Part shown: piece after piece, positions 1 to 64,000 of the stretch
Position numbering within the stretch: the stretch's first letter is position 1
Layout of the letters: every line of letters begins with the position of its first letter
NCBI GenBank assembly: GCA_020161855.1
Contig: JAIUNJ010000004.1
Location: 186,001-250,000, forward strand
DNA from: Pseudomonadota bacterium
Lineage (GTDB): Bacteria > Pseudomonadota > Alphaproteobacteria > Rhizobiales > Aestuariivirgaceae
Direction: 5' to 3'
Length of the DNA stretch: 64,000 bases
The notes under the pieces: model-generated
What the model saw: only the letters and a program-made list of their open reading frames with translations
Database searches by the model: none
What the model was told of the DNA's origin: nothing
Position numbers and translations under genes: made by a program

Positions 1-551
1 CGGCCGGTGCCGCCGCGCGGCTGATAATAGGCACCGAGCACCGGATAGCGGCAGGCCGGATCGTCGTTGATGATCGGCACGATTTCCTTGACCTCGGCCG
101 GCGTGATCATCCGGCAGTCGAGGCCGGCAAGGCGGTTGGCGTGCGAGGTGCGCTTCATGGCGCGGAATTCATGTTCGGTCTGGCAGAGCATCATCAGGCC
201 GCGCGGGCTGAACATGGTGTTGAAGTTCAGGTCCTGCGACAGGCCTTCATAGAGCGAGCGCGCCAGCTCATAGATGGCGATCGAGGAATCCTGCAGATAG
301 TTGGAGCGGATGATGGTGGTGTTGCGGCCCGTGTTGCCGCCGCCGAGCCAGCCCTTTTCGACCACGGCGATGTTGGTCATCTTGTGGTTCTTGGCGAGAT
401 AATAGGCCGTGGCAAGGCCGTGGCCGCCAGCCCCGACAATGACGGCATCATATTCGGCCTTGGGATCGGGCGAACGCCACGCCTTTTCCCAATCCTTGTG
501 GTAGTTCATCGCGTTGCGCGCGAGCGAGAAGATGGAATAGCGGGTCTTCAT
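1..551 (-). CDS. soxB: Sarcosine oxidase beta subunit, N-terminal part (runs off the window)
   Basis: The gene begins at the ATG complementary to 549-551 and continues past base 1, so only about 183 N-terminal residues are visible. The start MKTRYSIFSLARNAMNYHK is typical of the beta subunit of heterotetrameric sarcosine oxidase. It is followed by a dinucleotide-binding motif (VIVGAGGHGLATAYYLAK) and GNTGRNTTIIRSNYL, which surrounds the FAD site. The family oxidises sarcosine to glycine and transfers the one-carbon unit to tetrahydrofolate. A paralogue (the MgdA-type gene at 44830) differs in the same motif (GNIGRNTTIIRSNYM) and sits in an N-methylglutamate operon; this copy looks more like true SoxB. 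The rest of the operon would lie to the left. Confidence 0.85.
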   Translation of the reverse strand, partial: MKTRYSIFSLARNAMNYHKDWEKAWRSPDPKAEYDAVIVGAGGHGLATAYYLAKNHKMTNIAVVEKGWLGGGNTGRNTTIIRSNYLQDSSIAIYELARSLYEGLSQDLNFNTMFSPRGLMMLCQTEHEFRAMKRTSHANRLAGLDCRMITPAEVKEIVPIINDDPACRYPVLGAYYQPRGGTG

Positions 552-704
552 GCGGCAAATCCGGTTGTGGCGCCCTCTTAACAAAGCCTGCCCGGCGACT
601 CCACGCATTTCCGACACGCGCAAAAAGCTCTGCGACAATCGGGCATGGCCATTTGCGCCCCTGCGCCTCTATCTAGGGACCGACATGAACAGGCTTGCTA
701 TCAC

Positions 705-1808
705 ATGCTGATCTGGCTCGTGGCTGCGGCCCTGGGCGGGTTAACCGTATTGCTGCTGGCGGGCGGTTCGACACGCCTTGCGCAGCGCGTGGGCCGCCCT
801 GGCCGCGAGACGCATCTGGCCGTCTACAAGCAGCAGCTTGCGGAGATTGAGCGCGATGTGGCGCGCGGCGTTCTCGGGGCAACAGAGGCCGCACAGCAGA
901 AGACCGAAGTGTCGCGACGCCTGCTGGCCGCCGCCCGCGATCCCGAGACCGGCACGGCCGCCCGCAGCCCCTTGCTGGCCTGGCTGTCGGCGCTGCTGGT
1001 GCCTGCCGTGGCCCTTCTGCTTTATGCCCATTATGGCTCGCCGCGCCTGCCCGACCTGCCGCAGGCCGAGCGCCTCGCCACCGCTGAGGCGACCGGCGAT
1101 CTCGATGCACTTGTCTACAAGGTGGAGCGCCATCTCGCCGTCAATCCGGATGACGCCACGGGCTGGGATATTCTGCTGCCCGTCTATCAGTCGCTCAACC
1201 GTTATGACGGGCTTGCCAATGCCTATGAAAACCTGATCCGCATCAAGGGGTCGAGTGCGCCCCTGCAGGCGGGCCTCGCCGAGGCGCTGACACTGGGCAA
1301 CGGCGGCGTGATGACGCCGGCGGGCGCTGCCGCGGCGCGCGCCGCCGTGGCGCTCGATCCCATGAACCCGCAGGCCCGCTACTTCAATGCGCTGGGCCTG
1401 GCCCAGGAAGGTAAGGCCACGGAAGCGCTCGCCGCATATCGCGCCTTGCTGGCGGACTCAGCCGCCGATGCGCCGTGGCGCACTGCCGTGCACCAGCGCA
1501 TCAGCGATCTCGAGGCGCAGAAGGGCACCGTGCCGATGCCGGGGCAGGAGCAAGCTGGCAGCGTGCTGAACCAGTCGCCTTCCGATCAGCAGGCCATGAT
1601 CCGCGGCATGGTGGACGGGCTTGCCGCGCGGCTTGAGAGCAATCCCGATGATCTTGACGGCTGGTCGCGCCTGATCCGGGCGCGCAGCGTGTTGCAGGAA
1701 CTTGATGTGGCTCAAGGCGCGCTCGACAAGGCGCGGCAAACATTCGCCGGCAATCCGCCCGCCTTGGATTCGCTCAATTCGCTCGCCACGGAACTCAAGC
1801 TGAAATGA
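705..1808 (+). CDS. ccmI: Cytochrome c maturation protein CcmI (CycH)
   Basis: The 367-residue protein starts with a membrane helix ([18 protein letters not shown]), has a second hydrophobic segment near residues 90-110 and then a long periplasmic part with TPR-like helices. CcmI presents apocytochrome c to the haem ligation complex. I chose ATG 705 because it places the first helix directly at the N-terminus; an in-frame upstream start at 645 would add about 20 polar residues without a family match. The stop overlaps the ccmE start (ATGA), and the order ccmI-ccmE-ccmF-ccmH is the rhizobial cycHJKL operon. Low similarity is normal for this fast-evolving subunit, so the identification rests on topology, TPR content and context together. 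Confidence 0.88.
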
Positions 1809-2263
1809 CCCGCAAGCAGACCCGCACCGCCTTCATCCTGGCGTCGCTCGCCATCCTCGGGCTGGCAGCGGGCCTGATCCTCTACGCCATCCGCGACACC
1901 ATCGTGTTTTTCTACACCCCGAGCGAGGTGACAGAGAAAATGGTGCAGCCCGGAACGCGCCTGCGGCTTGGCGGGCTGGTGGAAAAGGGAAGCTTCAAAC
2001 CGGCCGAAGGCACCATCTATTCTTTCCGCATCACCGACACGGCAAAGGCCCTGCCTGTGACCTACAAGGGGCAATTGCCTGACCTGTTCCGCGAAGGGCA
2101 GGGCGTGGTGGCGGAAGGCGTGCTGCAGGCCGATGGCAGTTTCACCGCCGATACGGTGCTTGCCAAACATGACGAAAACTACATGCCCAAGGATGTTGCC
2201 GACCGGCTAAAGGAAAAGGGTCTCTGGCAACACATGGAACAGCAGGGGGGCCAGCCGCAGTGA
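1805..2263 (+). CDS. ccmE: Periplasmic haem chaperone CcmE (CycJ)
   Basis: This 152-residue protein has one N-terminal membrane anchor (about residues 9-27) followed by a compact beta-barrel domain. The C-terminal motif [11 protein letters not shown] contains His122, the residue that binds haem covalently in this family, with the conserved Tyr a few residues later. CcmE takes haem from the CcmABCD export/loading complex and passes it to CcmF/CcmH. Its start overlaps the ccmI stop by four bases and its stop overlaps the ccmF start, so translation is probably coupled. Confidence 0.96.
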
Positions 2264-4242
2264 TCGCCGAGCTCGGCCATTTCGTCCTGATCCTGGCGCT
2301 CGCCGTTGCGGCCTACCAGACGATTGTGCCGCTCTATGGCGCGGCCCGGGGCGATGGCCGCCTGATGGCGGCGGGCACCGTGGCATCACTGGCGCAATTC
2401 GCGCTCGTCATGGCGGCCTTCATGGCGCTGATGCAGGCCTATCTGTCATCCGATTTCTCGGTGCTCAACGTTGCGGAGAATTCTCACTCCGACAAGCCGC
2501 TGATCTACAAGATTTCCGGCGTGTGGGGGAACCACGAGGGCTCGATGCTGCTGTGGGTTCTCATCCTCTCGATTTTCGGAGCTGCCGTCGCCCTCTTTGG
2601 CAACAACCTGCCGCAAAGCCTGAAGGCCCGGATACTGTCCGTACAAGGATCAATCGGCTTTGCCTTCCTGCTTTTCATCGTCGTGGCCTCCAATCCCTTC
2701 CAGCGCCTCAATCCGGCACCGGTTGAAGGCAATGGCCTCAACCCGATCCTGCAGGACCCGGCGCTCGCCTTTCATCCGCCATTTCTCTACGCCGGCTATG
2801 TCGGTCTCTCGATTGCGTTTTCTTTTGCCGTCGCGGCCCTCATCGAGGGCCGTGTCGACGCGGCCTGGGCCCGCTGGGTGAGGCCATGGACGCTGGTGTC
2901 CTGGGCCTTCCTGACGCTTGGCATCGGCATGGGCTCCTGGTGGGCCTATTACGAACTGGGCTGGGGCGGCTTCTGGTTCTGGGACCCGGTCGAGAATGCC
3001 AGCTTCATGCCCTGGCTCATCGCCACCGCGCTCCTGCATTCGGCCGTGGTTGTGGAAAAGCGCGGGGCGCTCAAGATCTGGACAATCCTGCTCTCCATTC
3101 TTGCCTTCTCCCTGTCGCTGGTCGGCACCTTCCTGGTGCGCTCGGGGGTCCTCACCTCTGTGCATGCCTTTGCTGTTGATCCATCGCGCGGATTCTTCAT
3201 CCTCATGATCCTCGCATTCTTCGTGGGCGGCAGCCTGACGCTCTTTGCCCTGCGTGCACCGTCACTCAAGACCGGCGGGCTTTTCGCGCCGCTGAGCCGC
3301 GAGGGCGGCCTGGTGCTCAACAATCTGCTGCTCTGTGCTGCCTGTGCCGCCGTCTTCATCGGCACGCTCTATCCGCTTGGCCTTGAAACACTGACCGGCG
3401 AGAAAATCTCCGTGGGCCCGCCCTTCTTCAATCTCACCTTCGGCCCGATCATCCTGCCGTTGCTGCTGCTGGTGCCTGCCGGTCCGATGCTCACCTGGAA
3501 GCGGGCGGAAGCCTGGCCCGTGGTGCAGCGCCTGTGGTGGGCTGCTGCGGCTGCAATATGCCTGTCGCTGCTGGTGCTGGTAATCACCCAGCGCGGCCCC
3601 TGGCTGGCCATCGCGGGCATTGCGCTCGGGGCCTGGCTGGTGCTGGGTGCTGCCGCTGATCTTGTGCTGCGTGCCAATTTCGGTAGGGTGCCGATCAGCG
3701 TCGCCTGGGCGCGGCTCTCCGGCCTGCCGCGTAGTGCCTTCGGAACTGCGCTGGCCCATGGCGGGGCCGGCATCCTCGTGATCGGTGTCATTCTTCTCTC
3801 GCTGTGGCGCGAGGAGCACATCGTTGCGCTGAAGCCCGGCGAGTCCGTTGCGGTGGCGGGCTATACGGTGACATTCGACGGCGAAGCGCCCTTGCGTGGT
3901 CCCAATTATGGTGGCCGTCTCGGCCGTTTCAGCATCACCCGCGATGGCGCGCGGATTGCCGATGTGGTCTCCGAAAAGCGCATCTTCGAGCCAAGCAACA
4001 TGCCGACAACGGAAGTGGGCCTGGTGCAGGGCTTCTGGGGCGATATCTATGTTGTGCTGGGTGACATGGAAACGAATGGCGCCCGCGTCGTACGCGCCAC
4101 CTATCAGCCCATGGCGAGCTGGATCTGGATCGGGGCGACCGTCATGTTCCTCGGCGGCCTGCTTTCGCTGACCGACCGCAGGCTGCGCATCGGCGTGCCG
4201 AAGCGCGCCGCCGCGCCGCTTCCCGTACCAGCGGTTGAGTAG
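2260..4242 (+). CDS. ccmF: Haem lyase subunit CcmF (CycK)
   Basis: This 660-residue polytopic membrane protein carries the tryptophan-rich haem-handling WWD segment ([18 protein letters not shown], residues about 239-256) and many hydrophobic helices, with a periplasmic domain near the C-terminus before the last helix. CcmF joins haem from CcmE to the CXXCH cysteines of apocytochrome c. Length is normal for the family. It overlaps ccmE by four bases and is followed after a few bases by ccmH. Confidence 0.96.
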
Positions 4243-4246
4243 GGCG

Positions 4247-4699
4247 ATGAAGCTGTTCCCTGCGGCCCTCGGCCTGCTGGCCTCGCTGGTTCTTTCAGCC
4301 ACAGCACTGGCCGTGCAGCCGGACGAAATCCTGAAGGACGCAACGCTTGAGGCGCGGGCCCGCAGCATCTCGGCAGGCCTCCGCTGCCTTGTCTGCCAGA
4401 ACCAGTCGATTGACGATTCCGATGCGCCGGTGGCGCGCGACCTGCGCATCCTGATCCGCGAACAGCTCACCCAGAACAAGAGCGATGCCGAAGTCGTGGA
4501 CTTCGTCGTTGCCCGCTATGGTGACTTCGTGCTGCTGAAGCCGCCGCTGCGGCTGGATACCCTGTTGCTTTGGGGTGGGCCCTTCCTGATCCTTGCCGTC
4601 GGCGGCCTGTTCCTGTGGCGCCGCCGCGCGCCGTCGGCCGCCGTGGAGCAACTGACGGCCGACGAGCAGGCCGAACTCGACAGGCTCTTGAAGCAGTAG
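4247..4699 (+). CDS. ccmH: Cytochrome c maturation thiol-reductase CcmH (CycL)
   Basis: A 150-residue protein with an N-terminal signal sequence (MKLFPAALGLLASLVLSATA), the redox motif LRCLVCQNQSI (Cys47 and Cys50) and a C-terminal transmembrane helix followed by a short charged tail. It reduces apocytochrome c thiols before haem attachment. ATG 4247 is preferred because it gives a clean signal peptide; a TTG four codons upstream at 4235 would overlap ccmF. This is the short CcmH/CycL form; the TPR part of E. coli CcmH is supplied by ccmI at the head of the operon. Confidence 0.95.
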   Translation: MKLFPAALGLLASLVLSATALAVQPDEILKDATLEARARSISAGLRCLVCQNQSIDDSDAPVARDLRILIREQLTQNKSDAEVVDFVVARYGDFVLLKPPLRLDTLLLWGGPFLILAVGGLFLWRRRAPSAAVEQLTADEQAELDRLLKQ

Positions 4700-4887
4700 C
4701 GCATCCGTGATCGCCCGGCCTGTGGATTGCCTCAATTCACAGCGAATCTGCGCCCGTTCCGCAGCTTCCGCCGTAATTGCCGCAAGGGCGCCATGTTGGT
4801 TACCGAGAATTCATGACAAGGAAAGGCGCAAGTAATCCGGCGCCTCCTATCTTCGTTTTCAAGTTCAATGCTTTCGGAGTTGAAACC

Positions 4888-6351
4888 ATGTCAGCCGCAA
4901 ACCTCACCACCACAAGAAAGACAATCTACGGATTGCTGGGCGCTGCCCTTCTCGGCACGTCCGTGCTCACGGCAAGCGCGCTGGCGCCCCTGCCGGTCCG
5001 CGCCGACACGGCGGTTGCCGTCATCGATCCGACCCGGAGCTTCGCGCCGCTCGTCGAGAAGGTCATGCCTTCGGTCGTCAGCGTTGAGGTAAAGCTCCGC
5101 GCCGTCAGCAACGAAGGCGGCCCTGACATGCAGCGCATGCCTGATGAATTCCGCCAGTTCTTCGACCAGTTCCCGCAGTTTCGTGACCGGTTGCCCAACC
5201 GTCCGCAGCAGCGCGGTGGCGGCATGGCCGAGGGTTCAGGCTTTGTGATCACGCCCGACGGCTATGTGGTGACGAACAACCATGTGGTGGACAATGCCTC
5301 GCAGGTGTCGCTCCGCTTCCAGAACGGCGACCTCTATGACGCCGATGTGGTCGGCACCGACCCCAAGACCGACCTGGCGCTGCTGAAGATCAAGAACAGC
5401 GACAAGAGCTTCCCCTTCGTGAAGTTCGCAAGCGCTGAGGCCAAGGTCGGCGACTGGGTGATGGCCGTGGGCAATCCCTTCGGCCTCGGTGGCACGGTGA
5501 CGGCCGGCATCGTCTCGGCCCGTGGCCGCGATATCGGCTCCGGCCCCTACGACGACTTCCTGCAGATCGATGCCTCCATCAACCGCGGCAATTCAGGCGG
5601 CCCCGCCTTCAATCTTGACGGTCAGGTCGTCGGCATCAACACCGCAATCTTCTCCCCCTCGGGAGGCTCGGTCGGCATTGGCTTCGCCATCCCGGCGTCC
5701 ACAGCCAACGACGTGATCGAGAGCCTCAAGGCCAATGGTGCGGTGACGCGCGGCTGGCTGGGCGTTCGCATCCAGGGCATTACCCCTGATCTCGCCGAAG
5801 GCCTCGGACTGAAGGAAGCCAAGGGCGCCATCATCTCGGACGTGACCGAGGATTCGCCTGCACTCAAGGCTGGCCTGAAGCAGGGCGACACGATCCTCAG
5901 GGCCAATGGCCAGGCCATCGCGGATGCCCGCGACCTGTCCAGGACCATTGCCAAGGTGAAGCCCGGTTCTGAAATCCCGGTGGATATCATCCGCAACGGC
6001 AAGGCCGAGACCATCAACGTGAAGATCGGCGTGATGCCGAACGACACGCCGCGGATGGCCTCCAAGCAGGACAAGCAGGACGACAAGCTCGACCTGTCGG
6101 CCCTGGGCCTCAACGTGACACCGGCCGATGACGGCGCCGGGGTGACGATCACAGCCATCGATCCGGACTCGCCTGCCGCCGAACGCGGACTTCAGCCCGG
6201 TGACGTGATCCTTGAAGTGGCCGGCACGCAGGTGACCAACCCGTCTGAAATCCAGAAGATCCTCAAGGGTGAGAAGGGCAAGAGCGTGGTCATGCTGGTG
6301 CGCTCCGGCGACAACCAGCGTTACATCGCACTTCCTCGTGAAAAGAGTTGA
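4888..6351 (+). CDS. degP: Periplasmic serine protease/chaperone DegP (Do family)
   Basis: This 487-residue HtrA-family protease has an N-terminal export signal, a trypsin-like domain and two PDZ domains (about residues 275-370 and 395-480). The catalytic triad is visible: His132 in TNNHVVDN, Asp162 in DPKTDLALLK and Ser236 in RGNSGGPAF. It degrades or refolds damaged envelope proteins. The start at 4888 (MSAANLTTTRKTIYG) directly precedes the signal helix; an in-frame extension to 4777 would add 37 non-family residues. A 188-base gap separates it from ccmH, so it probably has its own promoter, and a strong inverted repeat lies downstream. The next genes are a two-component pair, the usual rhizobial order. 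Confidence 0.95.
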   Translation: MSAANLTTTRKTIYGLLGAALLGTSVLTASALAPLPVRADTAVAVIDPTRSFAPLVEKVMPSVVSVEVKLRAVSNEGGPDMQRMPDEFRQFFDQFPQFRDRLPNRPQQRGGGMAEGSGFVITPDGYVVTNNHVVDNASQVSLRFQNGDLYDADVVGTDPKTDLALLKIKNSDKSFPFVKFASAEAKVGDWVMAVGNPFGLGGTVTAGIVSARGRDIGSGPYDDFLQIDASINRGNSGGPAFNLDGQVVGINTAIFSPSGGSVGIGFAIPASTANDVIESLKANGAVTRGWLGVRIQGITPDLAEGLGLKEAKGAIISDVTEDSPALKAGLKQGDTILRANGQAIADARDLSRTIAKVKPGSEIPVDIIRNGKAETINVKIGVMPNDTPRMASKQDKQDDKLDLSALGLNVTPADDGAGVTITAIDPDSPAAERGLQPGDVILEVAGTQVTNPSEIQKILKGEKGKSVVMLVRSGDNQRYIALPREKS

Positions 6352-6426
6352 AATCCATGAGGGGCAATTCCCACCTATGTAACCAATAGGGCGAAACCTC
6401 GCTTCCCCGCTCAGCGACCGCCCTAA

Positions 6427-6475
6427 GGCGCGGAGACAGTAATCCCCCGACGTTCCCCTGAACTGTCTCCGCGCC
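6427..6475 (+). terminator. Inverted repeat after degP, likely terminator
   Basis: Two perfect 14-base arms (GGCGCGGAGACAGT at 6427-6440 and its complement at 6462-6475) flank a 21-base loop, followed by GCCCTTTCTTCC. The long GC-rich stem and the pyrimidine-rich tail suggest a factor-independent terminator for degP. The T-tract is interrupted, so an RNA-stability hairpin or a regulatory site for the following two-component operon is also possible. Confidence 0.5.
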
Positions 6476-6573
6476 GCCCTTTCTTCCTAGAGCCTTTTCA
6501 AAAGAGACAAGCCATGCAAGTACCCGCTTCCGAGACGGCCACCCAGAAGAACCTGCGGGCCAAGGGACAGGCA

Positions 6574-7248
6574 ATGCGCATTCTTGTGATCGAGGACGAC
6601 CGGGAGGCCGCAAGCTGGCTTCTCAAGGGGCTCGAGGAATCCGGCCATGTGGCCGATCTGGCCGCCGACGGCGAGGATGGCCTCGCCATGGCCCGCGAAG
6701 CTGTTCACGACGTTCTGATCGTCGACCGCATGCTGCCCAAGCTCGACGGGCTTTCCATCATCAGGACACTCCGGGCTGAAAGTGTCGTGACACCTGTTCT
6801 GATCCTGAGCGCGCTGTCCGACGTGGACGAGCGCGTGAAGGGCCTGCGTGCCGGTGGTGATGACTATCTCGCAAAACCTTATGCCTTTTCGGAATTGCTG
6901 GCCCGCGTTGAAGGACTGGCGCGCCGCCAGGGCGACAGCGGCCAGGACACCCGGCTGAAGGCCTGCGACCTTGAGATGGACCTGCTCTCGCGCACCGTGA
7001 CCCGCGCCGGAAAGCCGATCCTACTCCAGCCCCGCGAGTTCAAGCTTCTCGAATTCCTGGTCCGCAACGCGGGCCATATCGTCACCCGCACCATGCTGCT
7101 CGAAAACGTCTGGGATTATCATTTCGATCCCCAGACCAACGTCATCGACGTGCATGTCTCGCGCCTCCGCTCCAAGATCGACAAGGGCTTCGACGAGCCC
7201 TTGTTGCAGACGGTGAGAGGTGCTGGATATATGGTGCGTGACGCCTAA
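6574..7248 (+). CDS. OmpR/PhoB-family response regulator
   Basis: The 224-residue regulator has a receiver domain (MRILVIEDD start, phosphoacceptor Asp51 in LIVDRMLP, Lys in YLAKPYAF) and a C-terminal winged-helix DNA-binding domain with the family end YMVRDA. ATG 6574 is chosen because the receiver begins immediately and a good ribosome site (AAGGGACAGG) precedes it; an in-frame ATG at 6514 would add 20 residues. It overlaps the kinase gene that follows, forming a two-component pair linked to degP, as in other rhizobia. The proximity suggests an envelope-stress or envelope-homeostasis role, but that is inference; the stimulus is not known. Confidence 0.92.
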   Translation: MRILVIEDDREAASWLLKGLEESGHVADLAADGEDGLAMAREAVHDVLIVDRMLPKLDGLSIIRTLRAESVVTPVLILSALSDVDERVKGLRAGGDDYLAKPYAFSELLARVEGLARRQGDSGQDTRLKACDLEMDLLSRTVTRAGKPILLQPREFKLLEFLVRNAGHIVTRTMLLENVWDYHFDPQTNVIDVHVSRLRSKIDKGFDEPLLQTVRGAGYMVRDA

Positions 7249-8623
7249 CAGCAAAATCTTCCGATCCTCGACCTTCCGGCTTGTTGCCGTCTATCTGGTC
7301 TTTTTCGCCGTCTCGGTCGGGGCGATCCTCGCTTATGTGTTCTGGAACACGGCGGGCCTCATCGAGCGCCAGACGGACGAGACGATCCGTGCTGAGGTGC
7401 AGGGCCTCTCCGACCAGTACCGCATCCTCGGGCTGGCGGGTGTTGCTGACGTCATCAACCGGCGCGTGGAGGAGGGAGCGGGCACCCTCTACATGATGGT
7501 GAGTCCGGCGGGCGAGCGCATTGCCGGCAATCTCGACAGCCTGCCGACCAATGCCCAGGGCGAGCCGGCCTGGATCGATTTCCCCATCACCGTTGGCAAG
7601 GGTGCCACCCGGCATACGGGCCGCGCCTACTATGCCACGCTGTCAGGTGGCTTCACCCTGCTCGTCGGCCGTGACGTGCAGGAACAGCGGCAGTTTCGCG
7701 ACACCATCCAGCGGGCCGTGCTCTGGTCGCTGCTGCTTGCGGTTATCCTCGGCTTCGGCGGCGGCCTTCTCGTCAGCCGCAACTTCCTGCGCCGCATCGA
7801 TGGCATTACCGGCGCCTCGCGCACCATCATGGAGGGTGACCTCACCCAACGCATGCCCGTCTCCGGATCGGGCGACGAGCTTGACCGGCTCGCCACCTCG
7901 CTCAACGAAATGCTCTCGCAGATCGAGCGGCTGATGGCTGGCATGAAGGAGGTTTCGAGCAACGTTGCCCATGACCTCAAGACACCGCTGACCCGCATGC
8001 GGGCAAGGGTCGAGTCGGCGCTGCGGGCCGACGATCCGAAAGAACAGCGCGCCGCGCTCGAGAAGACCATCGAGGAGAGCGACCACCTGCTGCAGACCTT
8101 CAATGCGCTGCTGTCGATTGCCCGTGCCGAAGCGGGCAACACCCGCGAGGGCCTGATGCCGGCCGACGCCGCAGACATCGTGCGCGACGTGGCGGAGCTC
8201 TACGAGCCTATCGTCGAGGAGGCAGGCGGCAGCCTGCAGGCCGAGGTCAACGGCACGCTGCCCGTGCGGGCCGACCGGCAATTGCTGGCGCAGGCGCTCA
8301 GCAATCTCATCGACAACGCCCTCAAATATGGCCAGAGCCTCGCCACCGACGAGGCCAAGCTTGTCGTCAAGGCCCACGCAGAGCAGGGCAAGGCTGTGAT
8401 CTCGGTTTCCGATACGGGCGTCGGAATTCCCGCCGATCAGCGGTCGCGCGTGCTCGAGCGTTTCGTGCGCCTTGATGAAAGCCGCAGCAAGCCGGGCAAT
8501 GGCCTTGGCCTGTCGCTGGTTTCTTCTGTCATCAAGCTGCATGGTGGCACGCTGACGCTCGGCGATGCGGGCCCCGGCCTTGTGGCGACGCTTGAACTGC
8601 CGCTTCTGCCTGAAGGGCGCTAG
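7238..8623 (+). CDS. Sensor histidine kinase, partner of the upstream regulator
   Basis: About 461 residues: an N-terminal membrane helix (VAVYLVFFAVSVGAILAYVF), a periplasmic sensing region to about residue 155, a second helix, a HAMP linker, then HisKA with His245 (NVAHDLKTPLTR) and a HATPase domain with N-box NLIDNALKYG and G-boxes DTGVGIP and GNGLGLSL. The GTG at 7238 gives an N-terminus like homologues (MTPNSKIFRSSTFRL); an alternative GTG at 7220 is possible. Either start overlaps the regulator gene, so the two are translationally coupled. The sensed signal cannot be read from the sequence. Confidence 0.9.
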   Translation: MTPNSKIFRSSTFRLVAVYLVFFAVSVGAILAYVFWNTAGLIERQTDETIRAEVQGLSDQYRILGLAGVADVINRRVEEGAGTLYMMVSPAGERIAGNLDSLPTNAQGEPAWIDFPITVGKGATRHTGRAYYATLSGGFTLLVGRDVQEQRQFRDTIQRAVLWSLLLAVILGFGGGLLVSRNFLRRIDGITGASRTIMEGDLTQRMPVSGSGDELDRLATSLNEMLSQIERLMAGMKEVSSNVAHDLKTPLTRMRARVESALRADDPKEQRAALEKTIEESDHLLQTFNALLSIARAEAGNTREGLMPADAADIVRDVAELYEPIVEEAGGSLQAEVNGTLPVRADRQLLAQALSNLIDNALKYGQSLATDEAKLVVKAHAEQGKAVISVSDTGVGIPADQRSRVLERFVRLDESRSKPGNGLGLSLVSSVIKLHGGTLTLGDAGPGLVATLELPLLPEGR

Positions 8624-8671
8624 GGCGGCGGGGTGTTTCCCCTATGGCGCCCGATGCGCTAACTGCGAGGC

Positions 8672-11578
8672 ATGATGTCCAATCTCGCATCGCAGCTCCA
8701 GGGACCCTGGTTCAACGGCCTGCACACCGAAGCCATCGCATTATTCTGGTCCGAGTGCGATGCCACTGCGGCTGTGCGGCTGAAGCCGCATGCGCCGTTG
8801 ATTGAGGCCATGGTCTCGTCAGCCCCATATTTGCGGCAGTTGCTGCGCGATCATGCGGGCTTTGCGGCTCTCTGCCTTGAGTCGAGCCCGCAGGAAATTC
8901 ATGCGAGTCTTTGCGCCCGCTGCGCAGCGGCAGCCTTTCTGGATGACCTCGACCAGACAGCCGCCGAACTGCGCAAGGCCAAGGCGCAGATGGCGCTGTT
9001 GCTGGCGCTCGCCGATATCGGGCACGCCTGGGACGTCGACCAGGTCACCAGGGCCCTGACCGAATTTGCCGATGCGGCAGTGAAGGCCGCGGTCAATGCG
9101 TTGCTTCTGGAGGCCCATGGCGCTGGAAAGCTGATGCTGGCTGACCCCAAGCGGCCTTCCAGCTCTTGCGGCTATGTCGTGCTCGCCATGGGCAAGCATG
9201 GCGCCTTCGAGCTCAACTACTCGAGCGACATCGATCTCATTGTTCTCTTCGATCCCGAGACGGCACCGGTGGCGCCTGGCGAAGAAGCCGCGAATATTTT
9301 CATCCGCATGACCAAGAAGCTGGTGAACCTGCTGCAGGATGTGACCGTCGACGGCTACATCTTCCGCACCGACCTGCGTCTGCGACCGGACCCGCGGGCC
9401 ACGCAGGTGGCGATCGCTGTCGAAGCGGCGGCCCACTACTACGAGAATCTCGGCCAGAACTGGGAACGCGCCGCCTATATCAAGGCGCGTGCCGCGGCGG
9501 GCGACATTGCCTTGGGCGAGGCGTTTCTGGCGCGGCTTCGTCCCTATGTCTGGCGCAAGTATCTGGACTTTGCCTCCATTGCCGACGTGCAGTCACTCAT
9601 CCGGCAGATCCATGCGGTGAAGGGTCATGGCGAAGTCGCCGTCGAAGGACACAACCTGAAGCTCGGCCGAGGGGGCATTCGCGAGATCGAGTTCTTCGTG
9701 CAGACGCAGCAGCTGATCGCAGGAGGGCGCCATCAGGAACTGCGGGGCCGCTCCACCATCGCCATGCTCGCGGCACTGGCCGATGCGGGATGGATCACCC
9801 ACGCGACGGCAAGCGACATGCAGGACTGCTATCGTTTCCTGCGCATGCTTGAACACCGCGCCCAGATGGTGGACGACCAGCAGACGCATCAGGTACCCGC
9901 CGAACATCAGGCCTTCGAGAACTACGCCCGCTTCAGCGGCTTTGCCGACGGTACCGCTCTGGCTGAGCGCCTGCGAGCCACGCTGGAACTGGTAAAGGCC
10001 CACTCGTCCAAGCTGTTTGCTGAATCCGGTGCGCTCGGCGGCGAGCAGGGGAGCCTTGTCTTCACCGGCGGCGAAGATGATCCCGAGACACTGGAAACCC
10101 TGAAGCGCATGGGTTTCGTACAGGCCTCCGAGGTGTCGGCCATCATTCGCGGCTGGCACTTCGGCCGCTATCCGGCGACGCGCACCCGCGCCGCACGCGA
10201 AAGACTGACCGAACTGATGCCCGCCCTGTTGAAGGCACTGGCCAACAGCGGCGATGCCGACCGCACCTTCATCGACTTCGATGGCTTCCTCGCCGGGCTT
10301 CCGGCGGGCGTCCAGCTTTTCTCCATGCTCAAGGCCAATGAGGGCCTGCTGAACCTGATCACCCGCATCCTCGGGACCGCACCACGCCTTGCGGAAGGCA
10401 TGAGCCGACGTCCGCGCGTGCTGGAGGCCGTGCTCGAACCCGGTTTCTTTGGACCGTTGCCGCCGCTTCGTGTGATCCGGGAGACAGCGGATGAGTTGAT
10501 CCCCGCAAAGCTTCCATTCGAAGAGGCGATGGACCGGGCCCGTGTGCTCGGACGTGAGCAGCAGTTCCGTGTCGGGGTGCGTGTCCTGACCGATACGCTG
10601 ACGGCGGAAGAGGCCGGCTCCGGTTTTGCCAATGTGGCCGATGTGTTGATCGGAAAGATGCTGGATGCCGCGCTTGCCGACATGGAGGCCCGGCATGGGC
10701 GCTTCGCCAGCGGGCGCGTTGCCGTGATCGCCATGGGCAAGCTGGGCGGCCGCGAGATGACGGCGAATTCCGATCTCGATCTGGTGTTCGTCTATGATGA
10801 ACCGGCGGAGGGTGCTCAGTCCGATGGCGCACGGCCGCTGTCGCCGCAGAACTATTATACCCGCCTGACGCAACGCTTCATTTCAGCCCTGACCGTGCCG
10901 ACGGCCGAGGGCTCGCTCTATGAGGTCGACATGCGGCTGCGCCCTTCCGGCAGCAAGGGACCGGTGGCCGTGAGTTTTTCAAGCTTCAAGACCTATCAGG
11001 CCGAAAGTGCCTGGACCTGGGAGAAGCTGGCATTGACACGGGCCCGGCCCATCGCCGGGGACGTCGGCCTCATGGCGGAATTGAGGACCGACATCGCGGC
11101 TTCACTCGGCACGGCGCGGGATGAGTCGACCGCCCGCAAGGATGTCGTCGACATGCGCCGCTTGATGCTGCGTGAACACAAGCCGGCCAGCCTGTGGGAT
11201 ATCAAGCGGGTGCGCGGCGGCCTCGTCGAACTGGAGTTCATTGCCCAGTTTCTGCAGATCATCCATGCCAACCGGACCCCCGGTATTCTCCACAGCAACA
11301 CGGCCGAGGCCTTGGTGGCGCTGCGCGACCATCATCTGCTGGAACCGGGTGCAGCGACGGAACTTCTTGAGGCATTCCAGCTCTTTCACCGCCTGACCCA
11401 GGTGCTGCGGCTGTGTCTGGAGGGCCTTTACAGCCCGGAGAAGGCCCTTCCCGGTTTGAACCGGTCGGTGATGACGGCGGCAGGTGTCCCCTCGATCGCA
11501 GCGGCGGAAGACCTGCTGCGACAGCATCAAGCGAAGGTTTCCGGGCACTTTGACCGCCTTGTCGGTTCACCCGAATAA
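8672..11578 (+). CDS. glnE: Bifunctional glutamine synthetase adenylyltransferase/deadenylase
   Basis: This 968-residue enzyme has two nucleotidyltransferase domains with the G-S-D-x-D signature. The N-terminal one (about residues 170-200, LNYSSDIDLIVLFD) corresponds to the de-adenylylating half and the C-terminal one (about 690-710, MTANSDLDLVFVYD) to the adenylylating half; each is followed by a helical PII-uridylyl-removing-like region. GlnE adjusts glutamine synthetase activity to nitrogen status in response to PII. Full length is normal for the family. The first two codons are both ATG, so the start may be 8672 or 8675. Its presence beside the two-component pair matches rhizobial order. 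Confidence 0.97.
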   Translation: MMSNLASQLQGPWFNGLHTEAIALFWSECDATAAVRLKPHAPLIEAMVSSAPYLRQLLRDHAGFAALCLESSPQEIHASLCARCAAAAFLDDLDQTAAELRKAKAQMALLLALADIGHAWDVDQVTRALTEFADAAVKAAVNALLLEAHGAGKLMLADPKRPSSSCGYVVLAMGKHGAFELNYSSDIDLIVLFDPETAPVAPGEEAANIFIRMTKKLVNLLQDVTVDGYIFRTDLRLRPDPRATQVAIAVEAAAHYYENLGQNWERAAYIKARAAAGDIALGEAFLARLRPYVWRKYLDFASIADVQSLIRQIHAVKGHGEVAVEGHNLKLGRGGIREIEFFVQTQQLIAGGRHQELRGRSTIAMLAALADAGWITHATASDMQDCYRFLRMLEHRAQMVDDQQTHQVPAEHQAFENYARFSGFADGTALAERLRATLELVKAHSSKLFAESGALGGEQGSLVFTGGEDDPETLETLKRMGFVQASEVSAIIRGWHFGRYPATRTRAARERLTELMPALLKALANSGDADRTFIDFDGFLAGLPAGVQLFSMLKANEGLLNLITRILGTAPRLAEGMSRRPRVLEAVLEPGFFGPLPPLRVIRETADELIPAKLPFEEAMDRARVLGREQQFRVGVRVLTDTLTAEEAGSGFANVADVLIGKMLDAALADMEARHGRFASGRVAVIAMGKLGGREMTANSDLDLVFVYDEPAEGAQSDGARPLSPQNYYTRLTQRFISALTVPTAEGSLYEVDMRLRPSGSKGPVAVSFSSFKTYQAESAWTWEKLALTRARPIAGDVGLMAELRTDIAASLGTARDESTARKDVVDMRRLMLREHKPASLWDIKRVRGGLVELEFIAQFLQIIHANRTPGILHSNTAEALVALRDHHLLEPGAATELLEAFQLFHRLTQVLRLCLEGLYSPEKALPGLNRSVMTAAGVPSIAAAEDLLRQHQAKVSGHFDRLVGSPE

Positions 11579-11628
11579 TTTGCGAAATCTCCGCGACGGG
11601 TTTTGCGGCTCTGTGCGTCTTTTGTTCC

Positions 11629-11642
11629 GGAAACCGGTTTCC
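11629..11642. promoter_or_regulatory. 14-base perfect palindrome upstream of the EF-hand gene
   Basis: GGAAACCGGTTTCC is its own reverse complement and lies 26 bases before the start codon of the EF-hand gene, in the only gap (89 bases) between glnE and the ECF sigma cluster. Its left half resembles the GGAA(A)C core of ECF -35 elements, so it could be a promoter element, but I cannot identify a matching -10 box. It could equally be a repressor operator. Confidence 0.35.
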
Positions 11643-11667
11643 AGACCCAAAAAAGGAAGGAAACACT

Positions 11668-12138
11668 ATGAAGACGCACACATATATCCTGGCGGCGGGC
11701 GCCAGCCTCCTGCTGCTGGCTGGTGCCACGATGGCCCATGCCAACGAACCCTATCTGCCGCGCGGGCAGAAACTGTTCGACCGTGTTGATGCCAACAAGG
11801 ATGGCGCTGTCGCTCTGCCGGAGTTCAAGCCTCTTGCGGAAAAGCGCCTGGCCGCCGCCGATGCAAATGGCGACGGGGTTGTGACGGCGGCAGAACTGGA
11901 TGCCTTGTTCAAGGCCCGCGCGGAGAAGCGGAGAATCCGCATCATGCAGCTCCTCGATACGAACCGTGACGGCAACATCACGACAGCCGAACTCGACAAG
12001 GTGGTTGAAGACATGTTCAATGATGCCGATGCAGACAGGAATGGCGGCCTGAGCATGGGCGAGATCCAGGGGTTCAAGCGGGCGCAGTGGCGCCGGGCCT
12101 TCGTGGAACATATCGATACAGGACAGAGCCGAAACTGA
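11668..12138 (+). CDS. Exported four-EF-hand calcium-binding protein
   Basis: A 156-residue protein with a signal peptide (cleavage likely after about residue 25) and four canonical 12-residue EF-hand loops starting at Asp41, Asp65, Asp97 and Asp121, each with Asp/Asn at positions 1, 3 and 5, Gly at 6 and Glu at 12. It should bind calcium in the periplasm or outside the cell. It is followed after nine bases by an ECF sigma factor gene, and a strong palindrome precedes it. Linkage to a sigma/anti-sigma/sensor set suggests a calcium- or metal-linked envelope response; that link is inference. Confidence 0.88.
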   Translation: MKTHTYILAAGASLLLLAGATMAHANEPYLPRGQKLFDRVDANKDGAVALPEFKPLAEKRLAAADANGDGVVTAAELDALFKARAEKRRIRIMQLLDTNRDGNITTAELDKVVEDMFNDADADRNGGLSMGEIQGFKRAQWRRAFVEHIDTGQSRN

Positions 12139-12147
12139 CGGGCGGGC

Positions 12148-12759
12148 ATGCTCCAGAGCGTTGCGACGGGAGGACAATCAGGGGGTTCGCATCCGCACAC
12201 GGATGCGGATCTCCTTGCTGCGTCGGTGCGCAAGGATCAACGGGCCTTCGCGTTGCTGGTCGAGCGTCACTTCGCGCTCGTCTATCGTGTCGTCTGGCGG
12301 CAGATGAACGGGCATGCCGATGCCGAGGATGTGGCGCAAGAGGCTTTCCTGCGGCTGTGGAAGAACCCCGGCCAGGTGCGCGAGGCCGGTGCCTTGAAAG
12401 GCTGGTTGCTGCGCGTGGCCAGCAATCTCGTCACGGACCGGTTCCGCAAGGCGCCTGCCGAGACATTGGGAGATGATGACGTGTTTGTTGACGGGCGCGA
12501 CAATGCCGAAGAGGCGCTGGGGCGCCGTCAGGTGGCAACCGCCATTGACGATGCCATTGCGCAGTTGCCGGAGCGGCAGAGGCTGGCGCTGACGCTGGTT
12601 CATTTTGAACAGCTCAGCAATGCCGCGGCCGCTGCCGTGCTTGAAGTGAGTGTCGATGCGCTGGAGTCCCTGCTTGCCAGGGCCCGGCGCACATTGAAGG
12701 AAAAGCTGAATCCACAGAAGCAATTGCTTCTGGCCGGATTGGCAGCGGAAGGACGTTGA
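12148..12759 (+). CDS. ECF-type RNA polymerase sigma factor
   Basis: The 203-residue protein has sigma region 2 (residues about 30-95, including DAEDVAQEAFLRLW) and region 4 (about 130-195, with LPERQRLALTLVHFEQLSN and a helix-turn-helix). There is no region 1 or 3, typical of extracytoplasmic-function sigma factors. The next gene encodes a small single-helix membrane protein that could be its anti-sigma partner, and the one after that a Spy/CnrX-like periplasmic sensor, an arrangement like cnrYXH metal-sensing loci. The EF-hand gene lies just upstream. The target regulon cannot be read here. Confidence 0.9.
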   Translation: MLQSVATGGQSGGSHPHTDADLLAASVRKDQRAFALLVERHFALVYRVVWRQMNGHADAEDVAQEAFLRLWKNPGQVREAGALKGWLLRVASNLVTDRFRKAPAETLGDDDVFVDGRDNAEEALGRRQVATAIDDAIAQLPERQRLALTLVHFEQLSNAAAAAVLEVSVDALESLLARARRTLKEKLNPQKQLLLAGLAAEGR

Positions 12760-12762
12760 ACC

Positions 12763-13128
12763 ATGACAGGGCCACAGATGAGCGATGACGAACTGGACCG
12801 GCTGCTTTCCGCGGCGACCCGGCCTGTGGTGCCTGACGGTGCTCTGGCGCGTCTTAACGCCCGCATCGCCCGTGAAGGCGGAGCGGACAATGTGGTGGCC
12901 CTGCAACGGTCTGTGAAAGAGCCCCCGCGGCAATCTTCGCGGCTCGGCTGGCTCGCAGGCCTGCCGCTCGCGGCCTCGCTGGTTCTGGGCATCTATCTTG
13001 GAAGCTCGGGCGCCGGGCCGGGCTTCCTGCCGGACACGGCCTATGAACTTCTCTCCGGCGTCAACCTTGAGGATTCCATGAGCGGCATCGACGATGTGCT
13101 GAGCGTGGCTGAGGAAAGCAGCACATGA
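12763..13128 (+). CDS. Small single-pass membrane protein, putative anti-sigma factor
   Basis: A 121-residue protein with an N-terminal cytoplasmic stretch (about residues 1-65, including DDELDRLLSAA), one transmembrane helix (about 66-84) and a short periplasmic tail. I do not recognise a named domain. Size, topology and position, three bases after the ECF sigma gene and overlapping the sensor gene by four bases, match small anti-sigma factors such as CnrY. The role is inferred from context only. Confidence 0.6.
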   Translation: MTGPQMSDDELDRLLSAATRPVVPDGALARLNARIAREGGADNVVALQRSVKEPPRQSSRLGWLAGLPLAASLVLGIYLGSSGAGPGFLPDTAYELLSGVNLEDSMSGIDDVLSVAEESST

Positions 13129-13688
13129 CAAGCCAAGACATCAACCCGCCTGATGGCGGCTCTGCGCCGGAGATGGCAGCGGTGCGGAACTGGCTGCCAC
13201 AGCTCAAGTCGCGCTGGTGGACCCTGCTGCTGGGGGTTTCCCTCATGGTCAACCTTCTGGTCGGCGGTCTCGCCATCGGCTTCCGCATTGGCGATGGCCC
13301 GGTCGAAAGGCTGGCAGGCATCAGCTACGTGCAGCTGATACCGCGAAATTTCCTCTCGCAGCTGCCGCGCGAACGGCGCCAGGAGATCATGGAGATCGTG
13401 AAGGCGCGCGGTGCGGAGTTGCGCAGCCTGCGCACGGAGTTCCGGATGGCGCCGCGCAAGCTTGCCGACGCGCTGGATGCTGATACCTATGATCCGGCAG
13501 CTGTTCAGGCTGCAGTCGATGGCTTCATGACCGCGTCCGAGAACCTTGTCGGCAGCGGCAGCACCATCGTCATGGAAATCGTGAGCAAGCTCACACCGGG
13601 CGAACGCAAGCTGCTGGCGCAATCCATCCGTGAGCGTGCGGAGCGGGGCGGCCGCCGCAAACGTGATGGACAGGAAACTGGACCTTAG
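13125..13688 (+). CDS. Periplasmic sensor, Spy/CnrX-like (heavy-metal-sensor family)
   Basis: A 187-residue membrane-anchored protein: one helix near residues 32-55, then an all-helical periplasmic domain with conserved Arg/Glu-rich helices and an LTPGERKLL motif near residues 150-158, reminiscent of the LTxxQ motif of Spy/CpxP/CnrX proteins. No His or Cys ligands are obvious in the periplasmic part, so metal binding like CnrX is not evident. It is the last gene of the EF-hand/sigma/anti-sigma set and probably passes an envelope signal to the anti-sigma factor. Confidence 0.65.
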   Translation: MTSQDINPPDGGSAPEMAAVRNWLPQLKSRWWTLLLGVSLMVNLLVGGLAIGFRIGDGPVERLAGISYVQLIPRNFLSQLPRERRQEIMEIVKARGAELRSLRTEFRMAPRKLADALDADTYDPAAVQAAVDGFMTASENLVGSGSTIVMEIVSKLTPGERKLLAQSIRERAERGGRRKRDGQETGP

Positions 13689-13714
13689 GGACGGCAGCCT
13701 GTAGGGACGCTGGC

Positions 13715-16336
13715 ATGCGCCCCGATGCCCACGTCGCCATCCACCTCAGGGACTATGCGCCACCCGCGCATGTCATCACCCATGCCGCGCTGCTTGTCTC
13801 GCTTCACCCAACCGCGACACAGGTGCGCGCGACGCTCTCCATCACGCCAAAGGCTGCGGCCGTTGCACCTTTGCTGCTGGACGGTGAGGGCCTTGAACTT
13901 GTCGCCATCAGCATTGATGGCAGCCCGCTTGCCGCAACGGCCTACACCTATGCCGACCGCAAGCTGACGATCCTTTCGCCACCGCAACAGCCCTACACCC
14001 TTGTCATCGAACAGGTGTGCAATCCGCAGGCCAACACCGCGCTTTCCGGTCTTTATCTTTCCAACGGTGTCTATTGCACGCAGATGGAGGCGGAAGGCTT
14101 TCGCCGTTTCGCATTCTTTCAGGATCGCCCTGATGTGATGGCGACGTTCGATGTGAGGATCGAAGGGCCGGCATCACTGCCCGTTCTGCTCTGCAATGGC
14201 AATCCCGGACGGAGCGGCATCATCTCAGGCACGGACCGGCACTATGCCGAATGGCAGGACCCGCATCCCAAGCCTTCCTATCTCTTTGCGCTTGTCGCCG
14301 GCGACCTTGCCAGCGTGCACGATGCCTATGTCACCCAGTCCGGGCGCAAGGTGTCGCTCGGCATTTACGTGGAGAAGGGCAAGGGGGACCGCTGCGCCTG
14401 GGCCATGGAGAGCCTGAAGGCTTCCATGCGCTGGGACGAGACGGCTTTCGGGCGCGAATATGATCTCGATGTCTTCAACATCGTTGCCGTCTCGGACTTC
14501 AACATGGGCGCCATGGAGAACAAGGGGCTCAATGTCTTCAACGACAAGTATATTCTGGCGCGGCCTGATACGGCGACAGACCTCGACTTCGAGCGCATCG
14601 AAGCGATCATCGCGCATGAGTATTTCCATAACTGGACCGGCAACCGCATCACCTGCCGCGACTGGTTCCAGCTCTGCCTGAAAGAGGGCCTCACCGTTTT
14701 TCGTGATCAGGAATTCACCTCTGATCTCCGTTCGCGTGCGGTGAAGCGCATTCAGGATGTACGCACGCTGCGGGCACGGCAGTTTCCCGAGGACCAGGGG
14801 CCGCTGGCCCATCCGGTGCGGCCCGAGAGTTACATCGAGATCAATAATTTTTACACGCCGACCGTCTATGAGAAGGGGGCCGAGCTTTGCCGCATGATGA
14901 AGACGCTCATCGGCGAAAAGGCCTTCCGCAAGGCGATGGATCTCTATTTTGAACGCCATGATGGCGAGGCGGCGACAGTCGAGGATTTCGTGCGCTGCAT
15001 GGCGGATGCTTCGGGCCGCGATTTTAGCCACTTTTTCCAATGGTACCGACAGTCCGGCACGCCCGTCGTGACTGTGAAGACCCGCCACGATGCGGCCGCC
15101 CGGACATTCGATGTCGAACTCACGCAGGAGACGCCACCGACGCCGGGCCAGGCCGAGAAGGCACCGCTTCTCGTTCCGCTTGGCATTGGCCTTGTTGACG
15201 CGCGGGGCCGCGACATGCCGTTGCATCTAGATGGCAAGGGCGCGCTCAATACGCCACTGATCGAGCTGCGCGAGCAACGCCAGGTCTTCCGCTTCGTCGA
15301 TGTTGCCGAGCGCCCGCGCCTGTCGCTCAACCGTGGCTTCACGGCCCCCGTGATCCTCAAGGGCGATGCCGGGGAAGACGATCTTGCCTTCCTCATCGGC
15401 CATGACAGCGACAGCTTCAATCGTTGGGAAGCAGCACAGACGATGAGCCGTGGCCTTCTGCTGAAGGCCGTGGCCAGTGGCGGGGCGGCACCCGATGTCT
15501 CCGCCTATGCGGCTGCCGTCGCAAACGTGTTGCGTGACGAGAGCCTCGACGATGCTTTCAAGGCGCTGATGCTGGCGCTGCCGCCGGAGGCGGAGATCGC
15601 CGCCACGATCGGGCATGATGTCAACGCCGACCATGTGGTGGCGGGCCGCGAGGCGGTGCGCAAGGCGCTTGCCGTGTATCTCATGGCCGATCTCGTGAAG
15701 GCTCACGCGCGCACCTCCGAGACTGGCGCCTACAAGCCCGACACGGAAGGAACTGCGCGCCGGTCCCTGCATTTCTCCGCCCTGTCTCTGATCGCCGCCG
15801 GCGATCCGGAGCGGGGCGCTGGTCTGGTGACAGCTGCGTTCGACCAGGCGCAGAACATGACGGCGGAGATGGGTGCGCTGGGCGCCGGGCTTGGCCTTGC
15901 CTGCATCGCCAGCCTGTTGGAGCGCTTCATTGCGCGTCATGGTGACGACCATCTGCTTGTCGATAAATGGCTGATGATGGTGGCCCAGGTGCCACGCCCC
16001 GGCGCTGCGGCGCGTGTCGAGGCTATGACCATCCATCCTCATTTCAAGTGGACCACGCCCAACCGGGTCTACGCGTTGATTGGCGGTCTTGGTGGCAATT
16101 TCGCTGGTTTTCATGCAGGTGATGGCGAGGGCTATCGCGTGCTGGCCGATGCCGTGATCAGGCTCAATGGCATCAATCCGCAGGTTGCGGCCCGCATGGC
16201 AACCTGCTTCCGCAGCTGGCGGCAGTTTGACCAGGCGCGCCTTGAGCATGCCGAGGCGCAGATGCGCCGGATTCTTGCCACGCAGAGCCTCTCGCCAGAC
16301 GTTTTCGAGATCGTCAGCAAGACTGTGTCAGGCTGA
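13715..16336 (+). CDS. pepN: Aminopeptidase N (M1 family)
   Basis: This 873-residue zinc metallopeptidase contains the substrate motif GAMEN (about residues 264-268), the zinc motif HEYFH (His301, Glu302, His305) and the third ligand Glu324 in LKEGLTVF. Beyond the catalytic domain lie the DUF3458-type Ig-like and C-terminal helical domains of the bacterial PepN family. It removes N-terminal residues from peptides in the cytoplasm. The length is standard and ATG 13715 gives the expected N-terminus. It stands alone between the sigma cluster and the PAS kinase. Confidence 0.97.
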   Translation: MRPDAHVAIHLRDYAPPAHVITHAALLVSLHPTATQVRATLSITPKAAAVAPLLLDGEGLELVAISIDGSPLAATAYTYADRKLTILSPPQQPYTLVIEQVCNPQANTALSGLYLSNGVYCTQMEAEGFRRFAFFQDRPDVMATFDVRIEGPASLPVLLCNGNPGRSGIISGTDRHYAEWQDPHPKPSYLFALVAGDLASVHDAYVTQSGRKVSLGIYVEKGKGDRCAWAMESLKASMRWDETAFGREYDLDVFNIVAVSDFNMGAMENKGLNVFNDKYILARPDTATDLDFERIEAIIAHEYFHNWTGNRITCRDWFQLCLKEGLTVFRDQEFTSDLRSRAVKRIQDVRTLRARQFPEDQGPLAHPVRPESYIEINNFYTPTVYEKGAELCRMMKTLIGEKAFRKAMDLYFERHDGEAATVEDFVRCMADASGRDFSHFFQWYRQSGTPVVTVKTRHDAAARTFDVELTQETPPTPGQAEKAPLLVPLGIGLVDARGRDMPLHLDGKGALNTPLIELREQRQVFRFVDVAERPRLSLNRGFTAPVILKGDAGEDDLAFLIGHDSDSFNRWEAAQTMSRGLLLKAVASGGAAPDVSAYAAAVANVLRDESLDDAFKALMLALPPEAEIAATIGHDVNADHVVAGREAVRKALAVYLMADLVKAHARTSETGAYKPDTEGTARRSLHFSALSLIAAGDPERGAGLVTAAFDQAQNMTAEMGALGAGLGLACIASLLERFIARHGDDHLLVDKWLMMVAQVPRPGAAARVEAMTIHPHFKWTTPNRVYALIGGLGGNFAGFHAGDGEGYRVLADAVIRLNGINPQVAARMATCFRSWRQFDQARLEHAEAQMRRILATQSLSPDVFEIVSKTVSG

Positions 16337-16511
16337 CCTGTTCTTGTTCCGGACTCTTGGCAAATCAGACCTGTGGCCTGTATTCCTGTGATTCGAATGG
16401 CTGCCAGAGCGTGATCCGCCAAGGCCGGAAGATACCGGCCCCGGACCGCGCCAGCGTGACGTCAGTTGCTTTGCGTCGCCCGCGTGCGCTTCACAGTGGA
16501 CAGAGATTATT

Positions 16512-18833
16512 TTGCAGCGAACCCTGATCAAGGAATTGTTCTTCCGTGAGAAGTCATTTCGCCTGCAGCTGCCGGGCATGGCCACCATCCAGGTGTCCGA
16601 GCGGGGCCTGCGCCGCCTGATCACAGTCCTGACGGCGCTGTTCCTGGTTTCACTGGCAACGGCGCTCGCCAACAAGCTCTTCGATGACCGCAGCGGCTAT
16701 CTCAGCGACCATACGGAACTGACGCTGCTGCAGGCGGACCGCACCGCTCAGGCCATCCAGCTTGCGGCCAGGACACAAGCGGCCCAGGGCAACACATTCC
16801 CTGTTCTCGATCAGGACATGCTGGATGAGAACCTCGGCGCAAATGCACTGGATGAAAGCCGCCAGTATCTTCTGGTGGACGGCACGGGTCTTGTGGTTGG
16901 GGCCCGCCCGGCGGATTCGCCTTTCAAGGGCAAGCTGCTGACACAGGTGATGTCGCCGGAATTCTTCACCGGCGTTCCCATCAACGGCGCCAGCATGGCA
17001 CGGACCAGTCAGGCCGATGGTGTGGAGGTTTTTGCAACATCGCGTGACCTTGGCGACATGCCGGGCAGCCTCGTCGTCATGCAGACGCCCGACAGTCTCT
17101 TCCAGGACTGGCACTCGAATACCAACCAGTTGATCCTGCTCTTTGCCGTGACACTCGTGGTGTTGACCATGCTGGCCGCTGCCTTTCACTGGCAGGCGGC
17201 GCGCGCCACCGATGCCGACGAGATGCTTGCCGCCGCCGCCACGCGCCTCGACAAGGCGCTTGATGGTGGCCAATGCGGCTTGTGGGACTGGGACCTGCGC
17301 GACGATTGTATTTTCTGGTCCGGCTCCATGTTCGAGATCCTCGGCCTGCAGCCGCAGGCCGAACGGCTTTCCTCAGGGCATGTGGCAGAGCTCATGCACC
17401 CGGACGATGCACCGCTTGATGGTTTCGTTCAGGACCTTCTCGAACATCGCACGGAAGTTTTTGACCACGAGTTCCGCATGCGCCATGCCGAGGGTCACTG
17501 GGTGTGGCTGCGGGCCCGCGCTGCAGTGGCACCGGGCCTGCCGACCCGCGATCGCAGCACCGGCAGCCTGCATCTCGTTGGCATCGTCTTCGATATCTCG
17601 CGCCAGAAGCTGCTCGACAAGCTGAACCGCGATGCCGAGGTTCGCCTCAAGGACGCAATCGAGAACATCTCGGAGGCCTTCGTGCTCTGGGATACGGAGA
17701 GCAGGCTGGTGCTCTGCAACAGCAAGTATCAGCAGTTCCATTCCTTGCCGGCTTCGGCCTGCATGCCGGGCACGCCATACAATATTGTCGCGACCTCCTC
17801 GAAAGAACCGGTGATCAAGAAATATCTGCCGGGCCAGATCAACGACCGGAAGGGCACGCGCTCCGTCGAAGTGCAGCTCGGTGATGGCCGCTGGCTGCAG
17901 ATCAACGAGCGTCGCACCAAGGACGGTGGCTTCGTCTCGGTCGGTACAGACATCACAGCGCTGAAGCAGCATGAGGACAGCCTGGTGAAATCGGAGCGCA
18001 CGCTGATGCTGGCCGTGCGCGATCTCCAGAAGGAGCGCGCCCAGGCCGATGCACAGTCGCAACGCCTTGCCGATCTCGTGGAGAAGTATAACCGCGAGAA
18101 GGAACGCGCCGAGGAGGCGAACCGTTCCAAGACCGAATTCCTCGCCAATATGAGTCATGAGTTGCGCACGCCGCTCAACGCCATCATCGGCTTCAGCGAA
18201 GTGATGAACAACGAGCTCTTTGGCGGGCTCGGCCACAGCAAGTATGTCGAGTATGCGCAGGATATCCGCAAGAGCGGCCAGTTCCTCCTCGACGTGATCA
18301 ATGACATTCTCGACATGGCGAAGATCGAGGCCGGGAAAATCGACCTTGAGCTTGAGTCCGTGACGATCCCGCCGGTGCTGGAAGAGGTGATGCGGCTGGT
18401 GGGCCCAAGGGCCGCTGACAGCAAGGTGACGATCCACAGCCATGTGGCGACTGACAAGGCCTTTCAGGCTGATCGCCGGGCTCTCAAGCAGATCATCATC
18501 AATCTCATGTCCAATGCCATCAAGTTTACGCCTGAGGGTGGCACAGTGACGGTCAGCGCCAGACCGGAGAAGCATATGATTTCGCTGCAGATCATCGACA
18601 CCGGTATCGGTATTCCGCCGCGCGATATCGAAAAGCTGGGCCGCCCCTTCGAGCAGGTCGAGAACCAGATGACGAAATCAAAGGGCGGTTCGGGCCTTGG
18701 CCTTGCCATCTCGCGCTCGCTGGTCGAGTTGCATGGCGGAAAGCTCACCATCACCAGCGTCGTCGGCAAGGGCACGACGGTAACGGTGAATCTGCCGCTT
18801 GAGCAATCCGCAAGGGCGGTGGCCGCGTCCTGA
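16512..18833 (+). CDS. Membrane-bound PAS-domain sensor histidine kinase
   Basis: A 773-residue kinase: N-terminal helix (about residues 35-55), an extracytoplasmic region to about 200, a second helix (about 205-225), a PAS domain (about 245-350), a second PAS (about 375-480), a coiled coil, HisKA with His549 in NMSHELRTPLNAIIGFSEVM and a HATPase with DTGIGIP and GSGLGLAIS. The HisKA sequence is the type seen in the DivJ/PleC/PdhS group of alphaproteobacterial kinases, which often act on DivK; no cognate regulator lies nearby. The TTG at 16512 has a good ribosome site (GGACAGAG); ATG 16578 is an alternative start. Confidence 0.85.
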   Translation: MQRTLIKELFFREKSFRLQLPGMATIQVSERGLRRLITVLTALFLVSLATALANKLFDDRSGYLSDHTELTLLQADRTAQAIQLAARTQAAQGNTFPVLDQDMLDENLGANALDESRQYLLVDGTGLVVGARPADSPFKGKLLTQVMSPEFFTGVPINGASMARTSQADGVEVFATSRDLGDMPGSLVVMQTPDSLFQDWHSNTNQLILLFAVTLVVLTMLAAAFHWQAARATDADEMLAAAATRLDKALDGGQCGLWDWDLRDDCIFWSGSMFEILGLQPQAERLSSGHVAELMHPDDAPLDGFVQDLLEHRTEVFDHEFRMRHAEGHWVWLRARAAVAPGLPTRDRSTGSLHLVGIVFDISRQKLLDKLNRDAEVRLKDAIENISEAFVLWDTESRLVLCNSKYQQFHSLPASACMPGTPYNIVATSSKEPVIKKYLPGQINDRKGTRSVEVQLGDGRWLQINERRTKDGGFVSVGTDITALKQHEDSLVKSERTLMLAVRDLQKERAQADAQSQRLADLVEKYNREKERAEEANRSKTEFLANMSHELRTPLNAIIGFSEVMNNELFGGLGHSKYVEYAQDIRKSGQFLLDVINDILDMAKIEAGKIDLELESVTIPPVLEEVMRLVGPRAADSKVTIHSHVATDKAFQADRRALKQIIINLMSNAIKFTPEGGTVTVSARPEKHMISLQIIDTGIGIPPRDIEKLGRPFEQVENQMTKSKGGSGLGLAISRSLVELHGGKLTITSVVGKGTTVTVNLPLEQSARAVAAS

Positions 18834-19549
18834 TGCCGGATGCTGGTGGGGCAATGCGTCTTGTCGGACAGCGCCTGCTTCGCTTTCTCAATGCGCGCCT
18901 GACATTCTGGGCTCTGCTGGCCCTGCCGGCCATTTTCATGATGGCGCATGTTGCATCTGGCCGCCTCGGCTACGTCATCCAGGATTCAGGAACCTGGGCG
19001 GCGCGGTTCTTCGTCGTGACGATGTCGCTCACGCCTTTGATGATGCTTTTTCCGAAGTCGCGCGTCATGCGCTGGCTGGTGAAACGCAGGAGGCCACTCG
19101 GCGTGGCCGTATTTCTCTATGCGCTGCTGCATTTCATTTCGTACCTGATCCGCGAACCAAACCTCACCATCGTGGCCATCGACTTCTGGCGGATCGAGAT
19201 ATTCCTGGCCTGGATGGCCTTTGTGCTGCTTGCCGTTCTTGCCATCACCAGCAATGAGTGGTCATTGCGCCGCCTGGGGCCGCGCTGGAAGAGCCTGCAG
19301 CGCTTGTCCTACCTCGCAGGTGGCCTGGCTCTGGCGCATTGGCTGCTGACCAAGCTCGACGACAAGATTGTCTGGCTGCAGGTGGCGCCACTGATTGCCC
19401 TGCAGGTCTATCGCATTGCCCGTGGCTTGCGCCGTCGCAGGGCCGGAGCCAGCTCGCCACCGGCACGCCTCGGTGGCGCTAGAAGCGATCGACCCGATAG
19501 GGTGTCATGTCCGTGTTGGGTGTGCCGCCCGACATCAGTTCGGCAATGA
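18833..19549 (+). CDS. msrQ: Ferric-reductase-like haem membrane protein, MsrQ (YedZ) family
   Basis: The 238-residue protein has about six hydrophobic helices and the ferric reductase-like layout, with His in YALLHFISY and LALAHWLL as likely haem ligands. MsrQ passes electrons to the periplasmic methionine-sulfoxide reductase MsrP. No msrP gene is next to it here. Its start overlaps the stop of the preceding kinase gene by one base. The C-terminal end overlaps the dadA-like gene on the other strand by about 70 bases; that tail is rich in Arg, Ser and Cys and looks like shadow sequence, so the real protein may be shorter. An alternative start is 18854. Confidence 0.75.
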   Translation: MPDAGGAMRLVGQRLLRFLNARLTFWALLALPAIFMMAHVASGRLGYVIQDSGTWAARFFVVTMSLTPLMMLFPKSRVMRWLVKRRRPLGVAVFLYALLHFISYLIREPNLTIVAIDFWRIEIFLAWMAFVLLAVLAITSNEWSLRRLGPRWKSLQRLSYLAGGLALAHWLLTKLDDKIVWLQVAPLIALQVYRIARGLRRRRAGASSPPARLGGARSDRPDRVSCPCWVCRPTSVRQ

Positions 19550-20726
19550 GCCTGCCGGTCGATGGTCCCCAGGTGAGGCCCATGTGGCCATGGCCGAAGC
19601 CGTAGAAAACATTGCGCATGGTCTTCGATGCCCCGATGACTGGCAGGGAATCCGGGGTGCCCGGTCTGCGGCCCATCCAGCGCGTGGCCTTTCCGTCGGG
19701 AGGACGCAGGCCCGGCAGGATGCGCTTGAAGACGTGATAGAGGGCATCTGAGCGCGCATAGTTTGGTGGCGCGTCGAGGCCGGCGAACTCATCGGTGCCA
19801 GCGAGGCGCAATCCCATTTCCATAGGGGTGGCAGCACCGGGGGTTCGGGCATAGGTGAGGGAGCGCGAAAGTGAGACGCCCGGATCGGGCAGAACAATGT
19901 GATAGCCGCGCTCTGCCTCCAGAAGCACGCGTTCTCCCAGCTGCTGCGCCAGCAGATGTGAATAGGCACCGGCACAGATTACCAGCTTGTCCATGGACAG
20001 CAGTCCGTTGGCGCGGGTCGTCAAGCCGGTGACCCGGCCGTCGGCCTTTTCAATGGAAAGCACTTCATCCTGAAGAATCCTGCCACCGTTGGCGACAAAG
20101 CGGGCCGCAATGGCCTTCACCACGCCTTCCGGATTGAGCACGAAATACCAGCCGCCATGGCTTGCCGCCTTGACGATGTTCTTGCCCAATGCGGGCTCCA
20201 TCTCGCGGGCCTCGTCGCCGGAATAGGCCTGCACCGGAAAGCCGTGCCTCGCCTTCGTGTCGCGCTCGCTCTGTTCCGCATCGAACTGCGACATCTCATC
20301 GAAAACCCGGAGAGTCTCGCGATAGACAAGGAGGTCGTGGCGTCCTGCGTCCTTGAGCAGCGTCTCGAAGTCGCTGACGACGCGCAGGCCCAGAGCGGCC
20401 CGCGCCGCTGTGATCGCTTCGATCCGTGACGGCGTGGTGTTGCGGGCCGCTGCCAGGAACCACGGCAGCGCCTTCGGCAGGTGGGACCAGCGGATGGTGA
20501 GGGGGCCGAGCGGATCCATGAGCCAGCCCGGAATCTTCCGGAATATCTTCGGATGGATCGTCGGCATGATCTCGGCAAAGGCAAGGCCGCCGGCATTACC
20601 GAAGGAACAGCCCTCGCCCGGACCGACACGATCGATGACGGTGACTTGATGGCCGGCACGTTGCAGGAAGGCGGCGGCCGAGATGCCGATGATGCCGGCG
20701 CCGATCACGATCACTTGCGATGTCAC
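19479..20726 (-). CDS. FAD-dependent D-amino-acid dehydrogenase (DadA-like)
   Basis: A 415-residue flavoenzyme of the DAO family with the dinucleotide-binding N-terminus VIVIGAGIIGISAAAFLQRAG, an extended substrate-barrel domain and the C-terminal WMGRRPGTPDSLPVIG and HGHMGLTWGPSTG motifs of DadA-type enzymes. These deaminate D-amino acids to 2-oxo acids and feed electrons to quinones. The GTG at 20726 lies five bases after the LysR stop and gives the standard family start; a longer frame to 20786 has no ribosome site advantage. It forms an operon with the LysR gene upstream. D-alanine specificity is the default but not shown. Confidence 0.83.
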   Translation of the reverse strand: MTSQVIVIGAGIIGISAAAFLQRAGHQVTVIDRVGPGEGCSFGNAGGLAFAEIMPTIHPKIFRKIPGWLMDPLGPLTIRWSHLPKALPWFLAAARNTTPSRIEAITAARAALGLRVVSDFETLLKDAGRHDLLVYRETLRVFDEMSQFDAEQSERDTKARHGFPVQAYSGDEAREMEPALGKNIVKAASHGGWYFVLNPEGVVKAIAARFVANGGRILQDEVLSIEKADGRVTGLTTRANGLLSMDKLVICAGAYSHLLAQQLGERVLLEAERGYHIVLPDPGVSLSRSLTYARTPGAATPMEMGLRLAGTDEFAGLDAPPNYARSDALYHVFKRILPGLRPPDGKATRWMGRRPGTPDSLPVIGASKTMRNVFYGFGHGHMGLTWGPSTGRLIAELMSGGTPNTDMTPYRVDRF

Positions 20727-20730
20727 TGAG

Positions 20731-21639
20731 CTATTCTCCGAAGGTCCTGAACTCCTTGACACAGAATTCCTCGAATGTGGAGGCAAGCCGCGTCATGCGT
20801 GTGGATTTCAGGCTTGCAATGGACACAATGCCGGGCTCCACCCGGTCCGAGATGGGGCGGACCGCGAGCTTCTGCCCGTCATAGGCATGGTCGCCAAAGG
20901 GACGCGTGATGAGCAGCGAATAGCCAAGGCCTTGGCCGACGAGCCCCCGCACCAGTTCCATGGACGGTGAGGTGTGAACAACGTCAGGCGCAAGGCCCGC
21001 TTGCCGCAGCACGCGAAGAAAATAGGTCCGGCTGGGCTGGATATCGAGGAGGATGAGCTTCTCTTGCGCCAGGGCGCGGAGCGGCACGCTTTTCCGCGCT
21101 GCCAGGGGATGCCGTGCCGGCAGGAGCACATGGGGGGCCATGACCTTCACATCGATGGCGCGGAAATCCTCTGGCAGGTCGACCCGATAGAGGAGTGCCA
21201 GGTCGAAGCGGCCTTCGCGCAACCCACCCAGAAGTTGTTCCTGCGCGCCTTCTGCAAGCCTGATGCGGGCATCTGGATATTGCGTCTGGAAGCGGCTGAT
21301 CAGCCGTGGTGCATAGGTCGGCGCGATGGTGAGGAAGCTGCCGACATGCAGTTCACCTGACACGGCGTGGCCTTCGGCTTCGGCTGAGCGCTGCAGGTCA
21401 CCGGCCTGTGCCAGAAGGTTCCGGGCCTCGGCGAGGAAGCGAGTCCCTTGTGGTGTCGGCACAACGCCGAGCGCATGGTGGCGAATGAAGATATGCAGCC
21501 CGAGCTGGTCTTCGAGCTTCTTGATGGCTGAAGAGACCGACGGCTGGGTGAGCCCGAGTTTCAGGCCCGCAGCGGCGACCGATCCGAGTTCGGCCGCCGC
21601 GACGGCGCATTCGACCTGACGCAGGGAATACCTCAACAT
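20731..21639 (-). CDS. LysR-family transcriptional regulator
   Basis: A 302-residue LysR regulator: winged helix-turn-helix at residues 1-65 (RYSLRQVECAVAAAELGSVA start) and a two-lobed effector domain from about residue 90. It is read with the DadA-like gene four bases downstream and is divergent from the flavin-reductase/monooxygenase operon across an AT-richer 85-base gap. LysR proteins often control the divergent operon, so it may act on the dehydrogenase and the monooxygenase cluster. The effector is unknown. Confidence 0.9.
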   Translation of the reverse strand: MLRYSLRQVECAVAAAELGSVAAAGLKLGLTQPSVSSAIKKLEDQLGLHIFIRHHALGVVPTPQGTRFLAEARNLLAQAGDLQRSAEAEGHAVSGELHVGSFLTIAPTYAPRLISRFQTQYPDARIRLAEGAQEQLLGGLREGRFDLALLYRVDLPEDFRAIDVKVMAPHVLLPARHPLAARKSVPLRALAQEKLILLDIQPSRTYFLRVLRQAGLAPDVVHTSPSMELVRGLVGQGLGYSLLITRPFGDHAYDGQKLAVRPISDRVEPGIVSIASLKSTRMTRLASTFEEFCVKEFRTFGE

Positions 21640-21724
21640 AGAGAAAATCTTTTCACTTGCCCGAAAACATCTATTTTATCTTTCTCGCATCACGGCGCAA
21701 GCTCAAGGGCGTAAGGATGAAGCA
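21640..21724. promoter_or_regulatory. Divergent LysR/flavin reductase control region
   Basis: This 85-base gap between divergent start codons is AT-richer than its neighbourhood. It contains the 12-base inverted repeat GAAAATCTTTTC at 21643-21654 and a facing TATTTTATCTTTCTC stretch. GAGAAA near the left side and TTTCTC near the right side form a wide inverted pair. Such palindromes fit a LysR operator with overlapping promoters, but I could not place -35 and -10 boxes with confidence. Confidence 0.35.
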
Positions 21725-22258
21725 ATGAACGCATGGAACAATCTCGAGCCAAAGGCGCCGCCCGTGACGCCCGATGATTTCGTTCGCGCCATGGGTGCTG
21801 CCGCGACGAGCGTCAGCGTGGTCACGACTGCGGGCCTGGGTGGTCGCTTTGGCCTGACGGTAAGTGCTCTTTCTTCCGTTTCGGCAGAGCCGCCGCTCCT
21901 TCTGGTCTGCGTCAATCGCAAGAACCCGTCTGTTTCCGCCATCACCCAGAACGGGCGCTTCGCCGTCAACATCCTGGCCACCCACCAGCAGGACGTGGCG
22001 CGGGTGTTCTCGGGCCGGCCTCTCGATGGCCAGCCCTATGATTTCGCCCGCCACAGCTGGATCGACAGTGAGAATGGCCTACCGCTTCTCCAGGGCGCAG
22101 CCGCAAACTTTGAATGCGAGACCGAGACGATCCATGATGCAGGCACGCACCGCATCTTCATCGGCAGGGTTTTCACGGCGATCCGCAGTGAATCGGCGCC
22201 GCTGATCTACTCCAACCGCAATTTCGGCCGCATGGCTGACCTCGACGGAGGCAAGTGA
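21725..22258 (+). CDS. Flavin reductase-domain protein (HpaC/RutF-like)
   Basis: A 177-residue protein of the flavin reductase-like (split beta-barrel) family, with the core GRFGLTVSALSSVSAEPPLLL and ETIHDAGTHRIFIGRV segments. It should reduce FMN or FAD with NADH and supply free reduced flavin to the partner oxygenase. The stop codon overlaps the next start (TGATG), so it is coupled to the HpaB-family monooxygenase, exactly the arrangement of two-component flavin monooxygenases. It is the first gene of the operon divergent from lysR. Confidence 0.9.
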   Translation: MNAWNNLEPKAPPVTPDDFVRAMGAAATSVSVVTTAGLGGRFGLTVSALSSVSAEPPLLLVCVNRKNPSVSAITQNGRFAVNILATHQQDVARVFSGRPLDGQPYDFARHSWIDSENGLPLLQGAAANFECETETIHDAGTHRIFIGRVFTAIRSESAPLIYSNRNFGRMADLDGGK

Positions 22259-23724
22259 TGATCCGCACCGGCGATCAATACCGCGAGTCCCTGCGCGACG
22301 GCCGTGAGGTCTGGATCAATGGCGAGCGCGTGAAGGACGTCACGCGTCATCCCCAGTTCAAGCCCTGCATCGACATCCGCGCCCGCATCTATGACATGCA
22401 GCACGACAAGGCCACGCAGGATGTCATGACCTATGTGGAGAACGGCGAGCGGCATGCCATCGGCAGCCAGTTGCCCTTTACCCAGGAAGACTGGAAGGCC
22501 AAGCGCAAGGCCGTCGATAAGGTGATGTTTGATATCGGCGGTGTCGTCACCCGGGTCGGCGATGAAACCGTTGGCGAGATGTGGTCGCTGTGGGACGGCA
22601 AGGACATTCTCAACGAAATAGATTCGCGCTTTGCGGTGAATATCGAGAACCACATCCGGCAGGTCATCGCCTCCGATCCCTTCCATGTCTCGGCCAATAC
22701 CGATCCCAAGGGTGACCGCTCCAAGCGCCCGCAGGATCAGGACCCGGACATGCTGGTGCATGTCGTCAAGGAGACGGATCAGGGCATCATCATCCGGGGT
22801 GCGAAGTACGAGACGGCAGCGGCCTATTCCAATCAGGCCTTTCTCAAGCCGACCATCGCCAACTGGGGCGACTCGAAGATGTCGGAATATGCGGTGGGCT
22901 GCATCGTGAAGATGAATGCCCCCGGCGTGAAGCATATCAGCCGCACAGGCTTTGCAGGCCGGGCGCCGGAACGGGACTATCCGCTCTCGAACCGCTTCGA
23001 CGAGGTCGATACCCTGATGGTGCTCGACAATGTGCTGATCCCCTGGGAGGATGTGCTGTTCTATCAGCATACCCGCGCGGCGGCCTTCATCCGCCAGACG
23101 CTGCACCGCTATTCGGCCTTCCCCTATGTGCAGCGCACCTTGTCACTTGCCGATCTCATGATCGGCGCTGCGCTGTGGAACGCAAGGCAGACCGGCCTCG
23201 ACAAGCAGCAGGCTGTACAGGAGAAGCTGGCTGATCTCGCCATCTGGCGCGAGGGCATCAACGCGCATCTGACCGCGGCGATTGCCATGGGCGAAAAGTC
23301 ACCGAACGGGCTGCTCATGCCCAACCAGTCCCTGCTTTTCACCGGCCGCTGCCACGCCCTCAACAACCTGCCGCGCATGATGCACATCGCCCGGGAGCTC
23401 TGCGGTGGGCAGATCTGCGTGACGCCGGATGCTGCGATGTTTGATCATCCCGAGACGCGGCCGTGGATGGAGAAGTACTATACCATCAACGACGAGTGGC
23501 TGGCCGAAGACCGCCGCAAGCTGCTGGCACTGGCCCGCGACCTGCTGAACTCGGACTATGCCGGCCATCGCCTGACCTTCCAGCTCTTTGCGCAGGCGCC
23601 GCCCTTCGCGCAGTCTGCTGCTGTCTACCGCACCTTCGACTGGGATCAGACCTTGCGCTTTGCCCAGAAGGCGGGTGGCATGTCAGACCGCATCTGGGGT
23701 GTTCCCCGCAAAGCTGCCGAATAG
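22258..23724 (+). CDS. HpaB-family flavin-dependent monooxygenase, oxygenase component
   Basis: A 488-residue protein of the 4-hydroxyphenylacetate 3-hydroxylase family, with an acyl-CoA-dehydrogenase-like fold; recognisable parts are RTGDQYRESLRDGREVWING at the start, HVVKETDQGIIIRGAKYETAA and the C-terminal arch around FAQSAAVYRTFDWDQ. It uses reduced flavin from the upstream gene to hydroxylate a substrate. ATG 22258 overlaps the previous stop by one base; a GTG immediately upstream at 22255 is the other option. The operon also encodes RidA, DUF1028 and an amidohydrolase of the 8-oxoguanine deaminase group, none typical of phenylacetate degradation, so the substrate may be a nitrogen heterocycle. 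The substrate is unknown. Confidence 0.86.
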   Translation: MIRTGDQYRESLRDGREVWINGERVKDVTRHPQFKPCIDIRARIYDMQHDKATQDVMTYVENGERHAIGSQLPFTQEDWKAKRKAVDKVMFDIGGVVTRVGDETVGEMWSLWDGKDILNEIDSRFAVNIENHIRQVIASDPFHVSANTDPKGDRSKRPQDQDPDMLVHVVKETDQGIIIRGAKYETAAAYSNQAFLKPTIANWGDSKMSEYAVGCIVKMNAPGVKHISRTGFAGRAPERDYPLSNRFDEVDTLMVLDNVLIPWEDVLFYQHTRAAAFIRQTLHRYSAFPYVQRTLSLADLMIGAALWNARQTGLDKQQAVQEKLADLAIWREGINAHLTAAIAMGEKSPNGLLMPNQSLLFTGRCHALNNLPRMMHIARELCGGQICVTPDAAMFDHPETRPWMEKYYTINDEWLAEDRRKLLALARDLLNSDYAGHRLTFQLFAQAPPFAQSAAVYRTFDWDQTLRFAQKAGGMSDRIWGVPRKAAE

Positions 23725-23732
23725 GAGAGACC

Positions 23733-24149
23733 ATGACCGCCCACAAGCGTATCCGCCCCTTCAACACCAAACAGACCTACCCCGAGCAGAAGCTGGATAA
23801 TGATCTGTGCCAGGCCGTCGTGGCGCGGGGCACGATGGTCTTCCTGCGCGGCCAGGTGAGCCAGGATCTCGACTCGCGCGAGTCCCTGCATGTGGGCGAT
23901 GTCACGCAGCAGACGCGCAAGACCATGGAGAACATCAAGCTGCTGATGGAGGAGTCCGGCGGCAACCTCGATCACATCTGCCGCATCGTCGTCTATCTCA
24001 CCGACATCCGCTACCGGCAGGAGGTCTATCAGGAGATGGGCCGCTGGCTGAAGGGCGTGTTTCCGTGTTCGACGGGGCTTGTCATCTCGGCGCTGGCCCG
24101 CCCGGAATGGGTTGTCGAGATCGAGGCCACTGCCGTCATTCCGGATTGA
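23733..24149 (+). CDS. RidA/YjgF-family enamine/imine deaminase
   Basis: A 138-residue member of the RidA family, with TKQTYPEQKLDN near the start and the end segment PEWVVEIEATAVIP. Family members hydrolyse reactive enamine/imine intermediates to ketones, or act as specific pathway deaminases such as RutC. The start ATG 23733 follows a GGAGAG ribosome site eight bases after the monooxygenase gene; longer open frames in front are shadow. RidA next to a two-component flavin monooxygenase recalls the rut pyrimidine pathway but with different oxygenase chemistry. Confidence 0.92.
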   Translation: MTAHKRIRPFNTKQTYPEQKLDNDLCQAVVARGTMVFLRGQVSQDLDSRESLHVGDVTQQTRKTMENIKLLMEESGGNLDHICRIVVYLTDIRYRQEVYQEMGRWLKGVFPCSTGLVISALARPEWVVEIEATAVIPD

Positions 24150-24153
24150 TCAC

Positions 24154-24831
24154 ATGACCTTTTCAATCGCCGGGCGCTGCGCAAAGTCGGGCGCCTTTGG
24201 CGTCACCATCACCACATCATCAATCGCTGTCGGCGCGCGCTGTCCCTATGCGCGCGCGCATGTGGGGGCCGTGGCAACGCAGAACATCACCGATCCAAAT
24301 CTCGGTCCGCTGCTGCTTGACCTGATGAGTGAAGGTCTGAGTGCAAGTGATTCAATCCAAAGGATAATCAAAGACAGGCCCAACATCGAATATCGCCAGC
24401 TCACGGCTGTTGACCGGCATGGAAACAGCGCGAGCTTCTCCGGTCAGCATATCCTGGGCACGCATGGCGTATCCGAACAGAAGGACTGTGTCGCAGCGGG
24501 CAACCTGTTACGCGATGCCGGCCTGCCTGCAGCCATGACGGCAGCCTTTGCGCTCAATGCGGGAGAGCATCTGGCCGAGCGCCTGTTGCGTGCGCTGGAG
24601 GCGGGTGTTGCTGCTGGCGGCGAGGAGGGGCCTGTCCATTCCGCTGCGCTCATCGTGCATCACACGGAGGCTTTCCCGCTGGTGTCGCTCCGCGTCGACT
24701 GGGACGACGAGAATCCGATCGCGAAGCTGCGCCGCCTGTGGGAAGACTACAAGCCGCAGATGGGAGCCTACCTGCAACGCGCCATCGACCCCACGCAGGC
24801 GCCAAGCTATGGTGTGCCGGGCGATCCCTGA
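24154..24831 (+). CDS. DUF1028 family protein (Ntn-hydrolase-like)
   Basis: A 225-residue protein of the DUF1028 family: MTFSIAGRCAKSGAFGVTIT start, the PYARAHVGAVATQ segment and the C-terminal WDDENPIAKLRRLWEDYKP. The family is placed in the N-terminal-nucleophile hydrolase superfamily and is often found near amino-acid and peptide catabolic genes, but no reaction is established. Thr2 could serve as nucleophile; this is inference. It sits four bases after the RidA gene inside the monooxygenase operon, suggesting an amide- or ring-hydrolysing step. Confidence 0.85.
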   Translation: MTFSIAGRCAKSGAFGVTITTSSIAVGARCPYARAHVGAVATQNITDPNLGPLLLDLMSEGLSASDSIQRIIKDRPNIEYRQLTAVDRHGNSASFSGQHILGTHGVSEQKDCVAAGNLLRDAGLPAAMTAAFALNAGEHLAERLLRALEAGVAAGGEEGPVHSAALIVHHTEAFPLVSLRVDWDDENPIAKLRRLWEDYKPQMGAYLQRAIDPTQAPSYGVPGDP

Positions 24832-24840
24832 AACCGGCAC

Positions 24841-26193
24841 ATGAGAACGACGCTTTTCAAGAATGCCCTGGTGCTGGCCACCATGGACGACACCCGGCGT
24901 GAACTGCCGGGCGGTTCTGTGCTTGTGCGCGGCAATCGCGTGGCGAGCATCCATGCCGCCGGGGAGAATCTGCCTGCGGCTGATGAAACCATCGACTGCT
25001 CGCGGCACGTGTTGATGCCGGGCCTGATCAACACGCACCACCACATGTACCAGTCGCTGACGAGGGCCGTGCCCGCCGCACAGGACGTAGATCTCTTCGC
25101 CTGGCTCAAGGCGCTCTATCCCATATGGGCACGGCTGACGCCCGAGATGATCACGATCTCGACGCAGACGGCGATGGCAGAATTGATCCTGTCCGGCTGC
25201 ACGACATCAAGCGATCACCTCTATATCTACCCTGACGGCTGCAGGCTCGACGACGCGATTGCAGCTGCCCATGAGATCGGCATGCGCTTTCATGCGGCCC
25301 GGGGGGCCATGAGCGTCGGCGAAAGCAAGGGTGGCCTGCCGCCGGACCGCGTGGTCGAGGACGAGAGTGTGATCCTGAAGGACATGCAGCGCCTTGTTGA
25401 GGCCTATCATGATCCTTCGGAATGCAGCATGTGCCGCATGGTGCTGGCGCCCTGTTCGCCGTTTTCGGTGAGCACGGATCTCATGCGGGAAAGCGCCGTG
25501 ATGGCACGGCACTATGGTGTTTCGCTGCACACGCATCTCGCAGAGAATGATGATGATGTGGCCTATAGCCTTGCGAAGTTTGGGGCGACACCAGCGCAAT
25601 ATGCCGAGAATCTGGGATGGACGGGCCATGATGTCTGGCATGCCCATTGTGTGAAACTCGATGATGATGGCATTTTCCGTTTCGCCCGTACCGGCACAGG
25701 CGTTGCCCATTGCCCCTGTTCAAACATGCGCCTTGCCTCCGGGATTGCGCCTGTCGGGAAGATGCGGGCGGCAGGCGTCTCCGTTGGCCTTGGCGTGGAT
25801 GGCTCGGCCTCCAATGATGGCGCACACATGCTGGGAGAGGCGCGGCAGGCCCTGCTGCTGCAGCGTGTGGGCTTTGGCCCGGCGGCGATGACGGCGCGGC
25901 AGGCACTGGAACTGGCGACGCGCGGCGGCGCCAAGGTGTTGAACCGCAGCGACATTGGCCATCTGGCGCCCGGCATGGCCGCGGACCTCGTGGCCTTTGA
26001 TGTCTCTGGAATCGCTCATGCTGGCGCGTTGCATGATCCGCTCGCAGCACTTGCCTTCGCCGCTCCGGTGGCGGCTGCGCATGTGATGATCAACGGCAGG
26101 CTGGTGGTGCGTGAGGGCGCGCTTCTGACGCTTAACCTGCACAGCCTTGTCCGCCGGCACAACGAGCTCTCCACAATACTCGTGAACGGCTGA
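24841..26193 (+). CDS. Amidohydrolase, 8-oxoguanine/hydroxydechloroatrazine deaminase group
   Basis: A 450-residue metal-dependent deaminase with the amidohydrolase motifs in order: INTHHHMYQ (metal HxH, residues about 62-70), HTHLAEN (about 225-231), HAHCVKL (about 255-261) and GLGVDGSASNDG (metal Asp, about 320-325). Overall it resembles the 8-oxoguanine deaminase/AtzB-like group, which removes an amino group or amine from purine- or triazine-type rings. It is the last gene of the operon and ends two bases before the convergent TIM-barrel gene. The exact substrate cannot be fixed by eye; 8-oxoguanine to urate is one reasonable option. Confidence 0.85.
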   Translation: MRTTLFKNALVLATMDDTRRELPGGSVLVRGNRVASIHAAGENLPAADETIDCSRHVLMPGLINTHHHMYQSLTRAVPAAQDVDLFAWLKALYPIWARLTPEMITISTQTAMAELILSGCTTSSDHLYIYPDGCRLDDAIAAAHEIGMRFHAARGAMSVGESKGGLPPDRVVEDESVILKDMQRLVEAYHDPSECSMCRMVLAPCSPFSVSTDLMRESAVMARHYGVSLHTHLAENDDDVAYSLAKFGATPAQYAENLGWTGHDVWHAHCVKLDDDGIFRFARTGTGVAHCPCSNMRLASGIAPVGKMRAAGVSVGLGVDGSASNDGAHMLGEARQALLLQRVGFGPAAMTARQALELATRGGAKVLNRSDIGHLAPGMAADLVAFDVSGIAHAGALHDPLAALAFAAPVAAAHVMINGRLVVREGALLTLNLHSLVRRHNELSTILVNG

Positions 26194-26195
26194 GA

Positions 26196-27053
26196 TCAGG
26201 TTGCTGAGGCAAGACGCTTGCGCGCCGCGGCGAGTGTTTCATGCATCGGCCGCTTCCACCAGTTCCTGGCGGAGAAGATCTCGACCTCCACCAGGCCCTT
26301 ATAACCTGCGGTCTCGACGGCCTCACGCAGGCCTCTCACGTCGATCACACCGTCGCCCATCATGCCACGGTCGTTGAGAACATCTTCGGTTGGCACCAGC
26401 CAGTCACAGACGTGAAAATTGAAGATCCGGCGCGATTTCCCGGCACGGGCGATGTCACGCATCACGTTCGGATCCCACCACACATGGTAGACGTCGATGC
26501 AGCAGCCAAGCTGGGGTGACGTGGTCACGCCTTCAATCTCGTCGCACCAGTCGAGCGCCTCTGACAACAATGTCAGGCAACTGCGCTCGGCGGCGTAGAC
26601 GGGATGCAGCGGCTCAAGAGCCAGTTTAACGCCCAGCTTCCGCGCCGTGATCAGAAGCTCGGCCGTGGCGTCCTTCACTTGCCGTCGCGCCGCGCCCATG
26701 TCGCGAGAATCCTGAGGCAGGCCGCCAACCACCATCACGAATGTTTTGGCGCCAAGCGTGGCTGCATCCCGCAGCGCGGTGAGGTTCGCGTCGATATTCT
26801 GACGGACCGCATCGGCTGTGACGGCCGGAATATAAGTGCTGCGGCAATATCCAGTCACAGCAAGGCCAGCATCCCTGATCTGCCGTGCGATGGTTTTGAC
26901 GTCACCGCCCTCCACCTCGCGACGCCAGGGGGCGATCCCGCCGAAACCGGCGCGCGCCACCGCGTTTATGGCTTCGCTGATCGGGGCCTGAAAGCCCAAC
27001 GTTGCCGTGTTGATTGCGCTGGCCCTGGGAGATTGGCCGAGATCACGCACCAT
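26196..27053 (-). CDS. Sugar phosphate isomerase/epimerase-like TIM-barrel protein
   Basis: A 285-residue protein of the xylose-isomerase-like TIM-barrel (AP endonuclease 2) superfamily, with probable metal ligands in KLALEPLHP (Glu), GCCIDVYHVWWDP (Asp, His) and FHVCDWL, and a final VEVEIFS Glu. Relatives include IolE/IolI, hydroxypyruvate isomerase and sugar epimerases. It overlaps the DUF993 gene upstream by 11 bases and is the last gene of a TetR-controlled operon. Which sugar or keto acid it handles is not known. Confidence 0.83.
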   Translation of the reverse strand: MVRDLGQSPRASAINTATLGFQAPISEAINAVARAGFGGIAPWRREVEGGDVKTIARQIRDAGLAVTGYCRSTYIPAVTADAVRQNIDANLTALRDAATLGAKTFVMVVGGLPQDSRDMGAARRQVKDATAELLITARKLGVKLALEPLHPVYAAERSCLTLLSEALDWCDEIEGVTTSPQLGCCIDVYHVWWDPNVMRDIARAGKSRRIFNFHVCDWLVPTEDVLNDRGMMGDGVIDVRGLREAVETAGYKGLVEVEIFSARNWWKRPMHETLAAARKRLASAT

Positions 27054-28197
27054 AAAGCGCCAGCAACTGCTTCATACGCTTGATCGCGAGACCCGGCTTG
27101 GCCAGCAGGCCGGCCTTGTCCGCGAGTTTGAAGGCTTCGACAAAATAGGGCAGGGGCCGCGCCGATTGCGCGCCGCCGACCATGACAAAATGATCCTGAT
27201 GACCATTGAGCCAGGCCAGAAAGACAACGCCTGTCTTGTAGAACTGTGTGGGAGACCGGAAGATGAGACGCGAGAGCGGCACAGTCGCGTTCATGATGCT
27301 GCTGTAACGCCCTGTGTCGCCCTTGGCGAGAGCTTCCAGTCCCGCCGCTGCCGCCGGGGCGATGGCATCGAAAATCCCGAGAAGCGCATGCGAGTAGCCT
27401 TGCGCATCGCCCTTGATCAACGCCGGATAGTTGAAGTCGTCGCCGGTATACATCTTGACCATGCGTGGCAGCCGCCGCCGCATGACGACTTCCTTCTGAT
27501 CATCGAGCAGCGAAATCTTGATGCCGTCCACCTGCCGCTCGTTGTCATTGATGGCGGCGAGGCAGGTTTCCATTGTCTGGCTGAAGGCGCTTCCGCCCCA
27601 GTAGCCCTTGAGCGCCGGGTCAAACATCTCTCCGAGCCAGTGCAGGATGACGGGCGCATCGGCCTCGCTCAGAACGCGGGAATAGACTTTCACATAGTCA
27701 TCAGGCGAACGCGCCACCTTCACGAGGGCGCGGCTTGCCATCATGATCACCCGGCCACCAAGCTTCTGCACGGCATGCAGTTGGTCGAGATAGGCCTTGA
27801 TTACATCATCGAGGTCACGTGCATCTGCAGGGTTGAGATGATCCGTGCCGACACCGGAGGCGATCAGTTTGGCTTTCTTGCCAGCTGATTTGAGCGAGCG
27901 CTGGATGAGTTCATGGGCTGAGAGCCAGTCAAGCCCCATGCCGCGCTGCGATGTATCCATCGCCTCGGCAATGCCGAAGCCCTGATCCAGCAGATAGTGC
28001 CGGTAGGCCAGCGTTTTCTGCCAATCAATGGCCGGCCGGCCGGCGGGATCAGAAGCGGAGAAGGGATAAGCGACCACATGGGCAGCGGCGAAGGCAATGC
28101 GGTTGAAGGTTGCTTTCGGCGCGCGCGGGCGGAAAGGCTTGCCCTTCAGCGTGTAGGGCGAAAGCCGCCCCTTCTCATTCGGCAATGCAATTTTCAT
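27043..28197 (-). CDS. DUF993 family protein, DHDPS-like TIM barrel
   Basis: A 384-residue protein of the DUF993 family. Sequences such as ASGVGTDHLNPADARDLDD and HWLGEMFDPALKGYWG recall dihydrodipicolinate-synthase-like aldolases, and the Lys in QVDGIKISLLDD lies where a Schiff-base Lys would be expected. That suggests a class I aldolase or dehydratase, but the assignment is inference. It lies one base after the SDR gene and overlaps the TIM-barrel gene, so these three probably act in one pathway for a sugar-like substrate. Confidence 0.8.
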   Translation of the reverse strand: MKIALPNEKGRLSPYTLKGKPFRPRAPKATFNRIAFAAAHVVAYPFSASDPAGRPAIDWQKTLAYRHYLLDQGFGIAEAMDTSQRGMGLDWLSAHELIQRSLKSAGKKAKLIASGVGTDHLNPADARDLDDVIKAYLDQLHAVQKLGGRVIMMASRALVKVARSPDDYVKVYSRVLSEADAPVILHWLGEMFDPALKGYWGGSAFSQTMETCLAAINDNERQVDGIKISLLDDQKEVVMRRRLPRMVKMYTGDDFNYPALIKGDAQGYSHALLGIFDAIAPAAAAGLEALAKGDTGRYSSIMNATVPLSRLIFRSPTQFYKTGVVFLAWLNGHQDHFVMVGGAQSARPLPYFVEAFKLADKAGLLAKPGLAIKRMKQLLALYGA

Positions 28198-28198
28198 C

Positions 28199-28957
28199 TC
28201 AGTATCTCACCGTCATCAATCCACCGTCAGCGAGGATCACCTGCCCACTGGTATAGGGCAGGCGGCCTTCCGCCAGCGTCACAGCAATCTTCGCCACATC
28301 CTCCGGCTTGCCCCAGCGCCTGATCACCGTGATGCCGCTTTCAATCAACGCGTCATAGCGGGCCTTGGCCGGCGCCGTCATTTCCGTTTCGATGAAGCCG
28401 GGTTGTATCTCATAGACACCGATCCCTTCATCTGAGAGGCGGCTGGCGAAGAGCTTGCTCATCATCGAGGAGCCGGCTTTCGAGATGCAATACTCACCGC
28501 GCGCGATGGAGGGCGCCTGGGCGTTGGTGGAGGTGATGGTGATGATGGAACGATGCGCCTGCGCTGCCGTCTCACGCAGGCGCCGCGCAAAGGCCTGGGT
28601 GAGAAAGAAGGTCCCTCGCGTATTGACGTCGATGCAGCGGTCGAAGCTCTCCGGCGTTACGTCCAGCAGGTCACCGCGAGAAAGGACGGAGACGCCGGCA
28701 TTGTTCACCAGCGTGGTCAGGGGACCGATGGCCTTGCTGGCCTCGTCGAGCAGCTTCGCGTGCGAAGCGATGTGGGCGATGTCGGCAACAAGGGCCGCCG
28801 ACTTCACGCCGCGTGAGGCCACCTCGGTCGCCACACGATCCAGTTCATCCGAGGCCATGACATCGGCCACCGCGACATCAAGCCCTTCATCGGCCAGGGC
28901 GAGCGCAATGGCCTTGCCGATGCCGCGCCTCGCGCCTGTCACCAAAGCTTTGCCCAT
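28199..28957 (-). CDS. Short-chain dehydrogenase/reductase (3-oxoacyl-ACP reductase-like)
   Basis: A 252-residue classical SDR with the NAD(P) motif TGARRGIG, the NNAGVS segment and the catalytic YCISK (Tyr-x3-Lys). ATG 28957 is chosen because its ribosome site GGAGAA lies in the end of the tetR gene four bases upstream; an in-frame TTG at 28972 falls within that site. Such enzymes oxidise a secondary alcohol or reduce a keto group. It follows tetR and precedes the DUF993 gene, so it is likely the dehydrogenase step of the same catabolic route. Confidence 0.88.
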   Translation of the reverse strand: MGKALVTGARRGIGKAIALALADEGLDVAVADVMASDELDRVATEVASRGVKSAALVADIAHIASHAKLLDEASKAIGPLTTLVNNAGVSVLSRGDLLDVTPESFDRCIDVNTRGTFFLTQAFARRLRETAAQAHRSIITITSTNAQAPSIARGEYCISKAGSSMMSKLFASRLSDEGIGVYEIQPGFIETEMTAPAKARYDALIESGITVIRRWGKPEDVAKIAVTLAEGRLPYTSGQVILADGGLMTVRY

Positions 28958-28961
28958 GCTG

Positions 28962-29624
28962 CTATTCTCCAATCCGCTTCAGTGTGTCGGGCGTGCAGAC
29001 GAGCCGCAGGATGGTGCTGACATTGAAGGCCAGCCGGGCCTTCCTCGCCTCCGGCGTCATCAGCGGCCGGCCGTAGACGATCTCGCCGGTAAACTGGTTG
29101 GTGAGATAGTGATAATTCACGCCTGCCATCGTGATCAGCACTTGCACCGCATCGAGGCCCTTGCGGAAGAGCCCCTCGGCAACGCCGCGATCAAGCAGCG
29201 ACTGCATGCGGGCGATAAAAGGCTTGTTGAGCTTGTCCATGGCGTCGGAGGTCTTGAGATGCCGCGCCTTGTGCAGGTTCTCGCTGTTCACCAGCGGAAT
29301 AAGCTCAGGATTATCGACATAGTAGTTCCAGGTGAAGGCGACGAGCCGCTTGATGGCTGTGACAGGATCGTCCTTCTCGATCATCAGGGCGGCCTCGGCC
29401 ACGCGAAACTGCCCGTAGGCATCCTCAAGCGTGCGGCGGAACAGATCCTCCTTGTTGCCGAAGTAGTGATAAAGCATCCGCTTGTTGCTCTTGGCGCGGC
29501 TGGCGATGCGGTCCACGCGGGCTCCACCCAGGCCATACTTGGCAAATTCATGCCGGGCGGCGGCGAGAATGCGCTTCTTCGTCGCCTCCGGATCGCGCAC
29601 CTGCCTGTCCCGCTTTGCCGCCAC
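28962..29624 (-). CDS. TetR-family transcriptional regulator
   Basis: A 220-residue repressor with an N-terminal helix-turn-helix (ARVDRIASRAKSNKRMLYHY, residues about 35-54) and a helical ligand-binding C-terminal domain. It starts at GTG 29624 with AAGGGT as ribosome site. A perfect 9-2-9 palindrome sits 12 bases in front of its start, between it and the divergent GMC gene, and is the probable operator for autoregulation and control of both operons. The ligand is unknown. Confidence 0.9.
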   Translation of the reverse strand: MAAKRDRQVRDPEATKKRILAAARHEFAKYGLGGARVDRIASRAKSNKRMLYHYFGNKEDLFRRTLEDAYGQFRVAEAALMIEKDDPVTAIKRLVAFTWNYYVDNPELIPLVNSENLHKARHLKTSDAMDKLNKPFIARMQSLLDRGVAEGLFRKGLDAVQVLITMAGVNYHYLTNQFTGEIVYGRPLMTPEARKARLAFNVSTILRLVCTPDTLKRIGE

Positions 29625-29636
29625 GCCGTACCCTTG

Positions 29637-29656
29637 AAATAACCAACTGGTTATTT
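29637..29656. promoter_or_regulatory. Palindromic TetR-type operator
   Basis: AAATAACCAACTGGTTATTT has two perfect 9-base arms around a 2-base centre, in an AT-rich 80-base gap between divergent tetR and GMC start codons. Size, symmetry and AACCA/TGGTT core match operators of TetR-family repressors. Its position allows one site to block both promoters. No similar palindrome was seen elsewhere in the window. Confidence 0.75.
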
Positions 29657-29704
29657 ATAAGTCGAGTGGAGATTTTGCGCAAGCAGGTGTCGGAAGGCGG
29701 CTCA

Positions 29705-31303
29705 ATGGCGGCTGAAGGCTATGACTATGTGATCGTGGGCGCCGGCTCGGCAGGCTGCGTGCTGGCCACGCGGCTGAGCGAGGACCCGGCCTGCCGTGTG
29801 CTTGTCGTTGAGGCCGGGCCCACGGACAGCGACCCCTTCATCCACATGCCGGTTGGCTTTTTCAAGATGACCGGTGGCCCGTTGACCTGGGGCTACAAGA
29901 CCAAGCCGCTCATTCACGCCAATAATCGCACGGCTGTCTACCCGCAGGCGCGGGTGCTTGGCGGCGGCTCATCGATCAATGCCGAGATCTATACGCGCGG
30001 TGCGCCGGAAGACTATGACGGCTGGGAACGCGATCTGGGCTGCGCCGGTTGGGGCTGGAAGGAATTGAAGCCCTATTTTGTGAAGGCCGAGGGCAATACG
30101 AGGCTGGGTGGCAGCGAGCATGGCGTTGATGGCCCGCTCGCCGTCTCGGACCTGACAACCTACAATCGTGTCTCACGGGCCTATGTTCAGGGCTGCATGG
30201 ATTTTGGCATGCCCTACAATCCGGATTTCAATTCCGGCCGGCAGGAAGGGACGGGTCTCTATCAGACCACCACGCGCGATGGCCGGCGCTGCAGCGCCGT
30301 CACCGGCTATCTGCGCCCGGCCTTGCAGCGGCCCAACCTCGCGCTGCGCACCGATGTCTTCGTCCACCGTATCCTGCTTGAGGGAAGCCGGGCGGTTGGC
30401 ATCGAGGTGGCCGACAAGGGGCAACTCCGCCGCATCACGGCAGCGCAGGAGGTCGTGATTGCCTCCGGGGCGATCGGTTCACCCAAGCTCATGATGCTGT
30501 CCGGCATTGGCCCAGCGGACCATCTTCGTGCCGTTGGCGTTCCAACGCTTCATGAGCTTCCCGGTGTCGGCCAGAACTTCCATGATCATTTTTCCACGGA
30601 CGTGACCTGGGTGCTCAACGGCCCGCACTCCTATGACAAGTACAAGCACAAGCACTGGCAACTCGTGGCGGGGCTTCAATATCTGCTCTTCAAGTCAGGG
30701 CCCGTTGCCTCAAACATCGTGGAGGCCGGTGCATTCTGGTGGGGCGATCGGAAAGAGAAAACCCCCGATCTGCAGTTTCACTTTCTCGCAGGTGCAGGTG
30801 TGGAGGAAGGCGTGGGCACAGTCCCCGGCGGCAACGGTGCCACCTGTAACTCCTACCATACCCGGCCACGCTCCCGGGGTGCGGTAATGCTCGCCTCCAG
30901 CAACCCTCTTGATGCGCCGCTGATTGACCCCAACTCCTTTGCCGAACCCTATGATCTCGACCGCCATATCGATGGCATCAAGGTCACCCAGGAGGTCGGC
31001 CGCACCCGTTCCATGCGGAAATTCGTCGAGCGTGAGCATTTCCCGGGGCCTGATGTGAAGACGAAGCAGGACTACATCGCGCTGGCCCGCGCCAATGCCC
31101 GCTCGTCCTATCATCCGGTCGGCACCTGCAAGATGGGCACGGACGCCATGGCGGTGGTCGATCCGCAATGCCGTGTGCACGGCATCGAGGCGCTGCGCAT
31201 CTGCGACAGCTCCATCATGCCGGCGGTGCCATCCTCCAATACCAACGCTCCAACCATCGCCATAGCAGAGAAGGCCGCTGACATGATCCGCGGCAACAGG
31301 TGA
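29705..31303 (+). CDS. GMC-family FAD-dependent alcohol dehydrogenase/oxidase
   Basis: A 532-residue GMC oxidoreductase: N-terminal FAD motif VIVGAGSAGCVLATRLSED, GMC signature 1 GGGSSINAEIYTRG, signature 2 GAIGSPKLMMLSGIGP and the active-site His in YHPVGTCKMG; the C-terminus is NAPTIAIAEKAADMI. It oxidises an alcohol to an aldehyde; choline dehydrogenase is the best-known relative but no betaine-aldehyde dehydrogenase is near. ATG 29705 follows AAGGCGGC; an extension to 29615 would cross the operator. It begins a three-gene operon with a CoA-transferase and an enoyl-CoA hydratase, so the product probably enters CoA-linked oxidation. Confidence 0.9.
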   Translation: MAAEGYDYVIVGAGSAGCVLATRLSEDPACRVLVVEAGPTDSDPFIHMPVGFFKMTGGPLTWGYKTKPLIHANNRTAVYPQARVLGGGSSINAEIYTRGAPEDYDGWERDLGCAGWGWKELKPYFVKAEGNTRLGGSEHGVDGPLAVSDLTTYNRVSRAYVQGCMDFGMPYNPDFNSGRQEGTGLYQTTTRDGRRCSAVTGYLRPALQRPNLALRTDVFVHRILLEGSRAVGIEVADKGQLRRITAAQEVVIASGAIGSPKLMMLSGIGPADHLRAVGVPTLHELPGVGQNFHDHFSTDVTWVLNGPHSYDKYKHKHWQLVAGLQYLLFKSGPVASNIVEAGAFWWGDRKEKTPDLQFHFLAGAGVEEGVGTVPGGNGATCNSYHTRPRSRGAVMLASSNPLDAPLIDPNSFAEPYDLDRHIDGIKVTQEVGRTRSMRKFVEREHFPGPDVKTKQDYIALARANARSSYHPVGTCKMGTDAMAVVDPQCRVHGIEALRICDSSIMPAVPSSNTNAPTIAIAEKAADMIRGNR

Positions 31304-31306
31304 AGA

Positions 31307-32878
31307 ATGTCAAAGGTCAGGTCCATTGCCGATGCCGTGAAGCTCATCCCTGATGACGCCATCGTGGCCATCAACTCCTCATCCGGCCTCTTGTGCCCGG
31401 ATGCCGTGTTGAAGGGCCTCGGCGAGCGCTTCGAGCGTGAGGGCCATCCGCGCAACATCACCAGCATTCATCCCATCGCCGCGGGCGACATGTTCGGCAT
31501 CAAGGGTGTCGACCATATCGCGCGCAAAGGATTGCTGGCCCGCATCATTGCCGGTTCCTATCCTTCGGGCCCTTCCACCTCCGAGCCTCCCCGCATCTGG
31601 CAATTGCTGCTTGCTAACGAAATCCCGGCCTACAATGTGCCCTCGGGCATTATGCTCGACATGCTGCGCGAAGCGGCCGCAAAGCGTCCCGGCGTCATCA
31701 CCAAGGTCGGCCTCGACACATTTGTGGACCCCGCACAACAGGGCTGCGCCATGAATGCGCTGGCTGCAGCTGCGCCCATCGTTCGCCGGATCGACTTCGA
31801 GAATGAGGAATGGTTGTATTTTCCAGCCATCACGCCAGCGATCGGCATTATCCGTGGCAGCGTGGCAGATGAGAAGGGCAACATCACCTTCGATCAGGAA
31901 GGCGCATACATCGGCGCCATGGAAGTGGCGCTCGCCGTGCACAACAATGGCGGCAAGGTCATCGCCCAGGTTCGCCGCATTGCAAAGCCCGGCGAACTGC
32001 GGCCGCATCAGGTGCGCGTTCCGTCGACGCTGGTCGATGTGGTCGTTGAGGCACCTGACCAGTGGCAGACAACACAGACGCCTTATGATCCAGCCATCTC
32101 GGGCGAGGAGTTCAAGCCGCTCGAATCCTTCTCGCTGATGGAGTTCGGCACAGGCAAGGTCATCGCCCGCCGTGTGGCGCAGGAATTGCGGGCCGGATGG
32201 AATGTCAATCTTGGCTTTGGCGTTTCAGCCAATGTGCCGCGCATCTTCATCGAGGAAGGCCAGCATGGAAAGGCCACATGGGTGATTGAGCAGGGCGCCG
32301 TCGGCGGCGTTCCGCTGCTGGAGTTCCAGTTCGGTTGTGCCGCCAATGCCGAGGCCTTCGTGCCCTCTGCCTATCAGTTCACCTATTTCCAGGCGGCCGG
32401 CTTTGATTGCTCGCTTCTCTCCTTCCTGCAGATTGATCCGGACGGCAGCGTCAACGTGTCATGGCTGGGCGCGCGACCTCATGTGACGGCCGGTGCAGGC
32501 GGTTTCGTTGACATCACCGCCCGCGGCCGCCGCATTGTCTATTCCGGTTTCTTCAATGCCGGGGCGAAGATGGATGTCCGCGACGGGAAGCTCGTCATTG
32601 AGAAAGAGGGCAAGGTCAGGAAGCTTGTGAAGAAGATGGATCACATCACCTTCTCGGGCCGTCGCGGCAAGGCACAAGGACAGGACATAACCTACGTCAC
32701 CGAGCGCTGCGTGTTGAAGAACAGCAATGAAGGGCTGGTGGTCACCGAGATTGCGCCGGGTGTTGACCTGCAGGCGAACATCCTCGACCAGTCGGAGTTC
32801 CCCCTGATCGTTTCCCCCAATTTGAAGGAAATGGATGCGAGGCTCTTCCAGCCCGGCAAGATGGGATTGGTGCTGTGA
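31307..32878 (+). CDS. Class I CoA-transferase, YdiF/propionate CoA-transferase-like
   Basis: A 523-residue fused two-domain (alpha-beta) CoA-transferase. The catalytic Glu328 lies in WVIEQGAVGGVP, the class I motif of the YdiF/Pct type. It moves CoA from a donor such as acetyl-CoA to a carboxylate substrate. It begins three bases after the GMC gene and its stop overlaps the start of the enoyl-CoA hydratase gene, so the acid produced by the upstream dehydrogenase is likely activated here. The exact substrate is not known. Confidence 0.88.
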   Translation: MSKVRSIADAVKLIPDDAIVAINSSSGLLCPDAVLKGLGERFEREGHPRNITSIHPIAAGDMFGIKGVDHIARKGLLARIIAGSYPSGPSTSEPPRIWQLLLANEIPAYNVPSGIMLDMLREAAAKRPGVITKVGLDTFVDPAQQGCAMNALAAAAPIVRRIDFENEEWLYFPAITPAIGIIRGSVADEKGNITFDQEGAYIGAMEVALAVHNNGGKVIAQVRRIAKPGELRPHQVRVPSTLVDVVVEAPDQWQTTQTPYDPAISGEEFKPLESFSLMEFGTGKVIARRVAQELRAGWNVNLGFGVSANVPRIFIEEGQHGKATWVIEQGAVGGVPLLEFQFGCAANAEAFVPSAYQFTYFQAAGFDCSLLSFLQIDPDGSVNVSWLGARPHVTAGAGGFVDITARGRRIVYSGFFNAGAKMDVRDGKLVIEKEGKVRKLVKKMDHITFSGRRGKAQGQDITYVTERCVLKNSNEGLVVTEIAPGVDLQANILDQSEFPLIVSPNLKEMDARLFQPGKMGLVL

Positions 32879-33642
32879 TGCCGGATACCCGTCTCAGCCT
32901 GGTGCGGGAGGGCGCCACCGCTATCATCACTTTGCAAAGGCCCGAGAAGCTGAACGCGCTTGATGCGGGCATGGTCGCGGCACTGGAGCAACTGGCCCAT
33001 GAGGTTGATGCCGATGCGGCAATCCGCGCCTGCATTATCACAGGCGCGGGCGAGAAATCATTCTGCGCCGGGGGTGATATCGAGGCCTGGTCGCGGGAAA
33101 CGCCGCATGAGTTCGGCATGTCCTGGGTGAAGCAGGGGCATCGGGCCTTCGATGCGCTCGCACGCATGCGCCAGCCGCTCATTGCAGCCCTCAATGGCCA
33201 CACCTTGGGGGGAGGTCTTGAAGTGGCCGCTTGCGCCGATTTCCGCATTGCCGAGGCGCATGTGAAGCTGGGTCAGCCCGAGACCGGCATCGGGGTCATC
33301 CCCGGCTGGTCCGGCACGCAGAGGGCGGTGCGCCGCTTCGGATCGCAGGTCGTCCGCCGCATGGCAATCGCTGGCGAAGTGTTCGACGCTACTCAGGCGC
33401 TGGCACTGGGTCTTGTCGATCAGGTGGTGCCGAAGGGCGAGTCGCTGTCGGCGGCAAGGGAACTGGCAAATCGCATTGCCCAGCGCGGCTCGTTCGCCTC
33501 ATCGGCTGCGAAGCTGCTGATCAATGCCGCCGAGAACGAGGATCATGAGGCGGCACTCGAGGCGATGGCGGGGATCGCCGCGGCCTCACACGACGAGTTG
33601 AAGGCGAAAGTCGCGGCCTTCATGAACCGGAAGAAGGGCTGA
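32878..33642 (+). CDS. Enoyl-CoA hydratase/isomerase family protein
   Basis: A 254-residue crotonase-fold protein with the oxyanion-hole segments AGGDIEAW and GHTLGGGLEVAAC and both catalytic Glu positions (GGGLEV and GQPETGIGVIPGWSGTQ), consistent with a hydratase. It probably hydrates an unsaturated acyl-CoA made by the CoA-transferase. ATG 32878 overlaps the preceding stop by one base. The convergent kinase gene overlaps its end by 23 bases. Confidence 0.9.
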   Translation: MPDTRLSLVREGATAIITLQRPEKLNALDAGMVAALEQLAHEVDADAAIRACIITGAGEKSFCAGGDIEAWSRETPHEFGMSWVKQGHRAFDALARMRQPLIAALNGHTLGGGLEVAACADFRIAEAHVKLGQPETGIGVIPGWSGTQRAVRRFGSQVVRRMAIAGEVFDATQALALGLVDQVVPKGESLSAARELANRIAQRGSFASSAAKLLINAAENEDHEAALEAMAGIAAASHDELKAKVAAFMNRKKG

Positions 33643-34531
33643 CCGGAACGAGGGCACCACGCCGGGCGACAACCTGCGCTGCAATCTGCGCCGCGAACTG
33701 CGCAGCCTTCACGGCACTGTCACCCTGAACATAGCGCGCGAGGAAGCTCGCGCAGAAACTGTCGCCGGCGGCCGTGGTATCAACCACCTCCGGCGGAGCA
33801 ACCGCCGGGACATGCACTTTGGTTTCGCCCTCGAAGACAGTTGCCCCGCGCGCACCGTCCTTGACCACGATCACCTTTGCACCGGCCTCGAGGTATCGCT
33901 TGCCGATCATCGTCGCATCGCAGGGGCCAAAGACGGCGGTCTCGTCATCGAAACCCGGCAACACCACCTGCGCCGCCGCCGCTGCTTGCAGCATCAGGGC
34001 TTGCGTGTCGGTCCGGCCTTTCCAGAGGCGTGGGCGATAGTTTGTATCGAAGGCCACAAGCGCCCCGGCCTTGCCGGCCTCCTGCGCGGCGGCAATCAGT
34101 TGCTGCGCGTCATCGGGGGGCAGGATGGCAAGCGTGATACCAGACAGAAAGACGACATTGGCTGAGGCAAGGGCTTGCCGGAGGTGCTGCCGGTCGGTCG
34201 CAAGGCGCTTCGCGGCGGATGTGTCGCGCCAATAGGAGAAGCTGCGCTCGCCATTCTTGAGCGAGATCATGTAGAGGCCTGGCGCTGCTCCTTCGATCCT
34301 TTGCACAAGTCCCGTATCGATTCCTTCACTGGCCATAAAGCCTAGCATCTCGGCGGAGAGCGCATCGTCGCCGACAGCGGTCAGATAGGAGACCTGCCAG
34401 TCATCGGCCAGCAGCCTTCGCGCATACCAGGCCGTGTTGAAGGTGTCGCCCGCGAAGCCACGGCGCAGCAGGCCGTTGCCCTGGTCGGACAGTTCCACCA
34501 TGCACTCACCGATCGAAACAAAATGCTTCAT
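33620..34531 (-). CDS. 2-keto-3-deoxygluconate kinase-like PfkB sugar kinase
   Basis: A 303-residue PfkB-family kinase resembling KdgK: start MKHFVSIGECMVEL, substrate region around GDDALSAEMLGF, the YWRDTSAAKRL segment and the catalytic motif DTTAAGDSFCASFLARY. It phosphorylates 2-keto-3-deoxygluconate or a close keto-sugar acid. It overlaps the upstream small membrane gene by four bases (ATGA), so these genes are transcribed together, and overlaps the enoyl-CoA hydratase gene tail to tail. No aldolase is next to it. Confidence 0.83.
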   Translation of the reverse strand: MKHFVSIGECMVELSDQGNGLLRRGFAGDTFNTAWYARRLLADDWQVSYLTAVGDDALSAEMLGFMASEGIDTGLVQRIEGAAPGLYMISLKNGERSFSYWRDTSAAKRLATDRQHLRQALASANVVFLSGITLAILPPDDAQQLIAAAQEAGKAGALVAFDTNYRPRLWKGRTDTQALMLQAAAAAQVVLPGFDDETAVFGPCDATMIGKRYLEAGAKVIVVKDGARGATVFEGETKVHVPAVAPPEVVDTTAAGDSFCASFLARYVQGDSAVKAAQFAAQIAAQVVARRGALVPVSPSSGS

Positions 34532-34821
34532 GGCTGAACAGGCGTGTCCGCTTTGTGGCGCCAGAGCTCATAGCGCAGGCGCGCCGTGCGGTAGGCGTCG
34601 ATGACGCTCACACCATAGATGAACACGCCGCCGATGTGACGGCCGATGAAGGTAGCATCGGCAGGCATTAACTTGGCGCTGACCCAGCCAAGCACGGCCG
34701 TGAAGAACAGGAACATCAATCCGCGCTGAGCGAGCCCCAACCAAACATGGCCAGCGCCGGGAACGAGCAGCGCGGCAGCCAGGATCTTGTAGGGATGGGT
34801 GGGAATGTCAGCCGGTTCCAT
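34528..34821 (-). CDS. Small predicted membrane protein of unknown function
   Basis: A 97-residue protein with two or three hydrophobic helices. The LVPGAGHVWLGLAQRG segment, with small residues and a buried His, recalls TM2-like small membrane proteins, but I do not recognise a named family with certainty. It overlaps the start of the sugar kinase gene by four bases and the end of the upstream gene by 14 bases, showing operon structure. No function can be given. Confidence 0.7.
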   Translation of the reverse strand: MEPADIPTHPYKILAAALLVPGAGHVWLGLAQRGLMFLFFTAVLGWVSAKLMPADATFIGRHIGGVFIYGVSVIDAYRTARLRYELWRHKADTPVQP

Positions 34822-35497
34822 GTGAAGAAGCCAGTTCCTTGTCCATTGCGAGGAGCGTGTTCATGATTGTGGCCGCCACAGCGCCGTCGATATGGGCCGA
34901 ATCGAACCGTGCCTCGCGGAAGACGCCATAGCGCGCCCGGTCAGCTTCGGCGAGTTGGATGACAATGCGCAGGCCCTTCGGCGAAATCAGTATCTCCTTG
35001 CCCTGTCGCGTGAGCAGCAGCTGCAGGGCAGGCCGCAGGGCCTCCAGTGGTAATGCGGCATCTGCGGCATCGCTGCGGATGATGGCCTCTGGCGGAAATT
35101 CTGGGGGCGTCCGCAGTGTATGCGGGAGGAAGTCGAAACGCGAAAAGGTGGAATGCGCGGCCGGGCGCATCATCACATCCCATGTCGCCGTCACAGGCTG
35201 AGGCTTGGGAAGCGTTACCAGAAGCCAGAGGCTCGGCAATTTGCGCACCGCTAGCGTATCGACCACCGTCGTGAACTGGAAAATCTCGCCTGCATATCGG
35301 CCGCTCAGTTTCCAGCTTCCAGCCGAGTCCCCGGGCTTGCGTTCAACATTTTCGAGCAGTGGCTCGAGATCGGCGAACATGGCGCCCGCCGCTGTCGCAG
35401 CAAGGGCCTCCTTGAGCTTCACCTGGCGCCAGAGCAGGAACACCAGTGCGGCGGCCGCCAAGAAGCCAACGAGGTATTGAGAGTTGTCCATCTCCAT
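34808..35497 (-). CDS. Membrane-anchored protein of unknown function
   Basis: A 229-residue protein with one N-terminal membrane helix (about residues 8-24) and a soluble, mostly beta C-terminal part without a domain I recognise. It is the first gene of a three-gene operon with the small membrane protein and sugar kinase. An internal ATG two codons in is an equally likely start. Codon use resembles the neighbours, so it is probably a real conserved gene rather than a shadow. Confidence 0.65.
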   Translation of the reverse strand: MEMDNSQYLVGFLAAAALVFLLWRQVKLKEALAATAAGAMFADLEPLLENVERKPGDSAGSWKLSGRYAGEIFQFTTVVDTLAVRKLPSLWLLVTLPKPQPVTATWDVMMRPAAHSTFSRFDFLPHTLRTPPEFPPEAIIRSDAADAALPLEALRPALQLLLTRQGKEILISPKGLRIVIQLAEADRARYGVFREARFDSAHIDGAVAATIMNTLLAMDKELASSHGTG

Positions 35498-35545
35498 GAG
35501 TATGGCCCGTCAGGTCATGACGGGCCACCACAAGTTTCGAAAGGA

Positions 35546-36946
35546 TCAGTAACCGCGCGGCTTCGGCCACGGCATGGTGAACTGCTCGCCGCGCCGCACG
35601 TAGCGGTACCTGTAGAAATGGAACCACAGCGACATGACGATGTAGAACACCACCATGGCCGTGAGCTGCGCTCCATAGCCAAGGAAGATGGCGAAGAACG
35701 TCACCACACAGAGAATGAACAGCACGATGGCCGGCAGCGGGTGGAACGGATGGGTATATCCACGGCGGATCGACCCAAGCGGCCACTTGTTCCGGAACAT
35801 CACGATGTTCACGCTCATGAAGGTGTAGTGCAGCACGCCCGACAGGATCGAGAAGGTGATGGCCTGCCCCAGGTTGGCGATGAAGGCGAAAGCCAGCGCA
35901 ATCGGCACCAGGAACAGGATCGACCGGTAAGGTGTGCGGTATTTCGGATGCACCGCCGAGAACCATGTCGGCAGGTAGCGGTCACGGCCAAGCGAGAACC
36001 AGGCGCGTGCCGCATCGTTGATGCAACCATTGGCTGATGCCAGTGCCGCCAGGATGGTGGCAATGAACATCATGTACTCAAGTGTCTTGCTGCCGGTCAG
36101 CTTGCCTGCGTCGAGCAGCGGGTAGTAAGTGTAGCCGAGATACTGCCATGGCATCAGCGAAGCGCAGACATACCAGGTGAGCGAGGCACCAACGAGCAGT
36201 GTGATCATCCCGGCCATCGTGCCATAGGGCAGCGAACGCGCAGGTGAACGCACTTCTTCGGCAGCCTGGGTCGTGCCCTCGATGCCGAGATAGTACCAGA
36301 TGCCCCAGTGAAAGCCGGCGATGACGCCGATCCAGCCGTAGGGCAGGGCATTGTCGGGCGTCACCATCTCACCGAGGCGCAGCACCGTTCCCTGGCTCCA
36401 CGGCTGCACCGAGAAGAAGAGAACGATAATGGCCAGATAGGCCACTGCCGTGATGACGAAGTTGACATTGAGCGTCATCAGCACGCCACGGTAGTTCAGC
36501 GCTGCAAGCGTGACGATGACGCCCGCAATGATGCCTTCGTAGTGCCATGACTCGAAGCCTTCGCCGGCGTAGGACTTGATCGTGTCGGCGATGAGGATGG
36601 CGTTGGAAACCTCCAGCATCGTGTAGGCAAAGACCAGATAAAGCGCCACGTTGAATGCCATGAGCGGCCCGACGATGTGCTTGGCCTGGGCATATTGCCC
36701 GCCTGCGGCGGCCACTGTCGACGTCACTTCCGAGTCGATCATGGCCACGGACGTGTAGAGCAGGCCGATCGTCCAGCAGATGATCAGCGCTGCAAGGGTG
36801 CCGCCCTTGTCGGCGGCGAAATTCCAGCCCGTGTATTCGCCCACAAGAACGATGCCCACGCCCAGGGCCCAGACATGGGCCGGGCCGAGTACGCGCGAGA
36901 GCGAGACTTTCTGGGGTGCCGAAGCGGCAGAAGCAGTGTTTGCCAT
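35546..36946 (-). CDS. APC-superfamily amino acid/amine permease (ethanolamine permease-like)
   Basis: A 466-residue transporter with about twelve membrane helices. It shows the APC pattern (VLVGEYTGWNFAADKGG in helix 1, GIEGTTQAAEEVRSPARSLP after helix 6) closest in character to ethanolamine permeases. ATG 36946 has a strong GAGGAGG ribosome site; the longer frame to 37000 would run into the upstream 53-residue gene. It is the last gene of a four-gene operon with three small membrane proteins and lies opposite the XRE-cupin regulator and the N-methylglutamate pathway genes, so methylamine or another N-methyl amine is the likely cargo. That substrate is inference from context. Confidence 0.86.
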   Translation of the reverse strand: MANTASAASAPQKVSLSRVLGPAHVWALGVGIVLVGEYTGWNFAADKGGTLAALIICWTIGLLYTSVAMIDSEVTSTVAAAGGQYAQAKHIVGPLMAFNVALYLVFAYTMLEVSNAILIADTIKSYAGEGFESWHYEGIIAGVIVTLAALNYRGVLMTLNVNFVITAVAYLAIIVLFFSVQPWSQGTVLRLGEMVTPDNALPYGWIGVIAGFHWGIWYYLGIEGTTQAAEEVRSPARSLPYGTMAGMITLLVGASLTWYVCASLMPWQYLGYTYYPLLDAGKLTGSKTLEYMMFIATILAALASANGCINDAARAWFSLGRDRYLPTWFSAVHPKYRTPYRSILFLVPIALAFAFIANLGQAITFSILSGVLHYTFMSVNIVMFRNKWPLGSIRRGYTHPFHPLPAIVLFILCVVTFFAIFLGYGAQLTAMVVFYIVMSLWFHFYRYRYVRRGEQFTMPWPKPRGY

Positions 36947-36956
36947 TTTGGCCTCC

Positions 36957-37118
36957 TCAGATCTTGTGCTTCTCGGAAACGGCCTCGATCTCGCCTTCAC
37001 GCGAGGATGTCAGCACGTCTTCGGAATAGGTGGAGTCGGTTCTGAACCAGTCGTAGAGCATCCACAGCAGGAGCACTGCGGAGATGGCCCAGCCGGCATT
37101 CGCAAGTGTGGTCCACAT
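36957..37118 (-). CDS. 53-residue single-pass membrane microprotein
   Basis: A short gene with a strong GAGGAGG ribosome site before ATG 37118 and a stop at 36957-36959, only 10 bases before the permease start. The protein begins MWTTLANAGWAISAVLLLWM, one membrane helix (about residues 8-24), and ends in an acidic, Ser-rich cytoplasmic tail. Its ribosome site is identical to that of the permease. It lies 10 bases after the 126-residue gene. Tight spacing and shared signals argue that it is translated and is a component or stabiliser of the permease. It is too small for many gene callers. Confidence 0.7.
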   Translation of the reverse strand: MWTTLANAGWAISAVLLLWMLYDWFRTDSTYSEDVLTSSREGEIEAVSEKHKI

Positions 37119-37128
37119 GTCTGCCTCC

Positions 37129-37509
37129 TCACTTGCCGTTGAACTTCTCGTCGATCACTTCGCGGTACTCCTTGTCGGAGGCTTTGAAGAGAAAGACGAA
37201 GTAGCCGATGATCACGACCGCCATGATGACGAGCTGCGTCCAGTCGATGCTGTAGTCGAACTTGTTCTGGATGATGTCATGGGCCGCAGCGGCATCAGCG
37301 AAGCCGAGTTTCACCCATTGTTCGACCTGTGCCGGCGTCTGTCCGAGTGCCTCCCATGTCGGGTTATCGATCTTCTGGATGGCGCGTGAGACGCCGGCCC
37401 AGCCAGCTTGCAGTGGCAGCCACAGGGCGAGGAAGATGGCCGCCACCACGAAGATGATGTCGATCCATTGCAGGGCCCGTGATTGTTCCGGGGGATTGTA
37501 TTTTGCCAT
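37129..37509 (-). CDS. 126-residue two-helix membrane protein in the permease operon
   Basis: ATG 37509 follows a GAGGGGG ribosome site. The protein has a first helix at about residues 17-35 (IIFVVAAIFLALWLPL), an approximately 55-residue presumably periplasmic loop and a second helix at about 91-110 (QLVIMAVVIIGYFVFLF), then a charged tail. I do not recognise a family. It lies 10 bases after the 95-residue gene and before the 53-residue gene and the permease. Longer frames upstream to 37785 overlap the previous gene and are not used. Confidence 0.75.
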   Translation of the reverse strand: MAKYNPPEQSRALQWIDIIFVVAAIFLALWLPLQAGWAGVSRAIQKIDNPTWEALGQTPAQVEQWVKLGFADAAAAHDIIQNKFDYSIDWTQLVIMAVVIIGYFVFLFKASDKEYREVIDEKFNGK

Positions 37510-37519
37510 GTTTGCCCCC

Positions 37520-37807
37520 TCAGCTCTTCCGCGACCTGGCCTGGTCGAGCATCTTGATGTCGAGGCCGTAGATGAAGTCCTTGTCGGCCGCATAGTTGCG
37601 GACCATGGCCCTGATCGATGCCGTGTTGAACGTGAGGACGGCCGCAGCGGCCAGCACGACAACGGTGCGCACCGTGTTGTCGGGAATATGCGGCCAGGCC
37701 ATGATGAGAACGAAGAGGACGACGATCCACAGGACCGCCACAAAGGTCCACGCCCCGCGCACATCGGCACGGTACATGGCCTCAATCCTCTGATTGAGGT
37801 CAGACAT
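37520..37807 (-). CDS. 95-residue two-helix membrane protein, first gene of the permease operon
   Basis: ATG 37807 follows GGGAGGAAA. The protein (start MSDLNQRIEAMYRADVRGAW) has two adjacent helices at about residues 22-41 and 47-64 and a basic cytoplasmic end. Its order resembles the small auxiliary subunits of some solute:sodium symporters in layout, not clearly in sequence. It begins the operon, facing the XRE-cupin gene. No known function. Confidence 0.75.
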   Translation of the reverse strand: MSDLNQRIEAMYRADVRGAWTFVAVLWIVVLFVLIMAWPHIPDNTVRTVVVLAAAAVLTFNTASIRAMVRNYAADKDFIYGLDIKMLDQARSRKS

Positions 37808-37981
37808 TATGATTTCCTCCCGCAGACCCGCCTGTTGTTCCCCGCAGCGAGCGAATCCGCCCCATTGTTGTTTGCTGTGGGGCAACTTTGTTTTCTTGCA
37901 GGAAACATGTAGCGGAATGGCTTGTCAAGGATGATGAAGTTTTGATCACAGGCTATAATCCATATAATAAGAAAATATACC
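37808..37981. promoter_or_regulatory. Divergent control region of the permease operon and XRE-cupin regulator
   Basis: This 174-base gap becomes markedly AT-rich in its right third. It holds two TATAAT copies at 37954-37959 and 37963-37968 on the plus strand and a perfect TTGACA (complement of 37923-37928) reading toward the permease operon. I could not find ideally spaced -35/-10 pairs for either direction. The regulator ATG at 37982 lacks a ribosome site, so its message may be nearly leaderless. It is the natural place for the regulator's operator. Confidence 0.45.
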
Positions 37982-38659
37982 ATGTTTGCGACTGAAAGTC
38001 AAGCGTCTAAAGCTGGCCGGATGCTGAAGGACACCAAAAGGAAACCCGCGGAGAGCTTCCAGAATCCCCACATGGCGCCCACCGGTGCGCGCCATCTGGA
38101 GGAAGCCATCGGCAGGGAAGTGAAGCGTCACCGTGAGAAAATGGGGCTCACCATCTCCGAACTGGCAAGCGCGTCCGGCATGTCGGCGGGCATGTTGTCG
38201 AAGATCGAGAACGGGGCAACCTCGCCGTCGCTGTCCACCTTGCAGGCCCTCAGCCATGCCCTGCAGATGCCGTTCACGTCACTGTTCAAGGGTTATGAGG
38301 AGTTTCGTGACGCGACCTTTGTGAAGGCGGGGCAGGGACTCACCATCGAGCGCCGTGGCACCCGCGCAGGCCACCAGTATCAGCTTCTGGGGCACAGCCC
38401 TCACGGGCCGGTCATGGTAGAGCCCTATCTGATCACGCTTACCCGCGAGACAGATGTGTTCCCGACGTTCCAGCATGCCGGTGCGGAGTTCATCTATATG
38501 CTCGAAGGCAATGTTGTGTATCGTCATGGCGACAAGACCTATGACATGCACCCGGGTGATGCCCTGTTCTTCGATGCCGAGGCACCGCACGGACCGGAGG
38601 AATTGCGCAAGCTTCCAGCCCGCTATATCTCCGTGATCAGCTACCGGCGCGACGAATAG
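37982..38659 (+). CDS. XRE-family regulator with C-terminal cupin domain
   Basis: A 225-residue regulator with a helix-turn-helix (residues about 45-98, GLTISELASASGMSAGMLSK) and a C-terminal cupin (about 150-220, with FQHAGAEFIYMLEGNVVYRH and DMHPGDALFFDAEAPHGP). Such HTH-cupin proteins (PuuR-like) often sense amines, polyamines or amino-acid-like ligands. It is divergent from the permease operon and lies upstream of the N-methylglutamate pathway genes, so it is the obvious candidate regulator of both. Confidence 0.9.
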   Translation: MFATESQASKAGRMLKDTKRKPAESFQNPHMAPTGARHLEEAIGREVKRHREKMGLTISELASASGMSAGMLSKIENGATSPSLSTLQALSHALQMPFTSLFKGYEEFRDATFVKAGQGLTIERRGTRAGHQYQLLGHSPHGPVMVEPYLITLTRETDVFPTFQHAGAEFIYMLEGNVVYRHGDKTYDMHPGDALFFDAEAPHGPEELRKLPARYISVISYRRDE

Positions 38660-38688
38660 CCAGCATATTTGCTGATTGAAAGAAGCCC

Positions 38689-39684
38689 ATGAATCCCCGC
38701 AAGAGCGTGTTCGCAGTCCTGTTGATGGTGTTGGCCTTGCCTGCTTCGGCACAGGTGCCGGAGCAGGGAACCTTTGTTGCCGCGAAGTCATGTCCGGCGG
38801 TTGTCTCGATCAAGAAGGGCAGCAATCCCGGCAATGCCAGTGTCCGGCCTGGCCAGTCCTATGCGCTTGTAGGCAAGAACAAGGATGAGGCCTCACATTA
38901 TTGGATCGAAGTGCCCGGCGCCGAGCCTTCCCGCCGCTGGGTCGCTGTGGATTGCGGTGGCATCAATGGCGAAGCGCCACAGGAGCAGCAGGCCGGATCG
39001 CCGCCAGCGGTGCCGGCGCCGTCCACTGATGCCTTCTACATTCTGGCCATCACCTGGCAGCCCGCCTTCTGCGAGCAGCATCCGGGCAAGGCGGAATGCC
39101 GTTCGCAGACCAGTGACCGCTACGATGCCTCGCATTTCACGCTGCATGGCCTGTGGCCGCAGCCGCGCGACAACGTCTTCTGCGATGTGTCCGCAGCCGA
39201 CCAGGCTGCGTCCGAGGGCGGGAACTGGAAAGCCATCGCGCCGCTTCCCCTGACCGCAGCCACGCACGCCGAGCTCGAAAAGGTGATGCCGGGCGCTCAG
39301 TCCGGCCTCGAACGGCATGAATGGATCAAGCATGGCAGTTGCTATCCGGGCAGGACGCCGGAGCGCTATTTTGCCGATGCGCTGCGCCTGATGAATGAAA
39401 TCAACAGTTCTGCTGCAGCGCGCCTCATGGCCGCAAATCCTGGCAAAACGGTCACATCGAAGGCGCTCCGTGCCGCCTTTGACGAGAGCTTTGGCGCAGG
39501 GGCCGGCGACCGGATCCGTGTGGCCTGCAAGGACGATGGCAAGCGCCGCCTGATTGTCGAGCTGACCCTCGGCTTGCGCGGAGATATTCCTGCCGGAACC
39601 TCCTTGTCCGACTTGTTAATGGCGTCGCGCCCGACCGATCCCGGCTGCCCGTCCGGCGTCGTGGACAGGGTGGGTCTGCAATAA
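38689..39684 (+). CDS. Secreted ribonuclease T2 family protein
   Basis: A 331-residue protein with a signal peptide (cleaved after about residue 21, PASA|Q), an N-terminal region of about 110 residues like an SH3-type accessory domain ending in a Pro-rich linker, and an RNase T2 domain. Both catalytic motifs are intact: FTLHGLWP (CAS1) and HEWIKHGSC (CAS2). It would cut RNA in the periplasm or outside the cell. It lies between the XRE-cupin regulator and mgsA; nothing connects it to amine metabolism except position. Confidence 0.88.
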   Translation: MNPRKSVFAVLLMVLALPASAQVPEQGTFVAAKSCPAVVSIKKGSNPGNASVRPGQSYALVGKNKDEASHYWIEVPGAEPSRRWVAVDCGGINGEAPQEQQAGSPPAVPAPSTDAFYILAITWQPAFCEQHPGKAECRSQTSDRYDASHFTLHGLWPQPRDNVFCDVSAADQAASEGGNWKAIAPLPLTAATHAELEKVMPGAQSGLERHEWIKHGSCYPGRTPERYFADALRLMNEINSSAAARLMAANPGKTVTSKALRAAFDESFGAGAGDRIRVACKDDGKRRLIVELTLGLRGDIPAGTSLSDLLMASRPTDPGCPSGVVDRVGLQ

Positions 39685-39783
39685 ACGCGCATTCCTTATG
39701 TGAAAAAATAGTTCCCGACAGTTGACGGGAACCGTTGCGCTGTTAAGGTTCAGTGGCGCGGAACTTGCTGAAAGGACCAGATC
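39685..39783 (+). promoter_or_regulatory. Leader and inverted repeat before mgsA
   Basis: The 99-base gap has GTTCCCG and CGGGAAC arms at 39711-39732 with an 8-base loop. The right arm overlaps a TTGACG hexamer (39722-39727), a possible -35, though no convincing -10 follows. The repeat has no T-tract, so it is more likely an operator or RNA hairpin than a terminator. The mgsA ribosome site is GAAAGGA. Confidence 0.4.
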
Positions 39784-40686
39784 ATGTGCGGCATCGTCGG
39801 CCTCTATCTTAAAAATCCCAAGCTGAAACCGAAGCTTGGCAAGATGTTCAAGCCGATGATCATCGAGATGACCAATCGCGGGCCGGATTCTGCGGGCGTG
39901 GCCGTCTACCGCAATCCCGTGAAGAAAAATGAGACGAAATTCTCGCTGGCCCACAATGACCCGGCCTTTGATTGGAAGAAGATCGATACCGGACTTGAGA
40001 AGGCGCTGAAGTGTGATTGCAAGGTGGCGAAGATCGGCAATCATTGCATCCTCGTCACCACGGCAAAGGAAAAGCCGGTCGTGGAGTGGCTGGCGAAGCA
40101 TTATCCCGATGTGCGCGTTGTGGGCTCAGGTCACACGATCGAGATCTTCAAGGAAACGGGCCTGCCTGCGAACGTCTATGACAAGTTCAATCTCGATGAG
40201 GCGCAGGGCACGCACATCATCGGGCACACGCGCATGGCAACGGAGTCGGCTGTGACGACCGCGGGTTCGCATCCGTTTGCCACGGGTGCCGATCTCTGCC
40301 TTGTGCACAATGGTTCGCTCTCGAACCACAACCGGCTGCGCGAAAATCTGCGCCGCGAAGGCATGGAGTTCCAGACCGAGAACGACACGGAAGTGGCGGC
40401 TGCCTACATGACATGGAAGCTGCGCTCTGGCGCCTCCCTGCGCGAGACGCTTGAAGACAGCCTGCGTGACCTCGATGGCTTCTACACCTTCCTGGTCGGC
40501 ACGCATGATGGCTTTGCCGTGGTGCGCGATCCCATCGCCTGCAAGCATGCGGTGATTGCCGAAACCGATGACTACGTGGCCATGGCGACCGAGTATCGCG
40601 CCATCGCCCATCTCCCTGGCGCCGATGATGCAAAGATCTGGGAGCCTGAACCGACAAAGATCTACACCTGGGGCGGCAACGCATGA
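39784..40686 (+). CDS. mgsA: N-methylglutamate synthase subunit A (class II amidotransferase; GlxB-like)
   Basis: A 300-residue glutamine-amidotransferase class II protein: catalytic Cys2 exposed after removal of Met (MCGIVGLYLK), NRGPDSAG and HTRMATES, and the glutamine-binding HNGSLSNHN. In the N-methylglutamate pathway this subunit, together with MgsB and MgsC, moves the methylamine group from gamma-glutamylmethylamide to give N-methylglutamate. These three are equivalent to pieces of large glutamate synthase. It overlaps mgsB by four bases. It is called GlxB in rhizobia. Confidence 0.9.
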   Translation: MCGIVGLYLKNPKLKPKLGKMFKPMIIEMTNRGPDSAGVAVYRNPVKKNETKFSLAHNDPAFDWKKIDTGLEKALKCDCKVAKIGNHCILVTTAKEKPVVEWLAKHYPDVRVVGSGHTIEIFKETGLPANVYDKFNLDEAQGTHIIGHTRMATESAVTTAGSHPFATGADLCLVHNGSLSNHNRLRENLRREGMEFQTENDTEVAAAYMTWKLRSGASLRETLEDSLRDLDGFYTFLVGTHDGFAVVRDPIACKHAVIAETDDYVAMATEYRAIAHLPGADDAKIWEPEPTKIYTWGGNA

Positions 40687-41381
40687 GCACACAAGGACTG
40701 AGCGAACTCGACCTGCAGAAGGCCGGTGTCCGCGGCATCAACCAGACCCTTCAGGGCCTGGCGAAGAATACCAACCAGCGCCACTGGCTGGTGCGCAATC
40801 CCATGGGTCAGCATGCCATCGCGGTTGGCCTTGATGCGCCGCTGCATGTGGAGGTTCACGGGCATGTCGGCTTCTATTGTGGCGGCATGAACAAGGAGAG
40901 CGAGATCATCATCCATGGCCATGCCGGTGTCGGCGTGGCGGAAAACATGATGTCCGGCCTTGTCTGGGTGAAGGGCAATGCATCCGAGTCGGCCGGTGCT
41001 ACGGGCAATGGCGGACTTCTCGTCATCGACGGTGACGCATCCTCGCGTTGTGGCATCTCGATGAAGGGCATTGATATCGTGGTCGGTGGCTCTGTCGGCC
41101 ACATGTCGGCCTTCATGGCCCAGCGCGGCAATCTTGTCGTCTGCGGTGATGCAGGCGAAGCCCTCGGTGACTCAATCTATGAAGCGCGGCTCTATGTGAA
41201 GGGCAAGGCGCATGGCCTTGGTGCTGATTGCATTGAGAAAGAGATGCGCGCCGAGCACCTCGAGGATCTGGCAAAGCTGCTGGAACGCGCCAAACGCAAG
41301 GAGCGCCCTCAGGATTTTCGCCGCTACGGCTCTGCCCGCAAGCTCTACAACTTCGACGTCGACCACGCCGACGCTTACTGA
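40683..41381 (+). CDS. mgsB: N-methylglutamate synthase subunit B (GXGXG domain; GlxC-like)
   Basis: A 232-residue beta-helix protein related to the C-terminal GXGXG domain of glutamate synthase: repeated G-x-G turns run through HAGVGVAENMMSGLVWVKGN, GATGNGGLLVIDGDASS and VVGGSVGHMSAFMAQRGN. It is a structural partner of the other two subunits. Its start overlaps the mgsA stop and it ends eight bases before mgsC, so the three are made as a set. Confidence 0.9.
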   Translation: MSTQGLSELDLQKAGVRGINQTLQGLAKNTNQRHWLVRNPMGQHAIAVGLDAPLHVEVHGHVGFYCGGMNKESEIIIHGHAGVGVAENMMSGLVWVKGNASESAGATGNGGLLVIDGDASSRCGISMKGIDIVVGGSVGHMSAFMAQRGNLVVCGDAGEALGDSIYEARLYVKGKAHGLGADCIEKEMRAEHLEDLAKLLERAKRKERPQDFRRYGSARKLYNFDVDHADAY

Positions 41382-41389
41382 GACGGATC

Positions 41390-42718
41390 ATGGACAGCAA
41401 CATTCCCCACACGCTTCCGCGCAAGTCGGCCACGTTTGATGACTACACGCTTTCGGAAATCCGCCGCGCCGCGCAGACCGGCATCTATGATATCCGGGGC
41501 GCCGGCGCGAAACGGAAACTGCCGCATTTTGATGACCTGCTGTTCCTCGGCGCGTCGATGTCGCGCTATCCGCTTGAGGGATACCGCGAGAAATGCGGTA
41601 CCAATGTCGTGCTGGGCACGCGCTTCGCGAAGAAGCCAATCGAGCTGAAGATTCCGATCACGATTGCAGGCATGAGCTTCGGCTCGCTTTCTGCAAACGC
41701 CAAGGAAGCTCTTGGCCGCGGTGCTTCGGCCGCAGGCACGTCAACCACCACTGGCGACGGCGGCATGACGCCCGAAGAACGGGGTCAGTCCAAGCATCTC
41801 GTCTATCAGTATCTGCCATCGCGCTACGGCATGAACCCGGACGATCTTCGCAAGGCCGATGCCATTGAGGTTGTCATCGGGCAGGGAGCCAAGCCGGGTG
41901 GCGGCGGCATGCTGCTCGGCCAGAAAATCTCTGATCGTGTTGCCGCCATGCGTTGCCTTCCGAAAGGCATCGATCAACGTTCCGCCTGCCGCCATCCTGA
42001 CTGGACTGGCCCGGACGACCTTGAGATCAAGATCCAGGAGCTGCGCGAGATCACCAACTGGGAAAAGCCGATCTACATCAAGGTCGGCGGCGCGCGCCCC
42101 TACTATGACGTGGCGCTGGCGGTGAAGGCCGGTGCTGATGTCGTTGTTGTTGACGGCATGCAGGGTGGCACGGCCGCCACGCAGGAAGTTTTCATCGAGC
42201 ACGTCGGCCAGCCGACGCTGGCGTGCATCCGGCCTGCCGTGAAGGCGCTGCAGGAACTCGGCATGCATCGCAAGGTGCAGCTCATCGTCTCGGGCGGCAT
42301 CCGCAATGGCGCAGATGTGGCGAAGGCTCTTGCCCTCGGAGCTGACGCCGTTGCGATCGGCACTGCGGCTCTCGTGGCGCTAGGCGACAATGATCCGGCC
42401 TACGAAGAAGAATATCGCGCCCTTGGCACCACTGCCGGTGCGTATGACGATTGGCATGAGGGCAAGGACCCAGCCGGCATCACCACACAGGATCCGGCCC
42501 TGATGCAGCGTCTGGACCCGGTCAAGGCCGGGCGCAGGCTGTACAACTACCTCAAGGTGATGACGCTTGAGGCCCAGACCATCGCGCGCGCCAACGGCAA
42601 GTCGCACGTGCATAACCTGGAGCCGGAGGATCTGGTGGCGCTCACCATCGAGGCGGCAGCCATGGCGCAGGTGCCCCTGGCCGGGACAAGCTGGATTCCG
42701 GGCAAGCAACCGTTCTAG
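41390..42718 (+). CDS. mgsC: N-methylglutamate synthase subunit C (FMN glutamate synthase family; GlxD-like)
   Basis: A 442-residue FMN-binding TIM barrel matching the synthase domain of glutamate synthase: MSFGSLSANAKEALGRGA, the GQGAKPGGGGMLLGQKIS loop, VVDGMQGGTAATQEVF and GGIRNGADVAKALALGADAV. It carries out reductive transfer to 2-oxoglutarate in the N-methylglutamate pathway. A LysE-family gene follows at 24 bases and then gmaS. Partnership with MgsA/B rather than a normal GltB is shown by the split genes and neighbours. Confidence 0.9.
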   Translation: MDSNIPHTLPRKSATFDDYTLSEIRRAAQTGIYDIRGAGAKRKLPHFDDLLFLGASMSRYPLEGYREKCGTNVVLGTRFAKKPIELKIPITIAGMSFGSLSANAKEALGRGASAAGTSTTTGDGGMTPEERGQSKHLVYQYLPSRYGMNPDDLRKADAIEVVIGQGAKPGGGGMLLGQKISDRVAAMRCLPKGIDQRSACRHPDWTGPDDLEIKIQELREITNWEKPIYIKVGGARPYYDVALAVKAGADVVVVDGMQGGTAATQEVFIEHVGQPTLACIRPAVKALQELGMHRKVQLIVSGGIRNGADVAKALALGADAVAIGTAALVALGDNDPAYEEEYRALGTTAGAYDDWHEGKDPAGITTQDPALMQRLDPVKAGRRLYNYLKVMTLEAQTIARANGKSHVHNLEPEDLVALTIEAAAMAQVPLAGTSWIPGKQPF

Positions 42719-42742
42719 GCTCGGGAGGCAGGAGAACAGGTC

Positions 42743-43354
42743 ATGGAACTTTCGGCGCTTGGTCTTTTCGCGGTGGCGCTGTTCGTGGCTGCTGGTTCGC
42801 CGGGCCCAAGCATTGCCGCGCTGGTGGCGCGCGTCATCACGAAAGGTCTCGGCAGTGTTCTGCCGTTTCTGCTGGCCCTCTGGATTGGTGAAGTCCTGTG
42901 GCTGGTTGCCGCCGTGACCGGGCTTGGTGTGGTCGCGGAGAAGTTTCACTATGTCTTTCTCACGATCAAATATCTCGGCATCGCCTATCTGGTCTGGCTG
43001 GCGTGGAAGATGTGGCACGCCCCTGTCGCGCTGAATGCCGACGAGATGCCGCAATCGGAATCGCCGTGGAAGCTCTTTGCGACCGGAATGGCGCTGACCC
43101 TGGGCAACCCGAAGATCATGGTGTTCTATCTGGCGCTCCTGCCATCGCTCATCGATGTCCGGCATGTTTCAACGGTTGGGCTCCTTGAACTGGTGCTTGT
43201 GGCATTCAGCGTGGTGATGATCGTTGATCTCAGTTGGGCTTATGCCGCCTCGTGGGCGCGGCGCTGGCTGAAGAGCCCGTGGGCCGTGCGCCTTGCCAAC
43301 CGCTCAAGTGCCGTTGCCATGGGAGGTGCGGCCGCCGCACTCGCCACGAAATGA
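42743..43354 (+). CDS. LysE/RhtB-family amino acid exporter
   Basis: A 203-residue protein with six predicted membrane helices and the LysE start LFVAAGSPGPSIAALVARVI. The family exports amino acids or related small molecules. It sits inside the N-methylglutamate operon, between mgsC and gmaS, so it could relieve build-up of glutamate-like intermediates such as N-methylglutamate; the substrate is inferred only from position. Confidence 0.88.
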   Translation: MELSALGLFAVALFVAAGSPGPSIAALVARVITKGLGSVLPFLLALWIGEVLWLVAAVTGLGVVAEKFHYVFLTIKYLGIAYLVWLAWKMWHAPVALNADEMPQSESPWKLFATGMALTLGNPKIMVFYLALLPSLIDVRHVSTVGLLELVLVAFSVVMIVDLSWAYAASWARRWLKSPWAVRLANRSSAVAMGGAAAALATK

Positions 43355-43387
43355 ATCACAAAACAAAACTCACAGGGAGAAAACAGA

Positions 43388-44701
43388 ATGGCAGGGGACT
43401 TGGCGGACTACGCCCGCAAGAACAAGATTAACTACTTTCTCTTCAACTTCACTGACCTTTTCGGCACGCAGCGCGCCAAACTCGTGCCTGCGGAAGCCGT
43501 CGGCAAGATGCAGAAGGCGGGAGCCGGCTTTGCTGGTTTCGCGACATGGCTGGACCAGACACCGGCCCATCCTGACCTGCTGGTGATGCCTGATCCGAAT
43601 TCGGTGACCCCGCTTCCGTGGAAGCCGGGTGTTGCGTGGGTTGCCGGCGATCCATGGATGAATGGCAAGCCGCTGGAACAGGCGCCGCGATATGCACTGA
43701 AAAAACTCGCCGAGAAGTACGCCAAGAACAATCTCAGACTGATGGCAGGCGTTGAGCCCGAGTTCCACCTCATCAACACTGATGGCAGCGCGCCCTCCGA
43801 TTCGCGCGATACGCAGGAAAAGCCCTGTTACGATCAGGCCGCCATCATGCGGCGGCTCGATGTCATCACCGACATCTGCTCCACGATGACCAGCCTCGGC
43901 TGGGGGCCGTATCAGAACGACCATGAAGACGCCAACGGCCAGTTTGAAATCAACTGGAACTTCAATGACGCGCTGACCACGGCCGACCAGCTGGCGTTCT
44001 TCAAGTTCATGGTGAAGCAGATCGCCGAGAAGCATGGCCTGCGCGCCACCTTCATGCCGAAGCCCTTCATCAATCTCACGGGCAATGGTTGCCATGTCCA
44101 TCTTTCGGTGTGGGACAAGGCCGGCAAGAAGAATCTGTTCGAAGATGCAAAAGACAAGGAAGGCATGGGTCTTTCCGGGCTCGCCTATAATTTCATCGGC
44201 GGCCTGATCAACCATGCGGATTCGCTGGTGGCGATCACGAACCCGACGGTGAACTCCTACAAGCGCATCAACGCACCGCGGACGATCTCCGGCGCAACAT
44301 GGTCACCAAACACGGTGACCTTCGGTGGCAACAACCGGACGCATATGGTGCGTATCCCGGATGCGGGCCGCTGCGAGTTCCGCCTGCCGGATCCTGCCGC
44401 CAATCCTTATTTGCTCATGGCGGGCATTCTGGCCGCCGGCATGGATGGTGTTGAAAAGAAGACCTCGCCGGGCAAGCGCCTCGACATCGACATGTATGCC
44501 GAGGGTCACACCGTTAAGGATGCGAAAAAATTGCCGCTGAACCTCCTTGATGCGCTGCGTAACTTGGAGAAGAACAGCTTCCTGCGTGGAGCGATCGGCG
44601 AGGAAGTGACCAGTGCCTTTCTCAAGCTCAGATACGCTGAGTGGAACCAGTATTGCCGCCATCTCACGCAATGGGAGCGCGACACGACGCTGGATTGCTG
44701 A
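43388..44701 (+). CDS. gmaS: Gamma-glutamylmethylamide synthetase (type III glutamine synthetase)
   Basis: A 437-residue glutamine-synthetase-family ligase with the catalytic-domain motifs AGVEPEFHLINTDG, NDHEDANGQFEINWNFND, KPFINLTGNGCHVHLSVWD and FGGNNRTHMVRIPD. It is shorter than dodecameric GlnA and fits GlnT/GmaS. In this operon it joins methylamine to glutamate with ATP to give gamma-glutamylmethylamide, the first step of the N-methylglutamate pathway. The motifs alone cannot exclude GlnT function; placement between mgsABC and mgdABCD is what decides. Confidence 0.9.
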   Translation: MAGDLADYARKNKINYFLFNFTDLFGTQRAKLVPAEAVGKMQKAGAGFAGFATWLDQTPAHPDLLVMPDPNSVTPLPWKPGVAWVAGDPWMNGKPLEQAPRYALKKLAEKYAKNNLRLMAGVEPEFHLINTDGSAPSDSRDTQEKPCYDQAAIMRRLDVITDICSTMTSLGWGPYQNDHEDANGQFEINWNFNDALTTADQLAFFKFMVKQIAEKHGLRATFMPKPFINLTGNGCHVHLSVWDKAGKKNLFEDAKDKEGMGLSGLAYNFIGGLINHADSLVAITNPTVNSYKRINAPRTISGATWSPNTVTFGGNNRTHMVRIPDAGRCEFRLPDPAANPYLLMAGILAAGMDGVEKKTSPGKRLDIDMYAEGHTVKDAKKLPLNLLDALRNLEKNSFLRGAIGEEVTSAFLKLRYAEWNQYCRHLTQWERDTTLDC

Positions 44702-44829
44702 TCCACCTGGTTCCATCTGCCCAGAAGGGTGGGGCCGGAAGGATGGCAGGAGTGGGGTTGAGTTTCCCTAAGACAAAGCCCCACTTCTGTCCCGCTCGGT
44801 GGGGAGTTTCCTAGCAACACACGCAAGAA
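44702..44829 (+). promoter_or_regulatory. Leader before mgdA with direct repeats and alternative stems
   Basis: This 128-base gap holds GTGGGG at 44729-44734, 44752-44757 and 44799-44804, and CCCCACT at 44779-44785. CCCCACT can pair with AGTGGGG at 44751-44757 (21-base loop), while its first six bases can pair with GTGGGG at 44799-44804 (14-base loop); the two stems exclude each other. The second and third copies lie in longer direct repeats (GTGGGG, 0 to 3 extra bases, AGTTTCC, TA). I do not recognise a known riboswitch. It may be a regulator site or attenuator controlling mgdABCD. Confidence 0.45.
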
Positions 44830-46080
44830 ATGAAATACTCCGTCTTTTCACTTTTTCGTCATTCACTCTCCGGTCACAAAAACTGGGAGCCGGCCTGGCG
44901 CGAGCCGGCGCCGAAGGCGGAATATGACATTGTCATCGTGGGCGGTGGCGGCCATGGCCTGGCCACCGCCTACTATCTCGCCAAGGAATTCGGCCTGCGC
45001 AATGTGGCCGTGCTTGAGAAGGGCTGGCTCGGGTCAGGCAATATTGGCCGCAACACCACCATCATCCGCTCGAACTATATGCTGCCGGGCAACAACCCGT
45101 TCTATGAGCTGTCGATGAAGCTCTGGGAGAGCCTTGAGCAGGATTTCAACTTCAATGCCATGGTCTCGCAGCGTGGCGTTCTCAATCTCTGCCACTCGGA
45201 TCCGCAGCGCGACGCCTTCGCCCGCCGTGGCAATGCCATGCGGATTGACGGGGTCGATGCCGAACTGCTCGATGCCCACGCCGTCCGCGAGATGTATCCG
45301 TTCTTCGATTTCGACAATCCGCGCTTTCCGATCAAGGGCGGCCTGCTGCAACGGCGCGGCGGCACGGTTCGCCACGATGCGGTGGCCTGGGGCTACGCCC
45401 GGGGTGCCGACCAGCACGGCGTGGACATCATCCAGCATTGTGAGGTGAAGGGAATCAAGATCGAGAAGGGCAAGGCGGTCGGTGTGGAAACCAGCCGTGG
45501 CTTTATCCGCTGCAAGAAGCTGGCGCTCGCCACTGCTGGCAATTCATCCGAAACGGCAGCCATGGCCGGTCTCAAGCTGCCGGTCGAAAGCCATGTGTTG
45601 CAGGCCTTCGTGTCCGAGGGGCTCAAGCCGTTCATCGATGGCGTGGTCACCTTCGGCGCAGGCCACTTCTATGTGTCGCAGTCCGACAAGGGTGGTCTTG
45701 TCTTTGGCGGCGATATCGATGGCTACAACTCCTACGCACGCCGGGGAAACCTGCCGATGATCGAGCATGTGATCGAGGCCGGTGTCGCCATGATTCCGGC
45801 TCTTGCGCGCGTCCGCGTGCTCAGGTCCTGGGGCGGCATCATGGACATGTCGATGGATGGCTCGCCCATCATCGACAAGACCCCCGTGGGCGGGCTCTAT
45901 CTCAACACCGGCTGGTGTTACGGCGGCTTCAAGGCAACCCCGGCCTCCGGCTACTGCTTCGCCCATCTCATCGCCCGCGACGAACCGAAGGATGTCGCCA
46001 GCCATTATCGTCTTGACCGCTTCCGCCGCGGCTACCTGATTGATGAAAAGGGGCAGGGCGCAACGCCGAACCTGCATTGA
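44830..46080 (+). CDS. mgdA: N-methylglutamate dehydrogenase subunit A (sarcosine oxidase beta-type)
   Basis: A 416-residue FAD flavoprotein, homologous to SoxB: start MKYSVFSLFRHSLSGHKNW, the FAD motif VIVGGGGHGLATAYYLAK and the covalent FMN site with His182 in GGTVRHDAVAWGYARGAD. With MgdB, C and D it oxidises N-methylglutamate to glutamate and a methylene unit for tetrahydrofolate. It resembles the partial gene at the left edge but is clearly diverged. N-methylglutamate rather than sarcosine is inferred from the gmaS/mgs genes directly upstream. Confidence 0.87.
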   Translation: MKYSVFSLFRHSLSGHKNWEPAWREPAPKAEYDIVIVGGGGHGLATAYYLAKEFGLRNVAVLEKGWLGSGNIGRNTTIIRSNYMLPGNNPFYELSMKLWESLEQDFNFNAMVSQRGVLNLCHSDPQRDAFARRGNAMRIDGVDAELLDAHAVREMYPFFDFDNPRFPIKGGLLQRRGGTVRHDAVAWGYARGADQHGVDIIQHCEVKGIKIEKGKAVGVETSRGFIRCKKLALATAGNSSETAAMAGLKLPVESHVLQAFVSEGLKPFIDGVVTFGAGHFYVSQSDKGGLVFGGDIDGYNSYARRGNLPMIEHVIEAGVAMIPALARVRVLRSWGGIMDMSMDGSPIIDKTPVGGLYLNTGWCYGGFKATPASGYCFAHLIARDEPKDVASHYRLDRFRRGYLIDEKGQGATPNLH

Positions 46081-46087
46081 TGATGCC

Positions 46088-46378
46088 ATGCTGATCAAAT
46101 GCCCCCATTGCGGAACCCGCCCTGTCGAGGAATTCACCTTCCTCGGCGACGCCAGGCCCCGCCGCCCTGCTTCCAATGATCCGGCCTCGATGGAGCAGTG
46201 GTTCGACTATGTTTATCTGCGCGACAATCCACGCGGGCGCATGGATGAATATGCCCATCACGCAGGCGGTTGCCGCAGCTGGCTGGTCGTCAGCCGCAGC
46301 ACCGAAACCCATGAGGTGTTCGCCACGGTGACGGCGCGCGACTATGCGGCCAGCCGCCGGAAGGGACGGGCCTCATGA
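46088..46378 (+). CDS. mgdB: N-methylglutamate dehydrogenase subunit B (sarcosine oxidase delta-type)
   Basis: A 96-residue zinc protein: CPHC (Cys5, Cys8) and AHHAGGCRSW (His58, Cys62), the Cys3-His zinc site of the SoxD family. It is a structural subunit of the heterotetramer. ATG 46088 gives the family start MLIKCPHCG; a longer frame to 46040 overlaps mgdA. Its stop overlaps the mgdC start by four bases. Confidence 0.93.
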   Translation: MLIKCPHCGTRPVEEFTFLGDARPRRPASNDPASMEQWFDYVYLRDNPRGRMDEYAHHAGGCRSWLVVSRSTETHEVFATVTARDYAASRRKGRAS

Positions 46379-49254
46379 GCGGTTTCCGTCTCGGCAAGGG
46401 CGGTCTCATTGACCGTGACAGGCCGCTGAACTTCACCTTTGATGGCACGCCGCAGCAGGGCTTTGCCGGAGATACGCTTGCCTCCGCACTGATCGCGAGC
46501 GGAACCCACCTGATGGGGCGGTCCTTCAAGTATCATCGTCCCCGTGGGGCCATCACGGCTGGTGCAGCCGAACCCAACGCGCTGGTGGAACTGCGCGAAG
46601 GTGGGCGCAAGGAAGCCAACACCCGCGCCACCATGATCGAACTCTACGATGGCCTGGTGGCAAAGAGCCAGAACCGCTGGCCCTCGCTCAACTTCGATAT
46701 CGGCGCGCTGAACTCCCTCGCAGCATCGATCTTTGTTGCCGGTTTCTACTACAAGACCTTCATGTGGCCGAAGAGCTTCTGGGAGAAGATCTATGAGCCG
46801 CTGATCAGGCGTGCGGCCGGCCTGGGCACTGCCGCGAAGGAAGCCGATCCGGACCGCTATGAGAAATCATACGCGCATTGTGAGCTGCTGGTGATCGGCT
46901 CCGGTCCTGCAGGCCTGATGGCTGCGCTCGCAGGCGCAAGGTCCGGTGGTCGCGTGATTTTTGCAGATGAGGGCGCCGCCCTTGGTGGCTCGCTGCTGTT
47001 CGAGCAGGAAGAGATTGGTGGACAATCGGGGCTCGCCTGGGCGCGCGGGGTGATTGCCGAGCTCGCCGCCATGCCCAATGTCACGCTGCTGCCACGCACC
47101 ACAATCTTCGGCTGGTTTGATGGCAATGTGTTTGGCGCAGTCGAGCGCGTGGCAGATCATGTGGCGGCGCCGGATCACTCCGTGCCACGGCAGCGCTACT
47201 GGCGAATCTTTGCCGGCAAGGCCGTGCTCGCGACAGGGGCTGAAGAGCGCCCCATCGTGTTTGGCGGCAACGACGTGCCAGGCGTCATGACGGCCTCGGC
47301 CATGCGCCACTATGCCAATCGCTACGCGGCTGCGGCAGGGAGCTCCATTGCTGTCTTTGCCAACAATTCATCCGCCATGCGGACGGTGCGCGATATGCAG
47401 GCGCATGGCGTCAACATCGCAGCGGTCATCGACGCCCGCGAAGGTGAGCGTATCGTCAATGTGAAGGGCGGCAAGCGCGTTACTGGCATTGAGCTTGCCG
47501 ATCATGGCAGCATTCCCTGTGATGCTGTCGCCATGTCAGGTGGCTGGAGCCCTGTCGTCAACTTGATGTGCCACCGCGGCGCAAGGCCTGTCTGGGACGA
47601 GGCGCTGGCCGCCTTTTTGCCGCCCAATGTCGGCGAAGGTTTTGTTGCCGCCGGAGCGGCAGCCGGAAAGATGCTGCTCTCGCAGTGCCTTGCCGATGGT
47701 GCTGCCAAAGGTACGCTCAAGGGCCGGGTTCCCGCTGTGCCCAAATGCCGGGACGAGGCCTATCAGATATCGCCGCTGTGGTGGGTGAAGGAATCGGTGG
47801 GCAAGGCCTTTGTCGACTACCAGAATGATGTGACCGTGAAGGACCTGCCGCTTGCAGCCCATGAGGGCTACAGTCATATCGAGCTCGCCAAACGCTATAC
47901 GACGGCAGGCATGGCTACCGACCAAGGCAAGCTTGGCAACGTCAACGCCATTGGCATTCTCGCCGAGGCAACCGGCAAGTCTATCCCGGAGATCGGCACG
48001 ACGACCTTCCGGCCTTTCTATACGCCTGTCGCCTTCGGTGCCCTTGCCGGTCCCTTCACCGGCCAGCATTTCCAGCCAGTGCGCAAGACGCCGCTGCACG
48101 GCTGGGCCGAGGAACTGGGCGCTGTCTTTGTCGAGACGGGCCTGTGGATGCGCTCATCCTGGTTTCCGAAGGCAGGTGAAGACTGGCTTGCCGCCGCGTC
48201 CCGCGAGGTTCTGGCAACGCGCAGTGGCGTTGGCCTTTGCGATGTTTCGACCCTCGGCAAGATCGACGTGCAGGGCAAGGATGCGGGCAGGCTGCTGGAT
48301 ATTCTCTACTGCAACACCTTCTCGACGCTGGCCACAGGCAAGGCGCGCTACGGCCTCATGCTGCGCGAGGATGGCATTGTCTTCGACGACGGCACGACCT
48401 CCCGCCTTGCCGATGATCATTTTGTGATGACCACGACGACGGCCAACGCGGCCCGCGTGATGTCGCACATGGAGTTTGTGCATCAGGCGCTGTTCCCCGA
48501 ACTGGATGTGACCTACACCTCGGTGACGGAGCAATGGGCGCAGATGGCGATTGCCGGACCGCGCGCGCGCGACACCTTGAACAAGATCATTGATGGCGTG
48601 GCGCTCGACGACAACAACACGCCTTACCTTGCCGCCCGCGAGATCAGAATTCTCGGTGGCATGCCGGCGCGGCTCTTCCGCATCTCCTTCTCGGGCGAGC
48701 ATGCTTATGAGCTCGCGGTGCCCGCTGACTATGGCAATGCCGTTGCGCGCGCGCTGATGCAGGCAGGCGCTGCCTTTGGCATCGTGCCCTATGGTGTAGA
48801 GGCCTTGTCCATGATGCGTGTGGAGAAGGGCCATGTTGCCGGTGGCGAGCTGAACGGCACGACCACCGCTGCTGATCTCGGCCTCGGCAAGATGGTGTCG
48901 ACGAAGAAGGATTACATCGGCCGCATGATGGCGCAACGTGAGGGCCTGGTGGATGCCGGCCGTCAATGCGTCGTCGGCATCAGGCCGGTCGACAAGAGCG
49001 ACAGGCTTCGCGCCGGCTCCCATCTCCTCAAACAGTCGGATGCAGCCTCCATGGGCAATGACCAGGGCTATATCAGCTCGGTGGCCTGGTCGCCGATGCT
49101 GAATGAATGGCTGGGGTTGGCGCTGCTCGCGAACGGCCGCGCACGCCATGGTGAAGTGGTCCGGGTGTTTGACGGGCTGCGGGACAATTACATGCTCGCG
49201 GAAATCTGTGACCCGATGCATTTTGACCGTGAGAGCCGGAGGCTCCATGACTAA
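46375..49254 (+). CDS. mgdC: N-methylglutamate dehydrogenase subunit C (sarcosine oxidase alpha-type)
   Basis: A 959-residue large subunit. Parts in order: a 2Fe-2S-like N-terminal domain (residues about 1-110, with LNFTFDGTPQQGFAGDTLAS), an NAD(P)-binding disulfide-oxidoreductase-like domain (about 160-430, LLVIGSGPAGLMAALAGA) and a C-terminal GcvT/tetrahydrofolate-binding domain (about 590-959). Tetrahydrofolate captures the one-carbon unit made from the N-methyl group. The gene overlaps mgdB and mgdD. Confidence 0.92.
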   Translation: MSGFRLGKGGLIDRDRPLNFTFDGTPQQGFAGDTLASALIASGTHLMGRSFKYHRPRGAITAGAAEPNALVELREGGRKEANTRATMIELYDGLVAKSQNRWPSLNFDIGALNSLAASIFVAGFYYKTFMWPKSFWEKIYEPLIRRAAGLGTAAKEADPDRYEKSYAHCELLVIGSGPAGLMAALAGARSGGRVIFADEGAALGGSLLFEQEEIGGQSGLAWARGVIAELAAMPNVTLLPRTTIFGWFDGNVFGAVERVADHVAAPDHSVPRQRYWRIFAGKAVLATGAEERPIVFGGNDVPGVMTASAMRHYANRYAAAAGSSIAVFANNSSAMRTVRDMQAHGVNIAAVIDAREGERIVNVKGGKRVTGIELADHGSIPCDAVAMSGGWSPVVNLMCHRGARPVWDEALAAFLPPNVGEGFVAAGAAAGKMLLSQCLADGAAKGTLKGRVPAVPKCRDEAYQISPLWWVKESVGKAFVDYQNDVTVKDLPLAAHEGYSHIELAKRYTTAGMATDQGKLGNVNAIGILAEATGKSIPEIGTTTFRPFYTPVAFGALAGPFTGQHFQPVRKTPLHGWAEELGAVFVETGLWMRSSWFPKAGEDWLAAASREVLATRSGVGLCDVSTLGKIDVQGKDAGRLLDILYCNTFSTLATGKARYGLMLREDGIVFDDGTTSRLADDHFVMTTTTANAARVMSHMEFVHQALFPELDVTYTSVTEQWAQMAIAGPRARDTLNKIIDGVALDDNNTPYLAAREIRILGGMPARLFRISFSGEHAYELAVPADYGNAVARALMQAGAAFGIVPYGVEALSMMRVEKGHVAGGELNGTTTAADLGLGKMVSTKKDYIGRMMAQREGLVDAGRQCVVGIRPVDKSDRLRAGSHLLKQSDAASMGNDQGYISSVAWSPMLNEWLGLALLANGRARHGEVVRVFDGLRDNYMLAEICDPMHFDRESRRLHD

Positions 49255-49813
49255 GGCCGCTGCTGTGTTCACGCGCCCTTCGCCGCTGGCAGCAGTGGCG
49301 CGCGCTGGGCGCTTTGGTGCCGATCGCGGTGCGCCGGGCGTGTTGCTGTCCGTCGTTCACCCGCTGTCCCTGGTCACTGTCATTGCCCGTTCCGGCAAGT
49401 CGAAGGCCACGAGTGAGGTCCTTGCCGGATTGCGCAATGCCACGGCGATGTGGTCGGGACCGGATCAGTACTATGTGAAGAGCAGTTCCCATGGCGAGGG
49501 CGCCCTTTTTGCTGAATTGCGGAAGAAGCTCGCTGGTATTGCCTCGGTCATCGACCAGAGCCATGGTCGCGTTACCATCAGGATCAGCGGTGAAAAGGCC
49601 GTTGCCGTGCTGGCCAAGGGAACGCCGGTTGATCTTCATCCGGTTCACTTTGCGATCGGCAAGTCGGCGCTCACGCAGATGGCCCATGTCGGCATTCACC
49701 TGACCCGCACGGGCGAAGACAGCTTTGAGCTCTCGGTGTTCAGGGGCTTTGCCGAAAGCTTCTGGGAATGGCTCTGTGAAATGTCGCTGGAGTTCGGCTA
49801 TCAGGTGGCATGA
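49247..49813 (+). CDS. mgdD: N-methylglutamate dehydrogenase subunit D (sarcosine oxidase gamma-type)
   Basis: A 188-residue protein of the SoxG/gamma family, weakly conserved but recognisable by position, size and the C-terminal FRGFAESFWEWLCEMSLEFGY. ATG 49247 overlaps the end of mgdC; an open frame from 49103 is a shadow of mgdC. The stop overlaps the next start by four bases. It completes the four-subunit complex. Confidence 0.88.
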   Translation: MTKAAAVFTRPSPLAAVARAGRFGADRGAPGVLLSVVHPLSLVTVIARSGKSKATSEVLAGLRNATAMWSGPDQYYVKSSSHGEGALFAELRKKLAGIASVIDQSHGRVTIRISGEKAVAVLAKGTPVDLHPVHFAIGKSALTQMAHVGIHLTRTGEDSFELSVFRGFAESFWEWLCEMSLEFGYQVA

Positions 49814-50835
49814 CCCGCCCCAAGATTCTCCTCGATCCGCATCCCCGCCCACTTGCCTCGATCTTTAATGCCGCCACACGTAAGCGCCTTGACGCCTTGG
49901 GCGACTTCATCACACACGAAGGCAGCCGCATGCCGGACGCCATGGTCGACGCCCATATCGCGGACGTCGATCTGGTGATCGGCCAGACCCGCCTTCATGC
50001 TGACCGTCTTGTGAAGGCAAAGAAGCTGCGAGCCATTATCGATGTGGAGACGAACTTCACCGATGCCATCGACTATGACTATTGCTTCCGCAACGGCATC
50101 CATGTGCTGACGCCGGGCGCGGCCTTTGCCGATGCCGTTGCCGAGTCAGCCCTTGGCATGGCCATCGATCTTGCCCGCGGCATCACCGCAGCTGACCGCA
50201 AGATGCGCCACGGCAGCGAGAGCTATGGACTGGACGGCAATGTGGATTCCTTCCACCTGATGGGCAGTGCGGTCGGCCTTGTCGGTTATGGAGATCTTGC
50301 GCGCTCGCTGCACCGGCTGATTGCGCCGTTCAACTGCCCCATCAAGGCCTATGATCCCTGGGTGCCGGACTATCTCATGCAGCGAAATGGCGTTGCGCCG
50401 GCAAGTCTTGATGAGGTCTTGTCGACGTCGAAGGTAATCTTCGTCTTCGCCGGTGTCACCGCTGAGAATCAGGGTTTTCTTGGGCGTCGCGAGTTCGGGT
50501 TGATCAGGCCCGGCAGCGCCTTCCTGCTGATGAGCCGGGCCGCTGTTGTTGATTTCCCGGTGTTCCTGGAGTTCGTCGGCAAGGGCCGCTTCCGGGCAGC
50601 GACCGACGTCTTCCCCGTCGAGCCGGTGCCGCAAGGCGATCCGGTGCGCAGCATCGAAGGACTGTTGTTGTCGGCCCATCGCACCGGCGGCATGCCCGAA
50701 GCCCTGTTTGACATCGGCCGCCAGACCGTGGCGGATGCGGAGCTGATCCTGAAGGGCCTGCCGCCCGTCGTGTGCCGCAAGGCCCAGCGTGAGACGGTAT
50801 CGCGCCTCCGGTCCAAGCCCATCGACAAGACGTAA
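49810..50835 (+). CDS. D-2-hydroxyacid dehydrogenase family protein
   Basis: A 341-residue protein with the D-isomer dehydrogenase layout: catalytic-domain halves around an NAD-binding domain with GLVGYGDLARSLHRLI, catalytic Arg in LLMSRAAVVD, an acidic partner around DVFPVEPVPQGDP and His in LSAHRTGG. Its first four bases overlap the stop of mgdD, so it is co-translated with the pathway. Phosphoglycerate or hydroxypyruvate-type substrates are typical; hydroxypyruvate reductase would fit a serine-cycle-like fate of the C1 unit, but that is conjecture. Confidence 0.85.
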   Translation: MTRPKILLDPHPRPLASIFNAATRKRLDALGDFITHEGSRMPDAMVDAHIADVDLVIGQTRLHADRLVKAKKLRAIIDVETNFTDAIDYDYCFRNGIHVLTPGAAFADAVAESALGMAIDLARGITAADRKMRHGSESYGLDGNVDSFHLMGSAVGLVGYGDLARSLHRLIAPFNCPIKAYDPWVPDYLMQRNGVAPASLDEVLSTSKVIFVFAGVTAENQGFLGRREFGLIRPGSAFLLMSRAAVVDFPVFLEFVGKGRFRAATDVFPVEPVPQGDPVRSIEGLLLSAHRTGGMPEALFDIGRQTVADAELILKGLPPVVCRKAQRETVSRLRSKPIDKT

Positions 50836-50843
50836 ACGGAAGA

Positions 50844-52118
50844 TCAGACCTTGTGGCGTCGGCGCACCTGTGCCGGGCGTCCTGAGATCGAAAGGCTGGC
50901 ATCGCCGCGCGGGCTTCGCGAAATCACCTTGCCCTTGGCGATGACTGCCAGCCGGGCAGGGCGGAGGCGCAGCGCCTCAACTGTGTCCCCGGCATCGAGG
51001 ATGACGAGCGAGGCCTTGCAGCCGGGCTTGAGGCCATAGTCTTCCAGTCCGAGAATCCTGGCATTCTCCGCTGTCACCATGTCGAAGCAGCGGCGCATCT
51101 CTGCCGGATGGGTCATTTGCGCCACATGCAAGCCCATGAAGGCGACATCGAGCATGTCGCCGGTGCCGAGCGAGTACCAGGGATCGCGCACACAGTCCTG
51201 CCCCCAGCCTACGGTGATGCCATGGGCCTGCATCTCTTTCACGCGCGTGAGGCCCCGGCGCTTGGGAAACGTGTCATGCCGCCCCTGCAGCGTGATGTTG
51301 ATGAGTGGATTGGGAATGGCAGCAAGCCCGGCTTCCGCCATCAGCGGCAGAAGCTTCGAGACATAGTAGTTGTCCATTGAATGCATCGAGGTGAGATGGC
51401 TTCCGGCCGCGCGGCCCTGGAGGCCGAGACGCTGCACCTCATAGGCCAGCGTTTCCACGTGGCGGCTCAGCGGGTCGTCGGTCTCGTCGCAATGCAGGTC
51501 GACGCGCAAGCCGCGCTTCTCCGCAATCTCGCAGACATCGCGTACGGAAAGGCGGCCGTCGTCCATGGTACGTTCGAAGTGCGGAATGCCGCCGACAACA
51601 TCGACACCCATGTCGAGCGCCCGGATGAGATTTTCGCGCCCTGTCTTGCTGCGATACAGGCCATCCTGCGGAAAGGCGACGAGTTGCAGGTCGATATAGG
51701 GGGCGACTTTCTTCTTCACCTCCAGCATGGCTTCAACCGTGCGCAGGTGGTCCGGCGTCGTATCGACATGGCTGCGGATGTGCAGAAGCCCGAGCGAGGC
51801 GGCCCAGTCGCAATAGGAGATCGCGCGCTCCACCATCTCCGCGACGGTCGTCATGTCGCGAAGTTCGCCCCAGAGGGAAATACCCTCGAGAAGCGTGCCG
51901 CTGGCATTCACGCGCGGCAGGCCATAGCTGAGCACGGCGTCCATGTGGAAATGCGGGTCGACGAAGGGTGGGCTTACGAGATCTCCGGAAGCCTGGATCG
52001 TTTCCCGGGCCTGTGCTGCTCCCAGTTGCCCGACGTCGGCGATCCTGTCACCCTTGATGCCGATATCAGCCACGCTTCCGTCCGGCAGGGTGCCGCCGGT
52101 GATCAAAATATCAAACAT
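50844..52118 (-). CDS. Cytosine deaminase-like amidohydrolase
   Basis: A 424-residue amidohydrolase with the CodA motif series: VDPHFHMD (metal HxH), HCDETDD, SHLTSMH and WGQDCVRDPW (metal Asp). It is closest in pattern to cytosine deaminase and related isopropylammelide aminohydrolases. ATG 52118 follows AGGAAATGG; a longer frame to 52172 lacks support. It is divergent from a BMP-type nucleoside/base importer, supporting a role in deaminating an imported base or related ring. The substrate is not proven. Confidence 0.87.
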   Translation of the reverse strand: MFDILITGGTLPDGSVADIGIKGDRIADVGQLGAAQARETIQASGDLVSPPFVDPHFHMDAVLSYGLPRVNASGTLLEGISLWGELRDMTTVAEMVERAISYCDWAASLGLLHIRSHVDTTPDHLRTVEAMLEVKKKVAPYIDLQLVAFPQDGLYRSKTGRENLIRALDMGVDVVGGIPHFERTMDDGRLSVRDVCEIAEKRGLRVDLHCDETDDPLSRHVETLAYEVQRLGLQGRAAGSHLTSMHSMDNYYVSKLLPLMAEAGLAAIPNPLINITLQGRHDTFPKRRGLTRVKEMQAHGITVGWGQDCVRDPWYSLGTGDMLDVAFMGLHVAQMTHPAEMRRCFDMVTAENARILGLEDYGLKPGCKASLVILDAGDTVEALRLRPARLAVIAKGKVISRSPRGDASLSISGRPAQVRRRHKV

Positions 52119-52252
52119 CTGCCATTTCCTTGGGCATCGCGGCCCATTGCACAAAAATTGTGGATCGCGCAAAGTTTGACCATGTCATCCGGAAAAGCAA
52201 CGGGTGTACTGTAACCATAAGGGGAAAGCCGTCCCCACAGGGAGAAAGTCCA
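52119..52252. promoter_or_regulatory. Divergent region between deaminase and BMP importer
   Basis: A 134-base gap with CACAAAAATTGTG at 52150-52162 (5-base arms around AAA), a candidate operator midway, and TTGACC (52176-52181) reading toward the importer. No matching -10 at standard spacing was found. The importer ribosome site is GGGAGAAAG. Confidence 0.35.
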
Positions 52253-53272
52253 ATGAGCTCAAACATTTTCCGTTTCACGCGCCGCGATGCGTTGAAGCTG
52301 TCCGTCGCTGCTGCCGCGCTGCCTGTGCTGGGCGGCGGGCTGGCGCGCGCTGCCGGTCCGATCAAGACGGCTGCGATCTACACAGTGCCGGTCGAGCAGC
52401 AGTGGGTGAGCCGCATCCACAAGGCGGCGACCATCGCCAAGGATCGCGGTGACATTGAGTATGTGTTCTCGGAGAAGGTGTCGAACACCGACTACGAGCG
52501 CGTCATGCGCGAATACTGCGAGGCTGGCCATCAGCTCATTGTCGGCGAGGCCTTCGCTGTCGAGGATGCGGCGCGCGCCGTTGCCAAGGACTATCCCGAT
52601 CGCGCCTTCCTGATCGGCTCCAGCTTCAAGCCGGATGCCGCCGCAAACCCGAACTTTGCTGTCTTCGACAACTACATCCAGGATGCCTCCTACCTCACCG
52701 GCATCATTGCAGGCGCCCTCACCAAATCGGGCAGCATCGGCCTGGTCGGTGGCTATCCGATCCCAGAGGTCAACCGGTTGATGAATGCTTTCATGGCGGG
52801 TGTGAAGGAATCGCGCGCCGACGCGAAGTTCCAGGTGGCCTTCATCGGATCGTGGTTCGATCCGCCCAAGGCCAAGGAAACGGCGCTTGCGCAGATCGAC
52901 GCAGGCGCTGACCTGCTTTACGCCGAGCGCTTCGGCGTCTCCGACGCAGCCAAGGAGAAGGGCATCCTCGCTGTCGGCAATGTCATCGATACGCAGGCTG
53001 ACTATCCGGAAACCGTTGCGGCCTCGGCGCTGTGGCATTTCGAGCCCACGCTCGACGCTGCCATTGCAGCCGTGAAGGCTGGCAGCTTCAAGGCCGATGA
53101 CTATGGCCAGTATTCCTTCATGAAGGCAGGTGGCTGCTCGATTGCGCCCTACGGCACCTTCGATGCAAAGATTCCGGCCGATGTGAAAGCCAAGGTCGCC
53201 GAGAAGGAAGCTGCGATCAAGGCCGGAACCTTCACGGTCGCTATCGACGACAACGAGCCCAAGTCGTCGTAA
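52253..53272 (+). CDS. BMP-family ABC transporter substrate-binding protein
   Basis: A 339-residue periplasmic protein of the Bmp/PnrA family. The N-terminus FTRRDALKLSVAAAALPVLG with twin Arg and an Ala-rich stretch ending ARA|A resembles a Tat signal. The mature part has the two-lobe binding-protein fold with VEQQWVSRIHKAA and GLVGGYPIPEVNRLMNAF. BMP proteins bind nucleosides or purines. It heads an operon with one ATPase and two permeases, the standard set. Confidence 0.9.
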   Translation: MSSNIFRFTRRDALKLSVAAAALPVLGGGLARAAGPIKTAAIYTVPVEQQWVSRIHKAATIAKDRGDIEYVFSEKVSNTDYERVMREYCEAGHQLIVGEAFAVEDAARAVAKDYPDRAFLIGSSFKPDAAANPNFAVFDNYIQDASYLTGIIAGALTKSGSIGLVGGYPIPEVNRLMNAFMAGVKESRADAKFQVAFIGSWFDPPKAKETALAQIDAGADLLYAERFGVSDAAKEKGILAVGNVIDTQADYPETVAASALWHFEPTLDAAIAAVKAGSFKADDYGQYSFMKAGGCSIAPYGTFDAKIPADVKAKVAEKEAAIKAGTFTVAIDDNEPKSS

Positions 53273-53276
53273 GCGC

Positions 53277-54827
53277 ATGTCCCGGGAAAATGCCGGTGAG
53301 GCGGAGATTGTTCTCCGGCTTGCCGGCATCACCAAGCGCTTCGGCCCACTTGTTGCCAACGACAATGTCTCGCTGACGCTTCGGCGCGGCGAGATTGTTG
53401 GCCTTCTGGGTGAGAACGGCGCAGGCAAAACTACTCTCATGAATATCCTTTTCGGCCATTATGTCGCCGATGAAGGGTCGATCGAGGTGGATGGTACGCC
53501 TCTGCCTGCGGGATCACCGGGTGCCGCGCTGGCGGCCGGCATCGGCATGGTGCACCAGCATTTCACGCTGGCGGACAATCTCACGGTGCTGGACAACATC
53601 ATTCTCGGCACCGAGCCGCTGTTGCGCCTGTCATCGCGCCGCAATGCCGCGAAGGCGCGGGTGCGGGAGCTGGCGGAAGCGTTCGGGCTGGCGGTCGATC
53701 CGGATGCAACAGTCTCGGCGCTTTCGGTAGGTGAGCGTCAGCGCGTCGAAATCCTCAAGGCGCTTTATCGCGAGGCGCGTGTGCTCATTCTTGATGAACC
53801 GACAGCAGTGCTGACGCCGCAGGAAAGCACGTCGCTTTTCGAAACACTGAAGAAATTCGCAGACCGCGGCCTCTCCATCATTTTCATCTCGCACAAGCTG
53901 GGCGAGGTTCTGGCAGCCTGTCACCGCGTGGCTGTGCTCCGGGGCGGCAAGCTCGTGGCGGAGCGGCCCGTTGCCGGTGCCACTCGCGCTGATCTCGCGG
54001 AACTCATGGTCGGCCGCACGATTGCACCGCCCAAGGCGGAACCTCAACCCGCAGGTCCAGCCATTCTGGAATTGTCCGGCATCGCGGCGCGGCGTGGCGC
54101 ACAAAAGCTGGAGAGCTTGTCTCTCGCGCTTCATGGCGGCGAAGTGCTGGGGATTGCGGGCGTGTCAGGCAACGGGCAAAGCCTGCTGGCTGATCTCATC
54201 TCCGGCCTGGTGACCCCCGCCACTGGCACAATGACATTGAAGGGCAAGGTGCTGGCCTCGCCATCTCCGCGCCAGATGGTTGCGCAAGGTGTGGCGCGCA
54301 TCCCCGAGGATCGCCACGCCGAGGGCCTGGTCGGTGACATGAGCGTATCGGAGAATGTCGTCTCGGAGGCTTATCTGACACCGGCATTTTCCCACCACGG
54401 CTTCATCGACTGGAAGAAGGCGCGCGAATTCGCCCTGAAGATCATCAAGGACTATGACGTCAAGTGCCCCGGGCCCGAGGCGCGGGTGCGGCTTCTCTCG
54501 GGCGGCAACATGCAGAAGCTGATTCTTGGTCGCGTCATGGCCAATGATCCCGTGATCGTGCTTGCGAACCAGCCCACGCGCGGGCTCGACGTGGGCGCTG
54601 TCACCTATGTTCATGAACAACTTCTGGCGGCCCGCAAGCGGGGTGCGGCTGTTCTCCTGATCTCCGAAGATCTAGATGAGTTGCTCTCGCTCTCCGACAA
54701 GGTGGCCGTGATCTATCGTGGGCAGCTGTCACCGGTTATCAGGCGCGCGGATGTGACGATTGCTGATCTCGGCCTGCGGATGGCGGGCCAGGGCTTTGAG
54801 CATGGTGGGGAATCCCATGCGGCTTGA
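53277..54827 (+). CDS. ABC transporter ATPase (two fused ATPase domains)
   Basis: A 516-residue protein with two nucleotide-binding domains. The first has Walker A GENGAGKTTL, signature LSVGERQRVEI and Walker B VLILDEPTAVL. The second has a degenerate Walker A (GVSGNGQSLL) and signature LSGGNMQKLIL with VIVLANQPTRGLD, a pattern common in sugar/nucleoside importers of this family. It follows the binding-protein gene by four bases and overlaps the first permease gene. Confidence 0.95.
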   Translation: MSRENAGEAEIVLRLAGITKRFGPLVANDNVSLTLRRGEIVGLLGENGAGKTTLMNILFGHYVADEGSIEVDGTPLPAGSPGAALAAGIGMVHQHFTLADNLTVLDNIILGTEPLLRLSSRRNAAKARVRELAEAFGLAVDPDATVSALSVGERQRVEILKALYREARVLILDEPTAVLTPQESTSLFETLKKFADRGLSIIFISHKLGEVLAACHRVAVLRGGKLVAERPVAGATRADLAELMVGRTIAPPKAEPQPAGPAILELSGIAARRGAQKLESLSLALHGGEVLGIAGVSGNGQSLLADLISGLVTPATGTMTLKGKVLASPSPRQMVAQGVARIPEDRHAEGLVGDMSVSENVVSEAYLTPAFSHHGFIDWKKAREFALKIIKDYDVKCPGPEARVRLLSGGNMQKLILGRVMANDPVIVLANQPTRGLDVGAVTYVHEQLLAARKRGAAVLLISEDLDELLSLSDKVAVIYRGQLSPVIRRADVTIADLGLRMAGQGFEHGGESHAA

Positions 54828-55866
54828 ACCCCGGGAACAGCGTTCGCTGGCGGTGATCTTGGGCTATCCGCTGGTTGCGCTCGCCGTTGCGGCGGCCTTT
54901 TGCGCCATCCTCGTCATGTTCTCAGGTGCCAATCCGCTCTCCGTGTTCGGTCTGATGGTCAAGGGCGCGCTCGGAACGCAGTTTGCGTTCCTGGAAACCT
55001 TGACGCGGGCTACGCCTCTGATCTTCACCGGCCTTGCTGCGGCCGTGGCTTTCCGCGCCAAGCTCTGGAACATCGGTGGCGAGGCGCAGCTCTATGCCGG
55101 TGCGGTGATGACTGTGGTCTTCGGCACAGGCTTGCTGCCCTTGCCCTGGCCCGTGCTCATTCCCGTGCTGATGGTCGCGGCCATGCTCGGCGGCGCCATC
55201 ATGCTGTCGATCCCCACCTTCCTCAAGACGCGCTTTGGCGTCGATGAGGTGGTGACGACCCTGCTGATCAATTTCATCGCCATCCTCTTTGTCAGCATGC
55301 TGCTCGAAGGTGTCTTGAAGGATCCGATGGGCCTTGGCTGGCCGCAATCGAAGAAGGTGATTGCCGATGCGCAACTGGGCAAGCTTGTGCAAGGCAAACG
55401 CCTGCATTTCGGCTTCGTCATTGCCCTGCTTGCAGCCCTCGCCATCTGGGTCATCGACCGGCGCTCGGCACTTGGTTATGAAATGCGCGCCGTCGGCCAC
55501 AACCCCAAGGCCGCAGCCTTTGCGGGCATTCCGGTGAATCGCGTGCTGGCCAAGACAGCACTTCTCTCGGGAGGACTTGCCGGACTTGCCGGATATTCGG
55601 AAGTCGCGGGGCTCAAAGGCAACCTCACGCTCGATCTGTCGCCGGGCTTTGGCTACACGGGCATCGTCGTTGCCATGCTGGCCATGCTGCATCCCCTCGG
55701 TGTCGTGGCGGCTGCAATCTTCGTGGCGGCGGTCTTTGTCGGCGCTGATGCCATGAGCCGGACAGCGGGCGTTCCGAGTTATATCGCCCATGTGATGGTT
55801 GCCGCATCGCTGCTGTGCATGGTCACCGCCGTGATGCTCACCCGCTACCGCCTGCGTTGGAGGTGA
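54817..55866 (+). CDS. ABC transporter permease, first subunit
   Basis: A 349-residue BPD_transp_2-family permease with about eight helices, including WNIGGEAQLYAGAVM and the EAA-like GHNPKAAAFAGIPVNRV loop. ATG 54817 has GGTGGGGAA as ribosome site and overlaps the ATPase by 11 bases; ATG 54802 and a longer frame to 54760 are other options. It forms one half of the membrane channel. Confidence 0.92.
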   Translation: MRLEPREQRSLAVILGYPLVALAVAAAFCAILVMFSGANPLSVFGLMVKGALGTQFAFLETLTRATPLIFTGLAAAVAFRAKLWNIGGEAQLYAGAVMTVVFGTGLLPLPWPVLIPVLMVAAMLGGAIMLSIPTFLKTRFGVDEVVTTLLINFIAILFVSMLLEGVLKDPMGLGWPQSKKVIADAQLGKLVQGKRLHFGFVIALLAALAIWVIDRRSALGYEMRAVGHNPKAAAFAGIPVNRVLAKTALLSGGLAGLAGYSEVAGLKGNLTLDLSPGFGYTGIVVAMLAMLHPLGVVAAAIFVAAVFVGADAMSRTAGVPSYIAHVMVAASLLCMVTAVMLTRYRLRWR

Positions 55867-55869
55867 GGG

Positions 55870-56811
55870 ATGGACGCCGTTGAAATCCTTTTCACTGCAT
55901 CGCTCTGGGCGGCCGCCATCCGCATCGCCTCGCCGCTGATCTTCGCAACGCTTGGCGAATTGATCTGTGAGCGGGCAGGGGTGCTCAATCTCGGCATAGA
56001 GGGCATCATGACGGTGGGGGCCTTTTCGGGCTGGCTCACCGTCTATATGGGCGGCAGCCTGTGGCTCGGCATCCTCGCCGCAGCAGTCGCAGGCTCCGCC
56101 TTCGGCCTGTTGCACGCGCTTCTGGTGGTGCCCCTGGGGCTTTCGCAACATGTGACCGGAATCGGCATCACGCTGCTGGCCTCGTCGCTGAGTTACTACG
56201 TGTACCGGCTCGTTTTCCCGGAAGTCACATCGCCGCCAAAAATCGAGCCTTTCCAGCCCTGGAATGTTCCTGTGCTGTCAGACATACCGGTCATCGGCGA
56301 AGCCCTGTTCCGGCAAACACCGCTGACCTATCTGGCATTTGCCGCCGTTCTGCTGGTCAGCTGGTTTCTGTACCGGACACCCATGGGGCTTGCCGTCCGC
56401 ACCGTGGGCGAGAATCCGTCGGCAGTGGAGGCACAGGGTATTGACGTCACATGGGTTCGCATCGCAGCCGTCATGGCCGGAAGTGCGCTTATGGGAATCG
56501 GCGGCAGTTTCCTGACGCTCTCGGCCTTCAATTCCTTCTTCTTCGACATGGTGAATGGCCGCGGCTGGATTTGCATCGCACTTGTCGTCTTCGGATCATG
56601 GCGGCCCGGCAAGGCCTTGCTCGGTGCCTTGCTCTTCGGCCTCTTCGACGCCTACCAGCTGCGCCTTCAGCAGCTTGCCGGTGGCTATGTGCCCTATCAG
56701 GTCTTCCTGATGCTGCCCTTCGTGCTGTCGATCATTGCGCTCATCGTGATGTCGCGCCGGGCCGCTTACCCGCGCGCCCTGATGGTGCCCTACCGCAAGG
56801 GCGAGAGGTAA
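55870..56811 (+). CDS. ABC transporter permease, second subunit
   Basis: A 313-residue permease paralogous to the preceding one: about eight helices, GELICERAGVLNLGIEGIM near the start and GENPSAVEAQGIDVTWVRI as the coupling loop. It follows the first permease by three bases and precedes the VOC-protein gene directly. It makes the second half of the channel of the nucleoside/base importer. Confidence 0.93.
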   Translation: MDAVEILFTASLWAAAIRIASPLIFATLGELICERAGVLNLGIEGIMTVGAFSGWLTVYMGGSLWLGILAAAVAGSAFGLLHALLVVPLGLSQHVTGIGITLLASSLSYYVYRLVFPEVTSPPKIEPFQPWNVPVLSDIPVIGEALFRQTPLTYLAFAAVLLVSWFLYRTPMGLAVRTVGENPSAVEAQGIDVTWVRIAAVMAGSALMGIGGSFLTLSAFNSFFFDMVNGRGWICIALVVFGSWRPGKALLGALLFGLFDAYQLRLQQLAGGYVPYQVFLMLPFVLSIIALIVMSRRAAYPRALMVPYRKGER

Positions 56812-57210
56812 GTGGCCGGGCCGCAGCTTTCGGCGGTCACCTTTCTGGTGCGTGATTACGATGAAGCCATTGCCTGGTTCACGCAGGCGCTCGGCTTCCT
56901 GCTTCTGGAGGACTCCAAGCTTGGCGAGAACAAGCGCTGGGTCAGGCTTGCAGCATCAGAAGGAGGCACATGCCTGCTGCTTGCCAAGGCTGAAGGTTCC
57001 GCGCAGCAGGATGCAATCGGACATGCCGCGGGCGGGCGCGTTGCCTATTTCCTCTCGACCAGTGATTTTCACGAAAGCTATGCGCGCATGCAGAAGGCGC
57101 AAGTTCGCTTCCGGGAGGAGCCGCGCCATGAACCCTACGGCACGGTGGCCGTTTTTGAAGACCTCTATGGCAACGCCTGGGATCTCATCCAGCCAGCGAC
57201 CGTGCGCTAG
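56812..57210 (+). CDS. VOC-superfamily (glyoxalase/dioxygenase-like) protein
   Basis: A 132-residue vicinal-oxygen-chelate protein; the pattern VTFLVRDYDEAIAWFTQALG to EDLYGNAWDLIQP is the glyoxalase/bleomycin-resistance fold. It starts at GTG immediately after the permease stop. It may lie in the importer operon and act on a product of the imported substrate. The reaction is not identifiable. Confidence 0.82.
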   Translation: MAGPQLSAVTFLVRDYDEAIAWFTQALGFLLLEDSKLGENKRWVRLAASEGGTCLLLAKAEGSAQQDAIGHAAGGRVAYFLSTSDFHESYARMQKAQVRFREEPRHEPYGTVAVFEDLYGNAWDLIQPATVR

Positions 57211-57249
57211 GCTGGCGCCACCCCTATCTCACGAAAAAAGCAATCACGC

Positions 57250-57267
57250 TTCAGCCCGCAGGCTGAA
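57250..57267. terminator. Small hairpin between convergent genes
   Basis: TTCAGCC and GGCTGAA (7-base arms, CGCA loop) lie between the VOC gene and the convergent DUF465 gene. On the minus strand a T-run (57235-57240) follows ten bases after the stem, too far for a classical terminator, so this is only a possible termination or stability element. Confidence 0.3.
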
Positions 57268-57296
57268 TCCGAAGACCCGGCAAACCTGAGCCCTGC

Positions 57297-57479
57297 TCAG
57301 GCGGCGAGATGCGTCTCGCGCTTGAGGGCCTCGATCTCGTCCTTCAGTTTCAGCTTCTTGCGCTTGATTGCCGCAATCTCGGAGTCAGACGATGCCGGAT
57401 GCGCCATGGCTTCGGCCAATTCGGCCTCAAGCGCATGGTGTTGCGCAAGCAGATCACTGAGGGAAGAAGATGGGTTCAT
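57297..57479 (-). CDS. DUF465 (YdcH-like) small coiled-coil protein
   Basis: A 60-residue protein from ATG 57479 with GAGAGGAGG as ribosome site. It is a helical hairpin with heptad pattern (LLAQHHALEAELAEAMAHPA, then IKRKKLKLKDEIEALKRE), the DUF465 family. Function is unknown. A second DUF465 gene faces away from it 138 bases to the right. Confidence 0.85.
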   Translation of the reverse strand: MNPSSSLSDLLAQHHALEAELAEAMAHPASSDSEIAAIKRKKLKLKDEIEALKRETHLAA

Positions 57480-57617
57480 GAAGGCCTCCTCTCGAAGAAA
57501 GCTTAACCCGCACAGCCGTGCAGGCTGTGACTGGATCATGACACAGATTTGGGGACTTGTCGAATGCCCGGCAAGGGGACTAGGGATGCCGGAACAGCTT
57601 TTTTCGCGGTTAACTTA

Positions 57618-57824
57618 ATGGACGCTTTGGAGCAGGTGCAGTTGCGTACCCAGTTGCGGATTCTGCAACAGGAGCACCGTGACCTCGACGATGCCATCGC
57701 CGCGCTCGAAACCGCCGGAAATGTTGACCAACTGCAACTTCGACGCTTGAAAAAAAAGAAGCTGGCGCTCAAGGACCAGATGATCATCGTTGAGAACAAG
57801 CTGATCCCGGACATCATCGCCTGA
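57618..57824 (+). CDS. Second DUF465 (YdcH-like) small protein
   Basis: A 68-residue helical protein from ATG 57618 ([20 protein letters not shown]) with the DUF465 pattern and a Lys-rich turn [13 protein letters not shown]. It lies ten bases ahead of purE and could be co-transcribed with it. A longer frame to 57549 covers noncoding sequence. Function unknown. Confidence 0.82.
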
Positions 57825-57834
57825 AGAGCCGCCA

Positions 57835-58323
57835 TTGACCGCCCCCGTCGCCATAATCATGGGAAGCCAGTCCGACTGGGACACCATGAAACACGCCGCC
57901 GCTGCCCTTGATTCCCTGGGCGTGGCCTATGACAAACGCATCGTCTCTGCGCATCGCACGCCTGAACGGCTCTATGAATTTGCCAGGGGTGCCAAGGCCA
58001 AGGGCTACAAGGTCATTATCGCGGGTGCTGGTGGTGCCGCGCATCTGCCAGGCATGGCGGCATCATTGACGCCGCTGCCGGTGCTTGGCGTGCCCGTGCA
58101 GTCGAAGGCCCTCTCCGGGCAAGACTCACTCCTCTCGATCGTGCAGATGCCGGCCGGGATTCCGGTGGGCACTCTTGCCATTGGTCAGGCGGGTGCCACC
58201 AACGCCGCGCTTCTGGCTGCCGCGATTCTCGCGCTCGGCGATGCAGCTCTTGCGATCCGTCTGGACGACTATCGCCGGAAGCAGACCAGCGCTGTCGCCG
58301 ATGTCCCCAAGGACGACGCCTGA
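57835..58323 (+). CDS. purE: N5-carboxyaminoimidazole ribonucleotide mutase PurE
   Basis: A 162-residue class I Pur[15 protein letters not shown] (phosphate/substrate loop), [12 protein letters not shown] with the catalytic His, and [17 protein letters not shown]. It rearranges N5-CAIR to CAIR in purine synthesis. The start is an unusual TTG at 57835; the next ATG (57859) would cut the first beta strand. It overlaps purK by one base. Confidence 0.96.
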
Positions 58324-59405
58324 TGTCGGCTGGCGCACTTCCGCCGGGCTCGGTGATCGGAGTTCTGGGTGGCGGGCAACTGGGCCGCATGCTGGCGCTT
58401 GCTGCGGGGCAGCTCGGCCTCAAGTGTCATGTCTTTTCTCCGGCGGGTGACAATCCGGCTTTTCAGGTGAGTGACGCACACACCATCGCAGACTATGGCG
58501 ACGAGCAGGCCCTGCTGCGCTTTGCCCAAGCCGTTGATGCCGTAACCTATGAGTTCGAGAATGTGCCGGTCGAGGCTGTGCATCTCCTGGAAAAGCACGT
58601 GCCGGTGCGCCCCGGATCGAAGGCCCTGGCGGTGGCGCAGGACCGTCTCAACGAAAAGCGCATGGCCCGCGATCTCGGAGCCATGACGGCCGAGTTCGCA
58701 GCAGTGAACAGTGAGAGCGAACTGAAGGCGGCCGTTGCACAGATCGGCCTTCCAGCGATTCTCAAGACCACGCGCATGGGCTACGACGGCAAAGGCCAGT
58801 TCAAGCTCACGCAGGAGGCCGATGTCGCCGCCGCATGGGCCGCCATGAAGGGCGCTCCGTCCATCCTCGAGTCGTTCATCAGCTTTGAGCGGGAGATTTC
58901 CGTCATTGCCGCCCGCGGGCTTGATGGCCGCATGGCGGCTTTCGATGTCACGGAAAACGTCCACCGCCACCACATCCTGCACACCTCGACAGTGCCTGCC
59001 GCCGTCTCCGGCGAGCTGTCTGCGGAGGCTGTCTTCCTCGCCCAGCGCATCCTTGAGACGCTGGACTATGTGGGGGTGATCGGCGTCGAGTTCTTTGCCG
59101 GGGAGGATGTGCTCTACGTCAATGAGATCGCCCCCCGCGTCCACAACTCCGGGCACTGGACCCAGGATGCCTGCACCGTGTCGCAGTTCGAACAGCATAT
59201 CCGGGCCGTGGCAGGCTGGCCGTTGGGAGTCACCCGGCGCCATTCCGACGTGGTCATGACCAACCTTCTGGGTGATGAAATCGGCCAGTGGCAGGCCCTT
59301 GCCGCCACCCCCGGGGTGGCCGTCCATGTCTATGGCAAGGCCGAGGCCCGCCCGGGCCGCAAGATGGGCCATTTCAACAGGGTCACCCCTCGACAGGGGG
59401 GGTGA
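58323..59405 (+). CDS. purK: N5-carboxyaminoimidazole ribonucleotide synthase PurK
   Basis: A 360-residue ATP-grasp ligase with the PurK start VIGVLGGGQLGRMLALAAG, ATP-binding LPAILKTTRMGYDGKGQ and NEIAPRVHNSGHWTQDAC. It makes N5-CAIR from AIR, bicarbonate and ATP. Coupled to purE by a shared TGATG. A terminator hairpin follows at 59431. Confidence 0.97.
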   Translation: MSAGALPPGSVIGVLGGGQLGRMLALAAGQLGLKCHVFSPAGDNPAFQVSDAHTIADYGDEQALLRFAQAVDAVTYEFENVPVEAVHLLEKHVPVRPGSKALAVAQDRLNEKRMARDLGAMTAEFAAVNSESELKAAVAQIGLPAILKTTRMGYDGKGQFKLTQEADVAAAWAAMKGAPSILESFISFEREISVIAARGLDGRMAAFDVTENVHRHHILHTSTVPAAVSGELSAEAVFLAQRILETLDYVGVIGVEFFAGEDVLYVNEIAPRVHNSGHWTQDACTVSQFEQHIRAVAGWPLGVTRRHSDVVMTNLLGDEIGQWQALAATPGVAVHVYGKAEARPGRKMGHFNRVTPRQGG

Positions 59406-59430
59406 GCTATGCTATTGGCGCCCCACATTC

Positions 59431-59452
59431 CGGGCCCTTGAGGCCCGTTTTT
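59431..59452 (+). terminator. Factor-independent terminator after purEK
   Basis: CGGGCC and GGCCCG (59431-59436, 59442-59447) with a 5-base loop are followed directly by TTTTT. It separates purK from rpsU and would end the purEK transcript; it is also upstream of rpsU, so read-through from purEK would be reduced. Confidence 0.8.
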
Positions 59453-59494
59453 CTCATCTGACTTTGAAACAAACACTGAATTCGAGGTATCCGC

Positions 59495-59779
59495 TTGCAA
59501 GTCGTCGTTCGTGACAACAATGTTGATCAGGCCCTTAAAGTTCTGAAGAAGAAGATGCAGCGCGAAGGCATCTTCCGTGAAATGAAGCTCCGTGGCCATT
59601 TCGAGAAGCCGTCGGAGAAGAAGGCCCGCGAACAGGCAGAAGCCGTGCGCCGTGCGCGCAAGCTGGCCCGCAAGAAGCTGCAGCGCGAAGGCCTGCTGCC
59701 GGCCCCGAAGAAGATCGAGCGTCCGCGCCGTCCGGGCATGGGTGGTGGCGCGAGCCGGCCCCCCGCTCCAGCCGTCTAA
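59495..59779 (+). CDS. rpsU: Ribosomal protein bS21
   Basis: A 94-residue ribosomal protein: [20 protein letters not shown], then [20 protein letters not shown], a long basic helix and a Pro/Gly/Ala-rich tail typical of alphaproteobacterial S21. It assists initiation on the 30S subunit. The start is TTG at 59495 with GAGGTA eight bases ahead. A terminator follows its stop. Confidence 0.97.
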
Positions 59780-59802
59780 GCATCAGCTCACCTGAAGTTT
59801 CT

Positions 59803-59835
59803 AAGGCCGTGAAGGGCAACCTTCGCGGCCTTTTT
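59803..59835 (+). terminator. Factor-independent terminator after rpsU
   Basis: AAGGCCGTGAAGG at 59803-59815 pairs with CCTTCGCGGCCTT at 59820-59832 (one G-U pair, loop GCAA) and runs into a T-tract. It ends the rpsU transcript and lies before the tail of a convergent gene. Confidence 0.85.
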
Positions 59836-59849
59836 GATTCCCGGCCTGG

Positions 59850-60854
59850 TCAGGCGCAAAAGCCCTGAAGCGTGTCGAGCAGGGCGCTGTCGATGGGGAG
59901 CCCCTCCTTGCGCAGGCGCTTCTGGCTGGCCAGGCGCCGGTCATTGGGCATGCGTGCGTCCGGCTGCGAGATGATCGACCTGACGAGCGCCTTGATGCGC
60001 TTGTGGAAGAGGCCACCAGAGAAGGTGGCCGGGTTCAGGGCGATGAAGAATTGGCCGCAGTTGATCGGCTTTCCATTGTCCATGAATGAACCCATGTCCG
60101 GGCCGAGGGCAGAACCTGTGAGCGCCGCGCACATCACCTCGACAATGAGGCCCTGACCGAAGCCCTTGTAACCGCCCGCGGGCGCCATCGAGCCTGCAAG
60201 GCCCTGATCGGGATCCGTTGTCGGCTGTCCACGCGCATCAAGCGCCCAGCCCAGCGGAATGCTGCGGCCCTCGTCGCTGGCGCGCTTCACGGCCGTCCAG
60301 GCGACGGCAGAGGATGACTGGTCGATCAGGAAGGCGATCCTGCCCTTGCTGCCGGGCACGGCAAAGGACAGGGGATTGGTCCCGAGCACCGGCGTGGTGC
60401 CGCCCACGGGGGCGATGACCGGCATGGAGTTGGTGAAACCAAATGCCAGCAGACCCGCCTTGGCGAGTGTTCCTGTGTGATAGCCGAGGGTGGCGGCATT
60501 GTAGGAATTGTGGACACCCAGGGCGGCGATACCGAATTTGCGCGCCGCCGGAATCAGGCGGGAGAATCCGGCCTCGATGGCGGGATGGGCAAAGCCGCGA
60601 TTGGCCTCGGCCAGAAAGGACACGGGCGAAAGCGCCTTCACCTTCGGCCTGGCCTTGCCGTCGACCTTCCCCGACTGCACATGGGCGCAATAATACTGGA
60701 GCCAGTAGAAGCCATGGCCTTCAAGGCCGGAGAGCTCGGTGTCGAGAATGGCCTCGGTGAAGTAGCGGGCGTTGGCGGCGGAGGTTCCGGCCCCGGTCAA
60801 TGCGCTTAAGATCAGTTTGCGGGCCTTGGCTGGCGTGAGGCGTATCGTGGTCAT
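59850..60854 (-). CDS. Ldh_2-family (malate/lactate-type) NAD(P) dehydrogenase
   Basis: A 334-residue member of the Ldh_2 family: catalytic-type His in LSGLEGHGFYW, then VIAPVGGTTPVLGTNPLSFA and PAGGYKGFGQGLIVEVM. Where many relatives have NSxHFG the sequence reads VHNSYNAATLGYH, so the second His is missing or moved. Relatives include ureidoglycolate, sulfolactate and delta-1-pyrroline-2-carboxylate enzymes. It is divergent from an N-methylproline-demethylase-like gene, so a proline-type keto-imine substrate is possible. ATG 60854 is preferred over a longer frame to 60914. Confidence 0.8.
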   Translation of the reverse strand: MTTIRLTPAKARKLILSALTGAGTSAANARYFTEAILDTELSGLEGHGFYWLQYYCAHVQSGKVDGKARPKVKALSPVSFLAEANRGFAHPAIEAGFSRLIPAARKFGIAALGVHNSYNAATLGYHTGTLAKAGLLAFGFTNSMPVIAPVGGTTPVLGTNPLSFAVPGSKGRIAFLIDQSSSAVAWTAVKRASDEGRSIPLGWALDARGQPTTDPDQGLAGSMAPAGGYKGFGQGLIVEVMCAALTGSALGPDMGSFMDNGKPINCGQFFIALNPATFSGGLFHKRIKALVRSIISQPDARMPNDRRLASQKRLRKEGLPIDSALLDTLQGFCA

Positions 60855-60974
60855 GTCCGGAAGCGAAACATGGCACCCGCTTCCCGTCAACGGCAGGTGT
60901 GAATTGCGTCGCACCTGCTGGCGCGCGGCCTTACAGGCGGGCTAGTGTTGCTGGCTCAAACCCGGAAGGCCTTG

Positions 60975-63023
60975 ATGACCAGCAACGATCCGCTCCTGCA
61001 GCCCTACAAGCTCAAGCATCTGACGCTGCGCAACCGGATCATGACCACCTCCCACGAACCGGCCTATCCGGAAGACGGAATGCCGAAGGACCGCTACCGC
61101 GCCTATCACGCGGAGCGCTGCAAGGGCGGCATTGCCCTGACGATGACGGCGGGTTCGGCCACGGTGTCCCGCGACTCGCCGCCCGCCTTCAACAACATCC
61201 TCGCCTACAAGGACGAAGTCGTTGGCTGGATGAAGAAGCTCGCCGACGAATGCCACGGCCATGGCGCGGCCGTGATGATCCAACTCACCCACCTGGGCCG
61301 GCGCACCGGCTGGCACAAGGGCGACTGGCTTCCGGTCGTGGCGCCATCGCATAACCGCGAACCGGCGCATCGGGCCTTTCCCAAGAAGATCGAGGATTGG
61401 GATATCGAGCGCATCCTCAAGGACTATGCCGACGCCGCCGAGCGCATGAAGGCAGCGGGCCTCGATGGCATCGAGATCGAATGCTACGGGCATCTGCCGG
61501 ACCAGTTCATCTCGCCGCTGACCAATACGCTGGAACCGCCCTTTGGCGGCACTTTCGACGAGCGGCTGAAATTCACCTTCGACTGCCTGAAGGCGATCCG
61601 GGCGCGGGTCGGCAGCGAGTTCATCATCGGCATGCGTTACACGGCCGATGAAGTGACCGAAGGCGGCATCAGCAGGGCCGAGGGTCTCGAGATGTCGCGG
61701 CGCTTCAAGGCGTCGGGGCTTGTCGATTTCCTCAACATCATTCGCGGCCGCATCGACACGGATGCGGCCCTCACCGATGTGATACCGGTGCAGGGCATGA
61801 AGTCATCGCCCCATCTCGACTTCGCTGGCGAGATTCGCGAGCATGCGCGCTTTCCAACATTCCACGCGGCACGCATTCCGGATGTGGCGACAGCGCGCCA
61901 TGCCATTGCATCGGGCAAGCTCGACATGGTTGGCATGACCCGCGCCCACATGACCGACCCCCATATCGTGCGCAAGATCATGGAAGGCCGCGAGGATCAG
62001 ATCCGCCCCTGTGTCGGGGCAACCTATTGCCTTGATCGCATCTATCAGGGCGGCGAGGCCTATTGCATCCACAACCCGGCGACAGGCCGCGAAGTGACCA
62101 TGCCGCACATCATCCCCAAGGCGGAGCGGCAGCGCCGCGTCATCGTCGTTGGGGCAGGACCTGCGGGGCTTGAGGCCGCTCGCGTGGCGGGCGAGCGTGG
62201 CCATCAGGTGACGGTCTTCGAGGCGGCCAATGAGCCGGGCGGCCAGATCCGCCTGACGGCACGTTCAAAGCGGCGCAGCGAGATGATCGGCATCGTCGAC
62301 TGGCGCAAGAGCCAGTGCGACCGGCTCGGTGTTGCGTTCCATTTCAACACCTATGCCGAGCGGGCCCATGTCGACGAGGCCCTGGCAGGTGGTGACGGTA
62401 CCGTGATCATTGCCACGGGTGGCTTTCCGCACAAGAATGTCCTGAAGACCGGTGATGACCTCACCGTCACGGCCTGGGATATTCTTTCCGGTGATGTGAA
62501 GCCGGGCAGCAATGTCCTGCTCTATGACGATGCCGGTGATCACACCGCTTTGCAGGCCGCCGAGGTGATCGCGAAGTCGGGTGCAAAGCTTGAGATCATG
62601 ACGCCGGACCGTTCCTTCTCGCCGGATGTCATGGGCATGAATCTCGTGCCCTACATGCGCGAGCTGCAGAAGCTCGATACGACCTTCACCGTCACCTTCC
62701 GGCTAGAGGATGTGGTGCGCGAAGGAAACCAGCTTCGTGCTATCATCGGCAGCGACTATGGCGGCGTGCGCAAGGAAAGGCTCTTTGACCAGGTGGTGGT
62801 CAATCACGGCACCCGCCCGCTCGACGATCTCTATTTCGAACTCAAGCCTCTGTCCCGCAATCTGGGTGCCGTTGACTATGACGCGCTCATCAATGGCAGG
62901 CCGCAGGCCATGGCAAAGAATCCGGAGGGGCGTTTCGATCTCTATCGCATCGGCGATGCAGTATCGGCGCGGAACACCCATGCCGCGATCTATGATGCAC
63001 TGCGGTTGATGAAGGACATCTGA
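60975..63023 (+). CDS. TMADH/N-methylproline demethylase-like FMN/FAD oxidoreductase
   Basis: A 682-residue two-domain flavoenzyme: an old-yellow-enzyme TIM barrel (residues about 1-370, with MIQLTHLGRRTGW and GIEIECYGHLPDQF) and a C-terminal FAD/NAD-like domain (VIVVGAGPAGLEAARVAGER). Between them is an iron-sulfur-type segment. The four positions matching the trimethylamine dehydrogenase cysteines are Cys346, Ala349, Cys352 and Cys364; one ligand is replaced. The general pattern suggests demethylation of a methylated amine or N-methylproline. ATG 60975 follows GGAAGG; a GTG at 60945 is less likely. Confidence 0.85.
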   Translation: MTSNDPLLQPYKLKHLTLRNRIMTTSHEPAYPEDGMPKDRYRAYHAERCKGGIALTMTAGSATVSRDSPPAFNNILAYKDEVVGWMKKLADECHGHGAAVMIQLTHLGRRTGWHKGDWLPVVAPSHNREPAHRAFPKKIEDWDIERILKDYADAAERMKAAGLDGIEIECYGHLPDQFISPLTNTLEPPFGGTFDERLKFTFDCLKAIRARVGSEFIIGMRYTADEVTEGGISRAEGLEMSRRFKASGLVDFLNIIRGRIDTDAALTDVIPVQGMKSSPHLDFAGEIREHARFPTFHAARIPDVATARHAIASGKLDMVGMTRAHMTDPHIVRKIMEGREDQIRPCVGATYCLDRIYQGGEAYCIHNPATGREVTMPHIIPKAERQRRVIVVGAGPAGLEAARVAGERGHQVTVFEAANEPGGQIRLTARSKRRSEMIGIVDWRKSQCDRLGVAFHFNTYAERAHVDEALAGGDGTVIIATGGFPHKNVLKTGDDLTVTAWDILSGDVKPGSNVLLYDDAGDHTALQAAEVIAKSGAKLEIMTPDRSFSPDVMGMNLVPYMRELQKLDTTFTVTFRLEDVVREGNQLRAIIGSDYGGVRKERLFDQVVVNHGTRPLDDLYFELKPLSRNLGAVDYDALINGRPQAMAKNPEGRFDLYRIGDAVSARNTHAAIYDALRLMKDI

Positions 63024-63076
63024 GGCCTTGCGCGGCGACATGTGTCCGTTGCATCGTTGCCGCAGGGAGGACTTCA

Positions 63077-63535
63077 ATGCTCAAGAAACTTGATCCGCTG
63101 CTCAATGCGGATGTGCTCTATGTGCTGCGTGCCATGGGCCATGGCGACGACATCGTCATTTGCGACACGAATTTCCCGGCCGACTCGGTGGCCAAGCAGA
63201 CGGCCCATGGCAAGCTGCTGCGGATCGATGCGGACGCACCGCGCACAGCGCGTGCCATTCTCTCGCTGTATCCGCTCGACAGTTTTGTCGATGATGCCGC
63301 CCTCCGCATGGAGGTCGTGGGCAAGCCCAAGGAAGTGCCTGTCGTGCAGCAGGAGGTGCAGGCCGAGATCGACAAGGCCGAAGGCAAGTCCTGGCCACTG
63401 GGCGCGATTGAACGTTTCGCCTTTTATGAGCGGGCCAAGAAGGCCTATGCCGTCGTGCAAAGCCAGGAGCGCCGTTTCTACGGATGCTTCATCCTCAAGA
63501 AGGGCGTGATCCCGCCTGACGCGCAGCTGGGCTGA
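63077..63535 (+). CDS. RbsD/FucU family sugar mutarotase
   Basis: A 152-residue protein of the RbsD/FucU family: RAMGHGDDIVICDTNFPA with the catalytic His and Asp near the start and ERRFYGCFILKKGV at the end. It speeds interconversion of pyranose/furanose or alpha/beta forms of a sugar. It follows a GGGAGG ribosome site and lies five bases before a ribokinase-like gene, so the two likely process the same sugar. Confidence 0.92.
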   Translation: MLKKLDPLLNADVLYVLRAMGHGDDIVICDTNFPADSVAKQTAHGKLLRIDADAPRTARAILSLYPLDSFVDDAALRMEVVGKPKEVPVVQQEVQAEIDKAEGKSWPLGAIERFAFYERAKKAYAVVQSQERRFYGCFILKKGVIPPDAQLG

Positions 63536-63540
63536 GCATC

Positions 63541-64000
63541 ATGGCGAAGGCTGGCGTTTGCATCCTCGGCATCTATGTGGCGGACCTGGCATTCCGGGCC
63601 GACCGCCAACCCATCATGGGCGAAACGATCATGGGCACGTCCTTCGCCATGGGGCCGGGGGGGAAGGGCTCCAACCAGACCGTGGCGGCGGCGCGCGCGG
63701 GGGCGAAGGTCACCTTCATCAGCAAGCTCGGCAAGGATGACTTTGGCGACGCGGCACTCGCCATGTATGCCCGAGAAGGTGTTGCGGTGCGGGCGGAGCA
63801 GGTGAGCGACAACTCGACCGGGGCCGCCTACATCTTCGTGCAGAACAACACAGGTGCCAACGCCATCATTGTCGTGCCGGGTGCTGCGGGCACGATCAAC
63901 GTGGCGGATGTCGAACGCAATGCCGATGCCATCCGCGATGCTTCGGTTTTCATGACCCAGCTCGAACAGCCGATCCCTTCCGCCGTACGCGGGCTTGAGA
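63541..64000 (+). CDS. Ribokinase-like PfkB sugar kinase, N-terminal part (runs off the window)
   Basis: Visible from ATG 63541 to the window end, about 153 residues. It shows GPGGKGSNQTVAAARAGAKV (ribokinase substrate motif) and FISKLGKDDFGD. It is tightly linked to the RbsD/FucU gene. It probably phosphorylates ribose or a relative; the catalytic Asp motif lies beyond the window. Confidence 0.9.
   Translation, partial: MAKAGVCILGIYVADLAFRADRQPIMGETIMGTSFAMGPGGKGSNQTVAAARAGAKVTFISKLGKDDFGDAALAMYAREGVAVRAEQVSDNSTGAAYIFVQNNTGANAIIVVPGAAGTINVADVERNADAIRDASVFMTQLEQPIPSAVRGLE

Follow-up and report, generated by a model that had tools for sequence, protein, structure and literature searches.

A conserved six-gene cassette around an APC-family permease as a candidate multi-component methylamine carrier

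Introduction

Does an APC-family permease that is encoded together with small membrane proteins, opposite the genes of an N-methylglutamate pathway, form one transporter with them, and would its cargo be methylamine? The question is raised by a 64,000-nucleotide stretch of an alphaproteobacterial genome (contig JAIUNJ010000004.1), referred to here as the window. APC carriers are mostly described as working solo, or as paired with a single heavy chain in the case of animals, according to the available extract of PMC5803215. A literature search drawing on the accessible parts of openly available papers returned no paper recognized as naming the small partner genes. A preliminary description of the locus proposed three small membrane proteins as partners of the permease and an amine as its cargo. 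Both proposals were followed up by comparing the locus with related genomes, plasmids, protein families and structures.

Organization of the operon

The operon consists of six close-set genes on the minus strand, running from position 37807 down to 34528 in the order SmP1, SmP2, SmP3, permease, G5, and G6. SmP1, the first gene (37520–37807), encodes a 95-residue protein with two predicted helices and a kept motif around F-N-T-A-S-I and D-K-x-F-I-Y-G-L-D-I. SmP2 (37129–37509, 126 residues) also contains two predicted helices, separated by a loop of about 50 residues that probably faces outside. SmP3 (36957–37118, 53 residues) contains a single predicted helix, and its S-S-R-E-G-E tail is conserved. 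The permease (35546–36946) is 466 residues long and carries a conserved glutamate, Glu37, in the break of TM1. G5 (34808–35497, 229 residues) is predicted to be composed of one N-terminal helix and an α/β domain and is probably cytoplasmic. G6 (34528–34821, 97 residues) is a small membrane protein with a weak resemblance to DUF6677. The coordinates of SmP1, SmP2, SmP3, and the permease include stop codons, and the helix counts derive from hydropathy windows above threshold, with overlapping windows merged by hand.

The preliminary description had recognized an operon of three small membrane genes with two, two, and one helices, followed by the permease, with gaps of about 10 bases and a ribosome site before every gene. 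These four genes are as it stated. Hydropathy windows of SmP1, SmP2, and SmP3 give the same helix counts, each of the three gaps measures 10 bases, and every start is preceded by a purine-rich site recognizable by eye. G5 and G6 had been overlooked, and the set is five partner genes plus one permease.

Selection on the small genes, which had been in question, is evident from close pairs, where all six cassette genes are under purifying selection. Across the six close pairs tested, every one of the six genes has an NG86 dN/dS of 0.00–0.27. In the two pairs that include the window, it is 0.08–0.25 for five genes and 0.41–0.42 for G5, the latter at a dS above 1.3.

In S. meliloti Ak57 (L034, 11779–13398), no stop separates SmP3 from the permease, and the two are read as a single open frame. 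The stop is kept in three other Sinorhizobium records (L152, L153, and L154), and the fusion was rejected as proof of a complex. As it is missing from these records, it may represent a strain change or a sequencing error.

Conservation and distribution of the cassette

The gene order of the cassette is conserved far beyond chance. The comparison covered 85 large loci, comprising the best 80 of 560 relatives from a genome scan, mostly Mesorhizobium, and five plasmid loci; 83 of them contain all six genes in a single order and on a single strand. The other two loci (L039 and L050) are incomplete because contig ends fall inside the cassette.

Among 297 genomes of the order, the permease is present in 43 (E ≤ 1e-60) and SmP2 in 44. 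The mismatch concerns one genome (G004), in which a contig end cuts the cassette. SmP2 lies within 3.5 kb of 44 of the 45 permease copies in this sample, confirming that the small genes and the permease are kept together. A second permease copy in G031 adjoins SmP1 and is 12 kb from SmP2. None of the 297 genomes was found to contain the permease without SmP2, whereas the preliminary description would have been refuted by a permease occurring alone in most N-methylglutamate loci. The idea of a permease functioning without partners was rejected, no such genome being present among the 297.

The cassette is present in 11 of 122 genera of the order sample. It is rare outside the order, being found in 6 of 385 class genomes and 14 of 398 phylum genomes, with the genome of the window included in both counts. 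Each of the five other class genomes has SmP1, SmP3, and the permease next to SmP2. A plasmid search with the permease returned 22 records at 62.7–67.0% identity and nothing further above 29%, and a search with SmP2 returned the identical 22 records among 72,556. On the plasmid of Rhizobium sp. RCAM05350, the permease match is split in two; there the permease frame is interrupted (L155, about 4001–5396) and the neighboring small genes are annotated. Annotated records of Aminobacter, Paracoccus, and Pseudohalocynthiibacter contain the six genes, with an amino acid permease amid hypothetical proteins, and all six are present as open frames in Paraburkholderia. The cassette permeases of two loci from the genus of the window (L119 and L120) group with those of Paracoccus and Pseudohalocynthiibacter, not with that of the window. 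This grouping suggests either transfer or two old cassette types within one genus.

Association with N-methylglutamate genes

The cassette is strongly tied to methylamine use. The marker gmaS, called by TIGR03105 above its cut-off, is positive in 104 of the 297 genomes of the order. It is found in 43 of 44 cassette genomes versus 61 of 253 others (Fisher p = 8e-22, uncorrected for kinship). TIGR03105 is not specific to methylamine, as 1 of 14 control genomes also scores above its cut-off. All but one of the cassette genomes are positive, so the linkage to gmaS, which the preliminary description proposed to check, is strong, but it does not hold in reverse. The cassette is missing from 61 of the 104 gmaS genomes and is thus not a required part of the N-methylglutamate pathway.

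The best gmaS copy is less than 12 kb from the cassette in 25 of the 44 genomes; 6 have it on the same contig at a greater distance, 12 have it on a different contig, and 1 has none. Several cassette loci are surrounded by unrelated genes. In the genome loci from the best 80 of 560 relatives, mostly Mesorhizobium, a Sinorhizobium gmaS query matches in 60 of 80, and dmm genes for dimethylamine are present in 54–55. The plasmid of A. niigataensis MD1 carries the cassette about 12 kb from an mgd gamma gene. The plasmid methylamine genes of this strain are raised on dimethylamine, as stated in the accessible part of PMC9699525. The extract available from PMC5023235 reports amino-acid permease homologs of M. 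universalis FAM5, which may or may not be of the cassette type, that are raised on methylamine.

Copies beside methylamine dehydrogenase genes

Parts of the cassette adjoin methylamine dehydrogenase (mau) genes in four genomes. In a divergent copy in G031 (L117), whose permease is 58% identical, the mau cluster is flanked by SmP1 and the permease at one end and by SmP2 at the other. SmP3, G5, and G6 were not found in the 19 kb around this cluster. MauB, MauE, MauA, and a MauG-type protein of the cluster score above Pfam cut-offs, MauJ and a thioredoxin-like MauD candidate score below, and a MauF candidate is unmatched. In G124 (L124), the full cassette is located about 2 kb after a mauA-containing cluster, in which only mauA is profile-confirmed and the other mau genes are read by resemblance. 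Two tandem permease copies are present in this cassette (L124, 9877–12683). SmP2 and mauA were located in G733 and G693 and are less than 4 kb apart. Ahead of their mau genes, L117 (5428–7592) and L124 (100–2296) each contain a response regulator gene and a histidine kinase-like gene.

Family f2, with 79 genomes, contains mauA in 7 and SmP2 in 24; SmP2 is present in 6 of the 7 mauA genomes versus 18 of the 72 others (p = 0.0027). Eleven mauA genomes were seen, many of them chosen for carrying the cassette. Cassette parts are nearby in four, SmP2 is on another contig in six, and one is without SmP2. As all eleven also carry gmaS, the connection to mau is purely positional.

Methylamine dehydrogenase acts outside the inner membrane and hence needs no importer. 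The mau-linked copies would thus fit a non-import role, and the frequent dmm genes among the best 80 of 560, mostly Mesorhizobium, loci point the same way. The cassette could on these grounds move something else, exporting surplus ammonium or methylamine derived from dimethylamine, or carrying another small amine. The strongest association, however, is with gmaS, a cytoplasmic enzyme that consumes methylamine, and we consider such a role quite unlikely.

Permease family and the acidic residue of TM1

The permease is a member of the APC family, scoring 109.3 bits against AA_permease_2 (PF13520; cut-off 27). It scores 168.6 bits against the ethanolamine permease model TIGR00908, less than half of the cut-off of 381.75, and was rejected as a member of the ethanolamine permease family. 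The sequence G-E-Y-F-G-W, and with it the acidic TM1 residue, is common to the three annotated ethanolamine permeases compared.

An acidic residue is present in TM1 of all 54 distinct permease frames that contain the flanking pattern. It is Glu in 53 and Asp in one, the mau-linked copy of L117. To avoid circularity, the count excluded 80 loci that had been found by a motif containing Glu37. With duplicates kept, 2 of 73 permease frames are without the flanking pattern: the frame of L155 starts downstream of TM1, and that of L018 still reads G-E-F-M-G-W.

The position aligned with Glu37 is Val or Ile in the five solved homologs shown, which are two CAT4, one xCT consensus, and two GkApcT structures. 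In GkApcT, the substrate carboxylate is bound by the amides of Thr43 and Gly44, as described in the portion of PMC5803215 at hand. These two residues align with Val35 and Gly36 of the permease, just before Glu37. From this alignment, the acidic residue of TM1 may replace the carboxylate that a simple amine is missing. The LeuT-like family shows a comparable switch between carriers of amino acids and carriers of amines. The permease looks, from its sequence, built for an amine, and the proposal of an amine cargo gains support from the mau-linked copies and the acidic TM1 residue. With respect to a different cargo or to export, the residue favors an amine and leaves the direction unset.

Families and folds of the partner proteins

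SmP1, SmP2, SmP3, G5, and G6 match no Pfam or NCBIfam model above its cut-off. G6 of the window scores 19.9 bits against DUF6677, below the gathering score of 24.3; this family is matched by 11 of 14 G6 members at E ≤ 0.1, with a best value of 8.1e-5. Profile searches against solved structures returned no chain up to E = 1 for G5 and SmP1, and one chain, at E = 1, for SmP2. The structure of SmP2 was poorly predicted (pLDDT 68, pTM 0.31). In L139–L146 (genomes G333, G460, G557, and G633), the SmP2 profile matches in two pieces within a single open frame, which would fit an insert in the loop.

The predicted fold of G5 gives weak matches (Foldseek E 1.7e-3, TM-score 0.35/0.44, 9–10% identity) and weakly resembles that of the transporter partner TtfA. 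Chains of the multipass translocon, probably CCDC47, a membrane protein biogenesis factor, may also resemble it. This second resemblance would suit a permease that acts alone, with the five partners serving as biogenesis, stability, or regulation factors and not as subunits. The L117 copy, with no SmP3, G5, or G6 detectable nearby, is likewise compatible with such an arrangement. The same divergent copy nevertheless keeps SmP1 and SmP2, and the partner genes are linked one-to-one with a single permease clade. A general chaperone would presumably accompany further permeases as well. We regard a permease acting alone as rather unlikely.

Neighboring genes and candidate regulation

A gene for an XRE-cupin regulator (37982–38659, plus strand) is divergent from the operon and has a homolog in 57 of the 80 loci representing the best 80 of 560 relatives. 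The preliminary description placed this gene at the head of a complete N-methylglutamate pathway facing the operon. The two do face each other, but an RNase T2-family gene (38689–39684) intervenes between the XRE-cupin gene and mgsA. The facing side is sequentially composed of the XRE-cupin gene, the RNase T2-family gene, mgsABC, a LysE-type exporter gene (42743–43354, between mgsC and gmaS), gmaS, and mgdABC. A 236-residue frame at 49103–49813 occupies the expected place of mgdD, an identity given by position alone. Past the N-methylglutamate genes (50844–54827), an amidohydrolase-like gene and frames resembling a BMP-type binding protein and an ABC ATPase were seen by eye.

An imperfect dyad, GTTTCCTGCAAGAAAAC (37890–37906, minus strand), is located upstream of SmP1 and is a candidate operator. 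A TTGACA hexamer (37923–37928) is near it. In a comparison with 25 other loci, made without a shuffle control, a dyad at similar distance has 3–4 mismatches in 9 loci, and 5–8 mismatches are found in 16. With up to three mismatches allowed, the 15-base core has three matches in the window, two of which are one overlapping site, against 0.8 expected. No second copy of the core was found near the N-methylglutamate genes of the window; the idea of a shared operator was rejected, and no regulon is proposed.

The predicted cytoplasmic domain of G5 also raises the idea that the unit is a methylamine sensor, in which an APC-fold protein and its partners would detect the amine in the manner of the GerAB-type germinant receptors. 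GerA is a three-subunit receptor with GerAB, as presented in the accessible section of PMC8038838. No kinase, cyclase, or other output domain was found in the six proteins with Pfam and NCBIfam, and the XRE-cupin regulator already faces the operon. Both points argue against a sensor, which we hold to be most improbable.

Proposed mechanism

The six genes are best read as one functional unit, a multi-component carrier for methylamine uptake, to which we assign a probability of roughly 0.55. This reading draws on the gene set, its order and selection, the co-occurrence with gmaS, the adjacency to mau genes in some genomes, and the acidic residue of TM1. The cassette would move methylamine as methylammonium, most likely inward, and would supply the N-methylglutamate pathway. 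The permease would be the carrier. Glu37 in the TM1 break would substitute for the absent carboxylate of the substrate and pair with its ammonium group. SmP1, SmP2, and SmP3 would be small helical subunits packed against the permease in a physical complex, with the SmP2 loop on the outer face. G5 would be positioned on the cytoplasmic face, where it may stabilize, assemble, or couple the carrier, and G6 may assist from inside the membrane. The operon would probably be controlled by the XRE-cupin protein.

A more far-reaching proposal, which we make tentatively and with more doubt than confidence, is that an APC permease and as many as five membrane proteins dedicated to it, all of them outside the described families, constitute a bacterial multi-subunit carrier and a high-affinity methylamine uptake machine. 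It would have spread with methylotrophy genes and been adopted by both N-methylglutamate and methylamine dehydrogenase clusters.

A carrier that retains five partner genes in records from alpha-, beta-, and gammaproteobacteria would offer a bacterial model for a multi-part APC transporter. The cassette would give names to five protein families that are currently annotated as hypothetical, and it would provide a testable gene set for methylamine entry.

Comparison with known systems

The ethanolamine permease Eat (TIGR00908) shares the APC fold and the TM1 motif G-E-Y-x-G-W with the cassette permease, and it is annotated for an amine cargo that lacks a carboxylate. The two are only 25–28% identical.

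Some LeuT-fold symporters have a small membrane partner, as in ActP-YjcH (DUF485) and the DUF4212 pairs, where carrier and partner are encoded together. These systems differ from the cassette in that the carrier belongs to another family and has one small protein, whereas the cassette has five partners. DUF485 and DUF4212 gave no match in SmP1, SmP2, and SmP3 of the window up to E = 1, or in 19 SmP1 members up to 0.1.

The heteromeric SLC7/SLC3 transporters resemble the cassette in that a membrane protein is dedicated to the APC carrier as its partner (PMC5803215, in the part available). Their partner is one single-span glycoprotein, in contrast to five small proteins. An SLC3-like partner with an amylase-like ectodomain had no Pfam match in the six proteins of the window or in 19 SmP1, 22 G5, and 14 G6 members. 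In the crystal of GkApcT, the single-helix small protein MgtS packs on TM5 of the APC carrier; according to the same extract (PMC5803215), MgtS originated in the E. coli strain used for expression, and the cargo of GkApcT is amino acids.

TtfA and G5 both contain an N-terminal helix followed by a domain, and the predicted folds of the two domains may be related. TtfA binds MmpL3, whose transport requires it, as reported in the accessible text of PMC6593404. The two proteins are, however, 9% identical, and TtfA is mycobacterial with a transporter of a type unrelated to APC.

Amt proteins encoded beside N-methylglutamate genes belong to a transporter family unrelated to the cassette permease. 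In the sections available, an amt gene of Pseudomonas sp. C5pp next to gmaS is called a methylamine transporter (PMC8292978), and amtB is named in a locus legend (PMC5520151). As Amt is the published candidate in other systems, the cassette may be an alternative route of entry.
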